From contig NZ_CP075184.1 in assembly GCF_020510705.1 (NCBI RefSeq), positions 186,001 to 250,000 of the forward strand: a stretch of 64,000 bases of DNA, read 5' to 3'. The notes beneath the pieces were generated by a model. That model did no database searches. It had not been told where the DNA came from and saw only the letters and a list, made by a program, of their open reading frames with translations. Both the position numbers and the translations under genes were made by a program. Source of the DNA: Acidovorax radicis. GTDB taxonomy: Bacteria > Pseudomonadota > Gammaproteobacteria > Burkholderiales > Burkholderiaceae_C. Shown piece after piece: positions 1 through 64,000 of the stretch (positions are counted from its first letter, which is position 1; each line of letters opens with the position of its first letter).

Positions 1-321
1 CCATTGCTCGACTGGGTGGGGCTGGACATCAAGGCGCCCAAGCACCATTACGACGCCATTACCGGCGTTCCAGGCAGCGGGGACCGTGCGTGGGTGTCGC
101 TGCAGCACGTCGTGCAAAGCGGTGTGCCGTACGAATGCCGAACCACCTGGCATGCGGGGCTGTTTGGACTTGAAGAGCTTGAGGCCATGGGCCAGACGTT
201 GCGCGACTTTGGAGTCACCCAATGGGTCGTGCAAGAGTGCCGGTCTGACGATGCGCCACCGTGGCACGATGCGCTTGCACACACGCCGTGGCCTCTGACT
301 ACTAAAGTGCGGCGTGCCTGA
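1..321 (+). CDS. nrdG: Anaerobic ribonucleotide reductase activating protein (NrdG-type radical SAM), C-terminal part
   Basis: The reading frame is open from the first base, so the gene starts upstream and only the last 106 codons are visible. The stretch DWVGLDIKAP and the later GVPYECRTTWHAGLF match the C-terminal half of the NrdG/pyruvate-formate-lyase-activase-like radical SAM proteins found beside anaerobic ribonucleotide reductase in betaproteobacteria. Such enzymes use a 4Fe-4S cluster and S-adenosylmethionine to generate the glycyl radical on NrdD. The CxxxCxxC cluster motif would lie upstream and cannot be checked, so another radical SAM activase remains possible. The TGA stop is at 319-321, and the next gene converges on it. 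Confidence 0.75.
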   Translation, partial: PLLDWVGLDIKAPKHHYDAITGVPGSGDRAWVSLQHVVQSGVPYECRTTWHAGLFGLEELEAMGQTLRDFGVTQWVVQECRSDDAPPWHDALAHTPWPLTTKVRRA

Positions 322-347
322 AGGCGCTGCACCGCAGTCCTTTCGGC

Positions 348-1193
348 TTATTGGGGCAGGCCGAAGTTAGAGATTTGCTCGATGTGGTGCAGCAGGGACG
401 AATTTCCCGCACCAAGCTCTGAATCCTTGTAGACCAGACCGGTGCCGACCCCCTGGGGCGTTGTGAGGCGGCGAACCTGAAGCATTTGTTGAGCGCTGGT
501 GGCCGTGGCTTGTGAGTAACCCTCACCCTCATTCACGCTGTAGACCAAGGAATAGGACCGCAGCAACTGGCCGCCGCTGCTGATTTTGACGCACAACACC
601 GTACCGGCCATTGACCCGCGCACTTGATGTTCGCAACCGAAAAGCTCGTTGGCATTGGACATCAGCCCATTTCCATTAGCCGTTGCACCCAGGTTTTTGC
701 TGAGTTCGACCAAGTCCGATTGCAGACCTTCTGAACCAATAGAGTTAAAGGTCCAGAAGCCACGCAGACTGTCAGCGACGGCGCCGTAGCCGAAGTTAAA
801 ACGCGAAATCGCCACTTCGCCTTCGTTAGGGAAGGTAATGAATCCAGTGGTCCCAGACGTAAAACGGATGTTCACATTGCCAGGGCTTCCTGCTGCGGTG
901 CCCGAGCGGGCTCCGCTACCGAAATGACGACCACCGGTGTACTTAGTCAGTGGCGTATTCACCTTGTTGTCGGCGACATCTCCGACTGCCAGATAGAACG
1001 TCGCTTGGCCGGTGCTCTCGTACGCATACATCTGCATTACCAGGGTGGTGTTTTGCACATCGATGCCAAAACCACGGCCGGGCTTGCCGTCGACTTCCGA
1101 TGTGACAACCCACGTTCCTGCCTGTGGCGCGAACGCGTGGGCCAAGCCAGCGCCCATAAATAACGCGGCGGCTACCAGTTTTTTGAAAGACAT
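348..1193 (-). CDS. Uncharacterised exported protein
   Basis: A 281-residue protein that I do not recognise. The chosen ATG starts MSFKKLVAAALFMGAGLAHA, a typical Sec signal peptide with cleavage after AHA. A purine-rich ribosome site (GAGAGGGG) lies about 8 bases upstream, separated by a run of T; a longer frame exists but would bury the signal peptide. The mature part is rich in Gly, Ser, Thr and Asn, has no membrane segment, and contains two cysteines near the middle (GCEHQV and VLCVK) that could form a disulfide. This suggests a beta-rich periplasmic or surface protein. Its base composition is visibly less GC-rich than recQ next door, as in many accessory exported proteins. It sits alone between convergent nrdG and co-directional recQ. 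Confidence 0.7.
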   Translation of the reverse strand: MSFKKLVAAALFMGAGLAHAFAPQAGTWVVTSEVDGKPGRGFGIDVQNTTLVMQMYAYESTGQATFYLAVGDVADNKVNTPLTKYTGGRHFGSGARSGTAAGSPGNVNIRFTSGTTGFITFPNEGEVAISRFNFGYGAVADSLRGFWTFNSIGSEGLQSDLVELSKNLGATANGNGLMSNANELFGCEHQVRGSMAGTVLCVKISSGGQLLRSYSLVYSVNEGEGYSQATATSAQQMLQVRRLTTPQGVGTGLVYKDSELGAGNSSLLHHIEQISNFGLPQ

Positions 1194-1330
1194 AAAAAAA
1201 TATCCCCTCTCTAAAGATTGCATTGACGCTTGAAGTGCCAATCCAAATGTATCGGGAATACGGATTTGTGTAACTGAAAAATTCAACAAGAGAATTGAGC
1301 GGCGTGATTGCAGGCTCTTTTGAGCGCATG

Positions 1331-3340
1331 TCAGCTCTTCTCTACCACCCGCAGCACCTCCGCCCCATACGCCTCCAGCTTCTTCGCCCCCATCCCGCTG
1401 ATGCCTTGCAGGTCCTCCAGCGTGTCCGGGTTGCGCTCGGCGATCGCCGCCAGCGTGGCATCGTGGAAGATCACATACGCGGGCAGGTTGTGCTCGCGTG
1501 CCACCTCGGCGCGCCAGGCCTTGAGGTTGATGAAGCGCACCTGCGCGTCGGGCCCTAGGTTGGCGGCAGCAGCGGGGGGCGCACTGCTTTTGCGGCTGCG
1601 TTTGGCGGGTGCGGACGACACCGATTCACGCAGTTGCACCGGCACCTCTCCCTTGAGTACGGCGCGCGAGCCTTCGGTGAGGCACAGCGTGTCAAAGCTG
1701 TGGCCGCTGTCCAGCATCACCTTCTGCAGGCCCAGGGCGCCGGTGGCGATCAGTTGGCGCAGCACGCCGCGCAACTGGGGCTCGGTCAGGTCCGCGCCGA
1801 TGCCGAAGGTGGAGATTTTTTCGTGCCCGAACTGCGCGACCTTCTCAGTCTTCTTTCCGCGCAGGATGTCCATGATGTGGCCCGTGCCAAAGCTGATGCC
1901 GCTGGCCTGGTTCACGCGGTAGATGGTGGACAGCAGCTTGCGCGCCGCGTCGGTCGCATCCCACACTGCGGGTGGGTTCAGGCAGTTGTCGCAGTTGCCG
2001 CAGGGTGTGGAGGCTTCGCCAAAGTAGGCCAGCAGCCGCACGCGGCGGCAGTCGGTGGCTTCGGCCAGCGCCAGCAGCGCGTCGAGCTTGCCGCGCAGCG
2101 CCTGCTTGAACTCCTCGCCCGCCGGGCTCTCGTCGATCATGCGGCGTTGGTTGACCACGTCGTTCAGGCCATAGGCCATCCAGGCATCGGCGTTCAGGCC
2201 GTCGCGGCCTGCGCGGCCGGTCTCCTGGTAGTAGCCCTCGATGTTCTTGGGCATGTCCACGTGCGCCACGAAGCGCACGTCGGGTTTGTCGATGCCCATA
2301 CCGAACGCGATGGTGGCCACCATCACGATGCCTTCCTCGCGCAGAAAACGGTCCTGGTTCTTCTGGCGCACCTTGGTATCGAGCCCCGCGTGGTAAGGCA
2401 GGGCGGTGATGCCCGCGTCGCTCAGCGTGGCGGCCAGCTCTTCCACGCGCTTCCTGGACTGGCAATACACCACGCCCGCCTCGCCCGCATGCTCGCGCTC
2501 GATGAAGCGCAGCAGCTGTGTGGTGACGTCCTTCTTTTCCTCAATGCGGTAGCGGATGTTGGGCCGGTCAAAACTGCTGATGAACAGCCGCGCGTCTTCG
2601 AGCTGCAGCCGCTCGATGATGTCGGCGCGCGTGAGGTCGTCGGCCGTGGCGGTGAGCGCAATGCGCGGCACACCCGCATACCGCTCGTGCAGCACCGTGA
2701 GCGCGCGGTACTCGGGCCGGAAGTCGTGGCCCCATTGGCTTACGCAATGCGCCTCGTCGATGGCAAAGAGCGAGAGGTGCCCCTCGTTGTACAGGTTGTC
2801 GAGCAGGCCCAGAAAACGCGGCGTGTTCAGCCGCTCGGGCGCCGCATACAGCAGCGTGATGTCGCCGGTCTGCAGGCGCAGCTCCACGTCCTGCGATTCG
2901 TCAAAACTCAGCGTGGAATTCAGAAACGCAGCAGACACCCCCGCCTCGTGCAGCGCGCCCACCTGGTCGTGCATCAGCGCGATCAGCGGCGAGACCACGA
3001 TGGTCACCCCGCGCCCCTGCTGCTGGCGCACGATGGCCGGCACCTGGTAGCACAGCGATTTGCCGCCGCCCGTGGGCATCAGCACCAGGGCATCGCCGCC
3101 AGCGATCACATGCTCGACGATGGCCGCTTGCGGGCCGCGGAATTGTTCATAACCAAAGACGTCCTGCAGGACAGAGTGCGCGGGGGACAAATGGATGCTC
3201 TTTTTTTGATAGCTTGCAGCGATTGATTGACAGGCGCTGAAGGCCGATTTGACCGATGTTTCAGCCGGCGCCAGCGTGCGGGGAGCCCGGGCGACCGAAG
3301 GCGCATATTGTGCGCTGGCGGGTGCTGTCACAACGCCCAT
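1331..3340 (-). CDS. recQ: ATP-dependent DNA helicase RecQ
   Basis: A superfamily 2 3'-5' helicase acting in recombination and fork repair. From the N-terminus it shows [10 protein letters not shown], Walker A (PTGGGKS), the DEAH-box region ([20 protein letters not shown]), the helicase C half ([22 protein letters not shown]), the four-cysteine zinc region (ending CGNCDNC) and a C-terminal HRDC domain. The ATG at 3340 has a GGGAGGG ribosome site and gives 669 residues. Family members are usually near 610, and the homology begins only around residue 57. The first 50 or so residues partly translate a type-A intergenic repeat (3201-3254). A TTG at 3190 would give 619 residues and may be the true start. 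The gene is monocistronic. Confidence 0.95.
3201..3254 (-). repeat. Type-A short palindromic repeat, copy 1
   Basis: Contains GATAGCTTGCAGCG, a short spacer, then AGGCGCTGAAGGCC and TTTGA, the same order of blocks as copy 9 (38876-38928). It lies in the predicted N-terminal coding part of recQ. It is the only copy not at a gene 3' end or in a plain gap, which argues that recQ really starts downstream of it. Confidence 0.65.
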
Positions 3341-3620
3341 ACCCGCATGACCCTCCCCCTGTCCGATACCCCCGATGTCGACCCGCCCATGCCCCCGCCG
3401 GGCGCAGCGCCGCTGCGCGCGCTCCCAGGCAGCGCAGTGGATAGCCCCGGTGGCAGCGGTCACGGAACAGACCCGGGTTGCACCACGCCAGCGGCCGGCT
3501 GGCGCAGACCTGCCGTTGGTCGTGGGCAGTGTGGGCGCTGCAGCCACGGCCCTGCCGTGCAGCGTGCGCGCTGGTGCCTTGTGGGCGAATGCCGCGCTGA
3601 ACGGCTACCCGGTTATGTCA
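3341..3620. other. 280-bp gap between CoA-transferase 3' end and recQ 5' end
   Basis: No supported gene. Reading frames here have atypical, Arg/Pro-rich translations. On the minus strand the recQ-proximal end carries GGGAGGG just before the ATG at 3340. If recQ starts at 3190 the non-coding stretch is 430 bp and includes repeat copy 1. Confidence 0.4.
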
Positions 3621-4931
3621 CTACACCACGCCTTTGGCGCGCAGCGCGGCCAGGCGCTCGGGGTCTAGGCCGAGGCGTTCGCGCAGCACTTGCTCGGTGT
3701 GCTGGCCCAGGGCTGGCGGTGCATGGCGCAGCGTGGGCGGCGTGTCTGACAGGCGCATGGGGCTGGCCGTGGTCAGCACGCGGTTGATGTGCTCGCCCGC
3801 AGGCGGCTGGGCGCCCGGGTAGCGCTCTTGCTCCACGCGCAGGCCCCGGTGCTGCACGTGGGGGTCATCAAAGGCCTGGCCGATGTGGTTGATGGGGCCA
3901 CAGGGCACGGCCTTGTCTTCGAGCAGGCGAATCCAGTCGGCCGTGGGCCGCGTGCGCGTGAGCTGCTCCATCAGGGGAATCAGGGTCTCGCGGTGGGTGA
4001 CGCGACCGGCGTTGGTGGCAAAGCGTGCCTCCTGCGCCCAGCCCATGCCGGCAGCTTCACAAAAGCGCGCGAACTGCCCGTCGTTGCCAATGGCCAGCAG
4101 CATGTTGCCGTCCTGCGTGGGAAAGTCCTGGTAGGGCACAACGCTGGGGTGCGTGTTGCCCTGGCGCTGGGGCACGCTGCCGGTGTTGAGGTAGCCGATG
4201 CCCTGGTTGGCCAGCACGGCCATGGCCACGTCCAGCAGGGCCATGTCGATGTGCTGGCCGCGGCCCGTGTGGTGGCGCGCCTCCACGGCGCTGAGGATGG
4301 CGCTGGTGGCGTACATGCCGGTGAACAGGTCGATGACCGCCACGCCCACACGCAAAGGCCCGCCGCCGGGCTCGGCGTCGGCGCGCCCCGTGATGCTCAT
4401 GAGCCCGCTCATGGCCTGCACGAGCAGGTCGTACCCAGCGCGCGGCGCATACGGCCCGGTCTGGCCAAAGCCCGTGACCGAGCAGTAGATCAGGCGTGGG
4501 TTGAGGCGGCTCAGGCTCGCGTAGTCCAGGCCGTAGCGCGCCAGGCCGCCGGTCTTGAAGTTCTCCACCAGCACGTCGCTTTGGCAGGCCAGTTCGCGGA
4601 TGAGTTCCTGCCCCTCGGGTGTGGCCATGTCCACCGTGACGGAGCGCTTGTTGCGGTTGCAGGCGGCGAAGTAGCAGGCGTTGTCAGTGGGTGTGCCGGC
4701 CGCATCGGCAAAAAAGGGCGGGCCCCAGTGGCGCGTGTCATCGCCCTCGCCGGGCTTTTCGACCTTGATCACGTCGGCGCCCATGTCGGCCAGGTTCTGC
4801 GTGCACCAGGGGCCCGCCAGCACGCGCGAGAGGTCGAGCACGCGCAGGTGGCCCAGGGCGCCGGGGCGTTGCGGGGCCGCACCGTGCGGGGCAGGGGTGG
4901 CAGGGGCGGTGGCGTGCTCGCTGGCGGTCAT
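3621..4931 (-). CDS. CaiB/BaiF family CoA-transferase
   Basis: A class III CoA-transferase of 436 residues, moving CoA between an acyl-CoA donor and a carboxylic acid. After a Pro/Ala-rich leader it reads LRVLDLSRVLAGPWCTQNLA and GADVIKVEKPG, the start of the family fold, then NRNKRSVTVD, the GYDLLVQAMSG block and GQHIDMALLDV, whose Asp matches the family nucleophile. The C-terminus holds the usual PCGPINH and DPHVQHRG blocks. The ATG at 4931 starts shortly before the conserved region; upstream in-frame codons are low-complexity. It is divergent from a LysR gene across 163 bp, so that regulator probably controls it. The substrate cannot be read from sequence. Confidence 0.85.
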   Translation of the reverse strand: MTASEHATAPATPAPHGAAPQRPGALGHLRVLDLSRVLAGPWCTQNLADMGADVIKVEKPGEGDDTRHWGPPFFADAAGTPTDNACYFAACNRNKRSVTVDMATPEGQELIRELACQSDVLVENFKTGGLARYGLDYASLSRLNPRLIYCSVTGFGQTGPYAPRAGYDLLVQAMSGLMSITGRADAEPGGGPLRVGVAVIDLFTGMYATSAILSAVEARHHTGRGQHIDMALLDVAMAVLANQGIGYLNTGSVPQRQGNTHPSVVPYQDFPTQDGNMLLAIGNDGQFARFCEAAGMGWAQEARFATNAGRVTHRETLIPLMEQLTRTRPTADWIRLLEDKAVPCGPINHIGQAFDDPHVQHRGLRVEQERYPGAQPPAGEHINRVLTTASPMRLSDTPPTLRHAPPALGQHTEQVLRERLGLDPERLAALRAKGVV

Positions 4932-5082
4932 GGCGTTCTTTCGGTGGTGCCTGTCGGGTGGCCTGCACCGTGCAGGCAAGGTTGCCATCCTAGGGCGGCT
5001 GCGCTGGGGGCGGCTTCGTGATTTTTGAAGGCGGCGTTTGTGCACGCCGTGGCTGGCGCGACGGGAAGGGGGTGGGCTTTCC

Positions 5083-5088
5083 TACAAT
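5083..5088 (+). promoter_or_regulatory. Candidate -10 element (TACAAT) of the LysR gene
   Basis: TACAAT ends six bases before the first ATG (5095), so transcription would begin at or next to the start codon and give a leaderless or nearly leaderless message. No convincing -35 is visible. The same arrangement occurs before metH (45952) and the MFS gene (28112). Confidence 0.4.
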
Positions 5089-5094
5089 GCGTGC

Positions 5095-6009
5095 ATGGCC
5101 ATGCATTTCGATCTTGTGGATCTGCGTTTGATGGTGCGTATTGCTGAAGCAAACAGCATGACGCGCGGAGCAGAGCTGTCTTTTATTTCCTTGCCTGCCG
5201 CGAGCACGCGCATCAAGAACCTGGAAGAGAGCATTGGCACCAAGCTGCTATACCGCACCAGCCAGGGCGTGACGCTGACACCGCCGGGCCAGGCCTTTGT
5301 CACCCATGCGCGCATGGTGGTGGGGCAGATCGAGCACCTGCGCGGGGACATGCAGGAGTACGTGCGTGGCATCAAAGGCCATGTGCGCGTGTTCGCCAAC
5401 ACCACCTCGCTGGGGGAGTTTTTGCCGCCCGTGCTGCGGCATTTTCTGCGCCGCCATCCCGATGTGAACATCGACCTGCGCGAGCGCCTGTCCCACGATA
5501 TCGTGCGCGCGGTGACCGAGGGGCAGACCGACATTGGCATCGTCGCTGGCCTGGTGCGCACCGAAAACCTGGAGACCCTGCCCTACCACCGTGACCGCCT
5601 GGTGCTGGTTGTGCCGCGCGGCCACGCGCTCGACGGCCAGATGCAGATCGATTTTTCCGACACGCTGGAGCTTGACTACGTGGGCCTGCACGAGTCCAGT
5701 GCCATCCATGCGTTTCTTCGCCAGGCCAGCGACCAGCTACACCGCCCGATCAAGCTGCGGATCCAGGTCGGCAACTTCGAGACCGCCTGCCGCATGATCG
5801 AATCAGGCGTGGGCGTGGGCGTGCTGCCCGAGTCGGCCGCGAGCCGCCACGCCCAGACCATGGACATCGCGATCGTGCCGTTGTCGGATGCGTGGTCGGT
5901 GCGCGAGATGCAGATCTGTGTGCGCAGCCTGGAGGCCCTGCCCAGCTTTGCGCAGGAACTGGTGGGGCTGCTGGTGGCGGATGCGCAAGGGCGGCTGCAG
6001 CTGGAATAA
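5095..6009 (+). CDS. LysR-family transcriptional regulator
   Basis: A 304-residue regulator with an N-terminal winged helix-turn-helix (VDLRLMVRIAEANSMTRGAE, then SLPAASTRIKNLEE) and a substrate-binding domain from about residue 90 (VRVFANTTSLGEFLPPVLRH). Two ATGs six bases apart (5095, 5101) are both possible. Translation may follow a leaderless transcript because a TACAAT sits just upstream. It is transcribed away from the CaiB-type CoA-transferase, the standard layout for a LysR protein that activates its divergent neighbour in response to a pathway acid. The inducer is unknown. Confidence 0.9.
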   Translation: MAMHFDLVDLRLMVRIAEANSMTRGAELSFISLPAASTRIKNLEESIGTKLLYRTSQGVTLTPPGQAFVTHARMVVGQIEHLRGDMQEYVRGIKGHVRVFANTTSLGEFLPPVLRHFLRRHPDVNIDLRERLSHDIVRAVTEGQTDIGIVAGLVRTENLETLPYHRDRLVLVVPRGHALDGQMQIDFSDTLELDYVGLHESSAIHAFLRQASDQLHRPIKLRIQVGNFETACRMIESGVGVGVLPESAASRHAQTMDIAIVPLSDAWSVREMQICVRSLEALPSFAQELVGLLVADAQGRLQLE

Positions 6010-6040
6010 GCCCTGCGCCCACCTTCCAGCCGGGTGGCGG

Positions 6041-6108
6041 TGTTTTGAGCGAAAAATGCCGCTAGCCCTTGTCAATCAAGCGCTTGCAGCTCACTTTTTT
6101 GATAGCAG
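6041..6108 (-). repeat. Type-A short palindromic repeat, copy 2
   Basis: On the minus strand: CTATCAAAAAAGTGAGCTGC, AAGCGCTTG, spacer, AAGGGCTAG, then CATTTTT. The element supplies the last codons and TGA stop of the thioesterase gene (6091-6576). Confidence 0.75.
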
Positions 6109-6576
6109 CGTGGTCGGCGCCAGCCAGTACTTGAAGGTGCCGCTGGCCGTGGCCACCACCTGCCCCTGTTCGTCGATCAGCTGGCCCGCACAGCTGCACA
6201 GGCTGCGCGTGGCATGCACCACCCAGCCCTCAGCCAGCAGCGCGCCACGTGCGGGGCGGTGAAAGCGGCTGCTCATCTCCACCGTCACAGCGGTTTGCGA
6301 CGGCGCATCCGGCAGCTCGCCCGCAGCGCGTGACATCACCGAATCGAGCAGGGCCATGACCACGCCGCCGTGCGCGGCCGGCAGCTGGTTGAGCAGCTCC
6401 TCGCGCAGGTGGGGCAGGCGCACATGCACCTTGCCCTGCGGCGCCGGCACCTGCGCGGCGCCGATGAGCCGCATGAAGGCGCTGCGGTCCACTGGCCGTG
6501 GCGCCTCGCTCGCGGGAGTCCCTTCGCCCTGACCGGCTGCAGTGCCATGAGCCGTTGGAACGGCTGGGTGGCTCAT
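6091..6576 (-). CDS. PaaI-family hotdog thioesterase
   Basis: A 161-residue single hotdog-domain protein. The active-site helix reads HGGVVMALLDSVMSRAA, with the Asp and His-Gly-Gly typical of PaaI/YbgC-like acyl-CoA thioesterases, followed by the strand TVEMSSRFHRPA. The ATG at 6576 overlaps the stop of the upstream dehydrogenase (ATGA), so translation is coupled. The last residues (LLSKK) and the stop codon are encoded by a type-A repeat, so the C-terminus has probably been replaced by repeat insertion. As last gene of the 6091-9350 operon it likely releases a product acid or frees CoA from dead-end thioesters. Confidence 0.85.
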   Translation of the reverse strand: MSHPAVPTAHGTAAGQGEGTPASEAPRPVDRSAFMRLIGAAQVPAPQGKVHVRLPHLREELLNQLPAAHGGVVMALLDSVMSRAAGELPDAPSQTAVTVEMSSRFHRPARGALLAEGWVVHATRSLCSCAGQLIDEQGQVVATASGTFKYWLAPTTLLSKK

Positions 6577-7730
6577 GCGTTGCGTGCCTCGCGCACCATG
6601 TTGCGGGCGATGATGATCTGCTGGATCTGTGTCGTGCCCTCGTACAGGCGAAACAGGCGCACGTCGCGGTAAAAGCGCTCGATGCCGTACTCGGCCATGT
6701 AACCCGCGCCGCCCAGGATCTGCACCGCGCGGTCGGCCACGCGGCCGCACATCTCGGTGGCGAACATCTTGGCGCACGAGGCCTCGGTCGAGACGTTGTG
6801 CCCGTCGTCGCGGCGGCGCGCAGCGTCGAGGGTCATGCACTCGGCCGCGTACAGCTCGGCCTGGCTGTCGGCCAGCATGGCTTGCACCAGCTGGAAGTCG
6901 CAGATCGGTTGATCAAACTGCTTGCGCTCCAGCGCGTACTGCAGCGCATCGCGCAGCATGCGCTTGGCCACGCCCACGGCCACTGCGGCGATGTGGATGC
7001 GGCCCTTCTCCAGCACCTTCATCGCCGTCTTGAACCCGCGGCCTTCCTGCAGGCCGATGAGGTTGGCGGCCGGCACCCTGACGTTATCGAAGATCACGTC
7101 GCAGGTATGGGCGCCGCGCTGCCCCATTTTCTTGTCGTATTTGCCAAAGCTGATGCCGGGCGTCTTGGCGTCCACGATGAACGAGGACACGCCGCCCGCG
7201 CCTTTGTCCTCGGGGTTGGTGCGCGCCATCAGCGTGAACATGCCCGCATGCGGAGCGTTCGTGATGTAGCGCTTGGTGCCGTTGACGATGTAGTGGTCGC
7301 CGTCGCGGATGGCAGTGGTGCGCAGCGAGGCCGCGTCCGATCCGGCTTCGGGCTCGGTCAGCGCGAACGAGGCAATGACCTCGCCCGTGGCCAACTTGGG
7401 CAGCCACTGGGCCTGCTGCTCGGGCGTGCCATCCATCAGGATGCCCTGCGAGCCAATGCCCACCGTGGTGCCGATGATGGAGCGGAAGGCAGGGGCCGTC
7501 TGGCACAGCTCCAGCAGCACGCGGCATTCCTCCTCCATGGTCAGCTCCAGGCCACCGAACTGCTCAGGGATGGTCATGCCGAACAGGCCAAGGTTGCGCA
7601 TCTCCTGCACGATGGTTTCGGGGATTTCATCGGTCTCGGCCACTTCGTTTTCGGCGGGCACCAGGCGCTCGCGCACGAATCGGCGCACGCTGTCGAGCAG
7701 GGCTTCCAGGGTTTCTGGGTCGCGGATCAT
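6573..7730 (-). CDS. Acyl-CoA dehydrogenase
   Basis: A 385-residue FAD-dependent alpha,beta-dehydrogenase of acyl-CoA thioesters. The N-terminal helical domain starts at MIRDPETLEALLDSVRRFV. The middle domain has FALTEPEAGSDAASLRT, the FAD/substrate segment, and the C-terminal domain ends with QILGGAGYMAEYGIER and LYEGTTQIQQII. The Glu of YEGT is the usual catalytic base of short/medium-chain enzymes, so this copy looks fully active. The ATG at 7730 is at the homology start; the longer frame adds unrelated sequence. It overlaps the thioesterase start by four bases and lies 31 bp after the thiolase-fold gene. Confidence 0.93.
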   Translation of the reverse strand: MIRDPETLEALLDSVRRFVRERLVPAENEVAETDEIPETIVQEMRNLGLFGMTIPEQFGGLELTMEEECRVLLELCQTAPAFRSIIGTTVGIGSQGILMDGTPEQQAQWLPKLATGEVIASFALTEPEAGSDAASLRTTAIRDGDHYIVNGTKRYITNAPHAGMFTLMARTNPEDKGAGGVSSFIVDAKTPGISFGKYDKKMGQRGAHTCDVIFDNVRVPAANLIGLQEGRGFKTAMKVLEKGRIHIAAVAVGVAKRMLRDALQYALERKQFDQPICDFQLVQAMLADSQAELYAAECMTLDAARRRDDGHNVSTEASCAKMFATEMCGRVADRAVQILGGAGYMAEYGIERFYRDVRLFRLYEGTTQIQQIIIARNMVREARNA

Positions 7731-7761
7731 GGTGAGAGGTTCTTTCTTCGAGATGGGTAGA

Positions 7762-8970
7762 TCAGAGGGTTTCGGTCGTGCCGAGCACGGCGGTGGACTG
7801 GCTCGACAGCGTGCCGCCGTTGCCATGCACCACGGCCGTGTGGTGTTGGCTGAGCTGGCGCGCGCCCGCTTCGCCGCGCAGCTGGCGCACGGCCTCAATG
7901 AGCGCAAAGATGCCGTACATGCCCGGGTGCACACACGACAGGCCACCGCCATTGGTGTTGACGGCCAGGCGCCCTCCGGGCGCGATGCCGCCGCCAGCGA
8001 CGAAGGCGCCGCCCTCGCCCTTGGCGCAAAAGCCCAGATCTTCCAGGAACAGGATCGTGTTGATGGTGAAGGCGTCGTACACCTGGGCCATGTCCATGTC
8101 GGCGGCGCTCATGCCCGCCATCGCGAAGGCCTGGGCGCCGGACTGCGCGGCAGAGGTGGTGGTCAAGTCGGGCATGCACGAGATCTGGCGGTTCCAGATC
8201 GCCGTGGCATTGCCCAGCACGTAGACCGGGGGCCTGGGCAGATCGCGTGCACGCTCGGCGCGCGTGAGCACGATGGCGCCGCCGCCATCCGTCACCAGGC
8301 AGCAGTCGCGCACGGTGAGCGGACTGGCCATCGGCCGGGCCGAGAGCACGTCTTCGATGGTGAGCGCGTCGCGCATGAAGGCCTCGGGGTTCAGCTGTGC
8401 CCAGGCGCGCGCGGCCACGGCCACCTCGGCCAGATGCGCACGCGTGGTGCCGAATTCATGCATGTGGCGCGCGGCGGCCAATGCGTAGGCAGTGACGGGT
8501 AACACCGGCTCATACGGATATTCGTAAGGCTGCGGGTCCATGAAGCGGCGTGCCGCCACGCTTTCCTTGCGCCCGAAAGTGGCCGAGCGCTGCGCGCTGC
8601 CGTAGCACACCAGCACGGCCTTGCACTGGCCGGCCTCCAGCGCGCGCATCGCCGGCAGCAGGTGGGCGATGAAGCTGCTGCCCCCGATCATGGTGCCGTC
8701 CACATAGGTCGGATTGATACCCAGGTGCTCGATGACCGGCATGGTCCACATGCTGGCGTTGACGCTGCAGGTGGCCAGGCCGTCGATGTCCTGCATGGTC
8801 AGGCCTGCATCTGCCACGGCCGCCTGTGCGGCGCGCACCAGCAGCGTCATGTCGTCCATGCCGGGCGACTCACCGCAGCCATAGGTGGCGGCGCCGGCAA
8901 TGGCCACGCGGCCGCGCAGCGGGCGGTTCACGGCAGCGGCGTCCAGGTGGGATTGGGGCACGCGGCTCAT
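7762..8970 (-). CDS. Thiolase-fold protein (SCP-2 thiolase/Ltp2-like), nucleophilic Cys absent
   Basis: A 402-residue thiolase-superfamily protein of the SCP2-thiolase/lipid-transfer branch, with RVAIAGAATYGCGESPG at the N-terminus and NTNGGGLSCVHPGMYG plus VHGNGGTLSSQS at the C-terminus. Where thiolases carry the acyl-accepting Cys (about residues 90-105) it reads DGTMIGGSSFIAHLLPA with no cysteine. The upstream gene encodes a DUF35-type Zn-ribbon/OB-fold protein and overlaps its start (ATGA). This pairing and the missing Cys recall the Ltp2-ChsH2 retro-aldolases of steroid side-chain breakdown better than a true acetyltransferase. The activity is inferred and the substrate unknown. Confidence 0.8.
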   Translation of the reverse strand: MSRVPQSHLDAAAVNRPLRGRVAIAGAATYGCGESPGMDDMTLLVRAAQAAVADAGLTMQDIDGLATCSVNASMWTMPVIEHLGINPTYVDGTMIGGSSFIAHLLPAMRALEAGQCKAVLVCYGSAQRSATFGRKESVAARRFMDPQPYEYPYEPVLPVTAYALAAARHMHEFGTTRAHLAEVAVAARAWAQLNPEAFMRDALTIEDVLSARPMASPLTVRDCCLVTDGGGAIVLTRAERARDLPRPPVYVLGNATAIWNRQISCMPDLTTTSAAQSGAQAFAMAGMSAADMDMAQVYDAFTINTILFLEDLGFCAKGEGGAFVAGGGIAPGGRLAVNTNGGGLSCVHPGMYGIFALIEAVRQLRGEAGARQLSQHHTAVVHGNGGTLSSQSTAVLGTTETL

Positions 8971-9350
8971 GGGGCACCCCCTTCGCGCACTGGCGTGAAC
9001 AGCACCAGCCCGCGCCCGTCCTTGTGTGCCACATGGGCCAACACGCGCAGGCCAATCACCACGGCCTCGGGCGCCACGCCCTCCACGCGGCTCATCATGC
9101 GCACGCCTTCATCCAGGTCGACCAGTGCCACGTTGTAGTGGCCGCCAGCGTCCACTTTGCGCGCGATCGTGCTCGTCGAATAGACAGTGCCCAGGCCGCC
9201 GGCGCGCACCCAGCGCAGGCCGCTGGCGCCGCAGTGCGGGCACAGCTCGCGCGGCGTGAATACGTGGCTTTGGCACTGCGGGCAGTGCTGTATGCAAATG
9301 CGGCCGGCGTCTAGCTCGGCCTGGTAATGGGTATGTGCGCTCAGGTGCAT
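8967..9350 (-). CDS. DUF35-type Zn-ribbon/OB-fold acyl-CoA-binding protein
   Basis: A 127-residue protein with an N-terminal rubredoxin-like zinc ribbon (CPQC at about 23-26 and CPHC at 37-40) and a C-terminal OB fold (GLGTVYSTSTIARKVDAGG). Such proteins bind thiolase-fold partners and deliver or hold acyl-CoA. The gene opens the operon and its stop overlaps the start of the thiolase-fold gene, which fits a two-subunit complex made in equal amounts. Confidence 0.88.
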   Translation of the reverse strand: MHLSAHTHYQAELDAGRICIQHCPQCQSHVFTPRELCPHCGASGLRWVRAGGLGTVYSTSTIARKVDAGGHYNVALVDLDEGVRMMSRVEGVAPEAVVIGLRVLAHVAHKDGRGLVLFTPVREGGAP

Positions 9351-9601
9351 GGTGTATTCGTCTCAGGCCTTTGGGCGGTCTATGGCTTTGTGGAATGCAG
9401 CATGCCTGCAAGGGCGGTGCGATTCAATTTGGCAATGCTTAAGACCTCCTTTGGCGGGGGCGGGCGGCATTCACGTTTGCGGACCCGGCAGCGGCTGAAG
9501 GCTGCCCCTTTTTGCGCTTCACACGTCACCCACAACGAAGCGTGGCAGCCCCGGCGTGAACGAAAATGGGCGCTGTTTATGGCAACTCAAGCGCATCCAC
9601 C

Positions 9602-10240
9602 ATGGCGTTAACCCACTGGCTTTTTTTCTGCAGCGTCTCTCTGCTGATGTGTTTTACCCCCGGTCCGGCCGTGCTGCTGGCGGTCTCCAACTCGATGGAC
9701 GTGGGCGCCAGGCGCACCGTGTTCAGCTCGATGGGCAGTTCGGCGGGCATCTTCGCCGTGTCGGGGCTGGCGATGATCGGCATGGGGGCCATCCTGGCGA
9801 CGTCGGCGAGCGCGTTTCTGGCCATGAAGGTGGTGGGTGCGCTCTACCTGGCATGGCTTGGCGTAAAGCGCTGGCGCAGCAACGAGGCATTGATCAACAA
9901 CGATGCCGGCCAGGCAACCACGCAACGCCGTGAGCGCAAAAACTGGCAATTGGTGGCCCAGGGGCTGGGCGTGTCGTTGACCAATCCAAAAGCCATCCTG
10001 TTCTTCTCGGCGCTGTTTCCGCAGTTCATCGTGTCCGATATGCCGCTGTTCACTCAGTACCTGCTGCTGACCACCACATTCGCAGTCTGCGCACTGATCT
10101 CACACGCCTTTTACGTGGTCCTCATTTCCATGGTGAAGCAGCACGTGGCGGCGCGCGCGAAGCTGTTCAACCGCATCGTTGGCGGCACCTTCATTGCACT
10201 GGGCTTGGGGTTGTTGACGACGAGGTCTAAATTGGCTTGA
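9602..10240 (+). CDS. LysE/RhtB-family amino acid exporter
   Basis: A 212-residue inner-membrane protein with about six hydrophobic segments. The N-terminus (FFCSVSLLMCFTPGPAVLLA) carries the PGP motif of the LysE/RhtB family, and GLGVSLTNPKAILFF is the second family signature. These carriers export amino acids or homoserine lactones. The ATG at 9602 is chosen because membrane segment 1 starts directly after it; an ATG at 9566 would add 12 residues. The gene is monocistronic and divergent from the 6091-9350 operon. The substrate is not predictable. Confidence 0.88.
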   Translation: MALTHWLFFCSVSLLMCFTPGPAVLLAVSNSMDVGARRTVFSSMGSSAGIFAVSGLAMIGMGAILATSASAFLAMKVVGALYLAWLGVKRWRSNEALINNDAGQATTQRRERKNWQLVAQGLGVSLTNPKAILFFSALFPQFIVSDMPLFTQYLLLTTTFAVCALISHAFYVVLISMVKQHVAARAKLFNRIVGGTFIALGLGLLTTRSKLA

Positions 10241-10458
10241 CGGCGCGAAGCGACGGGGCCCTGTATTGCGCGGTGGAGGTAGGCTTTAGGCGCGGCTTGG
10301 GAAAGGTGACGGGGTGGCTTGGGGCCGAAGCAGAGGTTCGATTTTCGCAACAACGGGCGTTCACTCTGCTGCGAAGTTGCATCAACTCGATCGATTGATA
10401 AACCTGACAGCTCGGCCTCAGATTTTGATCAGCGGCGCGCAACTGCCGCTCAACAGGC

Positions 10459-11454
10459 TCACGATTCAGGCTGCGCGACATGGGCGCTGACCGCAATGGC
10501 GCGGCCTTCTTCCGTCCGTCCGTAGTCGACGCCACCTGCCGGGGGTACCGTCGTGCGCGTCTCTCGATCGCGGCGAGCGAAGTGCGCGGGGGGACGACCG
10601 ACATTTCGGGTGAATGCGACGCTGAACGCGCTGGCCGAGCTGTACCCGACGCGCGCGGCGACGTCACCGACCGTCACACCCTCGCGGAGCAGGCTCTTGG
10701 CGAGCGCGATGCGCCATCCGAGCAAGTATTCCATTGGCGTCACGCCGACGAGTCGGCTGAACCGGGCGAAAAACGCAGACCGAGACATCGCGGCCTCACG
10801 CGCGAGCTCGGCGACGGTCCACGACGCGCTCGGCTGCTCGTGCATCCGCCGCATCGCCACAGCCAGCCGGTCGTCGGCAAGGCCGCGGACGAGGCCTGGC
10901 GAGGCCGCGCTCCCCGGCGCCGAGCGAAGCGCCTCAATCAGCAGCACATCCAGCAGGCGCGCGAGCACGACGTCGCGCCCGGGGCGCCGGGCGCGGAACT
11001 CCGCATAGATGAGCGACACGAGCGTGGTGAGCGCCGGCTCGCCGCGCACCTGCACAACCTGCGGCAGCAGCGACACCAATAGCCCCGCGTCAGGCGAGGC
11101 GAAAACGCAGTAGCCGATGAGCATCCGCAGATCTGGCGACGCGTTCGGATCGCCGTGCCGGATCTCACCGTCGGGGCGGAAGACGTACGCCGTCTCCTCC
11201 CCGTCCGCTGGCGGATCGAGGCTTGACACCGTGAAGTCGAATGCGGCTGGAACGAGGACGAAATCACCCTGATCGAGCACCAGGGGCTCCTGCCCCTCGA
11301 CGGTCAGCCGGGCTGCCCCCGCGATGATTGCGCAGAAGAACGGGAGCCCTGTCTCCGCGCGGCGCGCTATCCATTTTCCGGCGGCGGTGGCCATCTTGGC
11401 GAACGGAGCACTCGGGCGCAGGAGCGTGACGACCTCCGTGAGCGGATCAATCAT
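10459..11454 (-). CDS. AraC-family regulator with N-terminal cupin
   Basis: A 331-residue regulator. The first half is a cupin_6-type sensor domain (MIDPLTEVVTLLRP, DFVLVPAAFDFTV). The C-terminal third is a double helix-turn-helix of AraC type (WTVAELAREAAMSRSAFFAR, then GVTVGDVAARVGYSSASAFS). A GTG 18 bases upstream is also in frame, but the ATG at 11454 matches the usual family start. It is divergent from the alpha/beta hydrolase at 11593 across 138 bp and presumably controls it. Codon choice (many TCG, GTC and CGA codons) differs from the flanking genes, which suggests the pair arrived together. Confidence 0.88.
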   Translation of the reverse strand: MIDPLTEVVTLLRPSAPFAKMATAAGKWIARRAETGLPFFCAIIAGAARLTVEGQEPLVLDQGDFVLVPAAFDFTVSSLDPPADGEETAYVFRPDGEIRHGDPNASPDLRMLIGYCVFASPDAGLLVSLLPQVVQVRGEPALTTLVSLIYAEFRARRPGRDVVLARLLDVLLIEALRSAPGSAASPGLVRGLADDRLAVAMRRMHEQPSASWTVAELAREAAMSRSAFFARFSRLVGVTPMEYLLGWRIALAKSLLREGVTVGDVAARVGYSSASAFSVAFTRNVGRPPAHFARRDRETRTTVPPAGGVDYGRTEEGRAIAVSAHVAQPES

Positions 11455-11592
11455 TTCTGGACTATTAAACACTTAATTAGGACTTTGCATTGTATTCAGT
11501 CCTGTCGGCAAGCGGTATCGTTTGCCTGTCCGAGTGCACCGCCCGTGGTGTGCGAAGCCATTCGATCCCAAACCTCTAAAGGAAACCGTCTC

Positions 11593-12555
11593 ATGTCCAC
11601 ATCGATATCGTCCGTCGTCACTCTCCCGTCCGTCGCGCCGGTGCCCGTCGTGTCCGTCAGCCCCATCGTGCTGTCGGCGCCGGGGCGCGCCGTCCCGCTG
11701 CAGGTGCGTGTGTCCGCGCCAGTGACCGGCCGCGATCTCCCGATCGTCTTTTTTTCCCACGGACACGGCGCGTCCAACAACCTGTCGTCGCTCAACGGGT
11801 ACGGGCCGCTAGCGAATTACTGGGCCGCGCGCGGCTTCGTCGTCATCCAGCCGACGCACCTGTCGTCGGCCACCCTGCGCGGCGTCGTCGATCCCAACGG
11901 ACCCGAGGGAGCGCTCTTCTGGCGCTCTCGCGCCGAGGACATGACCCGTATCCTCGACGCGCTTGATGTGATCGAGGAGGCCGTGCCGGGGCTGAGCGGT
12001 CGGATGGACCGCGTTCGGGTGGCTGTAGCGGGGCACTCGCTTGGCGCCATGACGGCGGGAATGCTGCTCGGCCAGCGTGTCACCGACGCCGATGGTTCCG
12101 TGGTCGATCTGCGCGACCAGCGGATCACCGCCGGTGTCATCATCGCCGGGCCGGGCAATCCGACATTTCTCACCGGGGCCGCGCGGGACCGCTATCCGAT
12201 CCTGCGCACGCTTGACTTCTCCGCAATGACCGCGCCCGCGCTCGTAGTCGTCGGCGACCGGGACGTCAACCCGATGTTCTCCGACCAGGCAGAGTATCGG
12301 GCCGGCGCGTACACCCTGAGCCCGGGCCCCAAGGACCTGCTCACCGTGTTCGGAGGCGAACACATCCTTGGTGGGATCTCTGGCTATGACGCGGCGGAGA
12401 CGACCGACGAAAACCCGGCGCGCGTGGAGGCGGTGGCACAGCTGACGTGGGCCTATCTGCGCACCGCGCTCAATCCGGCAGACTCGGCGTGGAAGGCGGC
12501 GAGCGACGCGCTGCGCGGTGCGCCGAACCCGCTCGCTGGCGTCGCCGCAAAGTGA
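11593..12555 (+). CDS. Alpha/beta hydrolase (chlorophyllase/PET-hydrolase-like fold)
   Basis: A 320-residue serine hydrolase. The oxyanion region reads VFFSHGHGASNN, the nucleophile elbow is AGHSLGAMTAG (GxSxG), and a later Asp region (VVVGDRDVNPMF) and His (GGEHILGG) complete the triad. This pattern belongs to chlorophyllase-like/dienelactone-hydrolase-type esterases. The ATG at 11593 has AAGGAAA upstream. There is no clear signal peptide, though the N-terminus is hydrophobic and Pro-rich. Strong use of GTC for Val and TCG for Ser marks it, with the divergent AraC gene, as compositionally foreign to this neighbourhood. Confidence 0.82.
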   Translation: MSTSISSVVTLPSVAPVPVVSVSPIVLSAPGRAVPLQVRVSAPVTGRDLPIVFFSHGHGASNNLSSLNGYGPLANYWAARGFVVIQPTHLSSATLRGVVDPNGPEGALFWRSRAEDMTRILDALDVIEEAVPGLSGRMDRVRVAVAGHSLGAMTAGMLLGQRVTDADGSVVDLRDQRITAGVIIAGPGNPTFLTGAARDRYPILRTLDFSAMTAPALVVVGDRDVNPMFSDQAEYRAGAYTLSPGPKDLLTVFGGEHILGGISGYDAAETTDENPARVEAVAQLTWAYLRTALNPADSAWKAASDALRGAPNPLAGVAAK

Positions 12556-12813
12556 TGCGCGTCTGAATCCGCAAAGGGGGTAAGGCGTACTGGCGCGTAC
12601 CCCTGAAAGAGCCTCAAATTCTGGGCACTGACGGAACGTCCGCTCTTGGCCGACAGCACCCGTTCGCAAGGGCTGCGCGGGCGGCATCAACCTCCATTGC
12701 TACCGCTGAACCCAGTCGTGAGAACGGGAGCGGGTGAACCGCCTCTGGCCAACCACCCGTTGGTGTGCCCGTGCTTTCAATTGACCCCAGGCGGCCCCGC
12801 CCCTCCCTCCCGC

Positions 12814-13806
12814 TCACCCCGCCGTAATCCCCGCCGTCTTGATGACCTTGGCCCACTTGTCCAGCTCGCTGCGCAGGCGCTTGCGCATCTGCTCCTGTGT
12901 GCCCGGATCGGCCTCGGCTCCGGCCTCGAGCAGGCGCTGGCGCACGGCGGGGTCCTTGAAGGCGGTGTTGAAGTCGGTGTTGATCTTGTCCAGCACGGCC
13001 TGCGGCGTCTTGGCGGGGGCGAACAGGGCCGCCCACGAATACGCCTCGTAGCCGGGCAGGCCAGACTCCACGCCCGTGGGCACGTTGGGCAGCATAGCCG
13101 AGCGCTGGCGACTGGCGACGCCCAGCACCTTGATGCGGCCGGACTTGATGTGCTGCAGCGCCGTGGGTGCATCGCTGAACATCAGCTGCACTTGCCCGCC
13201 CAGCAGGTCGTTCATCGCCGGTGCGCTGCCTTTGTAGGGAATGTGCTGCAGCTTGGTGCCTGCCTCCATATTGAACAGCTCGCCCGCCAGGTGTGTGCCG
13301 CCGCCGTTGCCCGAAGAGCCATAGGCCAGCGGCGTGCCCTTCTTGGCCAGTGCGATCAGCTCCTGGATGGTGTTGGCAGGTACCGACGGATGGGCCACGA
13401 TGAACACGGGGAACATGGCGGCGAAGCTGATGGGCGCGAAGTCTTTCTCGATGTCGTAGGGCAGGTTACCCATCAGCGAAGGGTTGACCGAGTGGTGGAT
13501 GGCCCCCAGGAAGAGGGTGTAGCCGTCGGGCGCCTCGCGGGCCGCAGCCTGCGCCCCCACCACGCCGCCCGCGCCCGCGCGGTTGTCGATCACCATCGGG
13601 GTCTTCCAGATCTCGGACAGCTTTTGGCTCGCGACGCGGGCCGTGGTGTCCACGGGCCCGCCGGGCGGAAAGGGCACGATCAAGCGCACCGGCTTGCTCG
13701 GCCAGGCATCGGCGGCCAAAGACGGCAGCGCGTGCGTGGCGGCGCCCAGCAGGCCACCCGCGACAAGGTGACGGCGAGTGAGGGAGAGGATGGAGGGGGT
13801 GGTCAT
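12814..13806 (-). CDS. Bug/TctC-family periplasmic solute receptor
   Basis: A 330-residue tripartite-tricarboxylate-type binding protein. An N-terminal leader with two arginines (RRHLVAGGLLGAATHALPSLA) directs export, possibly through Tat. The mature part starts WPSKPVRLIVPFPPGGPVD, the phosphate-like loop binding the ligand carboxylate, followed by the family blocks GYTLFLGA, HIPYKGSAPAMNDLLGGQV and LPNVPT. It ends the leftward operon, 11 bp after the acyl-CoA ligase. No TctA/TctB membrane subunits are near, so it may act as a sensor or use a distant transporter. Confidence 0.92.
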   Translation of the reverse strand: MTTPSILSLTRRHLVAGGLLGAATHALPSLAADAWPSKPVRLIVPFPPGGPVDTTARVASQKLSEIWKTPMVIDNRAGAGGVVGAQAAAREAPDGYTLFLGAIHHSVNPSLMGNLPYDIEKDFAPISFAAMFPVFIVAHPSVPANTIQELIALAKKGTPLAYGSSGNGGGTHLAGELFNMEAGTKLQHIPYKGSAPAMNDLLGGQVQLMFSDAPTALQHIKSGRIKVLGVASRQRSAMLPNVPTGVESGLPGYEAYSWAALFAPAKTPQAVLDKINTDFNTAFKDPAVRQRLLEAGAEADPGTQEQMRKRLRSELDKWAKVIKTAGITAG

Positions 13807-13817
13807 GGTGTGTCTCC

Positions 13818-15326
13818 TTAAAGGGTGGCGGCGCGCTCTTGCAACTGGCGCTTGAGCACCTTGCCGTTGTGGCTGGTGGGCAGTTCGGTCACGGTGACGA
13901 TGTGGCTGGGTTGCTTGTAGGGCGCTAGCTGCTCGCGCAGCCGCGCGCGGGCGGCGGTTTCGTCAAAGCGGGCGCCGGGCGCCAGCTCGACAAAGGCGAT
14001 CACCTCCTCGTTGCCGTCCTGCTCCGGGCGGCCGATGACGGCGCTGCGCTGCACGCCGGGCAGCGCGTTGAGCACCAGCTCGACCTCGGCCGGATAGACG
14101 TTGAAGCCTGATCGAATGATCATTTCCTTGAGCCGCCCGACGACAAACAGCGCACCGTCGGCATGCAGCTCGCCCAGGTCGCCGCTGGCGTACCAGCCGC
14201 CATCGCGCATCACGGCGGCAGTGGCCTGCGGGTCGCGAAAGTAGCCGGCCATCAGGCCGCGCCCGCGTATCCACAGCTCGCCGCGCTCACCCACGCGCAA
14301 AGGCTGGCCGGTAATCGGGTCGGTGACCTGCACCTCGGCGCCCTCGACGACGTAGCCTGCACTGGTGTCTGGCCGCTGCTCGGACAGGCGCGTGAGGTAG
14401 ACCGAGCCCGCATATTCCGACAGCCCGTAGCCATGGTGCAGCGTCTGGCCAAAGGCCGCTTCGATGCGCTTTTTCAGCGTCAGGTCCAGCGGGCCCGCGC
14501 CGGTGTACACGTAACGCAGCGCGGGCGCCGTGGGGTGGGTGATGCCCTGCTCATGCAGCCAGGCCAGCAGCCGCGCGTACAGCGCGGGCGGCCCTTGCAG
14601 TTGCGAAATACCGTGGTGCGCCAGCGCATCGAGCAGGTCGGCGGGATCGAATTGGGGCCGCATCACGAGCTGCGCGCCCGCGTGCAGCGATGCCATCAGC
14701 ACCGTGCCCAGACCGAAGATGTGCGTCATGGGTACGAAGGCATAGCTGCGGTCCTGCGGCCCCAGCTGGCGCGAACCCGCCGACACCCGCGCAAACAGGG
14801 CCAGTCCGTCGTGCGTCACCATCACGCCTTTGGGCGCGCCGGTGGTGCCCGAGGTGAAAATCAGGGCCGCCACGTCATCCCGCAGCGGCGCTGGCTCGGG
14901 CTGCGCATCGGTGCGCACGGGGCTGTGCTGCATACCCGGCAGGGCAGAGCCCAAGGCGCTGTAGCGCAACGCGTGGGCGACCGCGCTGCGCGAGGCGCTT
15001 GCAGTGAAATACACCACGCGTGCATCGGCCTTGGTGGCAAAGGCATCGATCTCGCCGTTGGCCATGCGCGCGTTGACGCCACACGACCAGGCGCCCACGC
15101 GGCTGCAGGCCAGGATCAACGCAGCATGCTCGGGGCAGTTTTCGGCCACCACCAGCACCCGGTCGCCGGGGCGCACATCGATCGCTCGCAGCTCGGCCTC
15201 GGCCGTGTCGGTGAGCGCGGCCAGGTCGGCAAAGCTCAGGCTGGTGCCGTCCGGCAGGTGAATGAAGGGGCGCTGGGGCGCCTCGACCAGCCAGCGGTCG
15301 AGCAGCTGGTGAATGCGTGCTGTCAT
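13818..15326 (-). CDS. AMP-forming acyl-CoA ligase
   Basis: A 502-residue adenylate-forming enzyme of the ANL superfamily. The P-loop is LIFTSGTTGAPKGV, the A5 block is YGLSEYAGS, the hinge region GDLGELHADG and VVGRLKEMIIRSGFNVYP follow, and the catalytic Lys lies in LPTSHNGKVLKRQL. It activates a carboxylic acid to its CoA thioester with ATP. It sits between two Bug receptor genes (11 bp and 6 bp gaps), which suggests that receptor and ligase recognise the same acid. The chain or ring type cannot be told from sequence. Confidence 0.92.
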   Translation of the reverse strand: MTARIHQLLDRWLVEAPQRPFIHLPDGTSLSFADLAALTDTAEAELRAIDVRPGDRVLVVAENCPEHAALILACSRVGAWSCGVNARMANGEIDAFATKADARVVYFTASASRSAVAHALRYSALGSALPGMQHSPVRTDAQPEPAPLRDDVAALIFTSGTTGAPKGVMVTHDGLALFARVSAGSRQLGPQDRSYAFVPMTHIFGLGTVLMASLHAGAQLVMRPQFDPADLLDALAHHGISQLQGPPALYARLLAWLHEQGITHPTAPALRYVYTGAGPLDLTLKKRIEAAFGQTLHHGYGLSEYAGSVYLTRLSEQRPDTSAGYVVEGAEVQVTDPITGQPLRVGERGELWIRGRGLMAGYFRDPQATAAVMRDGGWYASGDLGELHADGALFVVGRLKEMIIRSGFNVYPAEVELVLNALPGVQRSAVIGRPEQDGNEEVIAFVELAPGARFDETAARARLREQLAPYKQPSHIVTVTELPTSHNGKVLKRQLQERAATL

Positions 15327-15332
15327 GGCCCC

Positions 15333-16313
15333 TCAATCCACCACGATGCCCTGGGTCACCGTGGCCCACATGGCGCGCTCCTTGGCGGCGCGTTCGGCCA
15401 GTTTCTGGGGGCTGCCCGTCCATTCGTCGTACCCCAGTTCCTTGTAGCGTTTTTTCAGATCCGGCTGGGCGAGGGCTGCATTGACGGCCTGGTTGAGCTT
15501 GGCCACCAGTTCGGGCGCCATGCCCCTGGGGCCATAGACGCCGTACCAGCCGCCCACGTCAAAGCCCTTGAGGCCCTCGATGCCCGACTCGGCGAAGGTG
15601 GGTACATCGGGCAGCGAGGCATTGCGCTGCGGCGAGGTGACGGCCAGCGCGCGCACCTTGCCGCTGTGGATGTAGGTGCTGGCCGTGCTGATGATGTCCA
15701 GCATCATGTTGAGCTGGCCGCCGATGACGTCGGTCATGGCTGGCGCGTTGCCCCGGTAAGGGACGTGGTTCATCTCGATGCCGCTGCGGTTGGCAAACAG
15801 CAGCGCACCCAGGTGGTTGGAGCCGCCCACGCCGGCCGAACCGTAGGCCAGCTTGCCGGGGTTGGCCTTGGCATAGGCCACCAGCTCGCGCACGTTCTTG
15901 TAGGGCTCGTTGTTGTTGACCACCAGCACGTTGTAGTAGCTCAGGATGGGGGCCACCGGCGCCAGGTCCTTGGCCGGGTCGAACGGCATCTTGGTCATCA
16001 CGTTGGGGCTGATGGTGATGGTGGGACTGGCGGCAAACCACAGCGTGAGGCCATCGGGCTTGGCGCGCACCACCTCGTTGCCGGCAATGGTGGCGTTGGC
16101 GCCGGTCTTGTTATCCACCGTGACCGGCAAGCCCAGCTCTTTGGACAGTGCCTGGCCAAACAGGCGCGCGCCCTGGTCCACCGGGCCACCCGCGGCATAG
16201 CCGACGATGAGGCGCACGGGCTGCGTGTCCTGGGCGGCGGCGGGGGACATGGCCAAGGCGAGGGGCGCCAGGGCCAGTGCGGCCATGGCAAGGCGGCGGT
16301 GGGAAGAATGCAT
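15333..16313 (-). CDS. Bug/TctC-family periplasmic solute receptor
   Basis: A 326-residue receptor with a clear signal peptide (MAALALAPLALAMSPAAAQD). The ligand loop is PVRLIVGYAAGGPVDQGARL, a slight variant of the usual proline-rich form, followed by GLTLWFAASP, MNHVPYRGNAPAMTDVIGG and LPDVPTFAESG. The ATG at 16313 has a strong GGAGACA ribosome site. It lies between a thiolase (276 bp upstream, with type-B repeat) and the acyl-CoA ligase (6 bp downstream). Confidence 0.92.
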   Translation of the reverse strand: MHSSHRRLAMAALALAPLALAMSPAAAQDTQPVRLIVGYAAGGPVDQGARLFGQALSKELGLPVTVDNKTGANATIAGNEVVRAKPDGLTLWFAASPTITISPNVMTKMPFDPAKDLAPVAPILSYYNVLVVNNNEPYKNVRELVAYAKANPGKLAYGSAGVGGSNHLGALLFANRSGIEMNHVPYRGNAPAMTDVIGGQLNMMLDIISTASTYIHSGKVRALAVTSPQRNASLPDVPTFAESGIEGLKGFDVGGWYGVYGPRGMAPELVAKLNQAVNAALAQPDLKKRYKELGYDEWTGSPQKLAERAAKERAMWATVTQGIVVD

Positions 16314-16477
16314 GGTTTGTCTCCGATAGGTCTTGTGGACAGCGATGGTGAACGCCAACCAGCGCCGTGGGAATCTGCTTTTGCCAAAGCCAGGGTTCAG
16401 GTCTTCTTAGGACGGCAGGTCCGTGACCTATTGCGGTGCGCCTCACCCGCGATGCATGAAACTTGCGCACCCTGAGA

Positions 16478-16586
16478 TCAGGGCAGCCGAGCAAGGGCCG
16501 CCCCGCAGCAAGGGCTGCGTCCCCCTTCCCTGAGCGCGAAGCGCGCAGAGAGAAAAGGGGGAAGGCGCGCGGCGCCTCAGGGGGTT
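16478..16586 (-). repeat. Type-B 3'-end repeat, copy 1
   Basis: About 110 bp starting three bases after the thiolase stop. On the sense strand it runs CCCCCTGAGGCGCC, a CCCCCTTT / AGGGAAGGGGG inverted pair, then GCAGCCCTTGCTGC. Three hairpins can form in a row. Near-identical copies lie at 19200, 21145 and 34988. Confidence 0.8.
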
Positions 16587-16589
16587 GTT

Positions 16590-17798
16590 TCAGATTCGCT
16601 CGAACACCGCCGCAATGCCCTGGCCGCCGCCGATGCACATCGTCTCCAGCCCGTAGCGGCCCTTGCGGCGCTGCAGCTCATGCAGCAGCGTGGCCAGAAC
16701 GCGCACGCCGGTGGCGCCGATGGGGTGGCCCAGCGAGATGCCTGAGCCGTTGACGTTGAGCTTGTGCGCGATGGCATCCTGGTCCTGCCATTCCCAGCCC
16801 TTGAGCACGGCCAGCACCTGGCAGGCAAACGCCTCGTTGAGTTCCACCAGGTCCATGTCTTCGAGTTGGAGGTTCAGGCGCGCCAGCAGCTTTTTCACGG
16901 CCGGCACCGGGCCAATGCCCATGTGCGAGGGCTCGCAGCCCGCCGCCGCCCAGCCTACCAGCGTGGCCATGGGCGTCAGGCCCAGCTCGGCCAGCTTGTC
17001 CTCGGCCACGATCAGGCAGGCGGCGCTCGCATCGTTTTGCTGGCTCGCGTTGCCGGCCGTGACGGTGCCGCCCGGCATCAGCGCGCGCAGCTTGGCCAGG
17101 CTTGCGGGTGTGGTCTCGGGCCGGAAGCCCTCGTCCTGGCTGAAAAGCACCGGGTCGCCCTTGCGCTGGGGCACCGGTACGGCAACGATCTCGTCGGCAA
17201 AGCGCCCCGCCGCCCAGGCCGCCGCCGCGCGCTGGTGGCTGCGCAGGGCATAGGCGTCGGCCTCTTCGCGGGTGATGCCGTAGTCGCGCGCCAGGTTCTC
17301 GGCGGTCTCGATCATTCCGCTGATCTTGCCGAAGCGCTCCACTGGCTGTGAGCGCTCGCGCCCGCGGTCCAGCCGGTCAAAAAAGCGCACGTTGCCCGAG
17401 CGAGCGCCCCAGCGCATGTCGGTGCTGTAGTACTCGATGTTGCTCATGCTCTCCACGCCGCCGGCAATCACGACGTCGGCGGCGCCGCTTTGCACCATCA
17501 TCGCGGCCGTGACGATGGCCTGCAGGCCGCCGCCGCAGCGGCGGTCCAGCTGCATGCCCGGCACCGACACCGGCAGCCCTGCCTGCAGCGCGGCCCAGCG
17601 GCCCACGCAGGGCACCTCGCTGTTGGCGTACGACTGGGCCAAGACCACGTCATCGATGCGCGCGGGGTCGATGCCGCTGCGCTGCACCACGGCACGCACG
17701 GTGGTGGCGGCCAGCTCCTCGACGGGCACGGGCCGCAGGCTGCCGCCGAAGGTGCCGACAGGGGTGCGAACGGGGGTGACGATGGCGGCTCTGCGCAT
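16590..17798 (-). CDS. Acetyl-CoA C-acyltransferase (thiolase)
   Basis: A 402-residue thiolase, cleaving 3-ketoacyl-CoA with CoA. The acylated Cys is in LDRRCGGGLQA (about residue 88), the catalytic His in LGHPIGATGVR and the second Cys in CIGGGQGIA, so the triad is complete. GNASQQNDASA is also typical. It is the fifth gene from the promoter of the leftward operon, 66 bp after the CoA-transferase with a type-A repeat in the gap. It would complete a beta-oxidation cycle with the hydratase and dehydrogenases. Confidence 0.94.
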   Translation of the reverse strand: MRRAAIVTPVRTPVGTFGGSLRPVPVEELAATTVRAVVQRSGIDPARIDDVVLAQSYANSEVPCVGRWAALQAGLPVSVPGMQLDRRCGGGLQAIVTAAMMVQSGAADVVIAGGVESMSNIEYYSTDMRWGARSGNVRFFDRLDRGRERSQPVERFGKISGMIETAENLARDYGITREEADAYALRSHQRAAAAWAAGRFADEIVAVPVPQRKGDPVLFSQDEGFRPETTPASLAKLRALMPGGTVTAGNASQQNDASAACLIVAEDKLAELGLTPMATLVGWAAAGCEPSHMGIGPVPAVKKLLARLNLQLEDMDLVELNEAFACQVLAVLKGWEWQDQDAIAHKLNVNGSGISLGHPIGATGVRVLATLLHELQRRKGRYGLETMCIGGGQGIAAVFERI

Positions 17799-17820
17799 GG
17801 TGGGTCTCCTTGGAATATGA

Positions 17821-17870
17821 ATAAAAATGGCCGCTGACGCTTATCAGATAAGCGCCACTAGCTATCAAGT
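17821..17870 (-). repeat. Type-A short palindromic repeat, copy 3
   Basis: Sense strand: TTGATAGCTAGTGGCGCTTA, spacer, TAAGCG, then GGCCATTTTTAT. The TGA stop of the CoA-transferase is inside the left edge. It is internal to an operon, between two co-directional genes. Confidence 0.75.
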
Positions 17871-19148
17871 TTGATGAAACGCCGCGCCACAGTGGCGCAG
17901 TGTTTCGTGGGCCTGGCGCTCCAGGTCCTCGCGGTGTTCGGGGGCGGCAATGTCGATCAGGCGGCGCACGCGGCGCGACAGCGGCTGGCCACGCAGGTCG
18001 GCCACGCCATGCTCGGTGACGATCAGGCCCGCGTCGCTGCGCGGTGTGCTCACGGGGCCCGACAACCGGGCCACGATGCGGGTCTTGCCCTTGGCGGTGG
18101 CGGGCAGCGCCACGATGGGCAGGCCGCCGTGGCTGCGCGCCGCGCCGCGCAAAAAGTCCACTGCACCACCCACGGCCCCCACATACACGCCAGCGGCCAC
18201 TTCGGCATTGATCTGGCCAGTCAGGTCCACCTCGATGGCCGCGTTGATGGCGGCCAGCTGCTGGCTGGCGGCGAGCACCTCGGGGTCGTGCGTGTAGTCG
18301 GTGCCGCGCAAGGCCAACTGGGGATTGCGGTGCGCCCAGCGGCGCAGCTTCTCGCTGCCCATCAGGATGCCGCCGATGCCCACGCCGGTGTCCAGGCTCT
18401 TCTTCGCGTTGGTCAGCACTCCGGCTTCGGCCAGGGCGGCAACGCCGTCGCCCACCGCACCGCTGTGCAGCCCCAGGTCGCGGTGGCCGTGCAGCGCGGC
18501 CAGCACGGCCTCGGGCAGGTTACCCACGCCCAGCTGCAGCGTGGCGCCGTTATCGATCAGTGCGGCGACATGGCGTGCAATGGCCTGCTCCACCGGGCCG
18601 GGCGCGGTGCGGTTTTGCTCCAGCGGTGGGTGCTCGGCGTCGATGAGCAGCGCGAAATCGCCGGCCTGCAGGTGCACGCTGCCGTGGGTCCAGGGGATGG
18701 CGGGGTTGACCTCGCCGATCACCACGCGCGCCTGCTCCAGCGCGGCGGGCAGGTATTCCTGCGCCAGGCCCAGGCTGTAGCGGCCCTCCTCGTCGGGGGG
18801 CGAGACCTGCAGCAGCACCACGTCAACGGGCAGCACACCGGCGCGGATCAGGCCGGGCAGGTGCGAGTAGTGGCTGGGCAGGATGTCGAGCACGCCGGCT
18901 TCGGCCAGGCGGCGGTGCGGCCCACCTGCGGCGTAGCCAAAAAAATCGATGGCATCGGCCTGCTCGGGCTGCAGCGTGTCCGATGCGCCAATGCCCACGA
19001 ACACCCGCAGCCGCCCGCCCTGCGCCAGCGCATGGCGGTGCGCCACCAGCGCGCGCGTGAGCGTCAGCGGCTCGGCCGTGGCCTGGCCCCACCACAGCGT
19101 GTCGCCGGGGCGGATCAGCGCCTGTAGCCGCTCTGCCAATAAGCTCAT
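17865..19148 (-). CDS. Acetyl-CoA hydrolase/transferase-family protein (class I CoA-transferase fold)
   Basis: A 427-residue member of the 4-hydroxybutyrate/acetate CoA-transferase family. It shows LQLGVGNLPEAVLAAL, GVLTNAKKSLD and the C-terminal GGAVDFLRGAARSHGG block. In active transferases the segment reads HSE, where the Glu forms the covalent glutamyl-CoA; here it is LGLHSGAVGDG, with Gly at residue 230. The enzyme may therefore be a hydrolase or use another residue. The ATG at 19148 is at the family start. Its stop codon lies in a type-A repeat. Confidence 0.82.
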   Translation of the reverse strand: MSLLAERLQALIRPGDTLWWGQATAEPLTLTRALVAHRHALAQGGRLRVFVGIGASDTLQPEQADAIDFFGYAAGGPHRRLAEAGVLDILPSHYSHLPGLIRAGVLPVDVVLLQVSPPDEEGRYSLGLAQEYLPAALEQARVVIGEVNPAIPWTHGSVHLQAGDFALLIDAEHPPLEQNRTAPGPVEQAIARHVAALIDNGATLQLGVGNLPEAVLAALHGHRDLGLHSGAVGDGVAALAEAGVLTNAKKSLDTGVGIGGILMGSEKLRRWAHRNPQLALRGTDYTHDPEVLAASQQLAAINAAIEVDLTGQINAEVAAGVYVGAVGGAVDFLRGAARSHGGLPIVALPATAKGKTRIVARLSGPVSTPRSDAGLIVTEHGVADLRGQPLSRRVRRLIDIAAPEHREDLERQAHETLRHCGAAFHQT

Positions 19149-19199
19149 GTCAATACTCCACGGCGTTGCGCGCCGCCAGCATCCGCTGTAACTGGCGCA

Positions 19200-19312
19200 A
19201 CCCAGGCGAGGGCCGCCGTGCAAGGGCCGCCCCGCCGCACGGGCGGCGTCCCCCTTCCCGTAGCGCGCAGCGATGCGAGAGAAGAGGGAAGGCGCGCAGC
19301 GCCACAGGGGGA
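19200..19312 (-). repeat. Type-B 3'-end repeat, copy 2
   Basis: Lies 4 bp downstream of the enoyl-CoA hydratase/isomerase stop, inside the operon. Same block order as copy 1, with small changes in the outer hairpins. Confidence 0.8.
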
Positions 19313-19316
19313 TGCC

Positions 19317-20111
19317 TCATAGTTTTTCCCAGTCGAACCGCAGCGGCTCCTTGGCCTTGAAGCGCTGCACCGCGTCCTGGTGGTAGGCCGAGCCGCGGCA
19401 CATGGACTGGGCGTAGGACTCCAGCTCGGCGATGGTGCGCGCGTCGCTCTCGAAGGACTGGTTCATGATGGTCTTGGCCATACCGATGGCGGCCGTGGAC
19501 GCCTCGCCAAAGCGCCGCGCCAGCGCCCGCGCGGCCTCGGTCAGCGCGGCCCCGTCTTCGACGATGTCGTAGACCATGCCGAGCTGCTGGGCCTCGTCAG
19601 CATCGACCGTGCGCGCGGTGAAGACCAACTCCTTGGCTTTTTGCTGGCCCACGATGCGCGGCAGCAGGTGCAGGGCGCCCAGGTCGGGCACCAGGCCGAT
19701 GCGCCCGAACACCGCGCAGAACTTGGCACGGCGTGTGGCCAGTACAAAATCGGCCGCCAGCGCCAGGCTCAGGCCCGCGCCAAAGGCCGGGCCGTCCACG
19801 GCGGCGATCACGGGCTTTTCCAGGTTCACCAGCTCGGGGAACCACTGGTGCAGCTCGCGCATGCCGGTGCGAAACGCCAGGCCGGTGCGGCTGGTGTCGA
19901 GCATGGCCGAGATGTCACCGCCCGAGCAGAAGGCGCCGCCCGCGCCGGTGAGGATGACGGCATGCACCTGCGCGTCGTCACGCATCTGTGCAATCGCGGC
20001 GGCCAGGGCCGGGCGCATGTCCATGCTGAGCGCGTTGCGCGCTTCGGGGCGGTTCAGGGTGATGGTGCCGATGCCGTCCAGCACCGAGGTCAACACGGGG
20101 GATGCGCTCAT
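19317..20111 (-). CDS. Enoyl-CoA hydratase/isomerase family protein
   Basis: A 264-residue crotonase-fold enzyme. The oxyanion segments are GGAFCSGGDISAM and AAVDGPAFGAGLSLALAADF. At the second acid position it has RIGLVPDLGA, that is Asp as in PaaG-type isomerases, and the first Glu (FGxPE) is replaced by FCAVFGR. This favours a double-bond isomerase or PaaG-like role over a classical hydratase. The MaoC protein next to it could supply the hydratase step. The ATG at 20111 starts directly at the conserved domain. Confidence 0.9.
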   Translation of the reverse strand: MSASPVLTSVLDGIGTITLNRPEARNALSMDMRPALAAAIAQMRDDAQVHAVILTGAGGAFCSGGDISAMLDTSRTGLAFRTGMRELHQWFPELVNLEKPVIAAVDGPAFGAGLSLALAADFVLATRRAKFCAVFGRIGLVPDLGALHLLPRIVGQQKAKELVFTARTVDADEAQQLGMVYDIVEDGAALTEAARALARRFGEASTAAIGMAKTIMNQSFESDARTIAELESYAQSMCRGSAYHQDAVQRFKAKEPLRFDWEKL

Positions 20112-20135
20112 GGCGTTCTCCTGGGATTGTTATGG

Positions 20136-20195
20136 ATGAAAATGGGCTTTGGCGCTTGTGCAGAAAGCGCTGCTAGCTCACTTTTTGATAGTTCA
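20136..20195 (-). repeat. Type-A short palindromic repeat, copy 4
   Basis: Sense strand: CTATCAAAAAGTGAGCTAGC, AGCGCTTT, spacer, AAGCGCC, then CCCATTTTCAT. It begins at the stop codon of the MaoC gene and fills the gap to the next gene of the operon. Confidence 0.75.
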
Positions 20196-21086
20196 GACCA
20201 GCTCGGCAAACCCGTGGCTCAGCACCACCTTGTTGCGCTCCGCCACACGGGCGCGCAACTGAAATTGCCCCGCTTGCCCGGGCACGCGCCAGATCTCGGT
20301 CACCAGGGTCTCGCCCGGGTACACCGGCGCGGCAAAGCGGATGTCCAGCGCCTTCAGGCGCGTGGGGTCGCCCCCCGCGCACTGGCGCAGCACCGCGTGC
20401 GCCACCAGGCCATAGCTGGCCAGGCCGTGCAGGATGGGGCGCTCAAAGCCCGCCTTGGTGGCCACGGCCGGGTCGGCGTGCAATGGGTTGGTGTCGCCCA
20501 TCAGGCGGTACAGCAGCGCTGCCTCGGGGCGGATCGCTTGCGTGTTGGTGACGTCGGGCGCGCGGTCCTCGGGCGTGGGGGGCAGCGCGGGCAGCGGTGC
20601 GTCGCTGGGCTGGCCGCCGCCCTGCTGGCTGTAGCCGCCGTCGCCGCGCAAGAAGGTCACCTGCTGCACGGTGGCCAGCAGCTCGCCCGCGGCGGATTCG
20701 AGGCGCCGCTCCGTGATCATGATGGCGCCCTTGTCCTCCCCCTTGTCGGTCAGGTGCGTGATGCGGTTGTGGCCCACGACGTCGCCGCTGGCAGGCAGCG
20801 CCTGGTGCCAGCGCACCCGCTGCTCGCCGTGCAAGAGCTTCACCCAGTCGATGCCCGTGTCCGGCTCGCGCGCCCAGAAGCCGGGGTAGCCCAGCACCAC
20901 GGCTTGCGTGGGCAGGGCGCGCAGGCCGCCTTCCAGGCCCTCATAGACAAAGGGCAGGGCGGCGGCGTCCAGCGGGTCGTTGCCCAGCCCAAGGCTGAGC
21001 GCATACAGCATGGTTTCGCGTTCGGTGTAGTGCTGGTGCACGGGGGCAAAGGCCCGGTTTTTCAAGTGTTGGTAGTCAATAGCCAT
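20193..21086 (-). CDS. MaoC-type hotdog enoyl-CoA hydratase (hydratase-2 type)
   Basis: A 297-residue double-hotdog protein. The C-terminal hotdog carries the hydratase-2 motif as DTNPLHADPAVATKAGF followed by ILHGLASYGLVAHAV, the Asp/His pair of (R)-specific enoyl-CoA hydratases and of the hydratase domain of peroxisomal multifunctional enzyme 2. The next upstream gene encodes an SDR resembling the dehydrogenase domain of that same enzyme, so the two may form a bacterial split version. The ATG at 21086 is chosen over an in-frame upstream codon because homology starts at YQHLKNRAFAPV. Confidence 0.88.
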   Translation of the reverse strand: MAIDYQHLKNRAFAPVHQHYTERETMLYALSLGLGNDPLDAAALPFVYEGLEGGLRALPTQAVVLGYPGFWAREPDTGIDWVKLLHGEQRVRWHQALPASGDVVGHNRITHLTDKGEDKGAIMITERRLESAAGELLATVQQVTFLRGDGGYSQQGGGQPSDAPLPALPPTPEDRAPDVTNTQAIRPEAALLYRLMGDTNPLHADPAVATKAGFERPILHGLASYGLVAHAVLRQCAGGDPTRLKALDIRFAAPVYPGETLVTEIWRVPGQAGQFQLRARVAERNKVVLSHGFAELV

Positions 21087-21144
21087 TTCGATCTTCCATG
21101 ACGCTTTGCGTCTCTGCACAACCCCGGCAACCGGCGCTCCCCTA

Positions 21145-21255
21145 GGCCAGGGCAGCCGAGCAAGGGCCGCCCCGCAGCGAGGGCTGCGTCCCCCTTCCCG
21201 CAGCGCGCAGCGATGCGAGAGAAGGGGGAAGGCGCGCAGCGCCTCAGGGGGTTGC
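21145..21255 (-). repeat. Type-B 3'-end repeat, copy 3
   Basis: Lies 5 bp downstream of the SDR stop (TAG at 21261). Clear hairpins on the sense strand are GGCGC-TGC-GCGCC, CCCCCTTC paired with GAAGGGGG, and GCAGC-CCTC-GCTGC. Confidence 0.82.
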
Positions 21256-21260
21256 TTCTG

Positions 21261-22178
21261 CTACACCGGATCCCAGCTGAACACGTCGGCCGAGCGGTCC
21301 ATGGGAACGAACGAGGCCTTGAGCGCCGGCATGCCGTGCTCGGCGATGAACTCGGGCGTCCAGCCCTCGCTGCGGTGCACCGAGCGCAGGGGGCGCGGTT
21401 GGCTCATCAAAAAGATTTCGTTGTTGCGCACGGCAAACACCTGGGCGTTCACATCTTTGGCCTGGTCGGACAGCAGGTACACGGCCAGCGGCGCGATCTT
21501 GTTGGGTGTCATCTGCTGGATCTTGGCCACGCGCGCCTGCTGCTCGGGCGTGTCGGTGGGGATGGAGCCGATCATGCGGCTCCAGGCAAACGGCGCGATG
21601 CAGTTGGAGCGCACGTTGAACTTCTGCATGTCCAGCGCAATGCTCTTGGACAGGGCCGTCAGGCCCAGCTTGGCGGCGCTGTAGTTGGCCTGGCCCAGGT
21701 TGCCGATCAGGCCCGAGGTGGAGGTCATGTGCACGAAGGCACCGCTCTCCTGTTCCTTGAAGTGGTTGGCGGCGGCGCGCGCCATGAAATAGCTGCCATA
21801 CAGGTGCACCTTGATCACGGCGTCCCACTCGTCCAGGCTCATCTTGTGAAAGAACCGGTCGCGCAGGATGCCCGCGTTGTTGACCACGCCGTCGATGCGG
21901 CCGAAGTGGTCCAGCGCGCACTGGATGATGCGGCCGGCGGCAGCAGACTCGGCCACGCTGTCCATGTTGGCCACGGCCTGGCCGCCAGCGGCCTTGATCT
22001 CATCGACCACCTTCTGCGCGGGGCCGGCGTCGGTGCCTTCGCCCGTGGTGGAGGTCCCGATGTCATTCACCACCACCTTGGCGCCGGCCGCCGCCAGGGC
22101 CAGCGCCATGTCGCGCCCGATGCCGCCGCCAGCCCCCGTGACCACCACTACCTTGTCCTGCACCATCTTCTGCGTCAT
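21261..22178 (-). CDS. SDR-family 3-hydroxyacyl-CoA dehydrogenase (MFE-2-like)
   Basis: A 305-residue short-chain dehydrogenase. The NAD-binding motif is VTGAGGGIGRDMALALAAAG, the NAG motif is VVNNAGILRDRFFHKM, and the catalytic Ser and YxxxK are in TSTSGLIG and YSAAKLGL. The long RDRFFHKMSLDEWD segment and the acidic-side insertion (GTSTTGEGTD) resemble the (3R)-hydroxyacyl-CoA dehydrogenase part of peroxisomal multifunctional enzyme 2. It is first in the leftward operon, divergent from the ich-like gene. Confidence 0.9.
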   Translation of the reverse strand: MTQKMVQDKVVVVTGAGGGIGRDMALALAAAGAKVVVNDIGTSTTGEGTDAGPAQKVVDEIKAAGGQAVANMDSVAESAAAGRIIQCALDHFGRIDGVVNNAGILRDRFFHKMSLDEWDAVIKVHLYGSYFMARAAANHFKEQESGAFVHMTSTSGLIGNLGQANYSAAKLGLTALSKSIALDMQKFNVRSNCIAPFAWSRMIGSIPTDTPEQQARVAKIQQMTPNKIAPLAVYLLSDQAKDVNAQVFAVRNNEIFLMSQPRPLRSVHRSEGWTPEFIAEHGMPALKASFVPMDRSADVFSWDPV

Positions 22179-22372
22179 GTTTGTCGTCCTTCGTTAGCGA
22201 TATGGAAATCAATGGCTGCGAGCATGAACGCAAAGGCCCCGGTGCGCTATTCGGCAATCAAGAGGGCGGGCTTTGGCCGCATGAAAGCAGTCGCGCAAGG
22301 GCAGGGGCTTCATGGGCGCCGAAGACACGCTTCCACAAACGCGGATTGCACCGCCGACCGCCAGCCCGCACG

Positions 22373-23278
22373 ATGGCGACCATGACAGAACCCACCATTG
22401 ACAACGCCCTGCTCGCGCACCTGCAGACCTGGCAGGGCCAAAGCGAAACCCTGGGCGACACCCTCACGGCGATGCCCGTGGCGGCGCTGTCGGCCACGCT
22501 GGACCGTGACGACCCGGCGCCCGCCGCTGGCACCGCCCTGCCACCGCTGTGGCACTGGCTGTATTTTTTGCCGCACGCCCGGCAAAGCGAGATCGGCCCC
22601 GACGGCCACCCCAAGCGCGGGGGCTTTTTGCCACCCGTGCCGCTGCCGCGCCGCATGTGGGCGGGCGGGCGCCTGCGCTGGGAAATGCAGGGCGATGGCG
22701 CCAACCCGCTGCGCGTGGGCCAGGAGGTGCAGCGCACGTCCACCATTCAGTCGGTCAAGCACAAGGCCGGGCGCACGGGCGAGCTGCTTTTTGTGCTGGT
22801 GGAGCACCAATACCGCAATGCCCAGGGTCTGGCGCTGACCGAAGAGCACGACATCGTCTACCGCAGTGCTGCCCAGCCCGGTGACCCGGCACCCGCACCG
22901 CAAAAGCCGCCCCTGGACGGCCAGGCCGCCTGGTCGCGCACCATCGTGCCCGACGACGTGCTGCTGTTCCGCTACTCCGCGCTCACCTTCAACGGCCACC
23001 GCATCCATTACGACCGCAAGTACGTGACCGAGGTTGAGGGCTACCCCGGCCTGATCGTGCACGGCCCGCTGATCGCCACGCTGCTGCTGGACCTGCTGCG
23101 TCGCAGTCTGCCCGGCGTGCAGGTGGCCACGTTCGACTTCCGCGCGGTGCGCCCCACCTTCGATCTGCACCCCTTCAGCGTGCACGGCAAGCCATCGGCC
23201 GACGGCAAGACCGTGGAGCTGTGGGCCCAGGACCACGAGGGCTGGCTGACCATGCAGGGCACGGCCACGCTGGCCTGA
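22373..23278 (+). CDS. ich: MaoC-fold itaconyl-/mesaconyl-CoA hydratase-like protein
   Basis: A 301-residue double-hotdog hydratase. The catalytic block in the second half is YSALTFNGHRIHYDR followed by YPGLIVHGPLIATLLLDLL, as in mesaconyl-C4-CoA hydratase, itaconyl-CoA hydratase (Ich) and mitochondrial HTD2 relatives; PLPRRMWAGGRL is also typical. Gene order (acyl-CoA dehydrogenase, CaiB-type transferase, MmgE/PrpD, citramalyl-CoA-lyase-like) matches the P. aeruginosa itaconate locus, so Ich is the favoured reading: hydration of itaconyl-CoA to citramalyl-CoA. ATGs at 22373 and 22382 are both possible, without a clear ribosome site. It opens the rightward operon. Confidence 0.75.
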   Translation: MATMTEPTIDNALLAHLQTWQGQSETLGDTLTAMPVAALSATLDRDDPAPAAGTALPPLWHWLYFLPHARQSEIGPDGHPKRGGFLPPVPLPRRMWAGGRLRWEMQGDGANPLRVGQEVQRTSTIQSVKHKAGRTGELLFVLVEHQYRNAQGLALTEEHDIVYRSAAQPGDPAPAPQKPPLDGQAAWSRTIVPDDVLLFRYSALTFNGHRIHYDRKYVTEVEGYPGLIVHGPLIATLLLDLLRRSLPGVQVATFDFRAVRPTFDLHPFSVHGKPSADGKTVELWAQDHEGWLTMQGTATLA

Positions 23279-23335
23279 AAACTACCAAATCAATAGCTGC
23301 TAGCGCTTGCTACGAAAGCGCTAGAGCCCAAAAAC
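23279..23335 (+). repeat. Type-A short palindromic repeat, copy 5
   Basis: AATCAATAGCTGC, TAGCGCTTGC, spacer, AAAGCGCTAGAGCCCAAAA. It begins at the stop codon of the ich-like gene and fills most of the gap to the acyl-CoA dehydrogenase. This is one of the best-preserved copies. Confidence 0.8.
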
Positions 23336-23349
23336 ACTTGAAAACCACC

Positions 23350-24510
23350 ATGATCCACCAGCCCGACCAGTACCAGGAAATCCGCGACGCCGTGCGCGCC
23401 CTCTGTGCCCAGTTCCCCGACGAATATTTCCGCAAGGTCGACGAGGCCCGAGGCTACCCCGAGGCGTTTGTCGATGCCCTGACCAAGGCCGGCTGGATGG
23501 CCGCGCTGATCCCGCAGGAATACGGCGGCTCGGGCCTGACCATGGCCGAGGCCTCGGTCATCATGGAAGAGATCAACCGCAGCGGCGGCAACTCCGGCGC
23601 CTGCCATGGCCAGATGTACGTGATGAACGCCATCGTGCGCAGCGGCAGCGAGGCGCAAAAGCAAAAGTACCTGCCCAAGATCGCCTCGGGCGAGTTGCGC
23701 ATCCAGTCCATGGGCGTGACCGAGCCCACCACCGGCAGCGACACCACCAAGCTCAAGACCACGGCGGTGAAGAAGGACGGCCGCTGGGTCATCAACGGGC
23801 AAAAGGTCTGGATCTCGCGCATCCAGCACAGCGATCTGATGATTCTGCTGGCCCGCACCACGCCTGCCGACCAGGTGACAAAGCGCTCCGACGGCCTGAG
23901 CTGCTTCCTGATCGACCTGCACCAGGCGATTGGCAACGGCCTCACCGTGCGCCCCATCCTGAACATGGTCAACCACGAGACCAACGAGCTGTTCTTCGAC
24001 AACCTCGAAATCCCCGAGGACGCGCTGCTGGGCGAAGAGGGCAAGGGCTTCAAGACCCTGCTGGACGGCCTGAACGCCGAGCGCACCCTGATTGCCGCCG
24101 AGTGCATTGGCGATGGCTACTGGTTCATCGACCGCGCCACCAAGTACGCCAAGGAGCGTGTGGTGTTCAACCGCCCCATCGGCCAGAACCAGGGCGTGCA
24201 GTTCCCGATTGCCGATGCCTTCATCGAGCTGGAAGCCGCCAACCTGATGCGCTGGAAGGCCTGCGAGAAGATCGACGCCCACCAGAACGCAGGCGCCGAG
24301 GCCAACATGGCCAAGTACCTGGCGGCCAAGGCCAGCTGGGAGGCCGCCAACGTCTGCCTGCAGACCCACGGCGGCTTTGGCTTCGCATGCGAATACGACA
24401 TCGAGCGCAAATTCCGCGAAACGCGCCTGTACCAGGTGGCGCCGATATCGACCAACATGATTTACAGCTACGTGGCCGAGCATATCCTCGGGCTTCCACG
24501 CTCCTTCTGA
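23350..24510 (+). CDS. Acyl-CoA dehydrogenase of the itaconate-type cluster
   Basis: A 386-residue FAD enzyme. It shows PQEYGGSGLTMAEASVIMEE, MGVTEPTTGSDTTKLKT and THGGFGFACEYDIERKFRET, the acyl-CoA dehydrogenase fold. The usual YEGT catalytic Glu near the C-terminus is replaced by YQVAPISTNM, so the base must come from elsewhere or the reaction differs. A homologous dehydrogenase lies in the P. aeruginosa itaconate cluster with no firmly known role; methylsuccinyl-CoA-like substrates are a reasonable guess. The ATG at 23350 follows the repeat. The next gene is 19 bp downstream. Confidence 0.9.
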   Translation: MIHQPDQYQEIRDAVRALCAQFPDEYFRKVDEARGYPEAFVDALTKAGWMAALIPQEYGGSGLTMAEASVIMEEINRSGGNSGACHGQMYVMNAIVRSGSEAQKQKYLPKIASGELRIQSMGVTEPTTGSDTTKLKTTAVKKDGRWVINGQKVWISRIQHSDLMILLARTTPADQVTKRSDGLSCFLIDLHQAIGNGLTVRPILNMVNHETNELFFDNLEIPEDALLGEEGKGFKTLLDGLNAERTLIAAECIGDGYWFIDRATKYAKERVVFNRPIGQNQGVQFPIADAFIELEAANLMRWKACEKIDAHQNAGAEANMAKYLAAKASWEAANVCLQTHGGFGFACEYDIERKFRETRLYQVAPISTNMIYSYVAEHILGLPRSF

Positions 24511-24529
24511 AACCGAGCAAAGGCCTTTT

Positions 24530-25711
24530 ATGACCCGCCCCCTCGACGGCATCACCGTCGTCTCGCTCGAGCACGCGGTGGCCGCGCCGTTTTGCACGCG
24601 CCAGCTGGCCGACCTGGGTGCGCGCGTCATCAAGGTCGAGCGCCCCGGCAGCGGCGACTTCGCGCGTGGCTACGACCAGCGCGTGAGGGGCCAGTCGTCG
24701 CACTTCACCTGGATCAACCGCAGCAAGGAGAGCCTGGCGCTCGATGCGAAGCAGCCGCAGGCCAAGGCCGCGCTGCTGCAGCTCTTGAAGACGGCCGACG
24801 TGCTGGTGCAGAACCTGGCGCCCGGCGCGGCCGCGCGCATGGGCCTGTCGTACGAAGCCCTGAAGGCCCACAACCCTCGGCTCATCGTCTGCGACATCAG
24901 CGGCTATGGTGCCGACGGGCCGTATCGCGACAAGAAGGCCTACGACCTGATGATCCAGAGCGAGGCAGGGTTTCTGTCCGTGACGGGCACGCCCGAGACG
25001 CCCTCCAAATCCGGCATCTCGGTGGCCGACATTGCCGCAGGCATGTATGCCTACACCAACATCCTGTCGGCCTTGCTGCTGCGCGGCAAGACGGGCGAGG
25101 GCAGCCATATTGACGTGTCCATGCTCGAAGCCATGGGCGAGTGGATGGGCTACCCGATGTACTACGCCTACGACGGCGCGCCCCCGCCGCCGCGCACCGG
25201 CGCATCGCACGCCAGCATCTACCCCTATGGGCCGTTCGTGGCGGGCGATGGCAAGACGGTGATGCTGGGCCTGCAAAACGAGCGCGAGTGGAAGGCCTTT
25301 TGCGACACCGTGCTGCAGCGCCCCGAGGTGGCCACAGACGCGCGCTTCTGTTCCAACGGCCAGCGCAACGCCCACCGCGACGCGCTGCAGGCGCTGATCC
25401 TGCAAGCGTTCTCCACGCTCAGCGCCGCCCAGGTCGTCGAGCGTCTGGACGCCGCCGGCATCGCCAACGCGCGCGTCAACGACATGGCCGACCTGTGGGC
25501 GCACCCACAGCTGGTCGCGCGCCAGCGCTGGTGCAGCGTGGGCACGCCTGCGGGCGCGGTGCCCGCGCTGCTGCCACCGGGTGTGAACAGCGCGTTCGAT
25601 TACCGCATGGACGCCGTGCCCGCTGTGGGCCAGCACAACGCCGCCATCCTGGCCGAGCTGGGCTGGAGCGCCGAGCAGATCGACGCACTGCAGGCGCCCC
25701 AACCCCTCTGA
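24530..25711 (+). CDS. ict: CaiB/BaiF CoA-transferase, itaconate/mesaconate CoA-transferase-like
   Basis: A 393-residue class III CoA-transferase with VVSLEHAVAAPFCTRQLADL, GARVIKVERPGSGDFARGYD and the glycine loop GRGxGS as GKTGEGSHIDVSML. At the nucleophile position (Asp in formyl-CoA transferase) it has Glu200 (SMLEAMGEW). The segment WMGYPMYYAYDGAPPPPRTG followed by HASIYPYGPF is what I associate with C4/C5-dicarboxylate CoA-transferases. Position in the operon suggests transfer of CoA from succinyl-CoA to itaconate or mesaconate. AAAGG precedes the ATG at 24530. Confidence 0.75.
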   Translation: MTRPLDGITVVSLEHAVAAPFCTRQLADLGARVIKVERPGSGDFARGYDQRVRGQSSHFTWINRSKESLALDAKQPQAKAALLQLLKTADVLVQNLAPGAAARMGLSYEALKAHNPRLIVCDISGYGADGPYRDKKAYDLMIQSEAGFLSVTGTPETPSKSGISVADIAAGMYAYTNILSALLLRGKTGEGSHIDVSMLEAMGEWMGYPMYYAYDGAPPPPRTGASHASIYPYGPFVAGDGKTVMLGLQNEREWKAFCDTVLQRPEVATDARFCSNGQRNAHRDALQALILQAFSTLSAAQVVERLDAAGIANARVNDMADLWAHPQLVARQRWCSVGTPAGAVPALLPPGVNSAFDYRMDAVPAVGQHNAAILAELGWSAEQIDALQAPQPL

Positions 25712-25712
25712 T

Positions 25713-25760
25713 TCAAAAAACATAGCTGGCAGCGCTTTTCCTGCCTGCCCTGGAGCCCTC
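25713..25760 (+). repeat. Type-A short palindromic repeat, copy 6 (degenerate)
   Basis: CATAGCTGGCAGCGCTTTTC, then a changed right arm and GGAGCCC. It lies between the ict-like stop and the MmgE/PrpD ATG, and GGAG of its right edge serves as the ribosome site of the next gene. Confidence 0.6.
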
Positions 25761-25761
25761 A

Positions 25762-27138
25762 ATGAAGCAAGAAACCCAAGCCGCCATCCACCCTCTGGCC
25801 CAGTTGGCCGCCACGCTGCAATGGAGCGACGTGCCCGCACCCGTGCAGCGCCGCGCCGAAGACCTGTGGGTGGACTGGTTCGGCTCGGTGCTGGCCGGCT
25901 GCCAGGCGCGGCCCGTGGCCAGCATCGCGCGCTTTGCGCTGTCGCAGGGCCCGGCCTCGGGCCCCAGCGAAGTCATTGGTCGCGGTGCCAGCAGCTCGCC
26001 GATGATGGCTGCGCTGGCCAACGCCGCCGCCGCGCATGTGGCCGAGCAGGACGATGTGCACAACGGCTCGGTGTTCCACCCGGCGGCCGTAGTGTTCCCG
26101 CCCGCGCTGGCCGTGGCACAAAGCATTGGCGCCAGCGGCGCGCAGCTCATGGCCGCTTGCGTGGCGGGCTACGAGGTGGGCATCCGCGTGGGCGAATTTC
26201 TGGGCCGTAGCCACTACAAGGTGTTCCACACCACGGCCACGGCCGGCACGCTGGCCGCCGCCGCCGCCGTGGGCCGCCTGCTGGAGCTGACGCCCGCGCA
26301 GATGCAGCATGCGTTTGGCTCGGCCGGCACGCAGTCGGCGGGGCTGTGGGAATTTTTGCGCACCGCAGCCGACAGCAAGCAGCTGCACACCGCGCACGCC
26401 GCCGCAGCGGGGCTGATGGCCGCCTACCTGGCCAAGGACGGCTTCACCGGTGCGCAGGACATCTTCACCGGGCCGCAGGGCATGGCCGCGGGCATGTCCA
26501 GCGATGCCAACCCGGCCAGGCTGACGGACGGGCTGGAGGGTGGAAAGGTGAGGCGCTGGGCCACGGCCGAGACGTCGTTCAAATGGCATGCCTCATGCCG
26601 CCACACGCACCCGGCCGCCGACGCGCTGCAGCAGGTCATGCGCGAGCACGGCCTGGCGCCCGCCGACATCGCGCAGGTGGTCTGCCATGTGCACCAGGGC
26701 GCCATCGACGTGCTGGGGCCGGTGGTCTCGCCCGCCACGGTGCACCAGAGCAAGTTCTCCATGGGTACGGTGCTGGCATTGGCGGCGCGTTTTGGCCATG
26801 CGGGTTTGACCGAATTCGACGCGCAGTTCCTGGCCCCGGACACGGTGGCCCTGCGCGAGAAGGTGCGCATGGAGCTGGACCCCGAGGTGGACGGCGCCTA
26901 CCCGCAGCGCTGGATCGGCAAGGTCACCGTGCAGACGACCGACGGCCGCATGCTGCACGGCCGGGTGGACGAGCCCAAGGGCGATCCCGGCAACACCCTG
27001 TCGCGCGAGGAAATCACGGCCAAGGCCTTGCGCCTGGCGGCCTATGGCGGCGCGGTGCCTGCCGTGCAGGCCGAGGCCGCCGTGCAGCACCTGTGGCGGG
27101 TGCAGGAGTGGCCGCGCGTGCAAACGCTGCTGGCGTGA
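25762..27138 (+). CDS. MmgE/PrpD-family protein
   Basis: A 458-residue member of the family containing 2-methylcitrate dehydratase and cis-aconitate decarboxylase. The family signature HVAEQDDVHNGSVFHP (about residues 92-107) is complete, followed by VAGYEVGIRVGEFLG and the C-terminal WHASCRHTHPAADAL segment. In an itaconate-type cluster a dehydratase or decarboxylase making or isomerising a C5/C6 acid is plausible, but the reaction is not known. The start at 25762 has TGGAG 7 bases upstream. Confidence 0.85.
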   Translation: MKQETQAAIHPLAQLAATLQWSDVPAPVQRRAEDLWVDWFGSVLAGCQARPVASIARFALSQGPASGPSEVIGRGASSSPMMAALANAAAAHVAEQDDVHNGSVFHPAAVVFPPALAVAQSIGASGAQLMAACVAGYEVGIRVGEFLGRSHYKVFHTTATAGTLAAAAAVGRLLELTPAQMQHAFGSAGTQSAGLWEFLRTAADSKQLHTAHAAAAGLMAAYLAKDGFTGAQDIFTGPQGMAAGMSSDANPARLTDGLEGGKVRRWATAETSFKWHASCRHTHPAADALQQVMREHGLAPADIAQVVCHVHQGAIDVLGPVVSPATVHQSKFSMGTVLALAARFGHAGLTEFDAQFLAPDTVALREKVRMELDPEVDGAYPQRWIGKVTVQTTDGRMLHGRVDEPKGDPGNTLSREEITAKALRLAAYGGAVPAVQAEAAVQHLWRVQEWPRVQTLLA

Positions 27139-27166
27139 CCCCCGTTTTCCAAAAAAGAAAGCCTCC

Positions 27167-28036
27167 ATGTTTGATTCGATGGCCCAGGCCTGTTCCTTTC
27201 TGTTCGTGCCCGCCACCCAGCCCGAGCGGCTACCCAAGGCCCTGGCCAGCGGCGCCGACGTGGTGATCGCCGACTGGGAAGACGCCGTGGCCCCCGCCGA
27301 CAAGGAACGCGCCCGTGCCGCACTGGCGCAGGCCGTGGGCACGCTGGAGAAATCGGCGCGTGCGCGCCTGCTGGTGCGCATCAACAGCGAGGGTTCCCCG
27401 TGGTTTGCTGCCGACCTGCAGGCCCTGGCGCAACTCACGGCGCAGGGACTTGCCGGTGCCGTGGTGCCGAAGGCCGAGCGCGCATCAACGCTGCAGGCTG
27501 TGGTCCAGGCGGGTGGGCCGCAGGCGGCCCTGGTGCCACTGGTGGAAAGCGTGGCGGGTCTTGCCGCCGCCGACGCGCTGGCGGCCGCGCCGCAGGTGGT
27601 TCGCCTGGCCTTCGGGCACCTGGACTTCCAGGTCGATGCCGGCATGGCCTGTGGTGACACCGAAGAAGAACTGCTGCCCGTGCGCCTGGCCCTGGTATTC
27701 GCCTCGCGCCGCGCGGGGCTGGCCGCACCCCTTGACGGCGTGACGGTGGACACGCGCAACCCCGAGCGCATGGCCCGCGACGCCGAGCGCGCCCGGCGCA
27801 TGGGCTTTGGCGGCAAGCTGTGCATCCACCCGGCACAGGTGCCGGTGCTGCATGCCGCCTTCGACCCCGACGAAGCGGCCGTGGCCCACGCGCTGCGCGT
27901 GCAGCAGGCGCTGCAGCAGGCCGGTGGCGGCGTCTGCGTGCTTGACGGTCGCATGGTGGATGCGCCGGTGCTGGCGCAGGCGCAGCACACCCTGCAGCGC
28001 CACGCCCGCGCGCAGCAGCGCCTGGCCTTTCGCTGA
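27167..28036 (+). CDS. ccl: HpcH/HpaI/CitE-family CoA ester lyase, citramalyl-CoA lyase-like
   Basis: A 289-residue TIM-barrel lyase of the CitE-like family. It shows SFLFVPATQPERLPKAL, GADVVIADWEDAV (Mg-binding acid region), RINSEGSPWF (CoA/substrate Arg), VPKAERA, PLVESVAGL (Glu) and RLAFGHLDFQVDAGM (Asp). The expected reaction is cleavage of (S)-citramalyl-CoA to acetyl-CoA and pyruvate, the last step of itaconate breakdown. Malyl-CoA lyase activity is the main alternative. The ATG at 27167 follows an AAAGAAAG stretch 6 bases upstream and lies 28 bp after MmgE/PrpD. Confidence 0.85.
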   Translation: MFDSMAQACSFLFVPATQPERLPKALASGADVVIADWEDAVAPADKERARAALAQAVGTLEKSARARLLVRINSEGSPWFAADLQALAQLTAQGLAGAVVPKAERASTLQAVVQAGGPQAALVPLVESVAGLAAADALAAAPQVVRLAFGHLDFQVDAGMACGDTEEELLPVRLALVFASRRAGLAAPLDGVTVDTRNPERMARDAERARRMGFGGKLCIHPAQVPVLHAAFDPDEAAVAHALRVQQALQQAGGGVCVLDGRMVDAPVLAQAQHTLQRHARAQQRLAFR

Positions 28037-28111
28037 AACCGGCCAAAGCGCGCAAGTGCATACCGCGTGTGCGCAAGGCAGCGCGAAGCCGCAGACCGCA
28101 CCCCGCGCCCG

Positions 28112-28117
28112 CACAAT
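28112..28117 (+). promoter_or_regulatory. Candidate -10 element (CACAAT) close to the MFS start codon
   Basis: CACAAT ends six bases before the ATG at 28124, the same layout as the LysR (5083) and metH (45952) genes. No clear -35 is visible. It could let the transporter be expressed apart from the upstream operon. Confidence 0.3.
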
Positions 28118-28123
28118 CACTCC

Positions 28124-29374
28124 ATGCCATCAACGTCCACTTCCTCCACGGTCAAACCGTCCCCCGCGCAACCTCTTTGGGTGATGTTGCTGGCCCTGCT
28201 GTCGGGCTTTGCACTGAGCCAGGCGTACCGCACCACCACCTCCATCGTGGCCCAGGGCCTGCAGGTGGATTTCGGCCTGCAGGCCTCATCGCTGGGCGCA
28301 TTTGCGGGGCTGTTCGGCCTGTCCTTTGGCGTGGCGCAATTGCTCATGGGCATTGGCCTGGACCGCTACGGCTTGCGCCGCACGGTGCTTGCGGCTGCGC
28401 CCCTGGGCATTGCTGGCGCCGCCTTGTCGGCCCTGGCGCCCAGCTACGGCTGGCTCATGGCCGGGCAGGTGCTTATCGGGGTTGGCTATTCGCCGGCCTT
28501 TGTGGCCTGCACGCTGTTCATTGCCCGGCATTTTTCGGCCGAGCGGTTTGCTTTTTTCTCGGGCATGTCCATGGGGGTGGGCGGCCTGGGCCTGCTGTTC
28601 ACCGGCACGCCGTTGGCCTGGGTGGTGCAGCACTGGGGGTGGCGCGCGGGTTTCGGCGTGCTCTCCACGCTGAGCGCGCTGTCGTGGCTGCTGATCTTCG
28701 CGCTGGTGCGTGAGCCTGTGCACCCTGACGCCCCGCCGCGCGCCCCAGAAAGCTGGGGGCAGGCCCTGGCGGGCTTTGCCGCGCTGCTTACCTTGCCCCA
28801 CACCTGGGGCGTCATCGTGTTGGGCATGTCGTGTTACGCGGCTTTCCTGTCGCTGCGCGGCCTGTGGCTGGGGCCGCTGCTGATGGATCGCTTTGGCTTC
28901 TCGCTGCTCGACAGCGGCAACGTGGCGTTGGCGCTGTCGTTGATCGCCCTGTTCACGCCGGCCGTGTTCGGGCGCATGGACCCGGGCATGCATCGGCGCC
29001 GGGCCTGGGTGGGCAACGCCTCGCTGTTGATGGCCAGCCTGTTTGCGGTCATGGCCTTTTTGCACCACGGTGGCGCCACCGTGGCGCTGATGATTCTGAT
29101 GGGGCTGCTTTCCGGCTACAGCATCCTGCAATACAGCGATGCGCGGTCGTCCTATCCGCCCGAGTTGACCGGGCGTGCGCTCTCCCTTTTCACCATGGCC
29201 ATGTTCCTGGGCGTGGCCCTGATGCAATCGGTGACGGGCGCACTGGGCGCTTGGGCCGGGGCCCGGGGCATGGAGCCTTACCGTGTGGTGCTCTTGGCCA
29301 TTGCCGCCTGGCTCGCGCTGGCCTCGTTGGCGTTTCGGTTGCTGCCAGCGCCGCCGCTGTTAAAGCCACGTTGA
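28124..29374 (+). CDS. MFS-family transporter
   Basis: A 416-residue carrier with 12 predicted hydrophobic helices. Segment 1 is VMLLALLSGFALSQAYRTTT. The MFS loop motif between helices 2 and 3 reads GIGLDRYGLRRTVL, and GVGYSPAFVACTLFIARHFS belongs to helix 4. It follows the ccl-like gene by 87 bp in the same direction, so it probably imports a substrate of that pathway, in place of the TRAP transporter found at the P. aeruginosa locus. The first 18 residues are Ser/Thr/Pro-rich and cytoplasmic. Confidence 0.88.
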   Translation: MPSTSTSSTVKPSPAQPLWVMLLALLSGFALSQAYRTTTSIVAQGLQVDFGLQASSLGAFAGLFGLSFGVAQLLMGIGLDRYGLRRTVLAAAPLGIAGAALSALAPSYGWLMAGQVLIGVGYSPAFVACTLFIARHFSAERFAFFSGMSMGVGGLGLLFTGTPLAWVVQHWGWRAGFGVLSTLSALSWLLIFALVREPVHPDAPPRAPESWGQALAGFAALLTLPHTWGVIVLGMSCYAAFLSLRGLWLGPLLMDRFGFSLLDSGNVALALSLIALFTPAVFGRMDPGMHRRRAWVGNASLLMASLFAVMAFLHHGGATVALMILMGLLSGYSILQYSDARSSYPPELTGRALSLFTMAMFLGVALMQSVTGALGAWAGARGMEPYRVVLLAIAAWLALASLAFRLLPAPPLLKPR

Positions 29375-29433
29375 ATCCCCGCGTTGATGGGCACACCGTG
29401 GCGGGGAGCCTGCCTTGCGCTGCCCCGCGCTGC

Positions 29434-30555
29434 CTAGGGTGCTGAGCGCTGCCGCCACACCGCCTGCGCGCCAGCCTGGCCCAGCCCTTCCATGATCGCC
29501 TGCGTGTGCGCGCCCGGCAGGCAGGCGTCTGCGGGTGTATAGGCCGCGCCATCGAAGCGCGGTGCGGGGGTGGCCTGCAGCACGCCCTGGTGTTCGGCGT
29601 ACACGCCGCGCGCACGCATGTGGGGGTGCTGCGCGGCCTCCAGGGGGCTGAGCACGGCGCCAAAGCAGGCATCCGTGGGCTCCAGCAGCGCCTGCCAGTG
29701 CGCGCGTGGCTGCGCCAGGAAGAGGGTGGCAAGGCGCGCGCGGCGCACGGGCCAGACGGGCTTGTCCCATTGCGCACCCACGAAATCAGGATCTGCCGCG
29801 AGCCCCAGCGCATCGAGCAGCACGTCGTAGAACTGCGGCTCCAGGGCGCCGATGGTGATGTGCTTGCCGTCTGCGCAGACATAGGTGTCGTAGAACGGCG
29901 CGCTGTCGTGGATGCTCTGCCCGCGCACGTCGGCCACCAGGCCATTTTGGCGCGCGCTGAGCATCAGGTTCAGCATGTGGGCCGAGCCGTCCACGATGGC
30001 CGCGTCCACCACCGTGCCGCGGCCCGTGGCGCGCGCCTGCACGATGCCCGACAGCAGCCCCGTCATCAGGTAGAGGGCACCGCCGCCGATGTCGCCCAGC
30101 ACGGCAAAGGGCGACACGGGCCGCGCGTCAAAGGGGCCGCAGCCCCACAGCGCGCCACTGACGGCGGCGTAGTTGGTGTCGTGTCCGGCACGCGGCGCCA
30201 GCGGCCCGCTCTGGCCCCAGCCGGTCATGCGCCCGTACACCAGGCGGGGGTTGATGCGTTGGCACTCCTCGGGGCCCAGGCCCAGGCGCTCCATCACGCC
30301 GGGGCGCATGCCCTCAATGAGCGCATCGGCCTCGGCCACCAGCGCCAGCACCAGCTGGCGGCCCCCCTCGGTCTTGAGGTCGGCGAACACCGAGCGCTTG
30401 CCCCGGTTGAGCAGCGGGCCCGTGGGCGTCTTGCCCTTGGCCTCGCGCACCACCGAGATCACATCCGCCCCCAGGTCGGCCAGGTGCATGGCACAAAACG
30501 GCCCCGGCCCCAGGCCACCAATCTCCAGCACACGTACGCTGTCCAGAACCTTCAC
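29434..30555 (-). CDS. CaiB-family protein, alpha-methylacyl-CoA racemase-like
   Basis: A 373-residue protein. The fold start is VKVLDSVRVLEIGGLGPGPF. GRMTGWGQSGPLAPRAGHD, NYAAVSGALWG and the long insertion VSPFAVLGDIGGGALYLMTG match alpha-methylacyl-CoA racemase (AMACR), with the catalytic His in AGHD and the Asp in TVVDAAIVDG. Such enzymes epimerise 2-methylacyl-CoA so that dehydrogenases can act on it. No ATG fits: the GTG at 30555 with GGAGAC five bases upstream is the start. It ends the leftward operon, 43 bp after the IclR gene, and implies branched-chain substrates. Confidence 0.85.
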   Translation of the reverse strand: MKVLDSVRVLEIGGLGPGPFCAMHLADLGADVISVVREAKGKTPTGPLLNRGKRSVFADLKTEGGRQLVLALVAEADALIEGMRPGVMERLGLGPEECQRINPRLVYGRMTGWGQSGPLAPRAGHDTNYAAVSGALWGCGPFDARPVSPFAVLGDIGGGALYLMTGLLSGIVQARATGRGTVVDAAIVDGSAHMLNLMLSARQNGLVADVRGQSIHDSAPFYDTYVCADGKHITIGALEPQFYDVLLDALGLAADPDFVGAQWDKPVWPVRRARLATLFLAQPRAHWQALLEPTDACFGAVLSPLEAAQHPHMRARGVYAEHQGVLQATPAPRFDGAAYTPADACLPGAHTQAIMEGLGQAGAQAVWRQRSAP

Positions 30556-30598
30556 GATGTCTCCTTCGGTTGTGTTGTGTGTTGCTGGAGAGGGCGCG

Positions 30599-31387
30599 TC
30601 ACGACAGGCCCGAGGTCCCAAGCACGCTCTCTACCGACCGCACCAGCGTGCGCAGGCGCGGGCCGACCTCGGTCTCCAGCTTGCCGCACAGGGGGCTGTA
30701 GACGGGCAGCGTCACGGCGAACACCCACAGCTCGCCGTCCTGCGGCTTGGACATGGCCACGGCGATCGACTCCAGCTCGCGGTGCAGGTCGCCGTGGCTG
30801 CGGCAAAAGCCGTTCGCGGCCAGATCGTGGCGTGCATCGTCGAGCCGCTGATCCAGCCAATCGGCGCGCTGCGGGTCTGTGGCGCGCAGGTCGCGCAGGT
30901 AGGCGTTGCGCTCCATATCGGGCAGGCCCAGCAGATAGGCGCGGCCCGAGGCGGTGCGCGACAGCGAGGTGCGCACGCCCACCTCGGGCCGGAAGATGGG
31001 GTTGCCCAGGCTGTTGGCCTGCTCCACAAGGCACAGCTCGCGCCGAAAGCCCACCGCCAGCTGCACTTGCCCCTCGGTCAGGTCGGCCAGCGCCTGCATC
31101 TGCGGCCGGGCGAATTGCCGCAGGGCCAGGCGGGTGAGCACCGGCGAGGACAGGCCGAGCAGGCCCAGCCCGGGCACGTACTTGGACAGCCGCTCCGAGT
31201 AGCGCAGCAGGCCCAACTCGCACAAGGTGTCCGTGAGGCGGAACAGCGTGGGCTTGGGCAGGCCGGTCAGGTCCATCAGTTCCTTGGCGCTGAGCTCCTG
31301 GCATTTGTTCGAAAAGCACCGCAATATGGAAACGCCGCGCACCAGGGCGCTGACCAATTTGCCGTCTGGATCTGCGTTCACGTTCAC
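30599..31387 (-). CDS. IclR-family transcriptional regulator
   Basis: A 262-residue regulator with an N-terminal winged helix (LVSALVRGVSILRCFS, ELSAKELMDLTGLPKPTLFR) and a C-terminal effector domain (LSRTASGRAYLLGL, AVTLPVYSPLCGK). No ATG is present. The GTG at 31387 has GAGG five bases upstream. A GTG at 31444 that overlaps the stop of the preceding hydratase gene (GTGA) is the alternative and would add 19 residues. Lying inside the acyl-CoA operon it probably regulates this locus, with an acyl-CoA or acid as effector. Confidence 0.88.
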   Translation of the reverse strand: MNVNADPDGKLVSALVRGVSILRCFSNKCQELSAKELMDLTGLPKPTLFRLTDTLCELGLLRYSERLSKYVPGLGLLGLSSPVLTRLALRQFARPQMQALADLTEGQVQLAVGFRRELCLVEQANSLGNPIFRPEVGVRTSLSRTASGRAYLLGLPDMERNAYLRDLRATDPQRADWLDQRLDDARHDLAANGFCRSHGDLHRELESIAVAMSKPQDGELWVFAVTLPVYSPLCGKLETEVGPRLRTLVRSVESVLGTSGLS

Positions 31388-31440
31388 ATGGACCTCGAAA
31401 AACCGCTGATTTTCGCTTGATTCATTGGCAGCCCACGCTC

Positions 31441-32235
31441 TCACGCCTGCGGCCACTGAAAGGGCAGCGGTTTTTTCTCCAGAAAGCAGTGCACGGCCTC
31501 GCGGTGTTCGGGCGTGCCCATGGCCAGGGCCTGGGCGTTGGCTTCCTGCTCCAGCAGCGAAGGCAGGTCGCTGGCGGTCAGGCTCAGCGAGCGCTTGATC
31601 AGGCTCAGCGCCACCGGCGAGGCGTTTACAAAGCTGTGCGCGATCACGTGGGCGCGTGCTTGCAGTGCCTCGGGTTCGGCCAGTTCAAAGGCAATGCCCA
31701 GCCGCAGCGCTTCCTGCGCAGACACCTCGCGCCCCGACAGCATCAGCTCACGCACACGCTGCACGCCGACGACGCGCGGCAGGGTATAGAACGCCGCGCA
31801 GTCCGGCACCACGCCCATGCGGATGAAAGACATGGCAAAGCGCGCGCGTGTGCTGGCGATGATGAAGTCGGCCGCCAGCGCCAAGCTGAAGCCCGCGCCA
31901 TAGGCCGCGCCATCCACGGCCGCGACCACCGGCTTGTCCAGCAGCATCAGGTCCTTGAGCCAGTCGTGCAGGCTGGTCAGGCGGCGGCGCCAGCCACCGT
32001 TGTCCAGGCCGCTGGCCGCTATGTTGCCCAGGTCGCCGCCCGAGCAGAAATGTGCGCCCGCGCCCGTCAGCACCAGCGCGCGAATGGCCGGGTCGCCCTG
32101 CACCTGGCGCACCACCTCGGCCATCTCACCGCGCATGGCGGGGTCGAAGGCGTTGCGTTTGTCGGGGTTGCTCAGGGTCAGCGTGGCCACGCCGTCCTGC
32201 ACCTCGAAAGCGATGCGTTCATAGCTTGTGGTCAT
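31441..32235 (-). CDS. Enoyl-CoA hydratase/isomerase family protein
   Basis: A 264-residue crotonase-fold enzyme. Oxyanion segments are GAHFCSGGDLGNIA and AAVDGAAYGAGFSLALAADF. The catalytic acid region is FIRMGVVPDCAAFYTLPRVV, with Asp where PaaG-type isomerases have it. Its ATG overlaps the stop of the preceding SDR (ATGA), so both are translationally coupled. That SDR resembles 2,4-dienoyl-CoA reductase, and a reductase plus isomerase pair is what is needed to process unsaturated acyl-CoAs. It is near-identical in layout, not in sequence, to the gene at 19317. Confidence 0.9.
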   Translation of the reverse strand: MTTSYERIAFEVQDGVATLTLSNPDKRNAFDPAMRGEMAEVVRQVQGDPAIRALVLTGAGAHFCSGGDLGNIAASGLDNGGWRRRLTSLHDWLKDLMLLDKPVVAAVDGAAYGAGFSLALAADFIIASTRARFAMSFIRMGVVPDCAAFYTLPRVVGVQRVRELMLSGREVSAQEALRLGIAFELAEPEALQARAHVIAHSFVNASPVALSLIKRSLSLTASDLPSLLEQEANAQALAMGTPEHREAVHCFLEKKPLPFQWPQA

Positions 32236-33038
32236 GCCGCGCTCCGGGGCACATAGGACGCGCGCATGTCGCGTCCACCGTGCAGCGATGAGCCACCGTC
32301 CACGGGGATGACGGCGCCCGTCACAAAGCTGGCCTGCGGCGACGACAGGAACAGCGCCACGTGGGCAATGTCCTCCAGCGTGCCCATGCGTTGCAACGGC
32401 ACGGTGGCGACCGCGTTGGCCAGCGCCTCAGGGGTGGGCGCAAGCCGGCGCATGCCTTCGGTATCGGCAATGGGGCCGGGCGCTATGGCGTTCACGCGCA
32501 CGCCTGCCTCGCCCCATTCCATGGCCAGCACGCGCGTCATCATGTCGATGCCGGCCTTGGCCGCGCAGGCGTGCACCTGGTACATGGTGGGGTTGACGCC
32601 CTGTGGCGCCGAAATGTTGATGACGCTGGCACCTGGCTTCCTCAGCATCGGATAGGCTAGGCGCAACACGTGGAAAGTGCCGTTCAGGTCAATGTCGATC
32701 ACGGTCTTGAAGCCGTTGGGCGACAAGTCCTTGGCGGGGGCAATGAAGTTGCCCGCAGCGCCCGAGACCAGCACATCGATGTCACCGAACTGCGCATGCG
32801 CCTGGCGTAGCGCGGTTTCCACCGCCACCGGGTCGCGCACATCGGTGCTGATGCCCAGCGCCTGCGCACCCAGCGCGCGCAGCCCGTCGGCCGCCTGCTG
32901 CACCTTGTCGGGCGATCGGCTCATCACGGTGACATGGGCGCCCGCGCGGGCAAACGCCTGGGCGATGCCGAGATTGATGCCACTGCTGCCGCCAGCCACG
33001 AACACGTGGCGGCCTGCGAAGGTTGGGGGGATGTGCAT
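32232..33038 (-). CDS. SDR-family 2,4-dienoyl-CoA reductase-like protein
   Basis: A 268-residue SDR. The cofactor motif is VFVAGGSSGINLGIAQAFA. The catalytic region reads YQVHACAAKAGIDMMTR with RVNAIAPGPIADTEGMRR. The QVHAxxAKA segment and the GPI-TEGxRR stretch closely resemble peroxisomal 2,4-dienoyl-CoA reductase (DECR2), a branch in which the usual YxxxK Tyr is absent; here Ala stands four before the Lys. An NADPH-dependent reduction of dienoyl-CoA is therefore favoured over alcohol oxidation. The start at 33038 is 9 bp after the Bug gene stop. Confidence 0.82.
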   Translation of the reverse strand: MHIPPTFAGRHVFVAGGSSGINLGIAQAFARAGAHVTVMSRSPDKVQQAADGLRALGAQALGISTDVRDPVAVETALRQAHAQFGDIDVLVSGAAGNFIAPAKDLSPNGFKTVIDIDLNGTFHVLRLAYPMLRKPGASVINISAPQGVNPTMYQVHACAAKAGIDMMTRVLAMEWGEAGVRVNAIAPGPIADTEGMRRLAPTPEALANAVATVPLQRMGTLEDIAHVALFLSSPQASFVTGAVIPVDGGSSLHGGRDMRASYVPRSAA

Positions 33039-33047
33039 GGTGTGTCC

Positions 33048-34046
33048 TCAATCCAGTTGCAATTTCTGGCTGCGAATCAAGTCGCCCCAGTCCTGGCGGT
33101 CGCGCTCCACGATCTTCGAGAACTGCTCGCTCGCCATGCCGCCGGGGCGGCCACCGAGTTCGCGGTAGCGCTGGACCACGGCCGGGTCCTGCAACACAGC
33201 GATGAGGTTGTCGGTGAGCTTCTTCACCACCGCCGGTGGCGTCTTGGCGGGCACGAAAAAGCCCATCCAGCCCACCTTGTCGAAGTCCTTCATGCCCAGC
33301 TCGGCCATGGTGGGCACGTCGGGCAGCTCGGGCTCGCGCGTGGCGCCGGTCACGGCCAGCGCGCGCAGCTTGCCGTCCTTGACGTGGCCCAGCGATCCCG
33401 TGAGGTTGTCGAACATGAATTGCGTTTCGCCGCCCACGATGGCCATGGTGGCCGGGGCGGAGCCCTTGTAGGGCACATGGACCACATCGACGCCCGCGCT
33501 CTGGCGCAGCAGCTCACCCATCAGGTGCGTGGTCTGGCCCACGCCCGCAGACGAAAACGCCAGCTTGCCCGGCTCGCGCTTGGCGGCGGCGACGAGGTCT
33601 TTCAGGCTTTTGATGGGCGACTTCACCGGCACGACCAGCACGTTGGCGAACGAGATCATGTCGGTCAACGCAATGAAGTCCTCGGCCTTGTAGGGGAGCT
33701 TCTGGTAGGCGGTGTAATTGATGGCGTTGGAGCCGGTGTTGCCCACCAGCACGGTGTAGCCGTCAGGCTGGGAGCGCGCCACGAGGCTGCTGCCCAACGA
33801 GCCGCCCGCGCCGGGCTTGTTGTCCACCACGATGGGCTGGCCCAGCCGCTCGCTGAGCTTTTGTGCCATGAAGCGTGCAGGCGTGTCGGTGGTGCCGCCG
33901 GCCGCACCGGGCACGACGAAGGTGATGGGACGCGTGGGCCACGCGGCGTCGGCCCGGGCGGGCTGCGACGTCGCCAGCGCGGCCAGGCCCAGCAGGGCGC
34001 TAGCGCCCGCCAGGCGCAGCGCTTGGCGGTGATGGTGGAAAGGCAT
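33048..34046 (-). CDS. Bug/TctC-family periplasmic solute receptor
   Basis: A 332-residue receptor. The signal peptide is ALRLAGASALLGLAALATS with cleavage near ARADA. Ligand loop PITFVVPGAAGGTTDTPAR, then GYTVLVGNTGSNAIN, VVHVPYKGSAPATMAIVGG and LPDVPTMAELG. The ATG at 34046 has GGAGACA upstream. It lies inside the leftward operon, between a crotonase gene and the DECR-like SDR. Confidence 0.92.
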   Translation of the reverse strand: MPFHHHRQALRLAGASALLGLAALATSQPARADAAWPTRPITFVVPGAAGGTTDTPARFMAQKLSERLGQPIVVDNKPGAGGSLGSSLVARSQPDGYTVLVGNTGSNAINYTAYQKLPYKAEDFIALTDMISFANVLVVPVKSPIKSLKDLVAAAKREPGKLAFSSAGVGQTTHLMGELLRQSAGVDVVHVPYKGSAPATMAIVGGETQFMFDNLTGSLGHVKDGKLRALAVTGATREPELPDVPTMAELGMKDFDKVGWMGFFVPAKTPPAVVKKLTDNLIAVLQDPAVVQRYRELGGRPGGMASEQFSKIVERDRQDWGDLIRSQKLQLD

Positions 34047-34083
34047 GTTTTGTCTCCTTCGGTCCTGGTAGTGCTGGGCTGTC

Positions 34084-34143
34084 AATTGCTATTGAATAAA
34101 TAGCGTATTGCGCTTTATGGACGGGCGTTTGAGCCTCTTATTT
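34084..34143 (+). repeat. Type-A short palindromic repeat, copy 7 (degenerate)
   Basis: ATTGAATAAATAGCGTATTG, CGCTTTA, spacer, GGGCGTTTGAGCC. It is next to the stop of the crotonase gene at 34146 and upstream of the Bug gene in the same operon. The stem is weaker than in copies 5 and 8. Confidence 0.55.
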
Positions 34144-34145
34144 CA

Positions 34146-34910
34146 TCAAACACCTTGCCAGACAGGCGGGCGCTTTTCGGCAAAGGCCGTGGCCCCTTCG
34201 CGTGCGTCTTGCGAGGCGAATACCGGCGCGGTGATCACGGCCTGGCGGTCAAACATCTCGGCCTGCGGCCAGTCGGCCGACTCTTGCGCCACGCGCTTGC
34301 TGGCGATCAGCGCCAGCGGGCCATTGGCTGCCACGGTCTGGGCCAGTTCCAGGGCGGCGTCCAGCGCCTGGCCGGGCTCGACCAGGCGGTTGACCAGGCC
34401 ATGGGCCTGGGCGCGCTCGGCGCCGAACATGTCGCCGGTGAGGATGCATTCCATGGCGACGTGGTAGGGCAGGCGCTTGGGCAGGCGCAACAGGCCACCA
34501 GCGGTGGCCGCCAAACCCCGCTTGACCTCGGGCAGGCCGAACTTGGCCGTACGGGCGGCCACGATCAGGTCGCAGGCCAGCACCAGCTCGAAGCCACCGG
34601 CCAGCGCGTAGCCCTCGACGGCGGCGATCAGCGGTTTGCGCGGCGGCTGTTGCGTGAGGCCACAAAACCCCCGCCCGGCGATGCTCGGGCGCTTGCCCTG
34701 CAGGAAGCCCTTCAAGTCCATGCCCGCACAGAAGGTGCCACCCGCGCCGGTGACGATGCCTACCTGCAGCGCCGGGTTGCTGTCCAGCGCATCGAGCGCG
34801 GCCACCATGGCCTCGGCCATCTCCAGCGTGGCGGCATTGCGTGCCTCGGCGTTGCTCAGCGTCATGATTTGCACGTTGCCGCGCACTTCGACCAGTACCG
34901 TGGATGCCAT
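34146..34910 (-). CDS. Enoyl-CoA hydratase/isomerase family protein
   Basis: A 254-residue crotonase-fold protein. Oxyanion segments: GGTFCAGMDLKGFL and AAVEGYALAGGFELVLACDL. It keeps the first catalytic Glu (AKFGLPEVKRG) but has LAATAGGLLRL in the second region, so one general acid may be missing and the activity could be isomerase-like. The ATG at 34910 was preferred over a TTG one codon upstream. Its stop touches a type-A repeat, and the SDR at 35097 lies 186 bp upstream with a type-B repeat between. Confidence 0.9.
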   Translation of the reverse strand: MASTVLVEVRGNVQIMTLSNAEARNAATLEMAEAMVAALDALDSNPALQVGIVTGAGGTFCAGMDLKGFLQGKRPSIAGRGFCGLTQQPPRKPLIAAVEGYALAGGFELVLACDLIVAARTAKFGLPEVKRGLAATAGGLLRLPKRLPYHVAMECILTGDMFGAERAQAHGLVNRLVEPGQALDAALELAQTVAANGPLALIASKRVAQESADWPQAEMFDRQAVITAPVFASQDAREGATAFAEKRPPVWQGV

Positions 34911-34987
34911 CAAAAAATCCTTTCAGTGCTTCGCGGCGTTGTTCACCGCATTGCGTAGCCCCGACCTCTGACATTGGCGCTGCCCAG

Positions 34988-35096
34988 ACCAAGGCAGCCG
35001 CGCAAGGGCCGCCCTGCCGCGCTGGCTGCGTCCCCCTTCCCGGAGGGCGAAGCGCGCAGAGAGAAGGGGGAAGGCGCGTAGCGCCTCAGGGGGTTG
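34988..35096 (-). repeat. Type-B 3'-end repeat, copy 4
   Basis: Abuts the stop of the SDR gene at 35097. CCCCCTTC pairs with GGAAGGGGG, and GGCGC-TAC-GCGCC forms the first hairpin. High similarity to copies 1 and 3. Confidence 0.82.
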
Positions 35097-35864
35097 TCAC
35101 CTCGGTGCCATGCGAATGGCCCCATCGAGGCGGATGGTCTCGCCGTTGAGCATGGGGTTCTCCAGGATGTGCAGGGCAGTCAGCGCGTACTCGCTGGGGT
35201 GGCCCAGGCGTGCCGGGTGGGGCACCGAGGCGGCCAGCGACTGGCGCACGTTCTCGGGCAGCTTGGCCAGGATGGGCGTGTCAAACAGGCCGGGGGCAAT
35301 GGTGCACACGCGGATGAACTTGGACGCCAGGTCGCGCGCGGCCACGATGGTCATGCCGATCACGCCCGCCTTGGACGAGGCGTAGGGGATCTGGCCGATC
35401 TGCCCTTCGTAGCCCGCCACCGACGCGGTGAGCACGCACACGCCGCGCTCGCCGTCGATCGGTTCGTTTTTGGCCATACTCACGGCCGCCAGGCGCAGGG
35501 TGTTGAAGCTGCCGATCTGGTTGACGCGGATGATGTTGATGTACTTTTCGAGCGAACCGGGGCTGCCATCTTTTTCGATCAGGCGCACCGGCCCGCCGAT
35601 GCCCGCGCAGTGCACCAGCGCGCGGAAGTTGCCAAAGGCCTCGGCCGCGGCAATGGCCTGGGCCATCTGCTCGGCGTCCGCCACATCGGCTTTCACGTAG
35701 CGCAGGCGGCCTGCGTAGTGTTGTTCCATGGCCTGGCCGCGTTCGTCGTTCAGGTCCACGGCCACCACGTTCAGGCCACGCTCCAGCAGCGCGATGGCCG
35801 AGGCCTCGCCCAGGCCCGAGACGCCGCCGGTAACGAGGGCGGTCATTCCTTGTTGCAGCTTCAT
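35097..35864 (-). CDS. SDR-family 3-hydroxyacyl-CoA dehydrogenase (HSD10-like)
   Basis: A 255-residue SDR. NAD motif ALVTGGVSGLGEASA; DLNDERG after the second strand indicates an NAD-type acid; catalytic Ser in TASVAGYEGQ and YxxxK in PYASSKAGV. The overall pattern (CAGIGGPVRLIEKDG, TIAPGLFDTPIL, HPARLGHPSEYA) is that of type 10 17-beta-hydroxysteroid/3-hydroxyacyl-CoA dehydrogenases. It would oxidise the (S)-3-hydroxyacyl-CoA made by the crotonase enzymes. Ribosome site GGAAAG precedes the ATG at 35864, which lies 63 bp after the thiolase gene. Confidence 0.92.
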   Translation of the reverse strand: MKLQQGMTALVTGGVSGLGEASAIALLERGLNVVAVDLNDERGQAMEQHYAGRLRYVKADVADAEQMAQAIAAAEAFGNFRALVHCAGIGGPVRLIEKDGSPGSLEKYINIIRVNQIGSFNTLRLAAVSMAKNEPIDGERGVCVLTASVAGYEGQIGQIPYASSKAGVIGMTIVAARDLASKFIRVCTIAPGLFDTPILAKLPENVRQSLAASVPHPARLGHPSEYALTALHILENPMLNGETIRLDGAIRMAPR

Positions 35865-35872
35865 GATTCTTT

Positions 35873-35930
35873 CCTTTTTGGCCTCTAGCGCTTGTCCATC
35901 AAGCGCAAGCAGCTATTGAATTGATAGTTA
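35873..35930 (-). repeat. Type-A short palindromic repeat, copy 8
   Basis: Sense strand: CTATCAATTCAATAGCTGC, TTGCGCTTGA, spacer, CAAGCGCTAGAGGCCAAAAA. It begins at the TAA of the thiolase gene and ends just before the SDR ribosome site. Well-preserved copy. Confidence 0.8.
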
Positions 35931-37106
35931 CAGGCGTTCGATGATGGTGGCGTTGGCCATGCCGCCGGCTTCGCACATGGACTGCAGGCCGTAGCGCTGG
36001 CCGCTGTCTTCCAGGGCGTGCAGCATGGTGGTCATGAGGCGGATGCCCGAGGCGCCCAGCGGGTGGCCCAGGGCAATGGCGCCGCCGCGCGGGTTCAGGC
36101 GCTCGCCGTCGGCCTTGAGCTCCTTTTGCCAGGCCAGAGGCACCGAGGCAAAGGCCTCGTTGATCTCGTAGTGGTGGATGTCGTCCAGCTTCATCCTGGC
36201 CTTGGCCAGCGCGCGTTGCGTGGCTGGGATGGGGGCGGTGAGCATGTACAGCGGGTCGTCGCCCACCACGTCGAAGGCCACGAAGCGCGCACGCGGGCGC
36301 AGGCCCAGCTGCTGGGCACGCTGCTCGCTCATGATGAGCATGGCGCTGGCGCCGTCGGTCATCTGCGAGGCGTTGCCGGCCGTGGTGGCCCACTGGATCT
36401 GCGGGAAGCGCGCGGACAGCTCCTCGCTCTCGAACACGGCCTTCAGGCCCGCGAGCTTTTCCACCGTGGTGCCGGCGCGGATCGTCTCATCCTGCGTCAC
36501 GCGGCCGGCCGGGGTGGCTATGCCCACGATCTCGCGTGCAAAGCCGCCGCCCGACTGCGCGGCATGGGCGCGCTGGTGCGAGCGCACGGCATAGGCGTCC
36601 AGATCGGCGCGCGAAAGGCCCCATTGGGCGGCCACCAGGTCGGCCGAAACGCCCTGGCCCACCAGGCCGGGGGCGAAGCGCGCATCGAAGCGCGGGCCGG
36701 TGGTGTTCTTGCCCATGCGCGAGCTGCCCATGGGTACGCGGCTCATCGACTCCACGCCGCAGGCGATCACGATGTCCTGCGTGCCCGCCATGATGGCCTG
36801 GGCCGCAAAGTGCACGGCCTGCTGGCTGGAGCCGCATTTGCGGTCGATGGTGGTGGAAGGCACATGCGCGGGCAGACCGGCGGCCAGCCAGGCCAGGCGC
36901 CCGGGCGTGCCTGCCTGCTCGCCCGCCTGGCTGACGCAGCCGCAGATCACGTCGTCCGCGGTGCCGGGGTCGAGCTTGTTGCGGGCCACCAGTTGCTCCA
37001 GCACCTGCGAGAGCAGGTCCACGGGATGGACCTCGGCCAGTGCGCCATCGGGCTTGGCCCGGGCCATGGGGCTGCGGATGGCATCGACGATGACAGGAAT
37101 ATTCAT
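35928..37106 (-). CDS. Acetyl-CoA C-acyltransferase (thiolase)
   Basis: A 392-residue thiolase with complete catalytic set: Cys in TIDRKCGSSQQAV (about residue 92), His in LGHPLGASGIR and Cys in SMCEAGGMANA. GNASQMTDGASA and the NEAFASVP segment are typical. The ATG at 37106 has GGAG 5 bases upstream and is preferred over a GTG six bases earlier. It is the first gene of the leftward operon ending at 29434 and is divergent from the acyl-CoA ligase at 37305. Function: thiolytic cleavage of 3-ketoacyl-CoA. Confidence 0.94.
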   Translation of the reverse strand: MNIPVIVDAIRSPMARAKPDGALAEVHPVDLLSQVLEQLVARNKLDPGTADDVICGCVSQAGEQAGTPGRLAWLAAGLPAHVPSTTIDRKCGSSQQAVHFAAQAIMAGTQDIVIACGVESMSRVPMGSSRMGKNTTGPRFDARFAPGLVGQGVSADLVAAQWGLSRADLDAYAVRSHQRAHAAQSGGGFAREIVGIATPAGRVTQDETIRAGTTVEKLAGLKAVFESEELSARFPQIQWATTAGNASQMTDGASAMLIMSEQRAQQLGLRPRARFVAFDVVGDDPLYMLTAPIPATQRALAKARMKLDDIHHYEINEAFASVPLAWQKELKADGERLNPRGGAIALGHPLGASGIRLMTTMLHALEDSGQRYGLQSMCEAGGMANATIIERL

Positions 37107-37130
37107 ACTCACTCCATGTGTTTATGAGAC

Positions 37131-37143
37131 TAATGATCCATTA
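37131..37143. promoter_or_regulatory. Small palindrome in the divergent thiolase/ligase promoter region
   Basis: TAATG-ATC-CATTA is a perfect 5+5 inverted repeat, 25 bases upstream of the thiolase start in an A/T-rich stretch between divergent operons. A dimeric regulator site is possible; the IclR protein encoded in the leftward operon is one candidate. Confidence 0.3.
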
Positions 37144-37304
37144 AAAATGATTTTGCCCGCGTTAGTTTGTGTTAAAGGCCGTGTTTACCCGGTATTTTTT
37201 AGCGTGTCAGCCTGAAAAAATCCGCCAACACATCGGTTTTGTGAGACAGGCATTTTGCTTTTGGGTGGACTTCTCCACCACGGCGTCTTGCCAGGGAGCA
37301 ACAG

Positions 37305-38873
37305 GTGACAGGTATGCAGGACTTTTTCGGCCGCGCGGCGACGGCTCCCGAGCGGGTGGTACTGGTCATGGCCGAAACCGGCACGCACTACACCGCTGGC
37401 GAAGTGGCGCGCAGCGCCTTGCAGATGGCGCAGTGGCTCCATGCCCAGGGGCTGCAGGCGGGCGAGCGCTTCGCGGTGGTGCTGGAAAACCGCGTCGAGA
37501 TCCTGGCGCTGGCCCTGGCGGCCCGGCGGGCGGGCCTATATGCCGCCGTGCTCAGCACCCACCTGATGCCGGCCGAGGTGGCCTACATCGTGCAGGACTG
37601 CGGTGCGCGGCTGGTGGTGGCATCGCACAAGACCTTGCCCCAGCTGGCGGAGTCGCAGGCGGCCCACCCCTTGCCATGCTGGACCGTGGACGACGCCACA
37701 CCGCAGGCCCAGTCGCTGCAGGCCGCGCTGCAGGCCCTGCAGGGCCTGCCGGCCGACTTTGCAGACCGCCCGTTGGGGCGTGACCTGCTGTATTCATCGG
37801 GCACCACGGGCCGGCCCAAGGGTGTGCTCAAGCCCCTGCAGCCCAGCCACCTGCGCGGCCAGACCGACCCCGAGGCGCTGGGCACGGGCCGCCTCATGGG
37901 CATGGACGAGCACACCGTGTATCTGTCGCCCGCGCCGCTGTACCACGCGGCGCCGCTGCGCTACACGCTGCGCGTGCTGGAGCTGGGGGGGCAGGCCGTG
38001 ATCATGGAGCGCTTTGACGCCGAAACCGCCCTGGGCCTCATCGAGCGCCACCACGTCACCCACAGCCAGTGGGTGCCCACCATGTTCGGCCGCATGCTCA
38101 AGCTGCCCGAGGAGGTGCGGCGGCGCTACGACCTGTCCAACCACCGCGTGGCCATCCATGCCGCCGCACCGTGCCCCGTTCATGTCAAGCACGCCATGCT
38201 CGACTGGTGGGGCGACATCCTGATGGAGTACTACGCGGGCTCCGAGGGCTGCGGCACCACGATGATTTCGTCGCAGGAATGGCGCTTGCGCCCCGGCTCG
38301 GTGGGCCGGCCCACCACGGGCCAGCTGCACATCGTGGACGACGCCGGGCAGGAGCTGCCCGTGGGAGAGATCGGCCAGGTGTACTTCTCGGGCGGCGGCC
38401 AGTTCAGCTACCTCAACGACCCCGAGAAGACCCGCCAGGCCATCAACGAGCGCGGCTGGATCACCTACGGCGACATCGGCCATGTGGACGCCGAGGGCTA
38501 TCTGTATTTGAGCGACCGCCGGGCCGACCTGATCCTCTCGGGCGGCGTCAACCTGTACCCGCAGGAGATCGAGAACGCACTGATGCGCCACCCCGACGTG
38601 CAGGAGGTGGCCGTGGTGGGCGTGCCCCACCCCGACTTTGGCGAGCAGCCCCTGGCGGCTGTGGTGCTGCGCCTGGGGGCGGACGGCTCTCTCGCAACGG
38701 CCCGCGCCATCGCCGCCCAGGCCGCCGAAGTGCTGGCGCGCATGAAGCTGCCCCAGCGCATGGTGTTCGTCGACGCCCTGCCGCGCCTGGAGACCGGCAA
38801 GCTGCTGCGCCGCGCGCTCAAGGATCGCTTTCGCGACGAGCCGCAGGCGGGGTTTGCCCTGCGTGACTCCTGA
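37305..38873 (+). CDS. AMP-forming acyl-CoA ligase
   Basis: A 522-residue ANL-superfamily ligase. P-loop LLYSSGTTGRPKGVLK, A5 block EYYAGSEGCGTTMIS, hinge YGDIGHVDAEGYLYLSDR, then GGVNLYPQEIENALM and the catalytic Lys in LPRLETGKLLRRAL. The GTG at 37305 has GGAG six bases upstream; an ATG three codons later is the alternative. It starts the rightward operon with an LCAD-like dehydrogenase and two Bug receptors, so it probably activates the acid those receptors bind. Confidence 0.92.
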   Translation: MTGMQDFFGRAATAPERVVLVMAETGTHYTAGEVARSALQMAQWLHAQGLQAGERFAVVLENRVEILALALAARRAGLYAAVLSTHLMPAEVAYIVQDCGARLVVASHKTLPQLAESQAAHPLPCWTVDDATPQAQSLQAALQALQGLPADFADRPLGRDLLYSSGTTGRPKGVLKPLQPSHLRGQTDPEALGTGRLMGMDEHTVYLSPAPLYHAAPLRYTLRVLELGGQAVIMERFDAETALGLIERHHVTHSQWVPTMFGRMLKLPEEVRRRYDLSNHRVAIHAAAPCPVHVKHAMLDWWGDILMEYYAGSEGCGTTMISSQEWRLRPGSVGRPTTGQLHIVDDAGQELPVGEIGQVYFSGGGQFSYLNDPEKTRQAINERGWITYGDIGHVDAEGYLYLSDRRADLILSGGVNLYPQEIENALMRHPDVQEVAVVGVPHPDFGEQPLAAVVLRLGADGSLATARAIAAQAAEVLARMKLPQRMVFVDALPRLETGKLLRRALKDRFRDEPQAGFALRDS

Positions 38874-38875
38874 AA

Positions 38876-38928
38876 CCATAGCTGTCAGCGATTTACAGGT
38901 AAGCGCCAGAGCCATATTTGACCTTTAT
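38876..38928 (+). repeat. Type-A short palindromic repeat, copy 9
   Basis: CATAGCTGTCAGCGATTTAC, AGGTAAGCGCCAGAGCC, ATATTTGA. It starts two bases after the ligase stop, within the operon. Block order and sequence are closest to copy 1. Confidence 0.7.
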
Positions 38929-38945
38929 TTCTTGAGACACTGACC

Positions 38946-40100
38946 ATGCAAGACCTGATCCAGCGCACCGTCTACCGCGAAGACCACGAGCATTTCCGCG
39001 AGCAGGTGCGGCGCTTCTTCGACAAGGAAGTCGTGCCCTTTCATGCCGAGTGGGAGCGCCAGGGCATCGTGCCCAAGGAGGTGTGGCGCAAGGCCGGCCG
39101 CGAGGGCCTGCTCAACACCATGCTGCCCGAGCCCTATGGCGGCGGCGGCGACTTCGGCCACGCGGCCGTGCTGATCGAGGAAGTGGGCCGCACGGGGGCC
39201 ACCGGCCTGGGGTTTCCGCTGCACTCGGACATCGTCGCGCCCTATATCAACACCTATGGCAGCACGGCGCAAAAGGACCGCTGGCTGCCCAAGATGGCAG
39301 CGGGCGAGCTGATCGGCGCCATCGCCATGACCGAGCCCGGCGCGGGCAGCGATCTGAAGTCGGTGCGCACCACGGCCACGTTGGTCAAGAGCAGCGGGGG
39401 CGACCACTACGTCCTCAACGGCAGCAAGACCTTCATCACCAACGGCATCAATTGCGAGCTCGTCATCGTGGTGGCCAAGACCGCACCCGAGCTGGGCGCC
39501 AAGGGCGTGTCGCTGATCGTGGTGGAGGAGGGCACACCTGGCTTCAGCAAGGGCCGCAAGCTCGAGAAGATCGGCCTCATGGCGCAGGACACCTCCGAGC
39601 TGTTCTTCGACAACGTCCAGGTGCCGGTGGACAACCGCCTGGGCGAAGAGAACATGGGCTTCAAGTACCTGATGCACGAGCTGGCACAGGAGCGCCTGGT
39701 GGTGGCAGTGCGCGCGGCCATGTGCATCGAGACCTTCCTGCAAAAGACCGTGGACTACACCCGCGAGCGCAAGGCCTTTGGCCAGACGGTGTTCGAGTTC
39801 CAGAACACGCGCTTCAAGCTCGCCGAGGCCAAGGCCCAGGCCACCATGCTGCGTGTGTTTGTGGACGACTGCATCGCGCTGCACCTCCAGCGCGCGCTCA
39901 CGCCCGAGCGCGCCGCCATGGTCAAGCTCAATGCCACGGCGCTGCAAAACTGCCTGCTCGACGAGTTTTTGCAGCTGCATGGCGGCTACGGCTACATGAC
40001 CGAATACCAGGTGGGCCGCGCCTGGACCGATGCGCGCATCGGACGAATCTACGGCGGTAGCGACGAGATCATGAAGGAAATCATCGCCCGCACGCTGTAG
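38946..40100 (+). CDS. Long-chain acyl-CoA dehydrogenase-like (LCAD type)
   Basis: A 384-residue FAD enzyme. IAMTEPGAGSDLKSVRT and NGSKTFITNG are the middle-domain motifs. At the C-terminus it has RIYGGSDEIMKEII without the YEGT Glu. It does have YLMHELAQERLVVAV, matching the LCAD segment ELPQERLLIA where the catalytic Glu of long-chain enzymes sits, and RERKAFGQTV with VDDCIALHLQ. It is therefore assigned to the LCAD type, which also acts on branched acyl-CoAs, consistent with the AMACR-like racemase in the divergent operon. Confidence 0.92.
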   Translation: MQDLIQRTVYREDHEHFREQVRRFFDKEVVPFHAEWERQGIVPKEVWRKAGREGLLNTMLPEPYGGGGDFGHAAVLIEEVGRTGATGLGFPLHSDIVAPYINTYGSTAQKDRWLPKMAAGELIGAIAMTEPGAGSDLKSVRTTATLVKSSGGDHYVLNGSKTFITNGINCELVIVVAKTAPELGAKGVSLIVVEEGTPGFSKGRKLEKIGLMAQDTSELFFDNVQVPVDNRLGEENMGFKYLMHELAQERLVVAVRAAMCIETFLQKTVDYTRERKAFGQTVFEFQNTRFKLAEAKAQATMLRVFVDDCIALHLQRALTPERAAMVKLNATALQNCLLDEFLQLHGGYGYMTEYQVGRAWTDARIGRIYGGSDEIMKEIIARTL

Positions 40101-40144
40101 CCCGAGCCATCCGTTCCCTACACAACCTTCAAGGAGACATCACC

Positions 40145-41131
40145 ATGGCATTCACCCGGCGCAAGACCCTGGGCCACTGGCTACCCCTGATCGCACTGGC
40201 CGCTGCCTGCGGCGTCAGCGGCGCACAGGCGCAGGACCAATACCCCAGCAAACCCATCCGGCTCATCGTGCCTTACCCGGCCGGCGGTGGCACCGACATC
40301 ATTGCCCGCCTGATTGGCACGCAACTCACCCAGCGGTGGGGCCAGGCGGTGGTGGTGGAGAACAAGCCCGGCGCCAGCGGCATACTGGGCAACGACACCG
40401 TGGCCAAGGCGCCGGGCGACGGCTACACCGTGCTCATGGGCATCACCACCGTGGTGCAGATCCCGGCGCTGTACAAGAAGGTGCCCTACAAGCTCAGCGA
40501 CCTGGCCCCGGTGTCGCAGGTGGCCAAGTCGGCGGACCTGCTGATGGTGCCGCGCAGCTCGGGCGTGACCACGCTCGAGCAGTTCGTTCAGAAGGCCAAG
40601 GCCGCGCCCGGCACGTTCAACTACGGCACCTATGGCAACGCCACCTCGTCGCACATGAACGGCGAGCGCTTCAAGCAAAAGGCCGGCATCGACATCACCC
40701 ACATCCCCTACCAGGGCTCGGGGCCCGAGATGGCAGCCATGCTGGGCGGGCAGCTGACGCTGGCCTTCGTCGATGCCACGGCCGCCTACCCGCACATCAA
40801 GTCCGACAAGATCAACATCCTGGCCGTGACCGGCGCCCAGCGCCATCCGGCCCTGCCGCAGGTGCCCACCATGACCGAGGCGGGCTACCCGGGCCTGGAG
40901 GCCAATGGCTGGTTCGGCATGTTCCTGCCCGCCACGGCGCCCAAGGCCATCGTGGACAAGCTGGGCGCCGAGGTGAGTTCAATAGTCAAGACCCCCGAGC
41001 TGAACAAGCGCCTGACCGAGATGGGCCTGATTGCCGTGGGCTCGCTGCCCGACGAGTTCAAGGCCCAGATCGACAAGGATGCCGCGCATTGGAAGAGCGT
41101 GGCCGAGGCGGCCAAGATCTCGATGGACTGA
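40145..41131 (+). CDS. Bug/TctC-family periplasmic solute receptor
   Basis: A 328-residue receptor. The signal peptide (LPLIALAAACGVSGAQA) is followed by YPSKPIRLIVPYPAGGGTDI, the canonical ligand loop. Also GYTVLMGITTV, ITHIPYQGSGPEMAAMLGG and LPQVPTMTEAG. AGGAG lies 8 bases before the ATG. First of two adjacent Bug genes at the end of the rightward operon; the pair are clearly different in sequence, so this is not a recent duplication. Confidence 0.93.
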   Translation: MAFTRRKTLGHWLPLIALAAACGVSGAQAQDQYPSKPIRLIVPYPAGGGTDIIARLIGTQLTQRWGQAVVVENKPGASGILGNDTVAKAPGDGYTVLMGITTVVQIPALYKKVPYKLSDLAPVSQVAKSADLLMVPRSSGVTTLEQFVQKAKAAPGTFNYGTYGNATSSHMNGERFKQKAGIDITHIPYQGSGPEMAAMLGGQLTLAFVDATAAYPHIKSDKINILAVTGAQRHPALPQVPTMTEAGYPGLEANGWFGMFLPATAPKAIVDKLGAEVSSIVKTPELNKRLTEMGLIAVGSLPDEFKAQIDKDAAHWKSVAEAAKISMD

Positions 41132-41170
41132 GCCCCGACCACCCCACCACCCCATGCAGGGAAAAGCACG

Positions 41171-42181
41171 ATGACCCACGAAGCCCACCCCCTTGGATGG
41201 AGCCGGCGCCAGCTGCTGGCGGTAGCGGCCAGCGCAGCCGCCATTGGTCCGCTCCACGCGCAGGCGCAGGCCCGCTTCGCCACCCGCCCGGTGCGGGTGG
41301 TGGTGCCCTTTGCTGCCGGCGGTGCCACCGACGTCATTGCGCGCGTGCTGGGCGAGCGCATGGCGCAGCGCTTCGGCCAACCGGTCGTGGTGGATAGCAA
41401 ACCGGGTGCGGCCGGCCTGATCGCTGGCGATGCGGTGGCCAAGTCCCCGCCCGACGGCATGACGGCGCTGCTGGGCACCACCTCGTCGATGCTGACCAAC
41501 AAGTACCTGTACAAAAAGACGCCCTACGACCCGCTGACCGACCTGACTCCGCTGGTGCGCGTGTGCCTGGCACCGATTGCCCTGGTGGTCGCGGCCGACA
41601 CGCCCGCGCAGAACCTGCAGGAGTTCATGGCCTGGATACAGGCCCATAAGGGCAAGCTGTCCTACGGCTCTTACGGCATCGGCTCGCATGGTCAGCTGGC
41701 CTGCACCACGCTCAGCGAGGTGGCCAGCGCTGGCATGACCCATGTGGCTTACAAGGGCGAAGCGCCCATGGTGCAAGACCTGTTGGGCGGGCAGATCCAG
41801 ATCGGCATGGGCAGCATGGTCAACCTCAAGCCCCATATCGACGCGGGCAAGCTGCGCGCCCTGGCCGTCACCGGCCCTCGCCGTGTTCCCCTGTTGCCGG
41901 ATGTTCCCACCTTCATCGAAGCCGGATACAAGCACGATGCGCTGTCCATCGTGGGCTGGCTGGCCATCGCCGGCCCCAAGAACATGCCGGCCGAGGTGGC
42001 TCGCCAATGGGCTGAAGCCGCCAACGAGGCCGTGGCCAGCCGTGAGGGCACGGCCCGGATCATTGCCGCGGGCTTTGTGCCGGTAGATGACGACACGCCG
42101 CAGGGCTTTGCCAAGCTATGGGCTCAGGAAGGCCCCATCTGGGGCCGCTTGCTGCAGGCCGCAGGCGTGCAGCCCAGCTAA
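41171..42181 (+). CDS. Bug/TctC-family periplasmic solute receptor
   Basis: A 336-residue receptor, 39 bp after the previous one. The N-terminus WSRRQLLAVAASAAAIGP has a twin-arginine pattern, suggesting Tat export. Ligand loop PVRVVVPFAAGGATDVIAR, then GMTALLGTTSSML, MTHVAYKGEAPMVQDLLGG and LPDVPTFIEAG. Two receptors in tandem could bind related acids or act as transport and sensing partners. Confidence 0.92.
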   Translation: MTHEAHPLGWSRRQLLAVAASAAAIGPLHAQAQARFATRPVRVVVPFAAGGATDVIARVLGERMAQRFGQPVVVDSKPGAAGLIAGDAVAKSPPDGMTALLGTTSSMLTNKYLYKKTPYDPLTDLTPLVRVCLAPIALVVAADTPAQNLQEFMAWIQAHKGKLSYGSYGIGSHGQLACTTLSEVASAGMTHVAYKGEAPMVQDLLGGQIQIGMGSMVNLKPHIDAGKLRALAVTGPRRVPLLPDVPTFIEAGYKHDALSIVGWLAIAGPKNMPAEVARQWAEAANEAVASREGTARIIAAGFVPVDDDTPQGFAKLWAQEGPIWGRLLQAAGVQPS

Positions 42182-42203
42182 AGCATTCCGAATCGTCTGT
42201 GGT

Positions 42204-42223
42204 GCCTCCCCTCAAAGGGAGGC
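42204..42223 (+). terminator. Hairpin downstream of the tandem Bug genes
   Basis: GCCTCCC-CTCAAA-GGGAGGC is a perfect 7-bp stem 22 bases after the stop at 42181. There is no T-run behind it, so it may be a Rho-assisted terminator or a stabilising hairpin. Confidence 0.4.
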
Positions 42224-42406
42224 TGCCACAGGCCGGTTGAGGTCCGCTCCGGGGCATCCACCGGCGCGGTCTGCCGGCCATTGGACGGATGCAGGGCTGA
42301 CGTTTCGCATGCGTTGCCAAGCGCTGTCGCAGCGTGGCCCACGGCTTAGCGCGCTGTACGCTGCAGTGCGCGCGAAGGCACAACGCCAAGAGCGAAGTGG
42401 CGGCGC

Positions 42407-42874
42407 CTACGCCCTTGCAGGGGCTGGCTGGCGTGCCATCAGCTTGAAGCTGCCGGTGGCCAGGGCCACCAGGGTGCCGTCCTCGGCACGCACCTCGCCG
42501 CGCACGAAGCTGATGGAGCGCCCGCGCCGCTCGCAACGCGCGGTGGCAATCAAATCCCCTGTGCCCGCTGCGACGTAGTGCAGCGTCAGGTCGATGGTGG
42601 CCACCCCATACGCGGCCGGGTCGTGCGCACGTGCGGCCGCAGCCAAGGTGCAGTCCAGCAGCGTGGCAATCGAGCCGCCGTGGACCTCGCCACGGCTGTT
42701 GGCTTGGTCCGCCTGGAAGCCCATGCGCACCTGGGCCATGTCGTTGCCGATGCGCTCGCCGCGCAGCGCCATGGCGCGGGCCATGGCCATGGGCAAGCCG
42801 AAGAACATGTCGGGGGCTTCGCCGACGAAGGGGCTGGCGGGGATGTTGTCGTGATCGGTGGACGGGTGCTGCAT
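42407..42874 (-). CDS. PaaI-family hotdog thioesterase
   Basis: A 155-residue single-hotdog protein. The active-site helix is EVHGGSIATLLDCTLAAAA and the following strand IDLTLHYVAAGTGDL, as in PaaI-type acyl-CoA thioesterases. The ATG at 42874 is the first before the conserved region. It is the last gene of a small operon with a Bug receptor and an acyl-CoA ligase, 99 bp after the Bug stop. Likely role: release of CoA from unwanted thioesters of that pathway. Confidence 0.85.
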   Translation of the reverse strand: MQHPSTDHDNIPASPFVGEAPDMFFGLPMAMARAMALRGERIGNDMAQVRMGFQADQANSRGEVHGGSIATLLDCTLAAAARAHDPAAYGVATIDLTLHYVAAGTGDLIATARCERRGRSISFVRGEVRAEDGTLVALATGSFKLMARQPAPARA

Positions 42875-42928
42875 GGCGTGGATTGTCAGTTGTTCATGGC
42901 GGGCCCGCACGGCACGGCCCAGGCGGCG

Positions 42929-42973
42929 GGCAGTCGCGCAAGGGCCGCCTCGCCGCATAGCGGCTCAGGGGGG
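42929..42973 (-). repeat. Type-B 3'-end repeat, copy 5 (shortened)
   Basis: Abuts the Bug stop at 42974. Only the two ends are kept (CCCCCTGAGCCGCTATGCGG and GGCGGCCCTTGCGCGACTGC); the central CCCCCTTC/GAAGGGGG hairpin is deleted. Confidence 0.6.
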
Positions 42974-43969
42974 TCAATCCACTTTTGCGCCCGTGGACTT
43001 GACCACGGCGGCCCAGCGTGTGATCTCACGCTCGATATGCGCCTGCAGCGCTTCGGGCGTGGAGCCCACGGGTTCGTAGCCGCCAGCGGCCATCTGCGCC
43101 TGCAGCTGGGGCTGGCGCAGTGCGGTGGCGATTTCGCGGCTCAGGCGCTGGGTGATCTCCGGCGGCGTGCCGGCCGGTGCGATCAGCGCATACCAGCCGG
43201 TCACGTCGAAGCCGGCGATGCCCTGCTCCTGCACCGTCGCCACTTCGGGCGCCAGGGCCGAGCGCTGCGGGCTGGTGGCGGCCAGCGCATGCATGCGCCC
43301 GCCACGGATGTGTGGCATGGAGGTGGAAATGCTGTCGAACGTGAGGTCGATGTCGCCAGCCAGCATGGCATTGACCACGCCAGCGCTGCCCTTGTAGGGC
43401 ACATGCGTCATCTTGACCCCCGCGATGCTGCTGAAATACTCGGCGGCCAGGTGCCCGGTGTTGCCGTTGCCGGCCGAGCCAAAGGTGAGCTTGCCCGGCG
43501 CTGCCTTCGCCGCCTGGATCAGTTCCTGCATGTTCCGGGCAGGCAGCTTGCCGCTGGCCGCCACCACCATGGGCAGGTTGGCCACCAACGACACGGGCGC
43601 GAAGTCCTTGCGCGTGTCGTAAGGCAGCTTGGGGTAAAGGCTGTCATTGATGGCATGCGCGGCCAGCACCATGAGCACGGTGTAGCCATCGGGCTTGGCC
43701 CGCGCCACATACTGCGAGGCCAGCGTGCCGCCCGCGCCGGGCTTGTATTCCAGCACCACGGTCTGCCCCAGCTGCTGCTGCAGCTGCATGGCCAGCGGCC
43801 GGCCCAGCAGGTCGGCGCTGCCGCCGGGTGGGTAGGGAATCACCAGCTGTATGGGCTTGGCGGGCCAGGGGTCTGCGGCCTGGGCTGCGGGCGCCAGCAG
43901 GGCGGTGGCGCTCAGCGTCAGGGTGGCAAGCACGGCGCGGCGCCGCCGGGTGGAGTGGGGCATGGGCAT
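42974..43969 (-). CDS. Bug/TctC-family periplasmic solute receptor
   Basis: A 331-residue receptor. The leader RRRRAVLATLTLSATALLAP ends near AQAAD. Ligand loop PIQLVIPYPPGGSADLLGR, then GYTVLMVLAAHAIND, MTHVPYKGSAGVVNAMLAG. GGAGAC precedes the ATG at 43969; a second ATG two codons on is also possible. It lies 30 bp after the acyl-CoA ligase gene, the same ligase-receptor pairing as at 13818-15333. Confidence 0.92.
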   Translation of the reverse strand: MPMPHSTRRRRAVLATLTLSATALLAPAAQAADPWPAKPIQLVIPYPPGGSADLLGRPLAMQLQQQLGQTVVLEYKPGAGGTLASQYVARAKPDGYTVLMVLAAHAINDSLYPKLPYDTRKDFAPVSLVANLPMVVAASGKLPARNMQELIQAAKAAPGKLTFGSAGNGNTGHLAAEYFSSIAGVKMTHVPYKGSAGVVNAMLAGDIDLTFDSISTSMPHIRGGRMHALAATSPQRSALAPEVATVQEQGIAGFDVTGWYALIAPAGTPPEITQRLSREIATALRQPQLQAQMAAGGYEPVGSTPEALQAHIEREITRWAAVVKSTGAKVD

Positions 43970-43999
43970 GGCGGTCTCCTGATCGGGGTGGGGAAAAAG

Positions 44000-45568
44000 T
44001 CAGTCGTTCACGGGGGTGGTCTGCAGGTACTGCTCGCGCAGCGTGCGTTTGAGCACCTTGCCGATCTCGCTGCGCGGCAGGCGTTCGGTCAGTTGCAAGT
44101 CGGCCACGCGCTGGGTCTTGCCCACGCGGGCGTTGAGCCAGTCGCGCAGCTCTGCGGCCGTGGGCTGCGTGCCCGCCAGCGGCACCACATAGGCGACGGG
44201 GGTCTCACCCCACTGCTCGGAAGGCACGCCCACCACGGCGCACTCAGCCACTTGCGGGTGCTGGCACAGCACGCTCTCGATATCGCTTGGGTAGACGTTG
44301 AAGCCGCCCGTGATGATCATGTCCTTCTTGCGGTCGCCGAGCACGATGAAGCCGTCCGCATCCAGCCGTCCCACGTCGCCGCTGCGGATGTAGCGCCGGC
44401 CTTCTGCGTCAAACCACTCGGCCTCGCGCGTCTTGTCGGGCAGGCGGTAGTAGCCACTCATCATGCCGGCCGAGCGGCCGACGATTTCGCCCTGCTCGCC
44501 CAGCGGCAACTCGCGCCCCTGCTCGTCGATGAAGCGGATGTCGGCGCCCTCACCGGGGCGGCCCACGGTGTGCAGCTTGGTCGGATGGTCATGGCAGTGC
44601 AGCTCGCAGCGCACGCCGCCCTCGGTCATGCCGTAGTACTCGATGAGCCGGCCGGGCCAGCGCCGCAGCACCTCGGCCTTGAGCGTGGCGCTGAAAGGCG
44701 CGCTGGTGCAGAACTTGTGCTGCAGCCGGCTCAAGTCGGTGCGGTTGAAATCCGGGCAGGCCATGAGGCGCTGGTACTGCACGGGCACCAGCATGGTGTG
44801 GGTGGCGCCGTGCTGCTCGGCCAGCGCCAGGTAGCGCGCGGCGTCGAACTTGCGCATCAGCACCAGCGTGCCGCCCAGCGCCAGTGTGGGCAGCGCCGCC
44901 ACCAGCGTGGTGTTGGAATACAGTGGCGTGGCACACAGCGAGACGGCATCGGGCCCGTAGCCATTGATGACGGCGCGACGCACATGGGCCCAGCGCATGG
45001 CCCAGGATTGCACGATGCCCTTGGGCACGCCCGTGGTGCCCGAGGAATAGATCACGTTGAACGGCCAGTCGGGCGCGGGGGCTATGGGTGCGGGCGCCGC
45101 ATTCCCGGGGGCCAGCCACAGAGACCAGGGCTCGCCCGCCTCGGGCGCATCGTCCAGCGCCACGCAGCGCAGTGCGGCGCCCGCGTGCAGCGGCCATTGC
45201 GCGGCCACCTCGCGGTCACGCAGCACCAGGCGCGCGCCGCAGTTGTCCAGCATGGCGCTCAGGTGCTCGGCCGTGGCCGATGGCGCCAGCGGTGCCACGG
45301 CCACGCCAGCGCGCAAAGCGCCCAGGTAAGCCAGCACATATTCGATGGAGGTCCCGGCGCAGAGGGCCACCACGTCGCCGGGCCGCAGGCCGCCCTGCTG
45401 CAGGCTGGTGGCCACGCGGTCCATGCCGGTGCACAAGGCGGTGAAGTCGAGGCTGCGCCCGTCTAGGACCAGGGCGGTGTGGTGCGGGCGGTGCACGGCT
45501 TGCTGCGCAATCAGTTCGGGCAGCGATCCGAAGGGCTGCGCCAGCAGCTGTTCAATGTCTTGGTGCAT
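44000..45568 (-). CDS. AMP-forming acyl-CoA ligase
   Basis: A 522-residue ANL-superfamily ligase. P-loop VIYSSGTTGVPKGI, A5 block EYYGMTEGGVRCE, hinge RSGDVGRLDADGFIVLGDRK, then DMIITGGFNVYPSDIE and the catalytic Lys in LPRSEIGKVLKRTL. ATGs at 45580 and 45568 are both possible; the second is closer to the family start. It opens the 42407-45568 operon, with Bug receptor and thioesterase behind it. The substrate is an unknown carboxylic acid. Confidence 0.92.
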   Translation of the reverse strand: MHQDIEQLLAQPFGSLPELIAQQAVHRPHHTALVLDGRSLDFTALCTGMDRVATSLQQGGLRPGDVVALCAGTSIEYVLAYLGALRAGVAVAPLAPSATAEHLSAMLDNCGARLVLRDREVAAQWPLHAGAALRCVALDDAPEAGEPWSLWLAPGNAAPAPIAPAPDWPFNVIYSSGTTGVPKGIVQSWAMRWAHVRRAVINGYGPDAVSLCATPLYSNTTLVAALPTLALGGTLVLMRKFDAARYLALAEQHGATHTMLVPVQYQRLMACPDFNRTDLSRLQHKFCTSAPFSATLKAEVLRRWPGRLIEYYGMTEGGVRCELHCHDHPTKLHTVGRPGEGADIRFIDEQGRELPLGEQGEIVGRSAGMMSGYYRLPDKTREAEWFDAEGRRYIRSGDVGRLDADGFIVLGDRKKDMIITGGFNVYPSDIESVLCQHPQVAECAVVGVPSEQWGETPVAYVVPLAGTQPTAAELRDWLNARVGKTQRVADLQLTERLPRSEIGKVLKRTLREQYLQTTPVND

Positions 45569-45965
45569 GGAAGCCACCATAGCCAAGCCTGCCGCGATGT
45601 GTACCTAGGGTTTGGGAGCGAATCGCTTTGCCTTTGGAAAAGCCCCACTTTTGTGCCCACAAAGCAGGGCGGCGCTGGGGGGCGAGCGGCCTGTCGCGCC
45701 CCAGCGTTGGTCTGACGGGGCGCGTCAGTCGGCGCTTGGTCCATGGGCTCTCGCAGGGACCAGGGCTAGGGGCCATTGGCGCCGCGCGTGGGTTGCGGCA
45801 AACGGGGGCAAACCGTGGCAAACCCATGGTGGCTAAGGGCTTGCGCTCGCGGCGGGCCAACCAGCGGTCGCCGTACACCTTGTCGCTGTGGGTCATCCGT
45901 TGGCTGGCCCTGATCGGGCACCGGCCCAGCGGCCCGCGCAGCCCGGCTTCTTACAATAGCGGGCT
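45569..45965. other. 397-bp gap between divergent ligase and metH genes
   Basis: I see no supported gene. Open frames here give low-complexity Arg/Gly-rich translations. The right end carries TACAAT (45952-45957) just before metH. The left part should hold the promoter of the ligase operon, but no clear -35/-10 pair stands out. Confidence 0.4.
45952..45957 (+). promoter_or_regulatory. Candidate -10 element (TACAAT) of metH
   Basis: TACAAT ends eight bases before the ATG at 45966. There is no ribosome site in the gap, so a leaderless transcript is likely. No good -35 hexamer is visible at the expected distance. Confidence 0.4.
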
Positions 45966-47030
45966 ATGCAAGCCCTCCACTACACCCGCGCCGCGCAATT
46001 GCCCGACATCCTCGCCCAACGCATCGTCATCCTCGACGGCGCCACGGGCACCATGATCCAGCGCTTCAAGCTGGGCGAGGCGCAGTACCGGGGCGAGGGC
46101 TACACCGGGCCCGATGGCGCGGGCGACCGGTTCAAGGACTTTCCGCGCGACGTGAAGGGCAACAACGAGCTGCTCAGCATCACGCGGCCCGATGTGATCC
46201 GTGACATCCACGAGCGGTATCTGGCCGCAGGCGCCGACCTCATCGAGACCAACACCTTCGGCGCCACCACCATCGCGCAGGAGGACTACAAGATGGCCCA
46301 CCTGGCGCGCGAGATGAACCTCAAATCGGCCCAGCTGGCACGCGCCGCCTGCGACAAATACAGCACGCCCGACAAGCCCCGCTTTGTGGCCGGCGCCCTG
46401 GGCCCCACGCCCAAGACGGCCAGCATCAGCCCCGACGTGAACGACCCCGGCGCCCGCAACATCGACTTTGAAACCCTGCGCGCTGCCTACTACGAGCAGA
46501 CCGAAGCGCTGGTCGAAGGTGGGGCCGACGTGCTGCTGGTCGAGACCATCTTCGACACCTTGAACGCCAAGGCCGCGCTGTTCGCCATCGATGAATTCTT
46601 TGAGAACAGCGGCCAGCGCCTGCCGCTCATCATCAGCGGCACCGTCACTGACGCCTCGGGCCGCATCCTGAGCGGCCAGACCGTGACTGCCTTCTGGCAC
46701 AGCGTGCGCCACTCGCGCCCCCTGGCCATTGGCCTGAACTGCGCCCTGGGCGCCACGCTGATGCGCCCCTACATTCAGGAGCTGAACCGTGTGGCCGAGG
46801 ACACGTTCATCAGCTGCTACCCCAATGCCGGCCTGCCCAACCCGATGAGCGACACCGGCTTTGACGAGACCCCCGAGATCACCAGCCGCCTGGTGCACGA
46901 GTTCGCGGCCGAGGGGCTGGTCAACATTCTGGGTGGCTGCTGCGGCACCACGCCCGACCACATCGGCGCCATCGCCCGTGCGGTGGAGAACGTGCCCACG
47001 CGCAAGATGTTTTACCCCGCAGAAGCCTAG
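45966..47030 (+). CDS. metH: Methionine synthase, stand-alone homocysteine-binding domain
   Basis: A 354-residue TIM-barrel homocysteine S-methyltransferase domain. It shows [25 protein letters not shown] and the zinc-binding cysteines Cys259 (IGLNCALGA) and Cys325-Cys326 (LGGCCGTTP). Full MetH has about 1,200 residues; here the protein stops after this module with a clean TAG. Betaproteobacteria often split MetH, the folate, B12 and reactivation domains being in a second gene, but that gene is not in the next 17 kb. The role is transfer of the methyl group from methylcobalamin on its partner to homocysteine. Homology begins at the ATG. Confidence 0.92.
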
Positions 47031-47037
47031 AGTAGCG

Positions 47038-47140
47038 GCCCCCCTGAGTCGCCTGCGGCGCCTTCCCCCAAGGGGGACGCCACTAGCGCGGCGGGGCGGC
47101 CCTTGCGCGGTGGCCGCTGGCTTGGGTCACGCCAGTTTCG
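47038..47140 (+). repeat. Type-B 3'-end repeat, copy 6
   Basis: Eight bases after the metH stop, on the plus strand, matching its gene's orientation. It keeps CCCCCTGAGTCGCC, GGCGCCTTCCCCCAAGGGGGA and GCGGGGCGGCCCTTGCGCGG, but the central hairpin loop is shortened. Confidence 0.7.
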
Positions 47141-47207
47141 AGCGTGATGCGGCGTGCAACGTGCATCCGAGGAGAGGGGAATCGCGGTGAGTGAATGGTT
47201 TGTAGGA

Positions 47208-47272
47208 AAATTGGCTTGTAGCGCTTGATGGTCAAGCGCTACAAGCTATCTAATTAATAGCAATAAAGCTGC
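47208..47272. repeat. Type-A short palindromic repeat, copy 10
   Basis: GCTTGTAGCGCTTGA-TGG-TCAAGCGCTACAAGC is a perfect 15+15 inverted repeat, the most symmetrical copy, followed by TATCTAATTAATAGC. It lies between metH and ttcA, about 45 bases before the ttcA start, and could shape the ttcA leader. Confidence 0.85.
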
Positions 47273-47313
47273 ATTGATGTGCGGCAACCCTGTGCCGTCC
47301 CAGGCAGCCCACC

Positions 47314-48264
47314 ATGATCGACCACGCCATCTCGCCTGCTGACACGGCCCCTGCTGCCGACGACACCGCCGCTGACAAAGCCGCCGCCCACGCCGCGCTC
47401 AAGCTCGAAAAGCGCCTGGTGCGCCAGGTGGCCCAGGCCATTGGCGACTTTGGCCTGATTGAAGACGGCGATAAGGTGATGGTGTGTGTGTCGGGCGGCA
47501 AAGACAGCTACGGCCTGCTCGACGTGCTGCGCATGCTGCAGCAGCGCAACGGCAACCGCTTTGAGCTGATCGCCGTCAACCTCGACCAGAAGCAGCCCGG
47601 CTTTCCGGCCCATGTGTTGCCCGAGTATTTGACGAAGGTGGGTGTGCCTTTCCACATCGAAACGCAGGACACCTACAGCGTCGTCAAGGAGCACATCCCC
47701 GAGGGCAAGACCATGTGCAGCCTGTGCAGCCGCCTGCGCCGGGGCATCCTTTACCGTGTGGCCGACGAGCTGGGTGCCACCAAGATCGCCCTGGGCCACC
47801 ACCGCGACGACATGCTGCAGACGTTCTTCCTCAACATGTTCTTTGGCGGCAAGCTCAAGGGCATGCCGCCCAAGGTGCAAAGCGACCGGGGCGACCACCT
47901 CATCATCCGCCCCCTGGCCTATGTGGCCGAAGACGACCTCACGCGCTGGGCCGACATCCGCAACTTCCCCATCATCCCCTGCTCCCTGTGCGGCAGCCAG
48001 GAGAACCTGCAGCGCAAGCAGATCGGCCAGATGCTGCGCGACTGGCAGCAGCTCTACCCTGGCCGCATCGAGAACATGGCCGTGGCGCTGCGCAACCTGG
48101 TGCCTTCGCACTTCATGGACCCGCGCCAGTTCGACTTCAAGGGGTTGGTACCCAACGGCGTGGCCGACGCCGATGGCGACAAGGCCTTTGACGCCGAAGA
48201 ATTGCCCGCGCAGGCCGTGGGCATGCTCGCGGGCTTGCCGCTGATGCCCGCCATGCCCCGCTGA
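47314..48264 (+). CDS. ttcA: tRNA 2-thiocytidine biosynthesis protein TtcA
   Basis: A 316-residue PP-loop ATPase that thiolates cytidine 32 in the anticodon loop of certain tRNAs. The PP motif is [11 protein letters not shown] (residues 60-70). The cysteine pairs that hold the iron-sulfur cluster are [12 protein letters not shown] and [15 protein letters not shown], and [14 protein letters not shown] is the conserved central block. The first 28 residues are Ala/Asp-rich and variable. Length agrees with the family. It is 35 bp upstream of trhP and probably cotranscribed with it, both acting on the tRNA anticodon region. Confidence 0.96.
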
Positions 48265-48299
48265 ACCTGACACCGACGATTTTTAGATTGGGCCACCCC

Positions 48300-49739
48300 A
48301 TGACCATCCTCAAAGCCCCCGAACTGCTGCTGCCCGCTGGCTCGCTTGACAAGATGCGCGCCGCCTACGACTTTGGCGCCGACGCCGTGTACGCCGGCCA
48401 GCCGCGCTACTCCTTGCGCGCGCGCAACAACGAGTTCCGCCTGGAGCAGATCAAGCAAGGCATCGATGAGGCGCACGCACGCGGCAAGAAGTTCTTTGTG
48501 ACCAGCAACCTGATTGCGCACAACGACAAGATCCGCACCTACCTGCGCGACATCGAGCCCGTGATCGACTGCCAACCCGACGCCCTCATCATGGCCGACG
48601 CGGGCCTGATCATGATGGTCAAGGAAAAGTGGCCCGAGCAGGTGGTGCACCTCTCAGTGCAGGCCAACACCACCAACTGGGCGGCGGTGAAGTTCTGGCA
48701 AAAGATGGGTGTGGAGCGCATCATCCTCTCGCGCGAACTGAGCCTGGACGAGATCGAAAAGATCCGCCAGGAATGCCCTGATATGGAGCTGGAAGTGTTC
48801 GTGCACGGCGCGCTGTGCATCGCGTACTCGGGCCGCTGTTTGCTCAGCGGCTACTTCAACCACCGCGACCCCAATCAGGGCACCTGCACCAACGCCTGCC
48901 GCTGGAACTACGCCACGCACGACGCCGACATCGACCCCACCACCGGCGAAGCCATTGCGCAGAAGATGGAAGGCGACTTCAACTTCGAGGCCGCGCAGCA
49001 AAAGGCCGAGCAGGCCTTTGCATCGACCACCGGCAACGGCGAGCGCCACCCCAAGGCCGACAAGGTCTACCTGATCGAAGAGGCCGGCCGCCCCGGGCAA
49101 ATGATGCCCATCATGGAAGACGAGCACGGCACCTACATCATGAACAGCAAGGACCTGCGCGCGGTGGAGCACGTGGCCCGCCTCACGCAGATCGGTGTGG
49201 ATTCGCTCAAGATCGAAGGCCGCACCAAGAGCCTGTACTACGTGGCCCGCACCGCCCAGGTCTACCGCCGCGCGATTGACGACGCCGTGGCCGGCCGCCC
49301 CTTCAACCCCGAGCTGCTGATTGAGCTGGAAGGCCTGTCCAACCGCGGCTACACCGGCGGCCTGCTGGAGCGCCGCCCCAGCAACGACTACCAGAACTAC
49401 ATCAACGGCCACTCGGCAACGCAGCGCAGCCAGTATGTGGGCGAGGTGCTGGGTGCCGAGGGGCAGGCCGATGTGGGCCTGTTAGGCGATTGGGTGTTGG
49501 TGGAAACCAAGAACCACTTTGCCGTGGGCGACCTGATTGAGGTGGTGCACCCGAGTGGGAATATCACGGTGCGGCTGGAGCAGATGCGTGACGTGCTCGG
49601 CCAGAGCGTTCAGGTGGCGCAGGGGAATCCGGTGCGGGTGTGGATTCAGTTGGCTGGGCGGTACAGCGGGGCGTTGTTGGCGCGGGTGGTTGAGGGGCAG
49701 GCTGCATTGCCAGAAGCTGAAGTTGTGGTGGCTACGTAA
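48300..49739 (+). CDS. trhP: U32-family tRNA hydroxylation protein TrhP (YegQ)
   Basis: A 479-residue member of peptidase family U32. The family signature is complete: EVFVHGALCIAYSGRC followed by LLSGY, and LLLPAGSLDKMRAAYDFGAD opens the barrel. Cysteines in the signature and in GTCTNACRWNY bind the iron-sulfur cluster. E. coli YegQ, renamed TrhP, makes 5-hydroxyuridine at tRNA wobble position 34 with prephenate-derived chemistry; the family was once called protease without good evidence. The ATG at 48300 is preferred over a TTG four codons earlier. The 3' end is 16 bp from the convergent orphan gene. Confidence 0.9.
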   Translation: MTILKAPELLLPAGSLDKMRAAYDFGADAVYAGQPRYSLRARNNEFRLEQIKQGIDEAHARGKKFFVTSNLIAHNDKIRTYLRDIEPVIDCQPDALIMADAGLIMMVKEKWPEQVVHLSVQANTTNWAAVKFWQKMGVERIILSRELSLDEIEKIRQECPDMELEVFVHGALCIAYSGRCLLSGYFNHRDPNQGTCTNACRWNYATHDADIDPTTGEAIAQKMEGDFNFEAAQQKAEQAFASTTGNGERHPKADKVYLIEEAGRPGQMMPIMEDEHGTYIMNSKDLRAVEHVARLTQIGVDSLKIEGRTKSLYYVARTAQVYRRAIDDAVAGRPFNPELLIELEGLSNRGYTGGLLERRPSNDYQNYINGHSATQRSQYVGEVLGAEGQADVGLLGDWVLVETKNHFAVGDLIEVVHPSGNITVRLEQMRDVLGQSVQVAQGNPVRVWIQLAGRYSGALLARVVEGQAALPEAEVVVAT

Positions 49740-49755
49740 GCTCGTGGCCGAGGTA

Positions 49756-50967
49756 TTATTTTTTCGCCGCTTTCATGAGTTCGATGGCTAGGTCACTCAG
49801 TTTCTGAATGCTTATTGGCGGCTCAGCGGTGTGCTCAGGCGGTTGATTTCCAAAGTAGCGTTTGGTTAGTTCCTCGCGTATTTGATGTTTTCTATCGTCG
49901 GGCATCAGTTCGATGAAAGGTCCAAGGGACGCAAGCTCAAGTTCTGTTTGTCGCGCGCGGTCAGCGCTTGAGCGGTGTCTAGCTGACTCCTTGGCTGTAT
50001 ACCAAGCAGGCGTCGCAATGACGATGGCGTACATAAGCCGTATAAGAACTGACCATGCTGTTTCGGGGGAGAAGGGCTCGTGCCAAAATTTCCAGAACGT
50101 AGCTACCGCTATAACAATGCCTGCGGAAAAAAACGCAATCGTCATCCATCTCCAAATATCCGCCTGCGCCCCTTCCACATTCGCAATCTTTTGGTAGTTC
50201 CCTGTGATACCGGTATTGCCCACCACCTGAACTATTCGCGCGGCTTCTTCTTGGCTTGTCCGCAATGCATCGAGCCGCTCAGACTGAGTTTTCTCCGAGT
50301 CAGTTTGCAGGGTGGAGAAGTCAGCTCGAAGATCCTGCAGCATTGTTGAAAATGCAGCGACTCGTTCTGCTTCCTTTTCTGCGTACATTTGCTGTACGAC
50401 AGCGACTACTGACACGGCTTCAGCTTTTTGCTTGGCGACGGTCTCGCTGAGGCTCTCCAACTTGGCCTCTGCGTTGAGCACCTGCTGAGTCAGATCCATT
50501 TGGCGCGTACGCAAGCTATCACGTTCCACAACTAACTGCCGTACGGCATCCCGCGCAGTCTGAGTCGCTTGATTGACTACCTCAACAAGATCGGATTGAT
50601 CAAAGTCTCCTGCTGTCGGAATAGGTCCGAACGCCCAAAGCTGCGACATCACAACCTGTTCGATCTGAGCCTTCGCGTTTTGGATGTGCCCGTGGTTCCT
50701 ATTAGATTGGTAGTGCGTTAACTCGTTAAATATGGATTGGAAACTGTTCTGCAGTTGTGTCAGCCCGTACTCGCTAACCAGTAGCGCTGGGGTTCTTTCA
50801 AGCATTGAGCAGACAACTGCAACAGTAGCGAATGTTGTCTCAAGCGCGGTTGCGCTCGCATCATTGCTTAGCAAATCAGGGTCAGTGAATTCCGTCGACT
50901 TTCGTAATTCGGTCAGTCGCTCAAGCAAATTGCGAAGAGGGTGACTGGCGTACTCGGAAGAGTTCAT
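49756..50967 (-). CDS. Uncharacterised coiled-coil protein with two membrane helices
   Basis: A 403-residue protein of unknown family. Residues 1-125 are a mixed helical domain, about 130-245 is a long heptad-rich coiled coil (LTQQVLNAEAKLESLSETVA), two hydrophobic helices follow (about 274-293 and 304-323, with WKFWHEPFS between), and the C-terminal 80 residues are charged. Both tails are probably cytoplasmic. The ATG at 50967 has GGGAAAG upstream. The base composition is markedly more A/T-rich than all neighbours, and the gene is a single convergent insert after trhP. This suggests recent gain; a defence or stress role is conceivable but not shown. Confidence 0.8.
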   Translation of the reverse strand: MNSSEYASHPLRNLLERLTELRKSTEFTDPDLLSNDASATALETTFATVAVVCSMLERTPALLVSEYGLTQLQNSFQSIFNELTHYQSNRNHGHIQNAKAQIEQVVMSQLWAFGPIPTAGDFDQSDLVEVVNQATQTARDAVRQLVVERDSLRTRQMDLTQQVLNAEAKLESLSETVAKQKAEAVSVVAVVQQMYAEKEAERVAAFSTMLQDLRADFSTLQTDSEKTQSERLDALRTSQEEAARIVQVVGNTGITGNYQKIANVEGAQADIWRWMTIAFFSAGIVIAVATFWKFWHEPFSPETAWSVLIRLMYAIVIATPAWYTAKESARHRSSADRARQTELELASLGPFIELMPDDRKHQIREELTKRYFGNQPPEHTAEPPISIQKLSDLAIELMKAAKK

Positions 50968-51257
50968 GTGTTCGCTTTCCCCATGATCGTGGGTATCTGT
51001 GTTCCGCAGAATTGCCGCATATTCTTTGGCTCGCCAAGAATTGATGGCAATCAATATTTGCGGTCCAAGCATTGCGCATTGAAATTTCAACGTAACCGTG
51101 CACAAAGTTTGGCAAAACTATAGCTCGCGAAGCCGCATTGCCATAGCTTGACTTGTGTGAGCCCCAGATCGGCCCGGTGAGACGCACCGCCCGCATAGTG
51201 TCAACCTGTTCACGTCACCGGAATCGTTCCAGAATCCCGCATCCCCTCTCACTCCGC

Positions 51258-52355
51258 ATGTCCCTCCCCATCGACCCCATCCGCAGCACCCTGCCTCCCG
51301 TCGCCCAGTTCCTGGCCGAGGCGGCATTGCAGCGGCAATCGGCGTTGTCGGGGCTGGACAAACAAAAGCCTGTCGCTGCGCCTGCGCCGTTGCCAGTGGC
51401 CGATCCCAGCGCGCCGCCGCCCTCGGTCAACTCACCCAGTCCACCCGCCGGGCCGCTGCCCACACCGGCCGACGAGGCCAGCTTTTCACCCCAGGCACGC
51501 GAGCAACTGGCGGCGGGCTTTGACCCGCGCCGGGGCAGCGTGGCTGATGGCCGCTTGCAGGGCTCGCGGGGGGATGGCGCGTTGCCGGGTGCACCGGCGG
51601 CGGCGCCCACCAGCACCGGCGCATCGGCGGCGACGGCGGCCAGCGGGGCGGCATGGCCCGCATCGGGCCTGAGCGCACCGCTGCTGCGTTTGGTCAGCGC
51701 GCTGGTGGCGCAGGTCACGGCCCAGGCCGGGGTGCCGCAGCGTGTGGTGGCCGCGCAGCCGTGGCCCATCGGCATGGCCCAGGCGCTGGAAAGCGGCGCG
51801 CTGGATGCCGACCAGTCGCCGCTGCAGACCTGGCTGGTGCGCCAAGGCGTGGTGTTGACGCCCGAGGGGCAGCGCGGCTTGGCGATGACTTTGCGCGCGC
51901 CGGTGCCCTGGCTGGCAGCCCAGGCACCGCCAGCGGCTGGCGCGGTGGTGGCGCAGTCCAGTGCAGCGGGCGCATTGCAGGTGCCTTTCGCCGGGGGCGG
52001 GCAGGCGCTGCAGTCGGGCGTGATGGCCTTGGTGCTGCAGGGCATGGATGCCGCCGCGCCGCGCACCAGTGCGTTGCTGGTGCTGGACCTGCAGCCGCAA
52101 CTGGCCGCCACGGTGTACGGCCGCGACATGCTGCAGCAGGCCACGGGGCGCCTGGACCCATGGACGCAGATGGCCGTGCTGCAAGCCAGCGGCCAGGTGC
52201 CGCGCGAGGATGAGCGTGCGCGCAATGGCGCATCGGGCCTGTGCGAAACCGTGGGCTGCCCGTATGCCGCGCGGGCTGCGTGCGTGCAGCCGTTTTGCTC
52301 GGTAATGCGCGGCGTGCTGCCGCCTGAACCGGTGGGGCCCGTGCCGCTGGCCTGA
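51258..52355 (+). CDS. Uncharacterised Ala/Pro-rich protein
   Basis: A 365-residue protein that I do not recognise. Residues 1-25 (MSLPIDPIRSTLPPVAQF) are followed by a disordered Pro/Ala/Ser region to about 150, then a more ordered part with LSAPLLRLVSALVAQVTAQ and WLVRQGVVLTPEGQRGLAM. The C-terminus has LLVLDLQPQLAATVYGRDM and four cysteines in the last 45 residues (LCETVGCPYAARAACVQPFC), which could bind a metal. There is no signal peptide or membrane segment. The general shape recalls FliK/secretion-length proteins, but no real motif supports that. It ends at a bidirectional terminator shared with gdhA. Confidence 0.7.
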   Translation: MSLPIDPIRSTLPPVAQFLAEAALQRQSALSGLDKQKPVAAPAPLPVADPSAPPPSVNSPSPPAGPLPTPADEASFSPQAREQLAAGFDPRRGSVADGRLQGSRGDGALPGAPAAAPTSTGASAATAASGAAWPASGLSAPLLRLVSALVAQVTAQAGVPQRVVAAQPWPIGMAQALESGALDADQSPLQTWLVRQGVVLTPEGQRGLAMTLRAPVPWLAAQAPPAAGAVVAQSSAAGALQVPFAGGGQALQSGVMALVLQGMDAAAPRTSALLVLDLQPQLAATVYGRDMLQQATGRLDPWTQMAVLQASGQVPREDERARNGASGLCETVGCPYAARAACVQPFCSVMRGVLPPEPVGPVPLA

Positions 52356-52388
52356 GCTGCGCGGCCCGGCGCGCTTCGCCATGCAAAA

Positions 52389-52424
52389 AACCGCCAGGGC
52401 CGGGTCACGGCATCTGGCGGTTTT
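52389..52424. terminator. Bidirectional intrinsic terminator
   Basis: AACCGCCAG and CTGGCGGTT form a 9-bp stem with a 16-base loop, with an A-run to the left and TTTT to the right. It sits between convergent genes ending at 52355 and 52490 and can stop transcription from both sides. Confidence 0.75.
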
Positions 52425-52489
52425 GGGGGCAGGCCACCGGCGTGATGGGCCGGCGGTTGCGAAGGCTATGCAGCGTGTTTGCGCAGAGC

Positions 52490-53812
52490 TTATGGGTACA
52501 ACCCGCGCATTTCGCGGGCGTGCAGGATGCGCTGGCAGGCCACGATGAAGGTGGCGGTGCGCAGGCTCACCTTGTGCTCTTGCGCCACTTGCCAGATGCC
52601 CGCAAAGGCCTCTTGCATGATGCGCACCAGGCGGGCGTTGATTTCGTCTTCGCTCCAGAAGAAGCTGGAGAAGTCCTGCACCCATTCGAAGTAGCTCACC
52701 GTCACGCCGCCCGCGTTGGCGATCACGTCGGGCAGCACCAGCACGCCCTTGTCGTGCAGGATGTCGTCGGCCTCGGTGGTCGTGGGGCCGTTGGCGCCTT
52801 CGATCACGAGCTTGGCCTTGATCTGGCCTGCGTTGTGTTTGGTGATCTGGCCTTCCAGAGCTGCGGGGATCAGGATCTCGCAATCCACGCCCCAGAACTC
52901 CTCGGCCTTCATCACGTCGGCGCCAGCAAAGCCTCCCACGCCGCCACGGGTCTTCACATGGGCCAGCAGTGCGGGCACATCGAGGCCCTTGCTGTTGAAG
53001 ATGGTGCCGGTGTGGTCTTGCACGGCCACCACCTTGGCGCCTGCTTCGGCAAACAGCTTGGCGGCGATGCCGCCCACGTTGCCAAAGCCCTGCACCGCCA
53101 CGCGGGCGCCGTCCAGCGCCAAGCCGGTCAGCTTGGCGGCTTCCACGCCCACGGTGTGCACGCCGCGGCCGGTGGCCTCGACACGGCCCAGCGAGCCGCC
53201 CAGGTCCACGGGCTTGCCGGTGACCACGCCTGTGGCGGTGGCGCCGGTGTTCATCGAATACGTGTCCATCATCCAGGCCATGATCTGGCCGTTGGTGTTC
53301 ACGTCGGGCGCGGGGATGTCTTTGGAGGGGCCGATCAGCAGGCCGATTTCGCTGGTGTAGCGGCGCGTCAGGCGCTCCAGCTCACCCAGAGAGAGCTTCT
53401 TGGGGTCCACGCGAATGCCGCCCTTGGCACCGCCGTAAGGCACGTTGACCGCAGCGTTCTTGACCGACATCCAGGCCGACAGGGCCATCACTTCGGACAG
53501 CGTCACGTCCTGGTGAAAGCGCACGCCGCCCTTGCCGGGGCCACGGCTCAGGTTGTGCTGCACGCGGTAGCCTTCGTAGTGGGCGATGGTGCCGTTGTCC
53601 AGCTCGATCGGCACGTCCACGATCAGGATGCGCTTGGGGCGCTTGAGCGTTTCCACCCAGCGCGCCAGGTTGCCCAGGTAAGGGGTGACGCGGTCTACCT
53701 GCTGCAGGTAGTTGCCCCAGGGGCCGAGGTGGTCGGCCTGCAGGTAGGAGGGCAGGGGGTGGGAGGGCAGGGGGTGGGAGGGTGCGGCAGGGGTGCCGAC
53801 GGGTTGCGACAT
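52490..53812 (-). CDS. gdhA: Glutamate dehydrogenase (NAD(P)-dependent)
   Basis: A 440-residue enzyme interconverting glutamate and 2-oxoglutarate plus ammonia. It has [17 protein letters not shown], the catalytic-Lys segment [27 protein letters not shown] and the Rossmann motif [12 protein letters not shown], then IEGANGPTT near the C-terminus. The length matches the hexameric about 430-residue class (RocG/GudB-like). The N-terminus contains a HPLPS repeat encoded by a 15-bp tandem duplication. The intergenic palindrome at 53895 may be its operator. Confidence 0.95.
53746..53775 (-). repeat. 15-bp tandem duplication in the gdhA N-terminus
   Basis: Two copies of a 15-bp unit (plus-strand GGGAGGGCAGGGGGT, one mismatch between copies) encode [10 protein letters not shown] before the catalytic fold. 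Further G-runs follow. The in-frame unit could vary in number between strains without harming the enzyme. Confidence 0.7.
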
Positions 53813-54152
53813 GGTGAGTTTCCTTGGGGGATCAGGTCAGGTCGCACAGCTTATTCCTCGGCATTGAGCGTGTCCAAGGCCGCCTTGTTTGCGTGTTATG
53901 CATCTATCGCATAACCATAAAATGACAGGCCGGCGGCGCGCTGCAGGCGTTCACAGCGCAACACCTGCGGCCAGATGCCTGTCGCGCCGGGCCTGATTGC
54001 CTCTAGACTTCGCCCCAAAGAGAGTGTGTAACCCAGGCCATCGGCTCGGTGCAGCAGCGCCCGGGGAGGGCGCCCGCGCAACGGTGCCGCCGGTGGCCAG
54101 GTGCAAGCAACACAACAATCCAGACAGTCCAATCAATGAGGGAGGGAGAGCC
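53813..54152. other. 340-bp divergent region between gdhA and a zinc-ribbon gene
   Basis: No supported gene. It holds a perfect inverted repeat at 53895-53915, and the GGAGGGAGAG ribosome site of the zinc-ribbon gene at its right end. The promoters of both divergent genes must lie here. Confidence 0.5.
53895..53915. promoter_or_regulatory. Candidate LysR-type operator upstream of gdhA
   Basis: GTTATGC-ATCTATC-GCATAAC is a perfect 7+7 inverted repeat containing T-N11-A, the usual core of LysR-type sites. It lies 83 bases upstream of the gdhA start. No regulator gene is adjacent, so it would be a distant one. Confidence 0.45.
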
Positions 54153-55253
54153 ATGAGCGTGACATGCCAAGCCTGTCATACCGCCAACCGCGACACGGCC
54201 CGTTGCTGCACCGCCTGCGGCGCCGCGTTGGTGCAGAACTGCCCGCAGTGCAGCGCCAGCAACAAGGTAGGCGCGCGTTTTTGTGTGCAGTGCGGGCACC
54301 GGTTCCCGATGGCTGCCGATGGCCAGACGCCAATCGCCGCGCCGTTGGACGCGACATCGGAGGGGCCCTTGGCCGCGCCCGCAACGGCGGTGGTTGCGGC
54401 GCCTGTGCCTGCGGCCGCGCCAGCGCCGGTGTTCGCTCCACCACCTGTGGTTGCCCCGCCGCCTGAGCTGGCCCCGCAGCCCGCAGCCCTGCCAGAGCCC
54501 GCACAAGAGCCGGAAGCCGCTCTCGCACCAGAGCCAGAGCCCGAAACGCAGCCCACCCCGGCGCTGCCGCCGGCCCCTGCACCCCGCCCGCAGCCCCAGC
54601 CCATGCAGTTCATGTTTGAAGATGCACCGCCCCACGCGGCCCGCGCACGGCCGGTGGGTGTGTATGTGGGCGTGGTGGCGTCCTTACTGGTGATCGCTGG
54701 TCTGTTGGGCTGGTTCTTTTGGGTAAAGCCCCAGGGCCCGGCGCCTGTGGTGGCCGTGCCCGAACAGGCCGCACCCCTGGCAACCGACGCCAGCCAGGCC
54801 CCTGCCACTGCGCCATCGGCGCCAACCGCCACTGACGGGGCGGCACCCTCCGAGGGTGCCACCGGGCGCGCCGAGCCCGTGGAGGAGGTGCTCGAATCCA
54901 CGCCCGCCCAGCCGGCCTCTGCGGTGGCCCCTGCGTCTTCTGCCCCTGCGCCTTCTGCACCGGTGCCTGCGTTCACCCCGGTGACCGTGCCGCGTGTGCC
55001 CGATGCGGCGCCCGCACCGTCACCGGCACCCACAGCACCCGCCCTGTCGTCGCGGCAAGACGATGCTCCATGGCCCCCCGCCGCGCGCGCGCCGCAGCCG
55101 CCTGCAGACCCCGTGGCCCACTTGCGGGGTGCCCTGGCGCAGTGCGCCGCCATGAGCAATGAACTCTCGCGCGGCAACTGCCTGGCGCGCACCCGCCAAA
55201 ACTTCTGCGGTGATGCCTGGGGGCGCATCCCGGAATGCCCAGCGGGCCACTGA
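54153..55253 (+). CDS. Double zinc-ribbon protein with one membrane helix
   Basis: A 366-residue protein. Two zinc ribbons open it (cysteines 5, 8, 19, 22 and 30, 33, 44, 47, as in CPQC and CVQCGH). A Pro/Ala-rich linker of about 120 residues follows, then one membrane helix at about 169-191 (VYVGVVASLLVIAGLLGWFF), a second Pro/Ala-rich stretch and a conserved-looking tail (RGNCLARTRQNFCGD). The ribbons face the cytoplasm if the tail is periplasmic. GGAGGGAGAG precedes the ATG. The next gene, 58 bp on, also encodes a zinc-ribbon membrane protein, so the two may form one membrane complex. Function unknown. Confidence 0.8.
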   Translation: MSVTCQACHTANRDTARCCTACGAALVQNCPQCSASNKVGARFCVQCGHRFPMAADGQTPIAAPLDATSEGPLAAPATAVVAAPVPAAAPAPVFAPPPVVAPPPELAPQPAALPEPAQEPEAALAPEPEPETQPTPALPPAPAPRPQPQPMQFMFEDAPPHAARARPVGVYVGVVASLLVIAGLLGWFFWVKPQGPAPVVAVPEQAAPLATDASQAPATAPSAPTATDGAAPSEGATGRAEPVEEVLESTPAQPASAVAPASSAPAPSAPVPAFTPVTVPRVPDAAPAPSPAPTAPALSSRQDDAPWPPAARAPQPPADPVAHLRGALAQCAAMSNELSRGNCLARTRQNFCGDAWGRIPECPAGH

Positions 55254-55311
55254 GCGAGCGATATCGACCAAATAGCTACCAAATAACTGCCAACAAAGAG
55301 AGGGATACACC

Positions 55312-56451
55312 ATGACAACAAACGACAGGCTTTTGGCCACCGACAACCCCTATTCGATCTTTCGGCTGCCCGAGGCGCTGACCTGCTGGCAGGCCGTGTC
55401 GGTGATGGGCGCATCCTATTTCGGCGCGGCACTGCTGGCGGCGCTGGGTGGCATGCTCGGCCAGGTGTCGGTGATTTTTTCAGTGCTGCTGGGGCTGGCC
55501 GCGTTTGTCGTGGTGCTCGCGGGCACCAGCGGCGCTGGCGTGTGCCTGACCGACCTAGCGCGGGCGCGCCCCTATCGCGGCGTGCCCAGCTACTTTGTGG
55601 CCGGGCTGTTCAGCTTGCCCAAGCTGCTGGGTGCGGGCCTGTTGATGCTGCTGCTGTATGGCGCCGTGTTGCTGGGGGCCGCACTGGTGCTGCTGGTGTG
55701 CAAGTTGCCAGGCATTGGCCCACTGCTGCTGGTGGTGGCGATCCCGGTGCTGGTGCTGGCCGTGGCGCTGGCGTTGCTGGGTAACTACGTGGCGGGTTCT
55801 ATCGTGGGGCCGGCGATCTGGGACGGCGAGCGTGTCATGCATGCGCTGTCGATCACCTGGAGCATTACCCGCAACCACCCATTTGCCGCCATCGGCAAGA
55901 TCATTGGCGGCCTGTTGTTGTCCGGCATTTTTGCCGCCATGCTGTTTGGCCTGGTCGCTATTGCCAGCGCCATCGTGGCCGCCATTGGCGGCCCCATCAT
56001 CGGGATGGGCATGGGCGTGCGGTTTGACATGGGCGCCCTGATGGGAGGCTACGGCGGTGGGCACTTCTTGGGCGCTGGCATTGGTTATGCGCTCGTTTTT
56101 GTCACGGCGATGGCCTTTGTGTTTTTGCTGCCGCTGATGGTGGGCGTGCTGACCTGGTGCGAGTTTTCTGAAAAGGTCGATCTGGGCCGCATCCGCAGCA
56201 CCACCGACAAGACACTCAGCGAAGTCAACGCCAAAGTGGCCGAGATGAAGGAAAAAGCCCAGTCCCCAGCCCAGGCCCACTCCACGCAGCCCATGGCAAC
56301 TGCCCCCAGTGCGGCACCTGCGGTCATTGCGGCCACTGCCGCCGAGATGCCTTCAGCGGCGGCGGCGCACGCCACAGCACATTGCCCCCGGTGTTCGCAA
56401 GCGGTGCAAAAGGACGACCGGTTCTGCGAACACTGCGGGCAGCAGTTGTAA
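55312..56451 (+). CDS. Polytopic membrane protein with C-terminal zinc ribbon
   Basis: A 379-residue protein with about six to seven membrane helices between residues 28 and 282, rich in Gly, Ala and Leu (LLMLLLYGAVLLGAALVLLV). A charged helix (STTDKTLSEVNAKVAEMKEK), an Ala-rich linker and a terminal zinc ribbon follow (Cys358, 361, 372, 375: CPRC and CEHCGQQL). I do not recognise a named family. The zinc ribbon mirrors the one at the N-terminus of the preceding protein, and the two genes are probably cotranscribed. Its TAA stop is shared with the U-tract of the ppk2 terminator on the other strand. Confidence 0.8.
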   Translation: MTTNDRLLATDNPYSIFRLPEALTCWQAVSVMGASYFGAALLAALGGMLGQVSVIFSVLLGLAAFVVVLAGTSGAGVCLTDLARARPYRGVPSYFVAGLFSLPKLLGAGLLMLLLYGAVLLGAALVLLVCKLPGIGPLLLVVAIPVLVLAVALALLGNYVAGSIVGPAIWDGERVMHALSITWSITRNHPFAAIGKIIGGLLLSGIFAAMLFGLVAIASAIVAAIGGPIIGMGMGVRFDMGALMGGYGGGHFLGAGIGYALVFVTAMAFVFLLPLMVGVLTWCEFSEKVDLGRIRSTTDKTLSEVNAKVAEMKEKAQSPAQAHSTQPMATAPSAAPAVIAATAAEMPSAAAAHATAHCPRCSQAVQKDDRFCEHCGQQL

Positions 56452-56480
56452 AAAAAACGGGTGCCCGCAGGGCCGCCCAG
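56450..56480 (-). terminator. Intrinsic terminator of ppk2
   Basis: On the minus strand GGGCGGCCCTGCGGGCACCC folds into a GC-rich hairpin (core GCCC-TGC-GGGC) followed by TTTTTTTT at 56450-56457. A second hairpin (TAGGAGCC-tgccg-GGCTCCTA, 56488-56508) overlaps the ppk2 stop codon. Confidence 0.6.
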
Positions 56481-56505
56481 GCGTGGCTAGGAGCCCGGCA
56501 GGCTC

Positions 56506-57372
56506 CTACACCACGGTGAAGCCTTTGAGCGCGGCATCGCCCTCGGGGTAACGCAGGTTGAGGTTTTGCAGCACCGCGCGCAGCACCGTGGCAATCATCA
56601 GGTTGCGGTGGGTCTTCGAGTCCGCCGGCACGATGGTCCACGGTGCCCAGGGCGTGTGGGTGGCGGCCAGCAGGGTGCCGTAGGCGCGGCGGTATTCGGT
56701 CCATTGTTTGCGCACCTCGATATCGCCCATGCTGAACTTCCAGTGTTTGGCCGGGTCGTCCAGGCGCTCTTGCAGCCGCGCGCGCTGCTCGTCAAAGCCA
56801 ATGTGCAGCAAAAACTTGAGCACGATGGTGCCCGTCTCGCAGAGCATGCGCTCAAAGTCGTTGATGTGTGCCAGCCGCTGCTGGTGTTGGGCGGGCGTGA
56901 TCCAGCCATTGACCACCGGCACCAGCACGTCTTCGTAGTGGCTGCGATTGAACACGGTGATGTCACCCGCCTGCGGCACCTGCTGGTGGATGCGCCAAAG
57001 GTAGTCGTGCGCCAGCTCGGTTTCGCTGGGCGCTTTCCAGCCCACGGTGTGCACGCCCAAAGCGCTCATGCGGCCAAACACGCCGCGAATGGTGCCGTCC
57101 TTGCCCGAGGTGTCGGTGCCCTGCAGCACCACCAGCAGCTTGTAGCGCTTGTCGGCGTAAAACAGGTTTTGCAGGCCATCCAGCTCCACGGCCAGGGCCT
57201 CTACGGCCGCTTTGTCTTCGGCCTTGCTGCCTGTGGAAAAGGGCTTGGCGCCAGTGTCGATGGCATCCAGCGCAAAAGGCTTGCCCGGCTCGGGCTGCCA
57301 GGGTGCCCAGCGTGGGGCCAGGCTGTGGCGGACGGCGCCCCAAAGGGCGTCATGGGCATGGGGTAAGGGCAT
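56506..57372 (-). CDS. ppk2: Polyphosphate kinase 2 family protein
   Basis: A 288-residue P-loop kinase that transfers phosphate from polyphosphate to nucleotides. Walker A is VLQGTDTSGKDGTIRGVF (about residues 82-99), the lid/Walker B region is TVFNRSHYEDVLVPVV, and HTVGWKAPSETELAHDYLWR is the conserved block between them. The single-domain length places it with class I/III-type PPK2 enzymes, which regenerate ADP or ATP. The ATG at 57372 has GGAGAAC upstream. It is monocistronic with its own terminator. Confidence 0.93.
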   Translation of the reverse strand: MPLPHAHDALWGAVRHSLAPRWAPWQPEPGKPFALDAIDTGAKPFSTGSKAEDKAAVEALAVELDGLQNLFYADKRYKLLVVLQGTDTSGKDGTIRGVFGRMSALGVHTVGWKAPSETELAHDYLWRIHQQVPQAGDITVFNRSHYEDVLVPVVNGWITPAQHQQRLAHINDFERMLCETGTIVLKFLLHIGFDEQRARLQERLDDPAKHWKFSMGDIEVRKQWTEYRRAYGTLLAATHTPWAPWTIVPADSKTHRNLMIATVLRAVLQNLNLRYPEGDAALKGFTVV

Positions 57373-57461
57373 GGGGTTCTCCGGTGTGGGGTTGGCAGAG
57401 GCGTTTGCGCCACGATACCAGCCGAGTCCTTCACCGGGCATCCATGTCCTTGAGTGCTATT

Positions 57462-57521
57462 AAAAACATAGCTCCTGGCGCTTGTTGAATAAGCGCTAGC
57501 AGCATTTTTTGCCTATAGCTC
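57462..57521 (+). repeat. Type-A short palindromic repeat, copy 11
   Basis: AAAACATAGCTCCTGGCGCTTG, spacer, AATAAGCGCTAGCAGCATTTTTT. It ends 13 bp from the 3' end of the TonB-receptor gene and is on the 5' side of ppk2. Right arm and left arm pair over CGCTT/AAGCG. Confidence 0.7.
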
Positions 57522-57533
57522 GGCCTGTGCCGC

Positions 57534-59699
57534 TCAGAAGGCCACCTGCACCCCGGCCACCACCTGGCGGCCCAGGCCGGGGATCACCGTCAGGTTGCCC
57601 CACGAGGCGGTGTAGTAGGTCTTGTCGAACAGGTTGTGCACGTCCAGCGTCAGGCGTGTGCGCTTGTCGATTTGCCAGTAGCTGGTGATGCGCGCTGTGG
57701 TGTAGGCGGGCAGGCGGTAGGTGTCGGTGGCCGTGCCGGTGCGCTCGCCCACATGCACCAGCCCGCCGCCAATGCCGTAGCGGCCACCCCAGGGGGCTTG
57801 GTCTTCGCGGATGGCGAACAGCCCGGCGCTCACGCGCGGCACATTCAGCAGGCGTTTGCCCAGCAGCGCGGGGTTGTTGTCGCGCACCACCTCGGCGTCG
57901 GTGTAGGCCAGGTTGGCCGTCATGCGCCAGTGGGCGTCGATCTGCCCGGCCAGGTCGGCCTCCAGGCCCCGGCTGCGCACCTCGCCTGCGGCCACGTTGT
58001 AGTTGGCGTTGGTGGGGCTGCGGGTCAGCACGTTGGTCTTGCGGATGTCAAACAGCGTCACCGAGCCGTTCAGCCGCTGGTCGGCCGACTGCCACTTGGC
58101 CCCCAGCTCAAAGGCTTTGCCCTCTTGTGGGTCGAACGCGCGACCGCTCTCGTCGGCGCCCGTGTTGGGGCGGAACGAGCGCCCGGCCGACGCATACACC
58201 GAGGTGCGGTCGTTGACGAGGTACGTCACCCCCACACGCGGCGTGGCGGCTGAGTGCGACTGGGTCTGCACCGTGTTGTTCAGACGGTTTTCGTAGTCCT
58301 GGTGGTAGCGGTCAAAGCGCACCCCGGCCAGCAGCTTCCAGCGCTCGCTCAGGTCCATCTGGTCTTGCACGAAGAGGCCCGTGGCGCGTTGGCGGTCGCG
58401 GGTGTCAAAGCCGGGGGTCAGGTTGCCGGGGGCCTGGCCGTACGTGGGGTTATTAATGTCGATGGCAAACGGCTGGCTGGCCAGGGTGGAATAGCGAATG
58501 TCCTGCCCCATGAACAGCCGCCACGACTCCACGCCCGCCAGCACGGTGTGGCGCAGGCCGCCGGTCTGCAGCTTGCCCTCCACCTCGGCCTGCACGGACG
58601 TGTCGCGCGAAGGCAGGCTGCGCCAGCTGTCGCGCCGGGTCAGGGTGCGGCCATCGGCTTGCAGCGTGCCGGTCAGATCCACGGCCTCGCCGTACAGGTC
58701 GGTCTCGCGGTAGGAGGCGCCCACGCGCGTGCGCCAGCCTTGGCCCAGGTCGTGGTCCAGCGTGAACTGGTGCGTGTCGCCGTTCACGTGCAGGTTGTCG
58801 CGGCTGGGGTCGCCCAGGTAGCGGTCGCGCGGCAGCGCGCCTGCGTTGCCATTGACCTGCACGATGCCCCGGTCCAGCGGGGTGCGGATGCGGATGAACT
58901 CGGCCTCGTAGTTCAGCACCGTGTTGGGGCCCAGGTTCCAGGTGATGGCCGGGGCCACCACCATCTTGCGGTTGTCCACCAGGCTGGTGCGGCTGGCGCC
59001 GTCTTCAGCGGCCACGTTCAGGCGGTAGGCCACGTCGGTGCCCAGCGGGCCGGTGCTGTCGAGCGTGGCACGCCGATAGCCCAGCGCGCCCACCTGCACG
59101 CCCGCCTTGTTCGCGGCGGTGAACTGGGGTTTCTTGGTCACCACATTCAGGGTGCCGCCGGGCTCGCTGCTGCCATACAAGGCGGCGGCCGGGCCTTTGA
59201 GGAATTCCACCCGCTCGACCGAGGCCACATCGCGCTGCGGGCCATAGCCCCGGCCCGACGCAAAGCCGTTGAGCAGGCTGCCCCCATCGGTGTTGCTGAA
59301 GCCGCGAATGGCGAAGTTGTCCCAGGTGCCGCCAAAGTCGTTGAGGCGGGTGATGCCGCTGACAAAGTCCACCGTGTCGGCCAGGCGGCGGGCGCCCAGG
59401 TCTTCGATGAGCTGCTGGGGCACCACGCGCACGGCCTGGGGCGTTTCCAGCAACGGGGTGTCGGAGCGGGTGGCGGCGGTGTTGCGCTGCGCGCCCTGGT
59501 AGCCGCTGCTGCCCGAGGTTTCTCGCACCTGCACTTCAGACAAGGCGGGGCTGGCCTCGGCAGGGGCCGCGGGTGTTGGGTCGGTCGTTGTCGACTGTGC
59601 CAGCGCCGCTGTCGTGGTGAGGGCGCACAGCACCAGGCTGGGGTAGGCAATAGCCGAAAGGCGAGGGCGACGTACGGGCCGTTGAATCAGGGGTTGCAT
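57534..59699 (-). CDS. TonB-dependent siderophore receptor
   Basis: A 721-residue outer-membrane receptor. The signal peptide ends near TTTAALAQS. The plug domain has LLETPQAVRVVPQQLIEDLG, FAIRGFSNTDGG and VEFLKGPAAALYGSSEPGG with LNVVTKKP, the pattern of ferric-siderophore receptors (TIGR01783 type). The C-terminal barrel ends AGVQVAF with the terminal Phe needed for outer-membrane assembly. The ATG at 59699 has no clear ribosome site. A Fur-like palindrome lies in its promoter region. It follows the LysR gene by 158 bp but need not be controlled by it. Confidence 0.93.
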   Translation of the reverse strand: MQPLIQRPVRRPRLSAIAYPSLVLCALTTTAALAQSTTTDPTPAAPAEASPALSEVQVRETSGSSGYQGAQRNTAATRSDTPLLETPQAVRVVPQQLIEDLGARRLADTVDFVSGITRLNDFGGTWDNFAIRGFSNTDGGSLLNGFASGRGYGPQRDVASVERVEFLKGPAAALYGSSEPGGTLNVVTKKPQFTAANKAGVQVGALGYRRATLDSTGPLGTDVAYRLNVAAEDGASRTSLVDNRKMVVAPAITWNLGPNTVLNYEAEFIRIRTPLDRGIVQVNGNAGALPRDRYLGDPSRDNLHVNGDTHQFTLDHDLGQGWRTRVGASYRETDLYGEAVDLTGTLQADGRTLTRRDSWRSLPSRDTSVQAEVEGKLQTGGLRHTVLAGVESWRLFMGQDIRYSTLASQPFAIDINNPTYGQAPGNLTPGFDTRDRQRATGLFVQDQMDLSERWKLLAGVRFDRYHQDYENRLNNTVQTQSHSAATPRVGVTYLVNDRTSVYASAGRSFRPNTGADESGRAFDPQEGKAFELGAKWQSADQRLNGSVTLFDIRKTNVLTRSPTNANYNVAAGEVRSRGLEADLAGQIDAHWRMTANLAYTDAEVVRDNNPALLGKRLLNVPRVSAGLFAIREDQAPWGGRYGIGGGLVHVGERTGTATDTYRLPAYTTARITSYWQIDKRTRLTLDVHNLFDKTYYTASWGNLTVIPGLGRQVVAGVQVAF

Positions 59700-59788
59700 G
59701 GTGATGGGACAGTGAACAGGCCGCGCCGGACGGCAGTCTGCGCGCCGAGGCGGGCCTAAAAAAGGCAAGGGCCGCCATTATCTATGTA

Positions 59789-59809
59789 AATGCAACTAAT
59801 TCGTATTTG
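59789..59809. promoter_or_regulatory. Possible Fur box upstream of the TonB-dependent receptor
   Basis: AAATGC-AACTAATTC-GTATTT, an A/T-rich imperfect inverted repeat of 21 bp (one mismatch in the arms) about 90 bases before the receptor start. Iron-siderophore receptors are normally Fur-repressed. The match to the classical Fur consensus is only partial. Confidence 0.35.
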
Positions 59810-59857
59810 CTTTTGATGTGTTTGAGCGCCGATGGGCAACTGGCCCTGGACTTGGCG

Positions 59858-60796
59858 TCAAGCCTGCAGCCCGGGTGCTGCCGCCCCTTCCATCAGCGCC
59901 ACAAAGCGCCGCGCGCCCAGGCCCAGCGGGCGCTCTTTGGACCACACCACGTCCACCCACAGCGCAGCGCCGTTGCTCAGGTTCTCGAACGGCATTTCCA
60001 CCAGCGTGCCTGCAGCGATGCGCGGCTGCACCAGCGCGCGCGGCTGCCAGCCCCAGCCCAGGCCCGCCTCGATCAGCCCCAGCGCGGCCAGGTGGTTGTC
60101 GGTGCGCCAGTGGTGGCGGGCAAACACAAAGCGCGGGTCGGTCTGCGCCAGGTCGCGGCTGGCCACCACGATCTGGCGCGTGGTGGTCAGGTGCTCCTCG
60201 CGCAGCATGGCGCTGGCGGGGGCCTCGCCGCGCGCCTGGGCGGCTTGGCGCGCGGCGGCCAGCACGGGGTGGTCGGGTGCAATCACGGCCACCAGGGTTT
60301 CGGTGCCCACTTCCTGAAACCCTTCGCGCCCGTCGATGCTGGGGCGCTCAAACACCAGCGCCAGTTGGGCACGGCCACTGTGCAGCAGGGCCAGCGCGTC
60401 CACCTGCGGGGCCGTCAGCACCTCGACTTGCAGCAGCGGGTATTCATGCGCCAGTGCGGCCAGCGGCGCTGTCCAGCGCGAGGCCAGCAGCTCGGGCGCA
60501 ATCGCCAGGGTCAGGCGCTCTTCCAGCCCCTGCGTCAGCGCCAGGGCCTGGGCATTGAGCTGTTGCAGTTGCCCGGCCAGCAGCCGCGCCTGGGGCTCCA
60601 GTGCCCGCGCCGCAGCGGTGGGCCGTGGCTCGCGCCCGCTGCGGTCAAACAGCTGCACGGCCAGTTCGGCCTCCAGGTGGGCGATGGTCATGCTCACCGC
60701 CGAAGGCACCCGCGACAGCGTCCGCGCGGCGGCCGAGAAGGAGCCGTGGTCCAGCGCGGCCAAAAACACCTGCACGCTGTCAGAAGAAAAGGCCAT
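59858..60796 (-). CDS. LysR-family transcriptional regulator
   Basis: A 312-residue regulator. The winged helix reads SVQVFLAALDHGSFSAAART with LSRVPSAVSMTIAHLEAELA; the effector domain begins near residue 90 (ERLTLAIAPELLAS). The ATG at 60796 starts at the helix; a TTG six codons upstream is possible. It is divergent from a PACE-type efflux gene across 73 bp. In Acinetobacter the LysR protein AceR activates the PACE pump gene aceI in the same way, so this pair probably works alike. Confidence 0.9.
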   Translation of the reverse strand: MAFSSDSVQVFLAALDHGSFSAAARTLSRVPSAVSMTIAHLEAELAVQLFDRSGREPRPTAAARALEPQARLLAGQLQQLNAQALALTQGLEERLTLAIAPELLASRWTAPLAALAHEYPLLQVEVLTAPQVDALALLHSGRAQLALVFERPSIDGREGFQEVGTETLVAVIAPDHPVLAAARQAAQARGEAPASAMLREEHLTTTRQIVVASRDLAQTDPRFVFARHHWRTDNHLAALGLIEAGLGWGWQPRALVQPRIAAGTLVEMPFENLSNGAALWVDVVWSKERPLGLGARRFVALMEGAAAPGLQA

Positions 60797-60833
60797 GGCC
60801 TGCCAATCTATCAATAAATCTGAAACAAGCTGA

Positions 60834-60862
60834 CTTTATATATCAGTCAAGTGAACATAAAG
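60834..60862. promoter_or_regulatory. Inverted repeat between LysR and PACE genes
   Basis: CTTTAT, 17 bases, ATAAAG: a symmetric A/T-rich pair within the 73-bp divergent gap. The position suits a LysR operator overlapping both promoters. Confidence 0.35.
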
Positions 60863-60869
60863 TGCCGCC

Positions 60870-61358
60870 ATGACCGTGAATTCGCCTGTGACCCTGCCCG
60901 TTTCTTCATCCCCATCCCCCGCCGCCATCGGTCTGCAGGGCGTGCGCCGCCGCGTGCTGTATGTGACGCTGTACGAGCTGATCGCCATCGCGGTGGCGAC
61001 CTGGGGGCTGGCGGTGCTGACCGGGCAGAGCCCTGCGCACTCCAGCGTCGCGTCGGTGGCCGCCTCGGCCGTGGCGGTGGTCTGGAACCTGCTGTTCAAC
61101 TGGGCCTTCGAGCGCTGGGAGTCGCGCCAGGCCGTGCGCGGCCGCTCCGTGCGCCGCCGTATTGCGCATGCCGTCGGGTTTGAAGGCGGGCTGGTCTTCA
61201 CGCTGGTGCCGCTGTTTGCCTGGTGGTTCAAGGTGAGCCTGTGGGACGCCTTTGTGATGGACCTGGCGCTGATTGTTTTTTTTCTTTGCTACACCTTTGT
61301 CTTCAACTGGGGGTTTGACCGCGTGTTTGGCCTGCCAGCGTCGGCGCAGGCCGCATAG
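60870..61358 (+). CDS. PACE-family multidrug/biocide efflux transporter
   Basis: A 162-residue inner-membrane protein with four helices arranged as two bacterial transmembrane pair repeats. Repeat 1: RRRVLYVTLYELIAIAVATW with NLLFNWAFERWE. Repeat 2: RRIAHAVGFEGGLVFTLVP, AWWFKVSLWDAFVMD and FVFNWGFDRVFG. The Glu in FEGG corresponds to the conserved acidic residue needed for proton-coupled export in AceI. Substrates of relatives are chlorhexidine and other biocides or short diamines. The ATG at 60870 begins a short Pro/Ser-rich tail before helix 1. Confidence 0.92.
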   Translation: MTVNSPVTLPVSSSPSPAAIGLQGVRRRVLYVTLYELIAIAVATWGLAVLTGQSPAHSSVASVAASAVAVVWNLLFNWAFERWESRQAVRGRSVRRRIAHAVGFEGGLVFTLVPLFAWWFKVSLWDAFVMDLALIVFFLCYTFVFNWGFDRVFGLPASAQAA

Positions 61359-61466
61359 CTGGGGGCTGGGGTGCGCGCATGCCCGCACAGCGGCACATAC
61401 CGCCACCCCGCAGGGCTCTTGGCCCGCCGAGCGCTGCGCATGCCGTTTCCGCGCGCTCTCTGCGCC

Positions 61467-62921
61467 CTATCGCGGCACGATAAACACCGACTTCTCGGAC
61501 ACCTGGGCCTGGCTGCCGAGCGCCTGTACATCGAAATACACGCTGTGCGAGCCCGCGGGGGCTGCGCCATCGGGCACCTGCAGGCGCACCGGCACCCAGC
61601 GGGATTCGGCGGGGCCGATGTCCACCTCGGCGTCCGATGCGACGTGCAGGCCGTCCAGGCCCCGTGCGCTGATGCGGTAACGCGCGCTGCTTTCGGTGGC
61701 GTTCATGATCTGCAGGCGGTAGATGTTTTCCAACTGCCCGCCGGGCACCAGGCGTGAGAGGGCGGCGCGGTCACGCACCACGTCTACCTTCAGCGGCGTG
61801 CGCGTGACCAGGCTGGCCAGCATGGCAATACACAGCGCAGTCAGCACGGCGCTGTAGGCGAGCACACGGGGGCGAAACACGCGCCGCAGAATCTGCCACG
61901 GGTTCAGGTGCTGCGCGATGCCGGTCTGGGTGGTGTAGCGAATCAGGCCACGGGGGTAGGCCACCTTGTCCATCACGGTGTTGCAGGCGTCCGCACACTG
62001 CCCACAGCCGATACATTCGTATTGAAGGCCGTTGCGGATGTCGATGCCCGTGGGGCATACCTGCACACACAACGAGCAGTCAATGCAGTCGCCCAGGCCC
62101 AGTGCCTTCGGATCCATTTTTTTGCTGCGTGCGCCGCGCGGTTCGCCGCGCTCGGTGTCGTAGGTCACGATGAGGGTGTCCTTGTCGAACATGGCGCTCT
62201 GAAAACGTGCATAGGGGCACATGTATTTGCACACCTGCTCGCGCATGTAGCCTGCATTGCCATACGTGGCAAAACCATAGAACCCCACCCAGAACAATTG
62301 CCAGGAGCCGTGCAACGCCAGCAGCTCGGCACCCAGCAGCCGGATCGGCACAAAGTAACCGACGAAGGTGAACCCCGTCCAGCCGGCAACGGCCAGCCAT
62401 GACACCTGTTTGCCCGCCTTGCGCCACAGTTTGTCCAGCGACCAGGGGCTTTTGTCGAGGCGCATGCGAGCGCTGCGGTCGCCTTCGAAGCGGCGCTCCA
62501 GCCACATGAAAATCTCCGTGTACACCGTCTGTGGGCACGCAAACCCACACCACAGCCGCCCGGCCACGGCGGTAAACAAAAACAGCGACAGCGCCGAGAT
62601 GATGAGCAGGCCCGTGAGGTAGATGAAATCCTGGGGATACAACACCAGTCCAAACAGGTAAAACCGCCGCGCACCGAGGTCGAAGAGCACCATTTGCCGT
62701 GGGCCCCATTCGAACCATGGCAGCCCATAAAAAGCGATCTGCGTGAGAAACACCATGGCCCAGCGCAGCCGCGCGAACACACCATCCACAGAGCGGGGAT
62801 AGATCTTTTGGTGGGCTGCGTACAGGTCGATGTAGTCGTCTGGTGGGGCGGCTGCGGGGCCCGCTGTGTCGATGGTGGGCGCAGGGGCGGGGGGCTTTAG
62901 GGTGGCAGGCATTGGGGCCAT
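61467..62921 (-). CDS. ccoG: Cytochrome c oxidase accessory protein CcoG
   Basis: A 484-residue membrane ferredoxin needed for copper handling in assembly of cbb3-type oxidase. Helices alternate with WCGFACPQTVYTEIFMWLER, then two 4Fe-4S motifs (CIDCSLCVQVCPTGIDI and CIGCGQCADACN). A periplasmic immunoglobulin-like FixG C-terminal domain ends in SVFIVPR. The ATG at 62921 is the first in a short Pro/Ala-rich lead. It lies 89 bp after the Rieske gene and is probably cotranscribed with it. No ccoNOP or ccoIS genes are in the window. Confidence 0.95.
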   Translation of the reverse strand: MAPMPATLKPPAPAPTIDTAGPAAAPPDDYIDLYAAHQKIYPRSVDGVFARLRWAMVFLTQIAFYGLPWFEWGPRQMVLFDLGARRFYLFGLVLYPQDFIYLTGLLIISALSLFLFTAVAGRLWCGFACPQTVYTEIFMWLERRFEGDRSARMRLDKSPWSLDKLWRKAGKQVSWLAVAGWTGFTFVGYFVPIRLLGAELLALHGSWQLFWVGFYGFATYGNAGYMREQVCKYMCPYARFQSAMFDKDTLIVTYDTERGEPRGARSKKMDPKALGLGDCIDCSLCVQVCPTGIDIRNGLQYECIGCGQCADACNTVMDKVAYPRGLIRYTTQTGIAQHLNPWQILRRVFRPRVLAYSAVLTALCIAMLASLVTRTPLKVDVVRDRAALSRLVPGGQLENIYRLQIMNATESSARYRISARGLDGLHVASDAEVDIGPAESRWVPVRLQVPDGAAPAGSHSVYFDVQALGSQAQVSEKSVFIVPR

Positions 62922-63010
62922 CGTTTCAGGGTGTGGGGGCGAGAAGGTGCAATGTGTTGCAGGGGGCACCGGGGTGCGGCGGGGGCGCGGCCCGCGAGCC
63001 CCCCGCTTCG

Positions 63011-63682
63011 TCAAGCGCTGTTGTCGTCACCGATCCGCAGTTGGGTGGCGGTGATGAACTGGTGCGGCGGCACCTCCAGGTTGGTAGGCGCTGGTTTGTT
63101 GCGGTACACGCGTCCGGCGTTGTCAAACGTGGAGCCATGGCACGGGCAGAAGAAGCCACCCGGCCAGCTCTCGCCAAGCCCCGGTTGCGCCGAACCCAGT
63201 GGCACTTGCGTGGGTGAGCAGCCCAGGTGCGTGCAGATGCCCACGGCGACAAACACATCCGGCTGTATGGAGCGCTGCGCGTTGCGCGCGTAGGCTGGTT
63301 GCTGGTCTTTGGCAGACCGGGGGTCTGCAAGCTCCGTGTCATGCCCTTCCAGCGCTTGCAGCATCTGAGGCGTGCGCCGCACGATCCAGACGGGTTTTCC
63401 GCGCCATTCGACCGTGCGCGTTTCACCCGGGGCGAGGTCTGCAATGTCCACCTCAATGGCCGCGCCCAAGGAGCGGGCGCGCTCGCTGGGTGCCAGGCTG
63501 GAGACAAAAGGCACGGCCATCGCCAGCGCCGCGACGCCACCGGCCGCAGCCGTCGCCTGGATGAGGTTGCGGCGTTCCATATCGGCGTGGGGCGGGCCGT
63601 GGGGTTTGTTGGGGGTGCGCTGCACGTCTTTTGCGTCAGGGGCGCCTGGTAGATGGGGGCTGGGCATTGCAGTGGTGGTCAT
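63011..63682 (-). CDS. petA: Rieske iron-sulfur subunit of cytochrome bc1 complex (UcrA/PetA-type)
   Basis: A 223-residue protein. A basic lead with MERRNLIQA (Tat-like) precedes the anchor helix TAAAGGVAALAMAVPFVSS. The Rieske ligands are in ICTHLGCSP (Cys150, His152, Cys155) and FFCPCHGSTFD (Cys179, Cys181, His182), including both disulfide cysteines. GETRTVEWRGKPVWIVRRT is the usual early strand. It is followed by ccoG, not by petB and petC, so it is a detached or second copy. The ATG at 63682 is the start; the first 34 residues are Pro/His-rich and unusual. Confidence 0.9.
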   Translation of the reverse strand: MTTTAMPSPHLPGAPDAKDVQRTPNKPHGPPHADMERRNLIQATAAAGGVAALAMAVPFVSSLAPSERARSLGAAIEVDIADLAPGETRTVEWRGKPVWIVRRTPQMLQALEGHDTELADPRSAKDQQPAYARNAQRSIQPDVFVAVGICTHLGCSPTQVPLGSAQPGLGESWPGGFFCPCHGSTFDNAGRVYRNKPAPTNLEVPPHQFITATQLRIGDDNSA

Positions 63683-64000
63683 GGCGGGTTCCTGGGCAAA
63701 GTGGGTTGCATGGCCGAAAGGTCGTGCATGCCTTGCTGCAACTCAAGACCCGTGCCAGCCCACGGGCATCTCGCTCAAGTAAAAAAAGCCTGTGAAAACA
63801 AGCACTTAACCGCGGTTGGTGGCCGGGCATCAGGCCAAATGGGTGCCAGATGGGTGACAACATATGCCATTGGTGTCACGATATGGCACATGCACGACCC
63901 GGCATCTCACCACGGGGGCACTACCGCCACCCGCATCGCAGCCATCGGTCCCTGCCTGGGGCGCTGCTCTCAGGCTCCGTCTTCATGATCTCTGCCCCAT
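63683..64000. other. 318-bp right end, no gene seen
   Basis: Upstream region of the Rieske gene. Frames here translate to low-complexity sequence. It holds a small inverted repeat (TGCCAT at 63865, ATGGCA at 63883) and several A/T-rich steps that could be a promoter. A gene starting beyond the window cannot be excluded. Confidence 0.4.
63865..63888. promoter_or_regulatory. Small inverted repeat upstream of the Rieske gene
   Basis: TGCCAT, 12 bases, ATGGCA, about 185 bases before the start codon. It is a weak candidate operator and does not match the FNR consensus. Confidence 0.2.

Follow-up and report, generated by a model that had tools for sequence, protein, structure and literature searches.

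The five genes at positions 22373 to 28036 of the window (the whole 64,000-nucleotide stretch of Acidovorax radicis DNA that was analysed) very probably form an operon for methylsuccinate and itaconate breakdown, of the type known from P. aeruginosa and C. necator (we put the probability at roughly 0.9), whose products would yield acetyl-CoA and pyruvate. Operons of this type have already been described in bacteria, and the present one would extend the range of the known operon. What is new here is its link to a larger acyl-CoA module in the same window, and this link would matter more than the block itself.

All five open reading frames lie on the plus strand, with intergenic gaps of 71, 19, 50 and 28 bp in order. 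The reading frames and their Pfam assignments (Table 1) agree with the positions and families given by an earlier sequence-only reading, which had likened the block to the itaconate cluster. That likeness was borne out: orthologues of all five enzymes of the P. aeruginosa-type itaconate/methylsuccinate cluster (Ich, Ccl, Ict, Mcd and Msi) are present, as in the C. necator operon, with 48 to 76% identity to the proteins of P. aeruginosa PA7 (Ich 49%, Mcd 76%, Ict 72%, Msi 58%, Ccl 48%). No best match to a non-itaconate subfamily was seen among the core enzymes. The best PDB match of Ich was the Pseudomonas itaconyl-CoA hydratase 8khg (E 6e-73), that of Ccl was the Pseudomonas acyl-CoA lyase 8khl/9nzb, and Ict stood at its 72% to the CoA-transferase of the PA7 cluster.

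Table 1. Features of the window, with functions predicted from sequence
Feature	Position	Strand	Basis
LysR regulator, orthologue of regulator adjoining ich elsewhere	5095..6009	+	Identities to ich-adjacent LysRs
4HBT thioesterase, linked module	6091..6492	-	Pfam 4HBT; 38-46% homologues in module loci
ACAD3, acyl-CoA dehydrogenase, linked module	6573..7730	-	Co-occurrence with Msi
SCPx, SCP2/lipid-transfer-type thiolase, linked module	7762..8970	-	PDB matches 4u4e (thiolase), 7pxp (benzoylsuccinyl-CoA thiolase subunit)
DUF35/ChsH2-type OB-fold partner of SCPx	8967..9350	-	Pfam OB_ChsH2_C and zf-ChsH2
AMP-forming acyl-CoA ligase	13818..15326	-	60-79% homologues in several module loci
TctC-type solute-binding protein (start assigned by script)	15333..16286	-	Homologues adjoin C5 block or module in surveyed loci
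Thiolase	16590..17798	-	NCBIfam NF004853, 706.7 bits (cut-off 551)
Acetyl-CoA hydrolase/transferase, Cat family	17865..19148	-	Pfam AcetylCoA_hyd_C
ECH1, enoyl-CoA hydratase/isomerase	19317..20111	-	Sequence family
MaoC-type hydratase, MFE-2 hydratase 2 like	20193..21086	-	Sequence family
SDR1, 3-hydroxyacyl-CoA dehydrogenase-like SDR; first gene of divergent operon	21261..22178	-	Co-occurrence with Msi
ich: itaconyl-CoA/mesaconyl-C4-CoA hydratase, HTD2-type hotdog	22373..23278	+	Pfam FAS1_DH_region (HTD2/MaoC-like hydratase)
mcd	23350..24510	+	Pfam acyl-CoA dehydrogenase; orthologue of PA0879
ict: itaconate/(R)-methylsuccinate CoA-transferase, family III	24530..25711	+	Pfam CoA_transf_3 (CaiB)
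msi: (S)-(R)-methylsuccinate isomerase	25762..27138	+	Pfam MmgE_PrpD; adjoins mcd-ict part of operon
ccl: (S)-citramalyl-CoA lyase, CitE-like	27167..28036	+	Pfam HpcH_HpaI (CitE)
MFS transporter, possible importer	28124 (ATG)..29374	+	MFS_1
Second CaiB-type CoA-transferase, adjoins MFS gene	29434..30621	-	Sequence family
IclR regulator	30599..31396	-	Sequence family
ECH2 and SDR2 (dienoyl-CoA reductase-like), linked module	31441..33038	-	Homologues adjoin SDR1 elsewhere

Profile scores set four of the five proteins well apart from their paralogues: Mcd (727 bits; orthologues 683-765, paralogues at most 402), Ict (698 bits; 608-720, at most 389), Msi (630 bits; 603-711, with the paralogues of its own genome at 294 and 252) and Ccl (235 bits; 210-271, at most 136). 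Ich scored 286 bits, within a range of 203-301 bits where cluster members and other homologues overlap without a score gap, and is single-copy in its own genome at a threshold of E ≤ 1e-10. Support for the operon assignment comes from the PA7 identities, the clear paralogue gap of Mcd, Ict, Msi and Ccl, the PDB matches of Ich and Ccl, the gene order shared within the family and the published work on orthologues; against it stand the missing score gap of Ich and the low identity (48-49%) that Ich and Ccl show to those Pseudomonas-type enzymes that have been tested. Ict keeps the CaiB-family Asp motif S[VI]ADI, and the proposed catalytic residues of Ccl are conserved. Msi retains the proposed catalytic set H88, E91, H102, Y148, H152, K202 and K266, which we rejected as evidence of identity because both other MmgE/PrpD proteins of the genome have these residues too. 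Against the NCBIfam model RipC_Ccl, the window Ccl scored 150 bits, under the cut-off of 375 for the Yersinia RipABC type. We did not accept this shortfall as an argument against membership, as PA7 Ccl also reached only 157 bits.

By analogy with the characterized enzymes, Msi would interconvert (S)- and (R)-methylsuccinate, and Ict would transfer the CoA of succinyl-CoA either to itaconate or to the C4 position of (R)-methylsuccinate. Mcd, predicted to be an (RS)-methylsuccinyl-C4-CoA dehydrogenase by orthology to PA0879 (PMC12290011), would oxidize methylsuccinyl-C4-CoA to mesaconyl-C4-CoA. Ich would hydrate this ester to (S)-citramalyl-CoA, to which it would also isomerize and hydrate itaconyl-CoA, and Ccl would cleave (S)-citramalyl-CoA to acetyl-CoA and pyruvate. 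The earlier statement that it is not settled what the dehydrogenase and the MmgE/PrpD protein do is outdated, since both roles have been published (de Witt et al. 2023, PMC9875883; Gonner et al. 2025, PMC12290011). The first of these papers gives growth phenotypes in P. putida, whose strain KT2440 uses neither methylsuccinate nor itaconate unaided; in the second, C. necator and P. aeruginosa orthologues were characterized biochemically. The suggestion that the two extra genes, here orthologues of mcd and msi, offer an entry point for methylsuccinate is supported. Orthology and conserved order are directly established for the window genes, and the five activities were demonstrated by others for orthologues of the window proteins; we infer that A. 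radicis possesses the same activities and makes use of the operon.

The changed gene order had been singled out as a distinctive feature. The positions of Msi and Ict (MmgE/PrpD and CaiB) are indeed exchanged relative to P. aeruginosa, and the order Ich-ACAD-MmgE-CaiB-CitE occurs at 68 of 80 named Pseudomonas-group loci, but the window order is not unusual. Of 40 family loci with Ich that were retrieved, a hand-picked subset of the listed homologue sites, 15 carried the complete five-gene set, and all 15 had the order of the window. We therefore rejected an unusual order as a notable feature: it is the order of every complete cluster in this sample, and such agreement argues that it is not due to chance. 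As claimed earlier, no dioxygenase-like gene was found among the operon genes.

The LysR regulator lies 16 kb from the operon, within the linked module. It is 50% identical to the ich-adjacent LysR of PA7, and 88% (L032) and 77% (L058) identical to other Ich-adjacent LysRs. Its orthologues adjoin Ich in Pseudomonas and others, and adjoin module genes in the window and four further loci (L169, L170, L172 and L173). These data suggest that the operon and a beta-oxidation-type gene set may share a regulator. A TTCGG-N5-CCGAA site (at most 2 mismatches, within 300 bp 5' of the LysR start) was present at 76 of 86 loci, mostly Pseudomonas, while the best site upstream of the window LysR had 3 mismatches. 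The gap between SDR1 and Ich holds one 2-mismatch site (22309-22323), equalled or bettered in 107 of 1000 random 300-bp window pieces. Counts of this motif in the window were the same as in shuffles, and the LysR-box search established no operator common to operon and module in the window.

One possibility is that a larger pathway ends in the block, with the linked module degrading a methyl-branched acid to methylsuccinate or methylsuccinyl-CoA. We regard this as a serious possibility, though not the favoured one. It is compatible with the operon assignment and concerns the main physiological substrate. The module in question comprises the ligases, TctC binding proteins, ACAD3, SCPx/DUF35, ECHs, SDRs, MaoC, thiolases, thioesterase and Cat; the neighbours of the TctC-type gene at 15333..16286 include other window proteins assigned to Pfam TctC, and homologues of ECH2, SDR2 or both adjoin SDR1 in L174, L175, L180, L183, L184 and L188.

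Co-occurrence with Msi, which is present in 56 of 200 genomes, argues for such a link. Orthologues of SDR1 (at least 75% identity) were found in 24 genomes, 23 with Msi and 15 within 50 kb of it; the corresponding numbers were 22, 20 and 13 for SCPx (at least 69%) and 24, 21 and 13 for ACAD3 (at least 70%), these thresholds having been chosen by eye, gene by gene, and so being unequal. Msi was present in every one of the 18 genomes in which SDR1, SCPx and ACAD3 co-occur, and the distance between SDR1 and Msi was 45 bp in G069 and G175. In each of six genera (g1, g72, g73, g87, g92 and g96), SDR1 and Msi occur together in a genome and are both missing from at least one other. In addition, a Cupriavidus pinatubonensis plasmid (L194) unites homologues of ACAD3 (84%), thiolase (90%), Cat (76%), MaoC (80%) and Mcd (81%). 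On the other hand, all the Fisher tests of co-occurrence ignore phylogeny, and enrichment with Msi was seen for two control genes as well: an unrelated MmgE (13 of 20 genomes, p 3e-4) and a CaiB (9 of 12, p 7e-4), though neither ever lay within 50 kb of it (the control CaiB was 63-68 kb away in three genomes). The block stands alone in many genomes (33 with Msi and without SDR1), and SDR1 and Msi were distant on one contig in four genomes and on different contigs in four. These co-occurrence counts omit lower-identity second copies and partial hits, such as those in G138 (MFS) and G018 (MmgE control).

Methylsuccinyl-CoA arises from 4-methylcatechol breakdown in Cupriavidus (PMC6449761), and the isomerase is inactive on CoA esters (PMC12290011). 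Because Msi acts on the free acid only, methylsuccinate would have to be freed by the thioesterase or Cat step before Msi and Ict. However, Mcd is not stereoselective, and therefore a C4-ester would bypass Msi. The earlier proposal of a larger C5 precursor gains circumstantial support from the conserved linked module, but no substrate can be named; a larger precursor entering via methylsuccinate is plausible. A more specific proposal is more tentative still: in one Burkholderiaceae-type lineage the operon could be the lower half of an undescribed pathway. The SDR1/SCPx-DUF35/ACAD3/ligase module of this pathway would produce methylsuccinate by shortening an acid that is methyl-branched and possibly alicyclic or dicarboxylic, and the itaconate-type LysR would have been recruited as its control. 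We found no description of the operon-module link in the literature searched, which largely excluded subscription papers, and no such pathway in the literature on methyladipate and methylsuccinyl-CoA beta-oxidation or on Polaromonas JS666. PMC12290011 asks why two methylsuccinate enzymes persist in soil bacteria and where methylsuccinate originates. A module conserved with the isomerase across several genera provides a concrete, testable gene set for this source and, if the proposal is true, the pathway would show where soil bacteria encounter methylsuccinate.

Uptake was attributed earlier to an MFS gene replacing the TRAP system. An MFS gene does follow ccl, starting 87 bp 3' of it on the same strand, and no TRAP (IctPQM-like) genes were found among the genes adjoining the operon. 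An MFS orthologue also adjoins the operon in G010, G004, G142 and G178, and C. necator likewise lacks a TRAP carrier, its importer being given as unknown in PMC12290011. That the gene is the dedicated C5-dicarboxylate importer of the operon is nevertheless doubtful. Of 12 genomes with MFS orthologues (at least 60%, leaving out G138 with its two partial pieces), seven had Msi, five of them within 50 kb, while the other five, including both other sampled members of the window's genus, had none. In G088 and G068 the MFS orthologue and Msi are on separate contigs, and in seven fetched MFS loci from Msi-less or split-contig genomes no C5 genes adjoined it. The second CaiB adjoins the MFS orthologue also in L157, L036, L038, L031 and L033, and in L157 this pair lies away from the block. 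The replacement is thus weak, and the MFS gene is a weak candidate for the carrier.

It is very improbable that the block acts on another C5 dicarboxylate with incidental methylsuccinate/itaconate activity: other pathways do have homologues of Ich and Ccl, as in loci L191 and L193, where Ich stands beside genes for CaiB, CitE or the ASL family, 4-oxalomesaconate tautomerase and DctA, and for C. necator a second such Ich has been reported (PMC12290011), but such clusters lack Mcd and Msi, the window Mcd, Ict, Msi and Ccl score in the orthologue mode, and the identities of window Mcd and Ict to PA7 (76% and 72%) exceed the 60% given for C. necator Ict against PA0882 (PMC12290011).

Among known systems, the Burkholderiaceae-type Ich-CaiB-CitE clusters (6 of 40 loci) have the same three itaconate enzymes as the window operon but no mcd or msi, and thus no methylsuccinate entry. 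In the bbs gene set of benzylsuccinate beta-oxidation (BbsAB thiolase, PDB 7pxp), a thiolase and a DUF35/OB-fold protein go together, as they do in the window module, although the match is distant (E 3e-34) and we do not claim membership. The C. necator cluster E6A55_22580-22600, likened here by its published description (PMC12290011), shares all five families and has a TctC-type protein nearby rather than TRAP; unlike it, the window lacks a TctC gene between msi and ccl and carries an MFS gene downstream. Strain PA7 (L071) stood in for P. aeruginosa PA0878-PA0886, which has the same ich, mcd, msi, ict, ccl and LysR orthologues, whereas in the window msi and ict are exchanged, there is no PA0880-like lactonase and no adjacent TRAP, and the LysR gene is 16 kb off.

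The sequence-only reading had placed five genes of itaconate-catabolic families on one strand with an MFS gene downstream, and ORF and Pfam analysis bore out the genes, strands and families. The source genome is a single contig of 4,995,154 bp, in which the window occupies 186001-250000. The gaps within the block are 71, 19, 50 and 28 bp, followed by 87 bp to the MFS gene, and these short distances suggest a single transcript for all six genes. A divergent operon, with SDR1 as its first gene, lies 194 bp upstream.

Coordinates of the block and of neighboring features in the window
Feature	Position	Strand
LysR regulator	5095-6009	
Thioesterase	6091-6492	
ACAD3 (acyl-CoA dehydrogenase)	6573-7730	-
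SCPx thiolase	7762-8970	-
DUF35 partner	8967-9350	-
Solitary TctC-type proteins	12814-16286; 33048-34046; 40145-43969	
SDR1	21261-22178	-
Ich	22373-23278	+
Mcd	23350-24510	+
Ict (CaiB)	24530-25711	+
Msi (MmgE/PrpD)	25762-27138	+
Ccl (CitE)	27167-28036	+
MFS gene	28124-29374	+
Second CaiB	29434-30621	-
Acyl-CoA dehydrogenase	at 38946	

We compared the enzymes with those of P. aeruginosa PA7, fetched by name, and of 79 further Pseudomonas-group loci. Identities to PA7 (tblastn) were 49% for Ich, 76% for Mcd, 58% for Msi, 72% for Ict and 48% for Ccl. Against profiles built for each enzyme from 69-80 Pseudomonas-group cluster members, the window proteins fell within the range of orthologue scores for Mcd (727 bits, with orthologues at 683-765 and others at most 402), Ict (698; 608-720, others at most 389), Msi (630; 603-711, paralogues of the same genome 294 and 252) and Ccl (235; 210-271, others at most 136). 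Ich scores ran from 203 to 301 bits without a gap (window 286), so its orthology rests on its best PDB match, the itaconyl-CoA hydratase 8khg, on its neighbors and on a tree with several long branches that places it among Burkholderiaceae-type members. The window Ccl missed the NCBIfam RipC_Ccl cut-off (150 bits); since PA7 Ccl did so too (157 bits), this cut-off marks the Yersinia type.

For Msi, the proposed residues are H88, E91, H102, Y148, H152, K202 and K266 in PA0881 numbering; the window protein retains them, as do, for the most part, the two other MmgE/PrpD proteins of its genome. The window Msi carries a four-residue insertion absent from six aligned homologues. Isovaleryl-CoA and long-chain acyl-CoA dehydrogenases use a helix-G Glu as base; this position is Glu in all 110 Mcd orthologues of at least 65% identity (E244 in the window, which is included), and the usual YEGT position is Glu in none of them.

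Among 40 family Ich loci, the five-gene set was complete in 15, always in the window order (15/15); three lacked CitE only, six had Ich-CaiB-CitE and eight had Ich alone. Exceptions outside the 40 were Comamonadaceae OTU4NAUVB1 (L189; Ich-Mcd-Ict-Ccl-TctC-Msi), the rearranged locus L162 of genome G177, and Variovorax paradoxus VAI-C (L198), where Ccl lies on the opposite strand by ETF genes. In L198 (16700-19235) msi and ccl flank the genes for both ETF subunits, in keeping with electron transfer from Mcd to ETF. An adenylosuccinate-lyase/PcaB-like gene, a 4-oxalomesaconate tautomerase and DctA accompany an Ich homologue, together with CaiB and CitE in locus L191 (9016-13326) and with a CaiB homologue in L193 (6412-12486); these settings probably represent another dicarboxylate pathway.

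MFS orthologues (at least 60% identity) occurred in 12 of 200 family genomes, omitting G138, which had partial pieces only. Seven carried Msi, five of them within 50 kb, namely the window and four close kin; both other genomes of its genus have the MFS gene and lack Msi. The partner of the MFS gene may be the adjacent second CaiB gene, as in locus L157.

Around the block lie acyl-CoA ligases, hydratases, SDRs, thiolases including SCPx with its DUF35 partner, a thioesterase, a Cat-type CoA-transferase, several TctC proteins (five of the solitary ones confirmed by Pfam) and two acyl-CoA dehydrogenases besides Mcd (Pfam). In the 200 genomes, own included, Msi had a baseline of 56. SDR1 (at least 75% identity) occurred in 24, with Msi in 23, on the same contig in 19 and within 50 kb in 15; the figures were 22, 20, 16 and 13 for SCPx (at least 69%) and 24, 21, 17 and 13 for ACAD3 (at least 70%). 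SDR1, SCPx and ACAD3 occurred together in 18 genomes, every one of which had Msi. In G069 and G175 a gap of 45 bp separates SDR1 from Msi. In six genera, one genome has both genes and another lacks both; one genome of genus g19 has Msi without SDR1, and G110 has SDR1 without Msi. Two control genes were also enriched with Msi, an unrelated MmgE/PrpD gene of the window's own genome (13 of 20 genomes; p 3e-4, kinship ignored) and a CaiB gene (9 of 12; p 7e-4, kinship ignored), so co-occurrence in part reflects genomes rich in catabolic genes. Neither control lay within 50 kb of Msi in any of the 200 genomes, although the CaiB control was just beyond this limit, at 63-68 kb, in three. On plasmid p2 of Cupriavidus pinatubonensis HN-2 (L194, 3230-9460), orthologues of ACAD3, thiolase, Cat, MaoC and Mcd are joined, and the stretch contains no ich, ict, msi or ccl.

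The LysR gene is 16 kb away from ich and stands near ACAD3 and SCPx. Its product shares 50% identity with the LysR next to ich in PA7, and 88% and 77% with the LysR proteins next to Ich in loci L032 and L058; homologues adjoin module genes in L169, L170, L172 and L173. A search for its operator gave none that could be assigned.

The linkage of module and block makes it plausible that the block here also completes a larger pathway. Against this, 33 of the 200 genomes carry Msi without SDR1. According to PMC12290011, Msi acts on free methylsuccinate only, and the paper describes methylsuccinyl-C1-CoA as a dead end. If the thioesterase or a Cat step freed methylsuccinate from a beta-oxidation product, this would explain why the module accompanies Msi and not just Mcd.

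Entry of methylsuccinate, as the sequence-only reading had suggested, is right and already in print: PMC12290011, working on C. necator and P. aeruginosa, identifies the dehydrogenase (Mcd) as (RS)-methylsuccinyl-C4-CoA dehydrogenase and the MmgE/PrpD protein (Msi) as (S)-(R)-methylsuccinate isomerase, and gives a preference of Ict for (R)-methylsuccinate; PMC9875883 reaches the same roles by genetics in P. putida. The former also reports the isomerase in 1767 species, 36.4% of which have all five genes, and mention clusters of different organization. The block is an ordinary member of an operon type already described.
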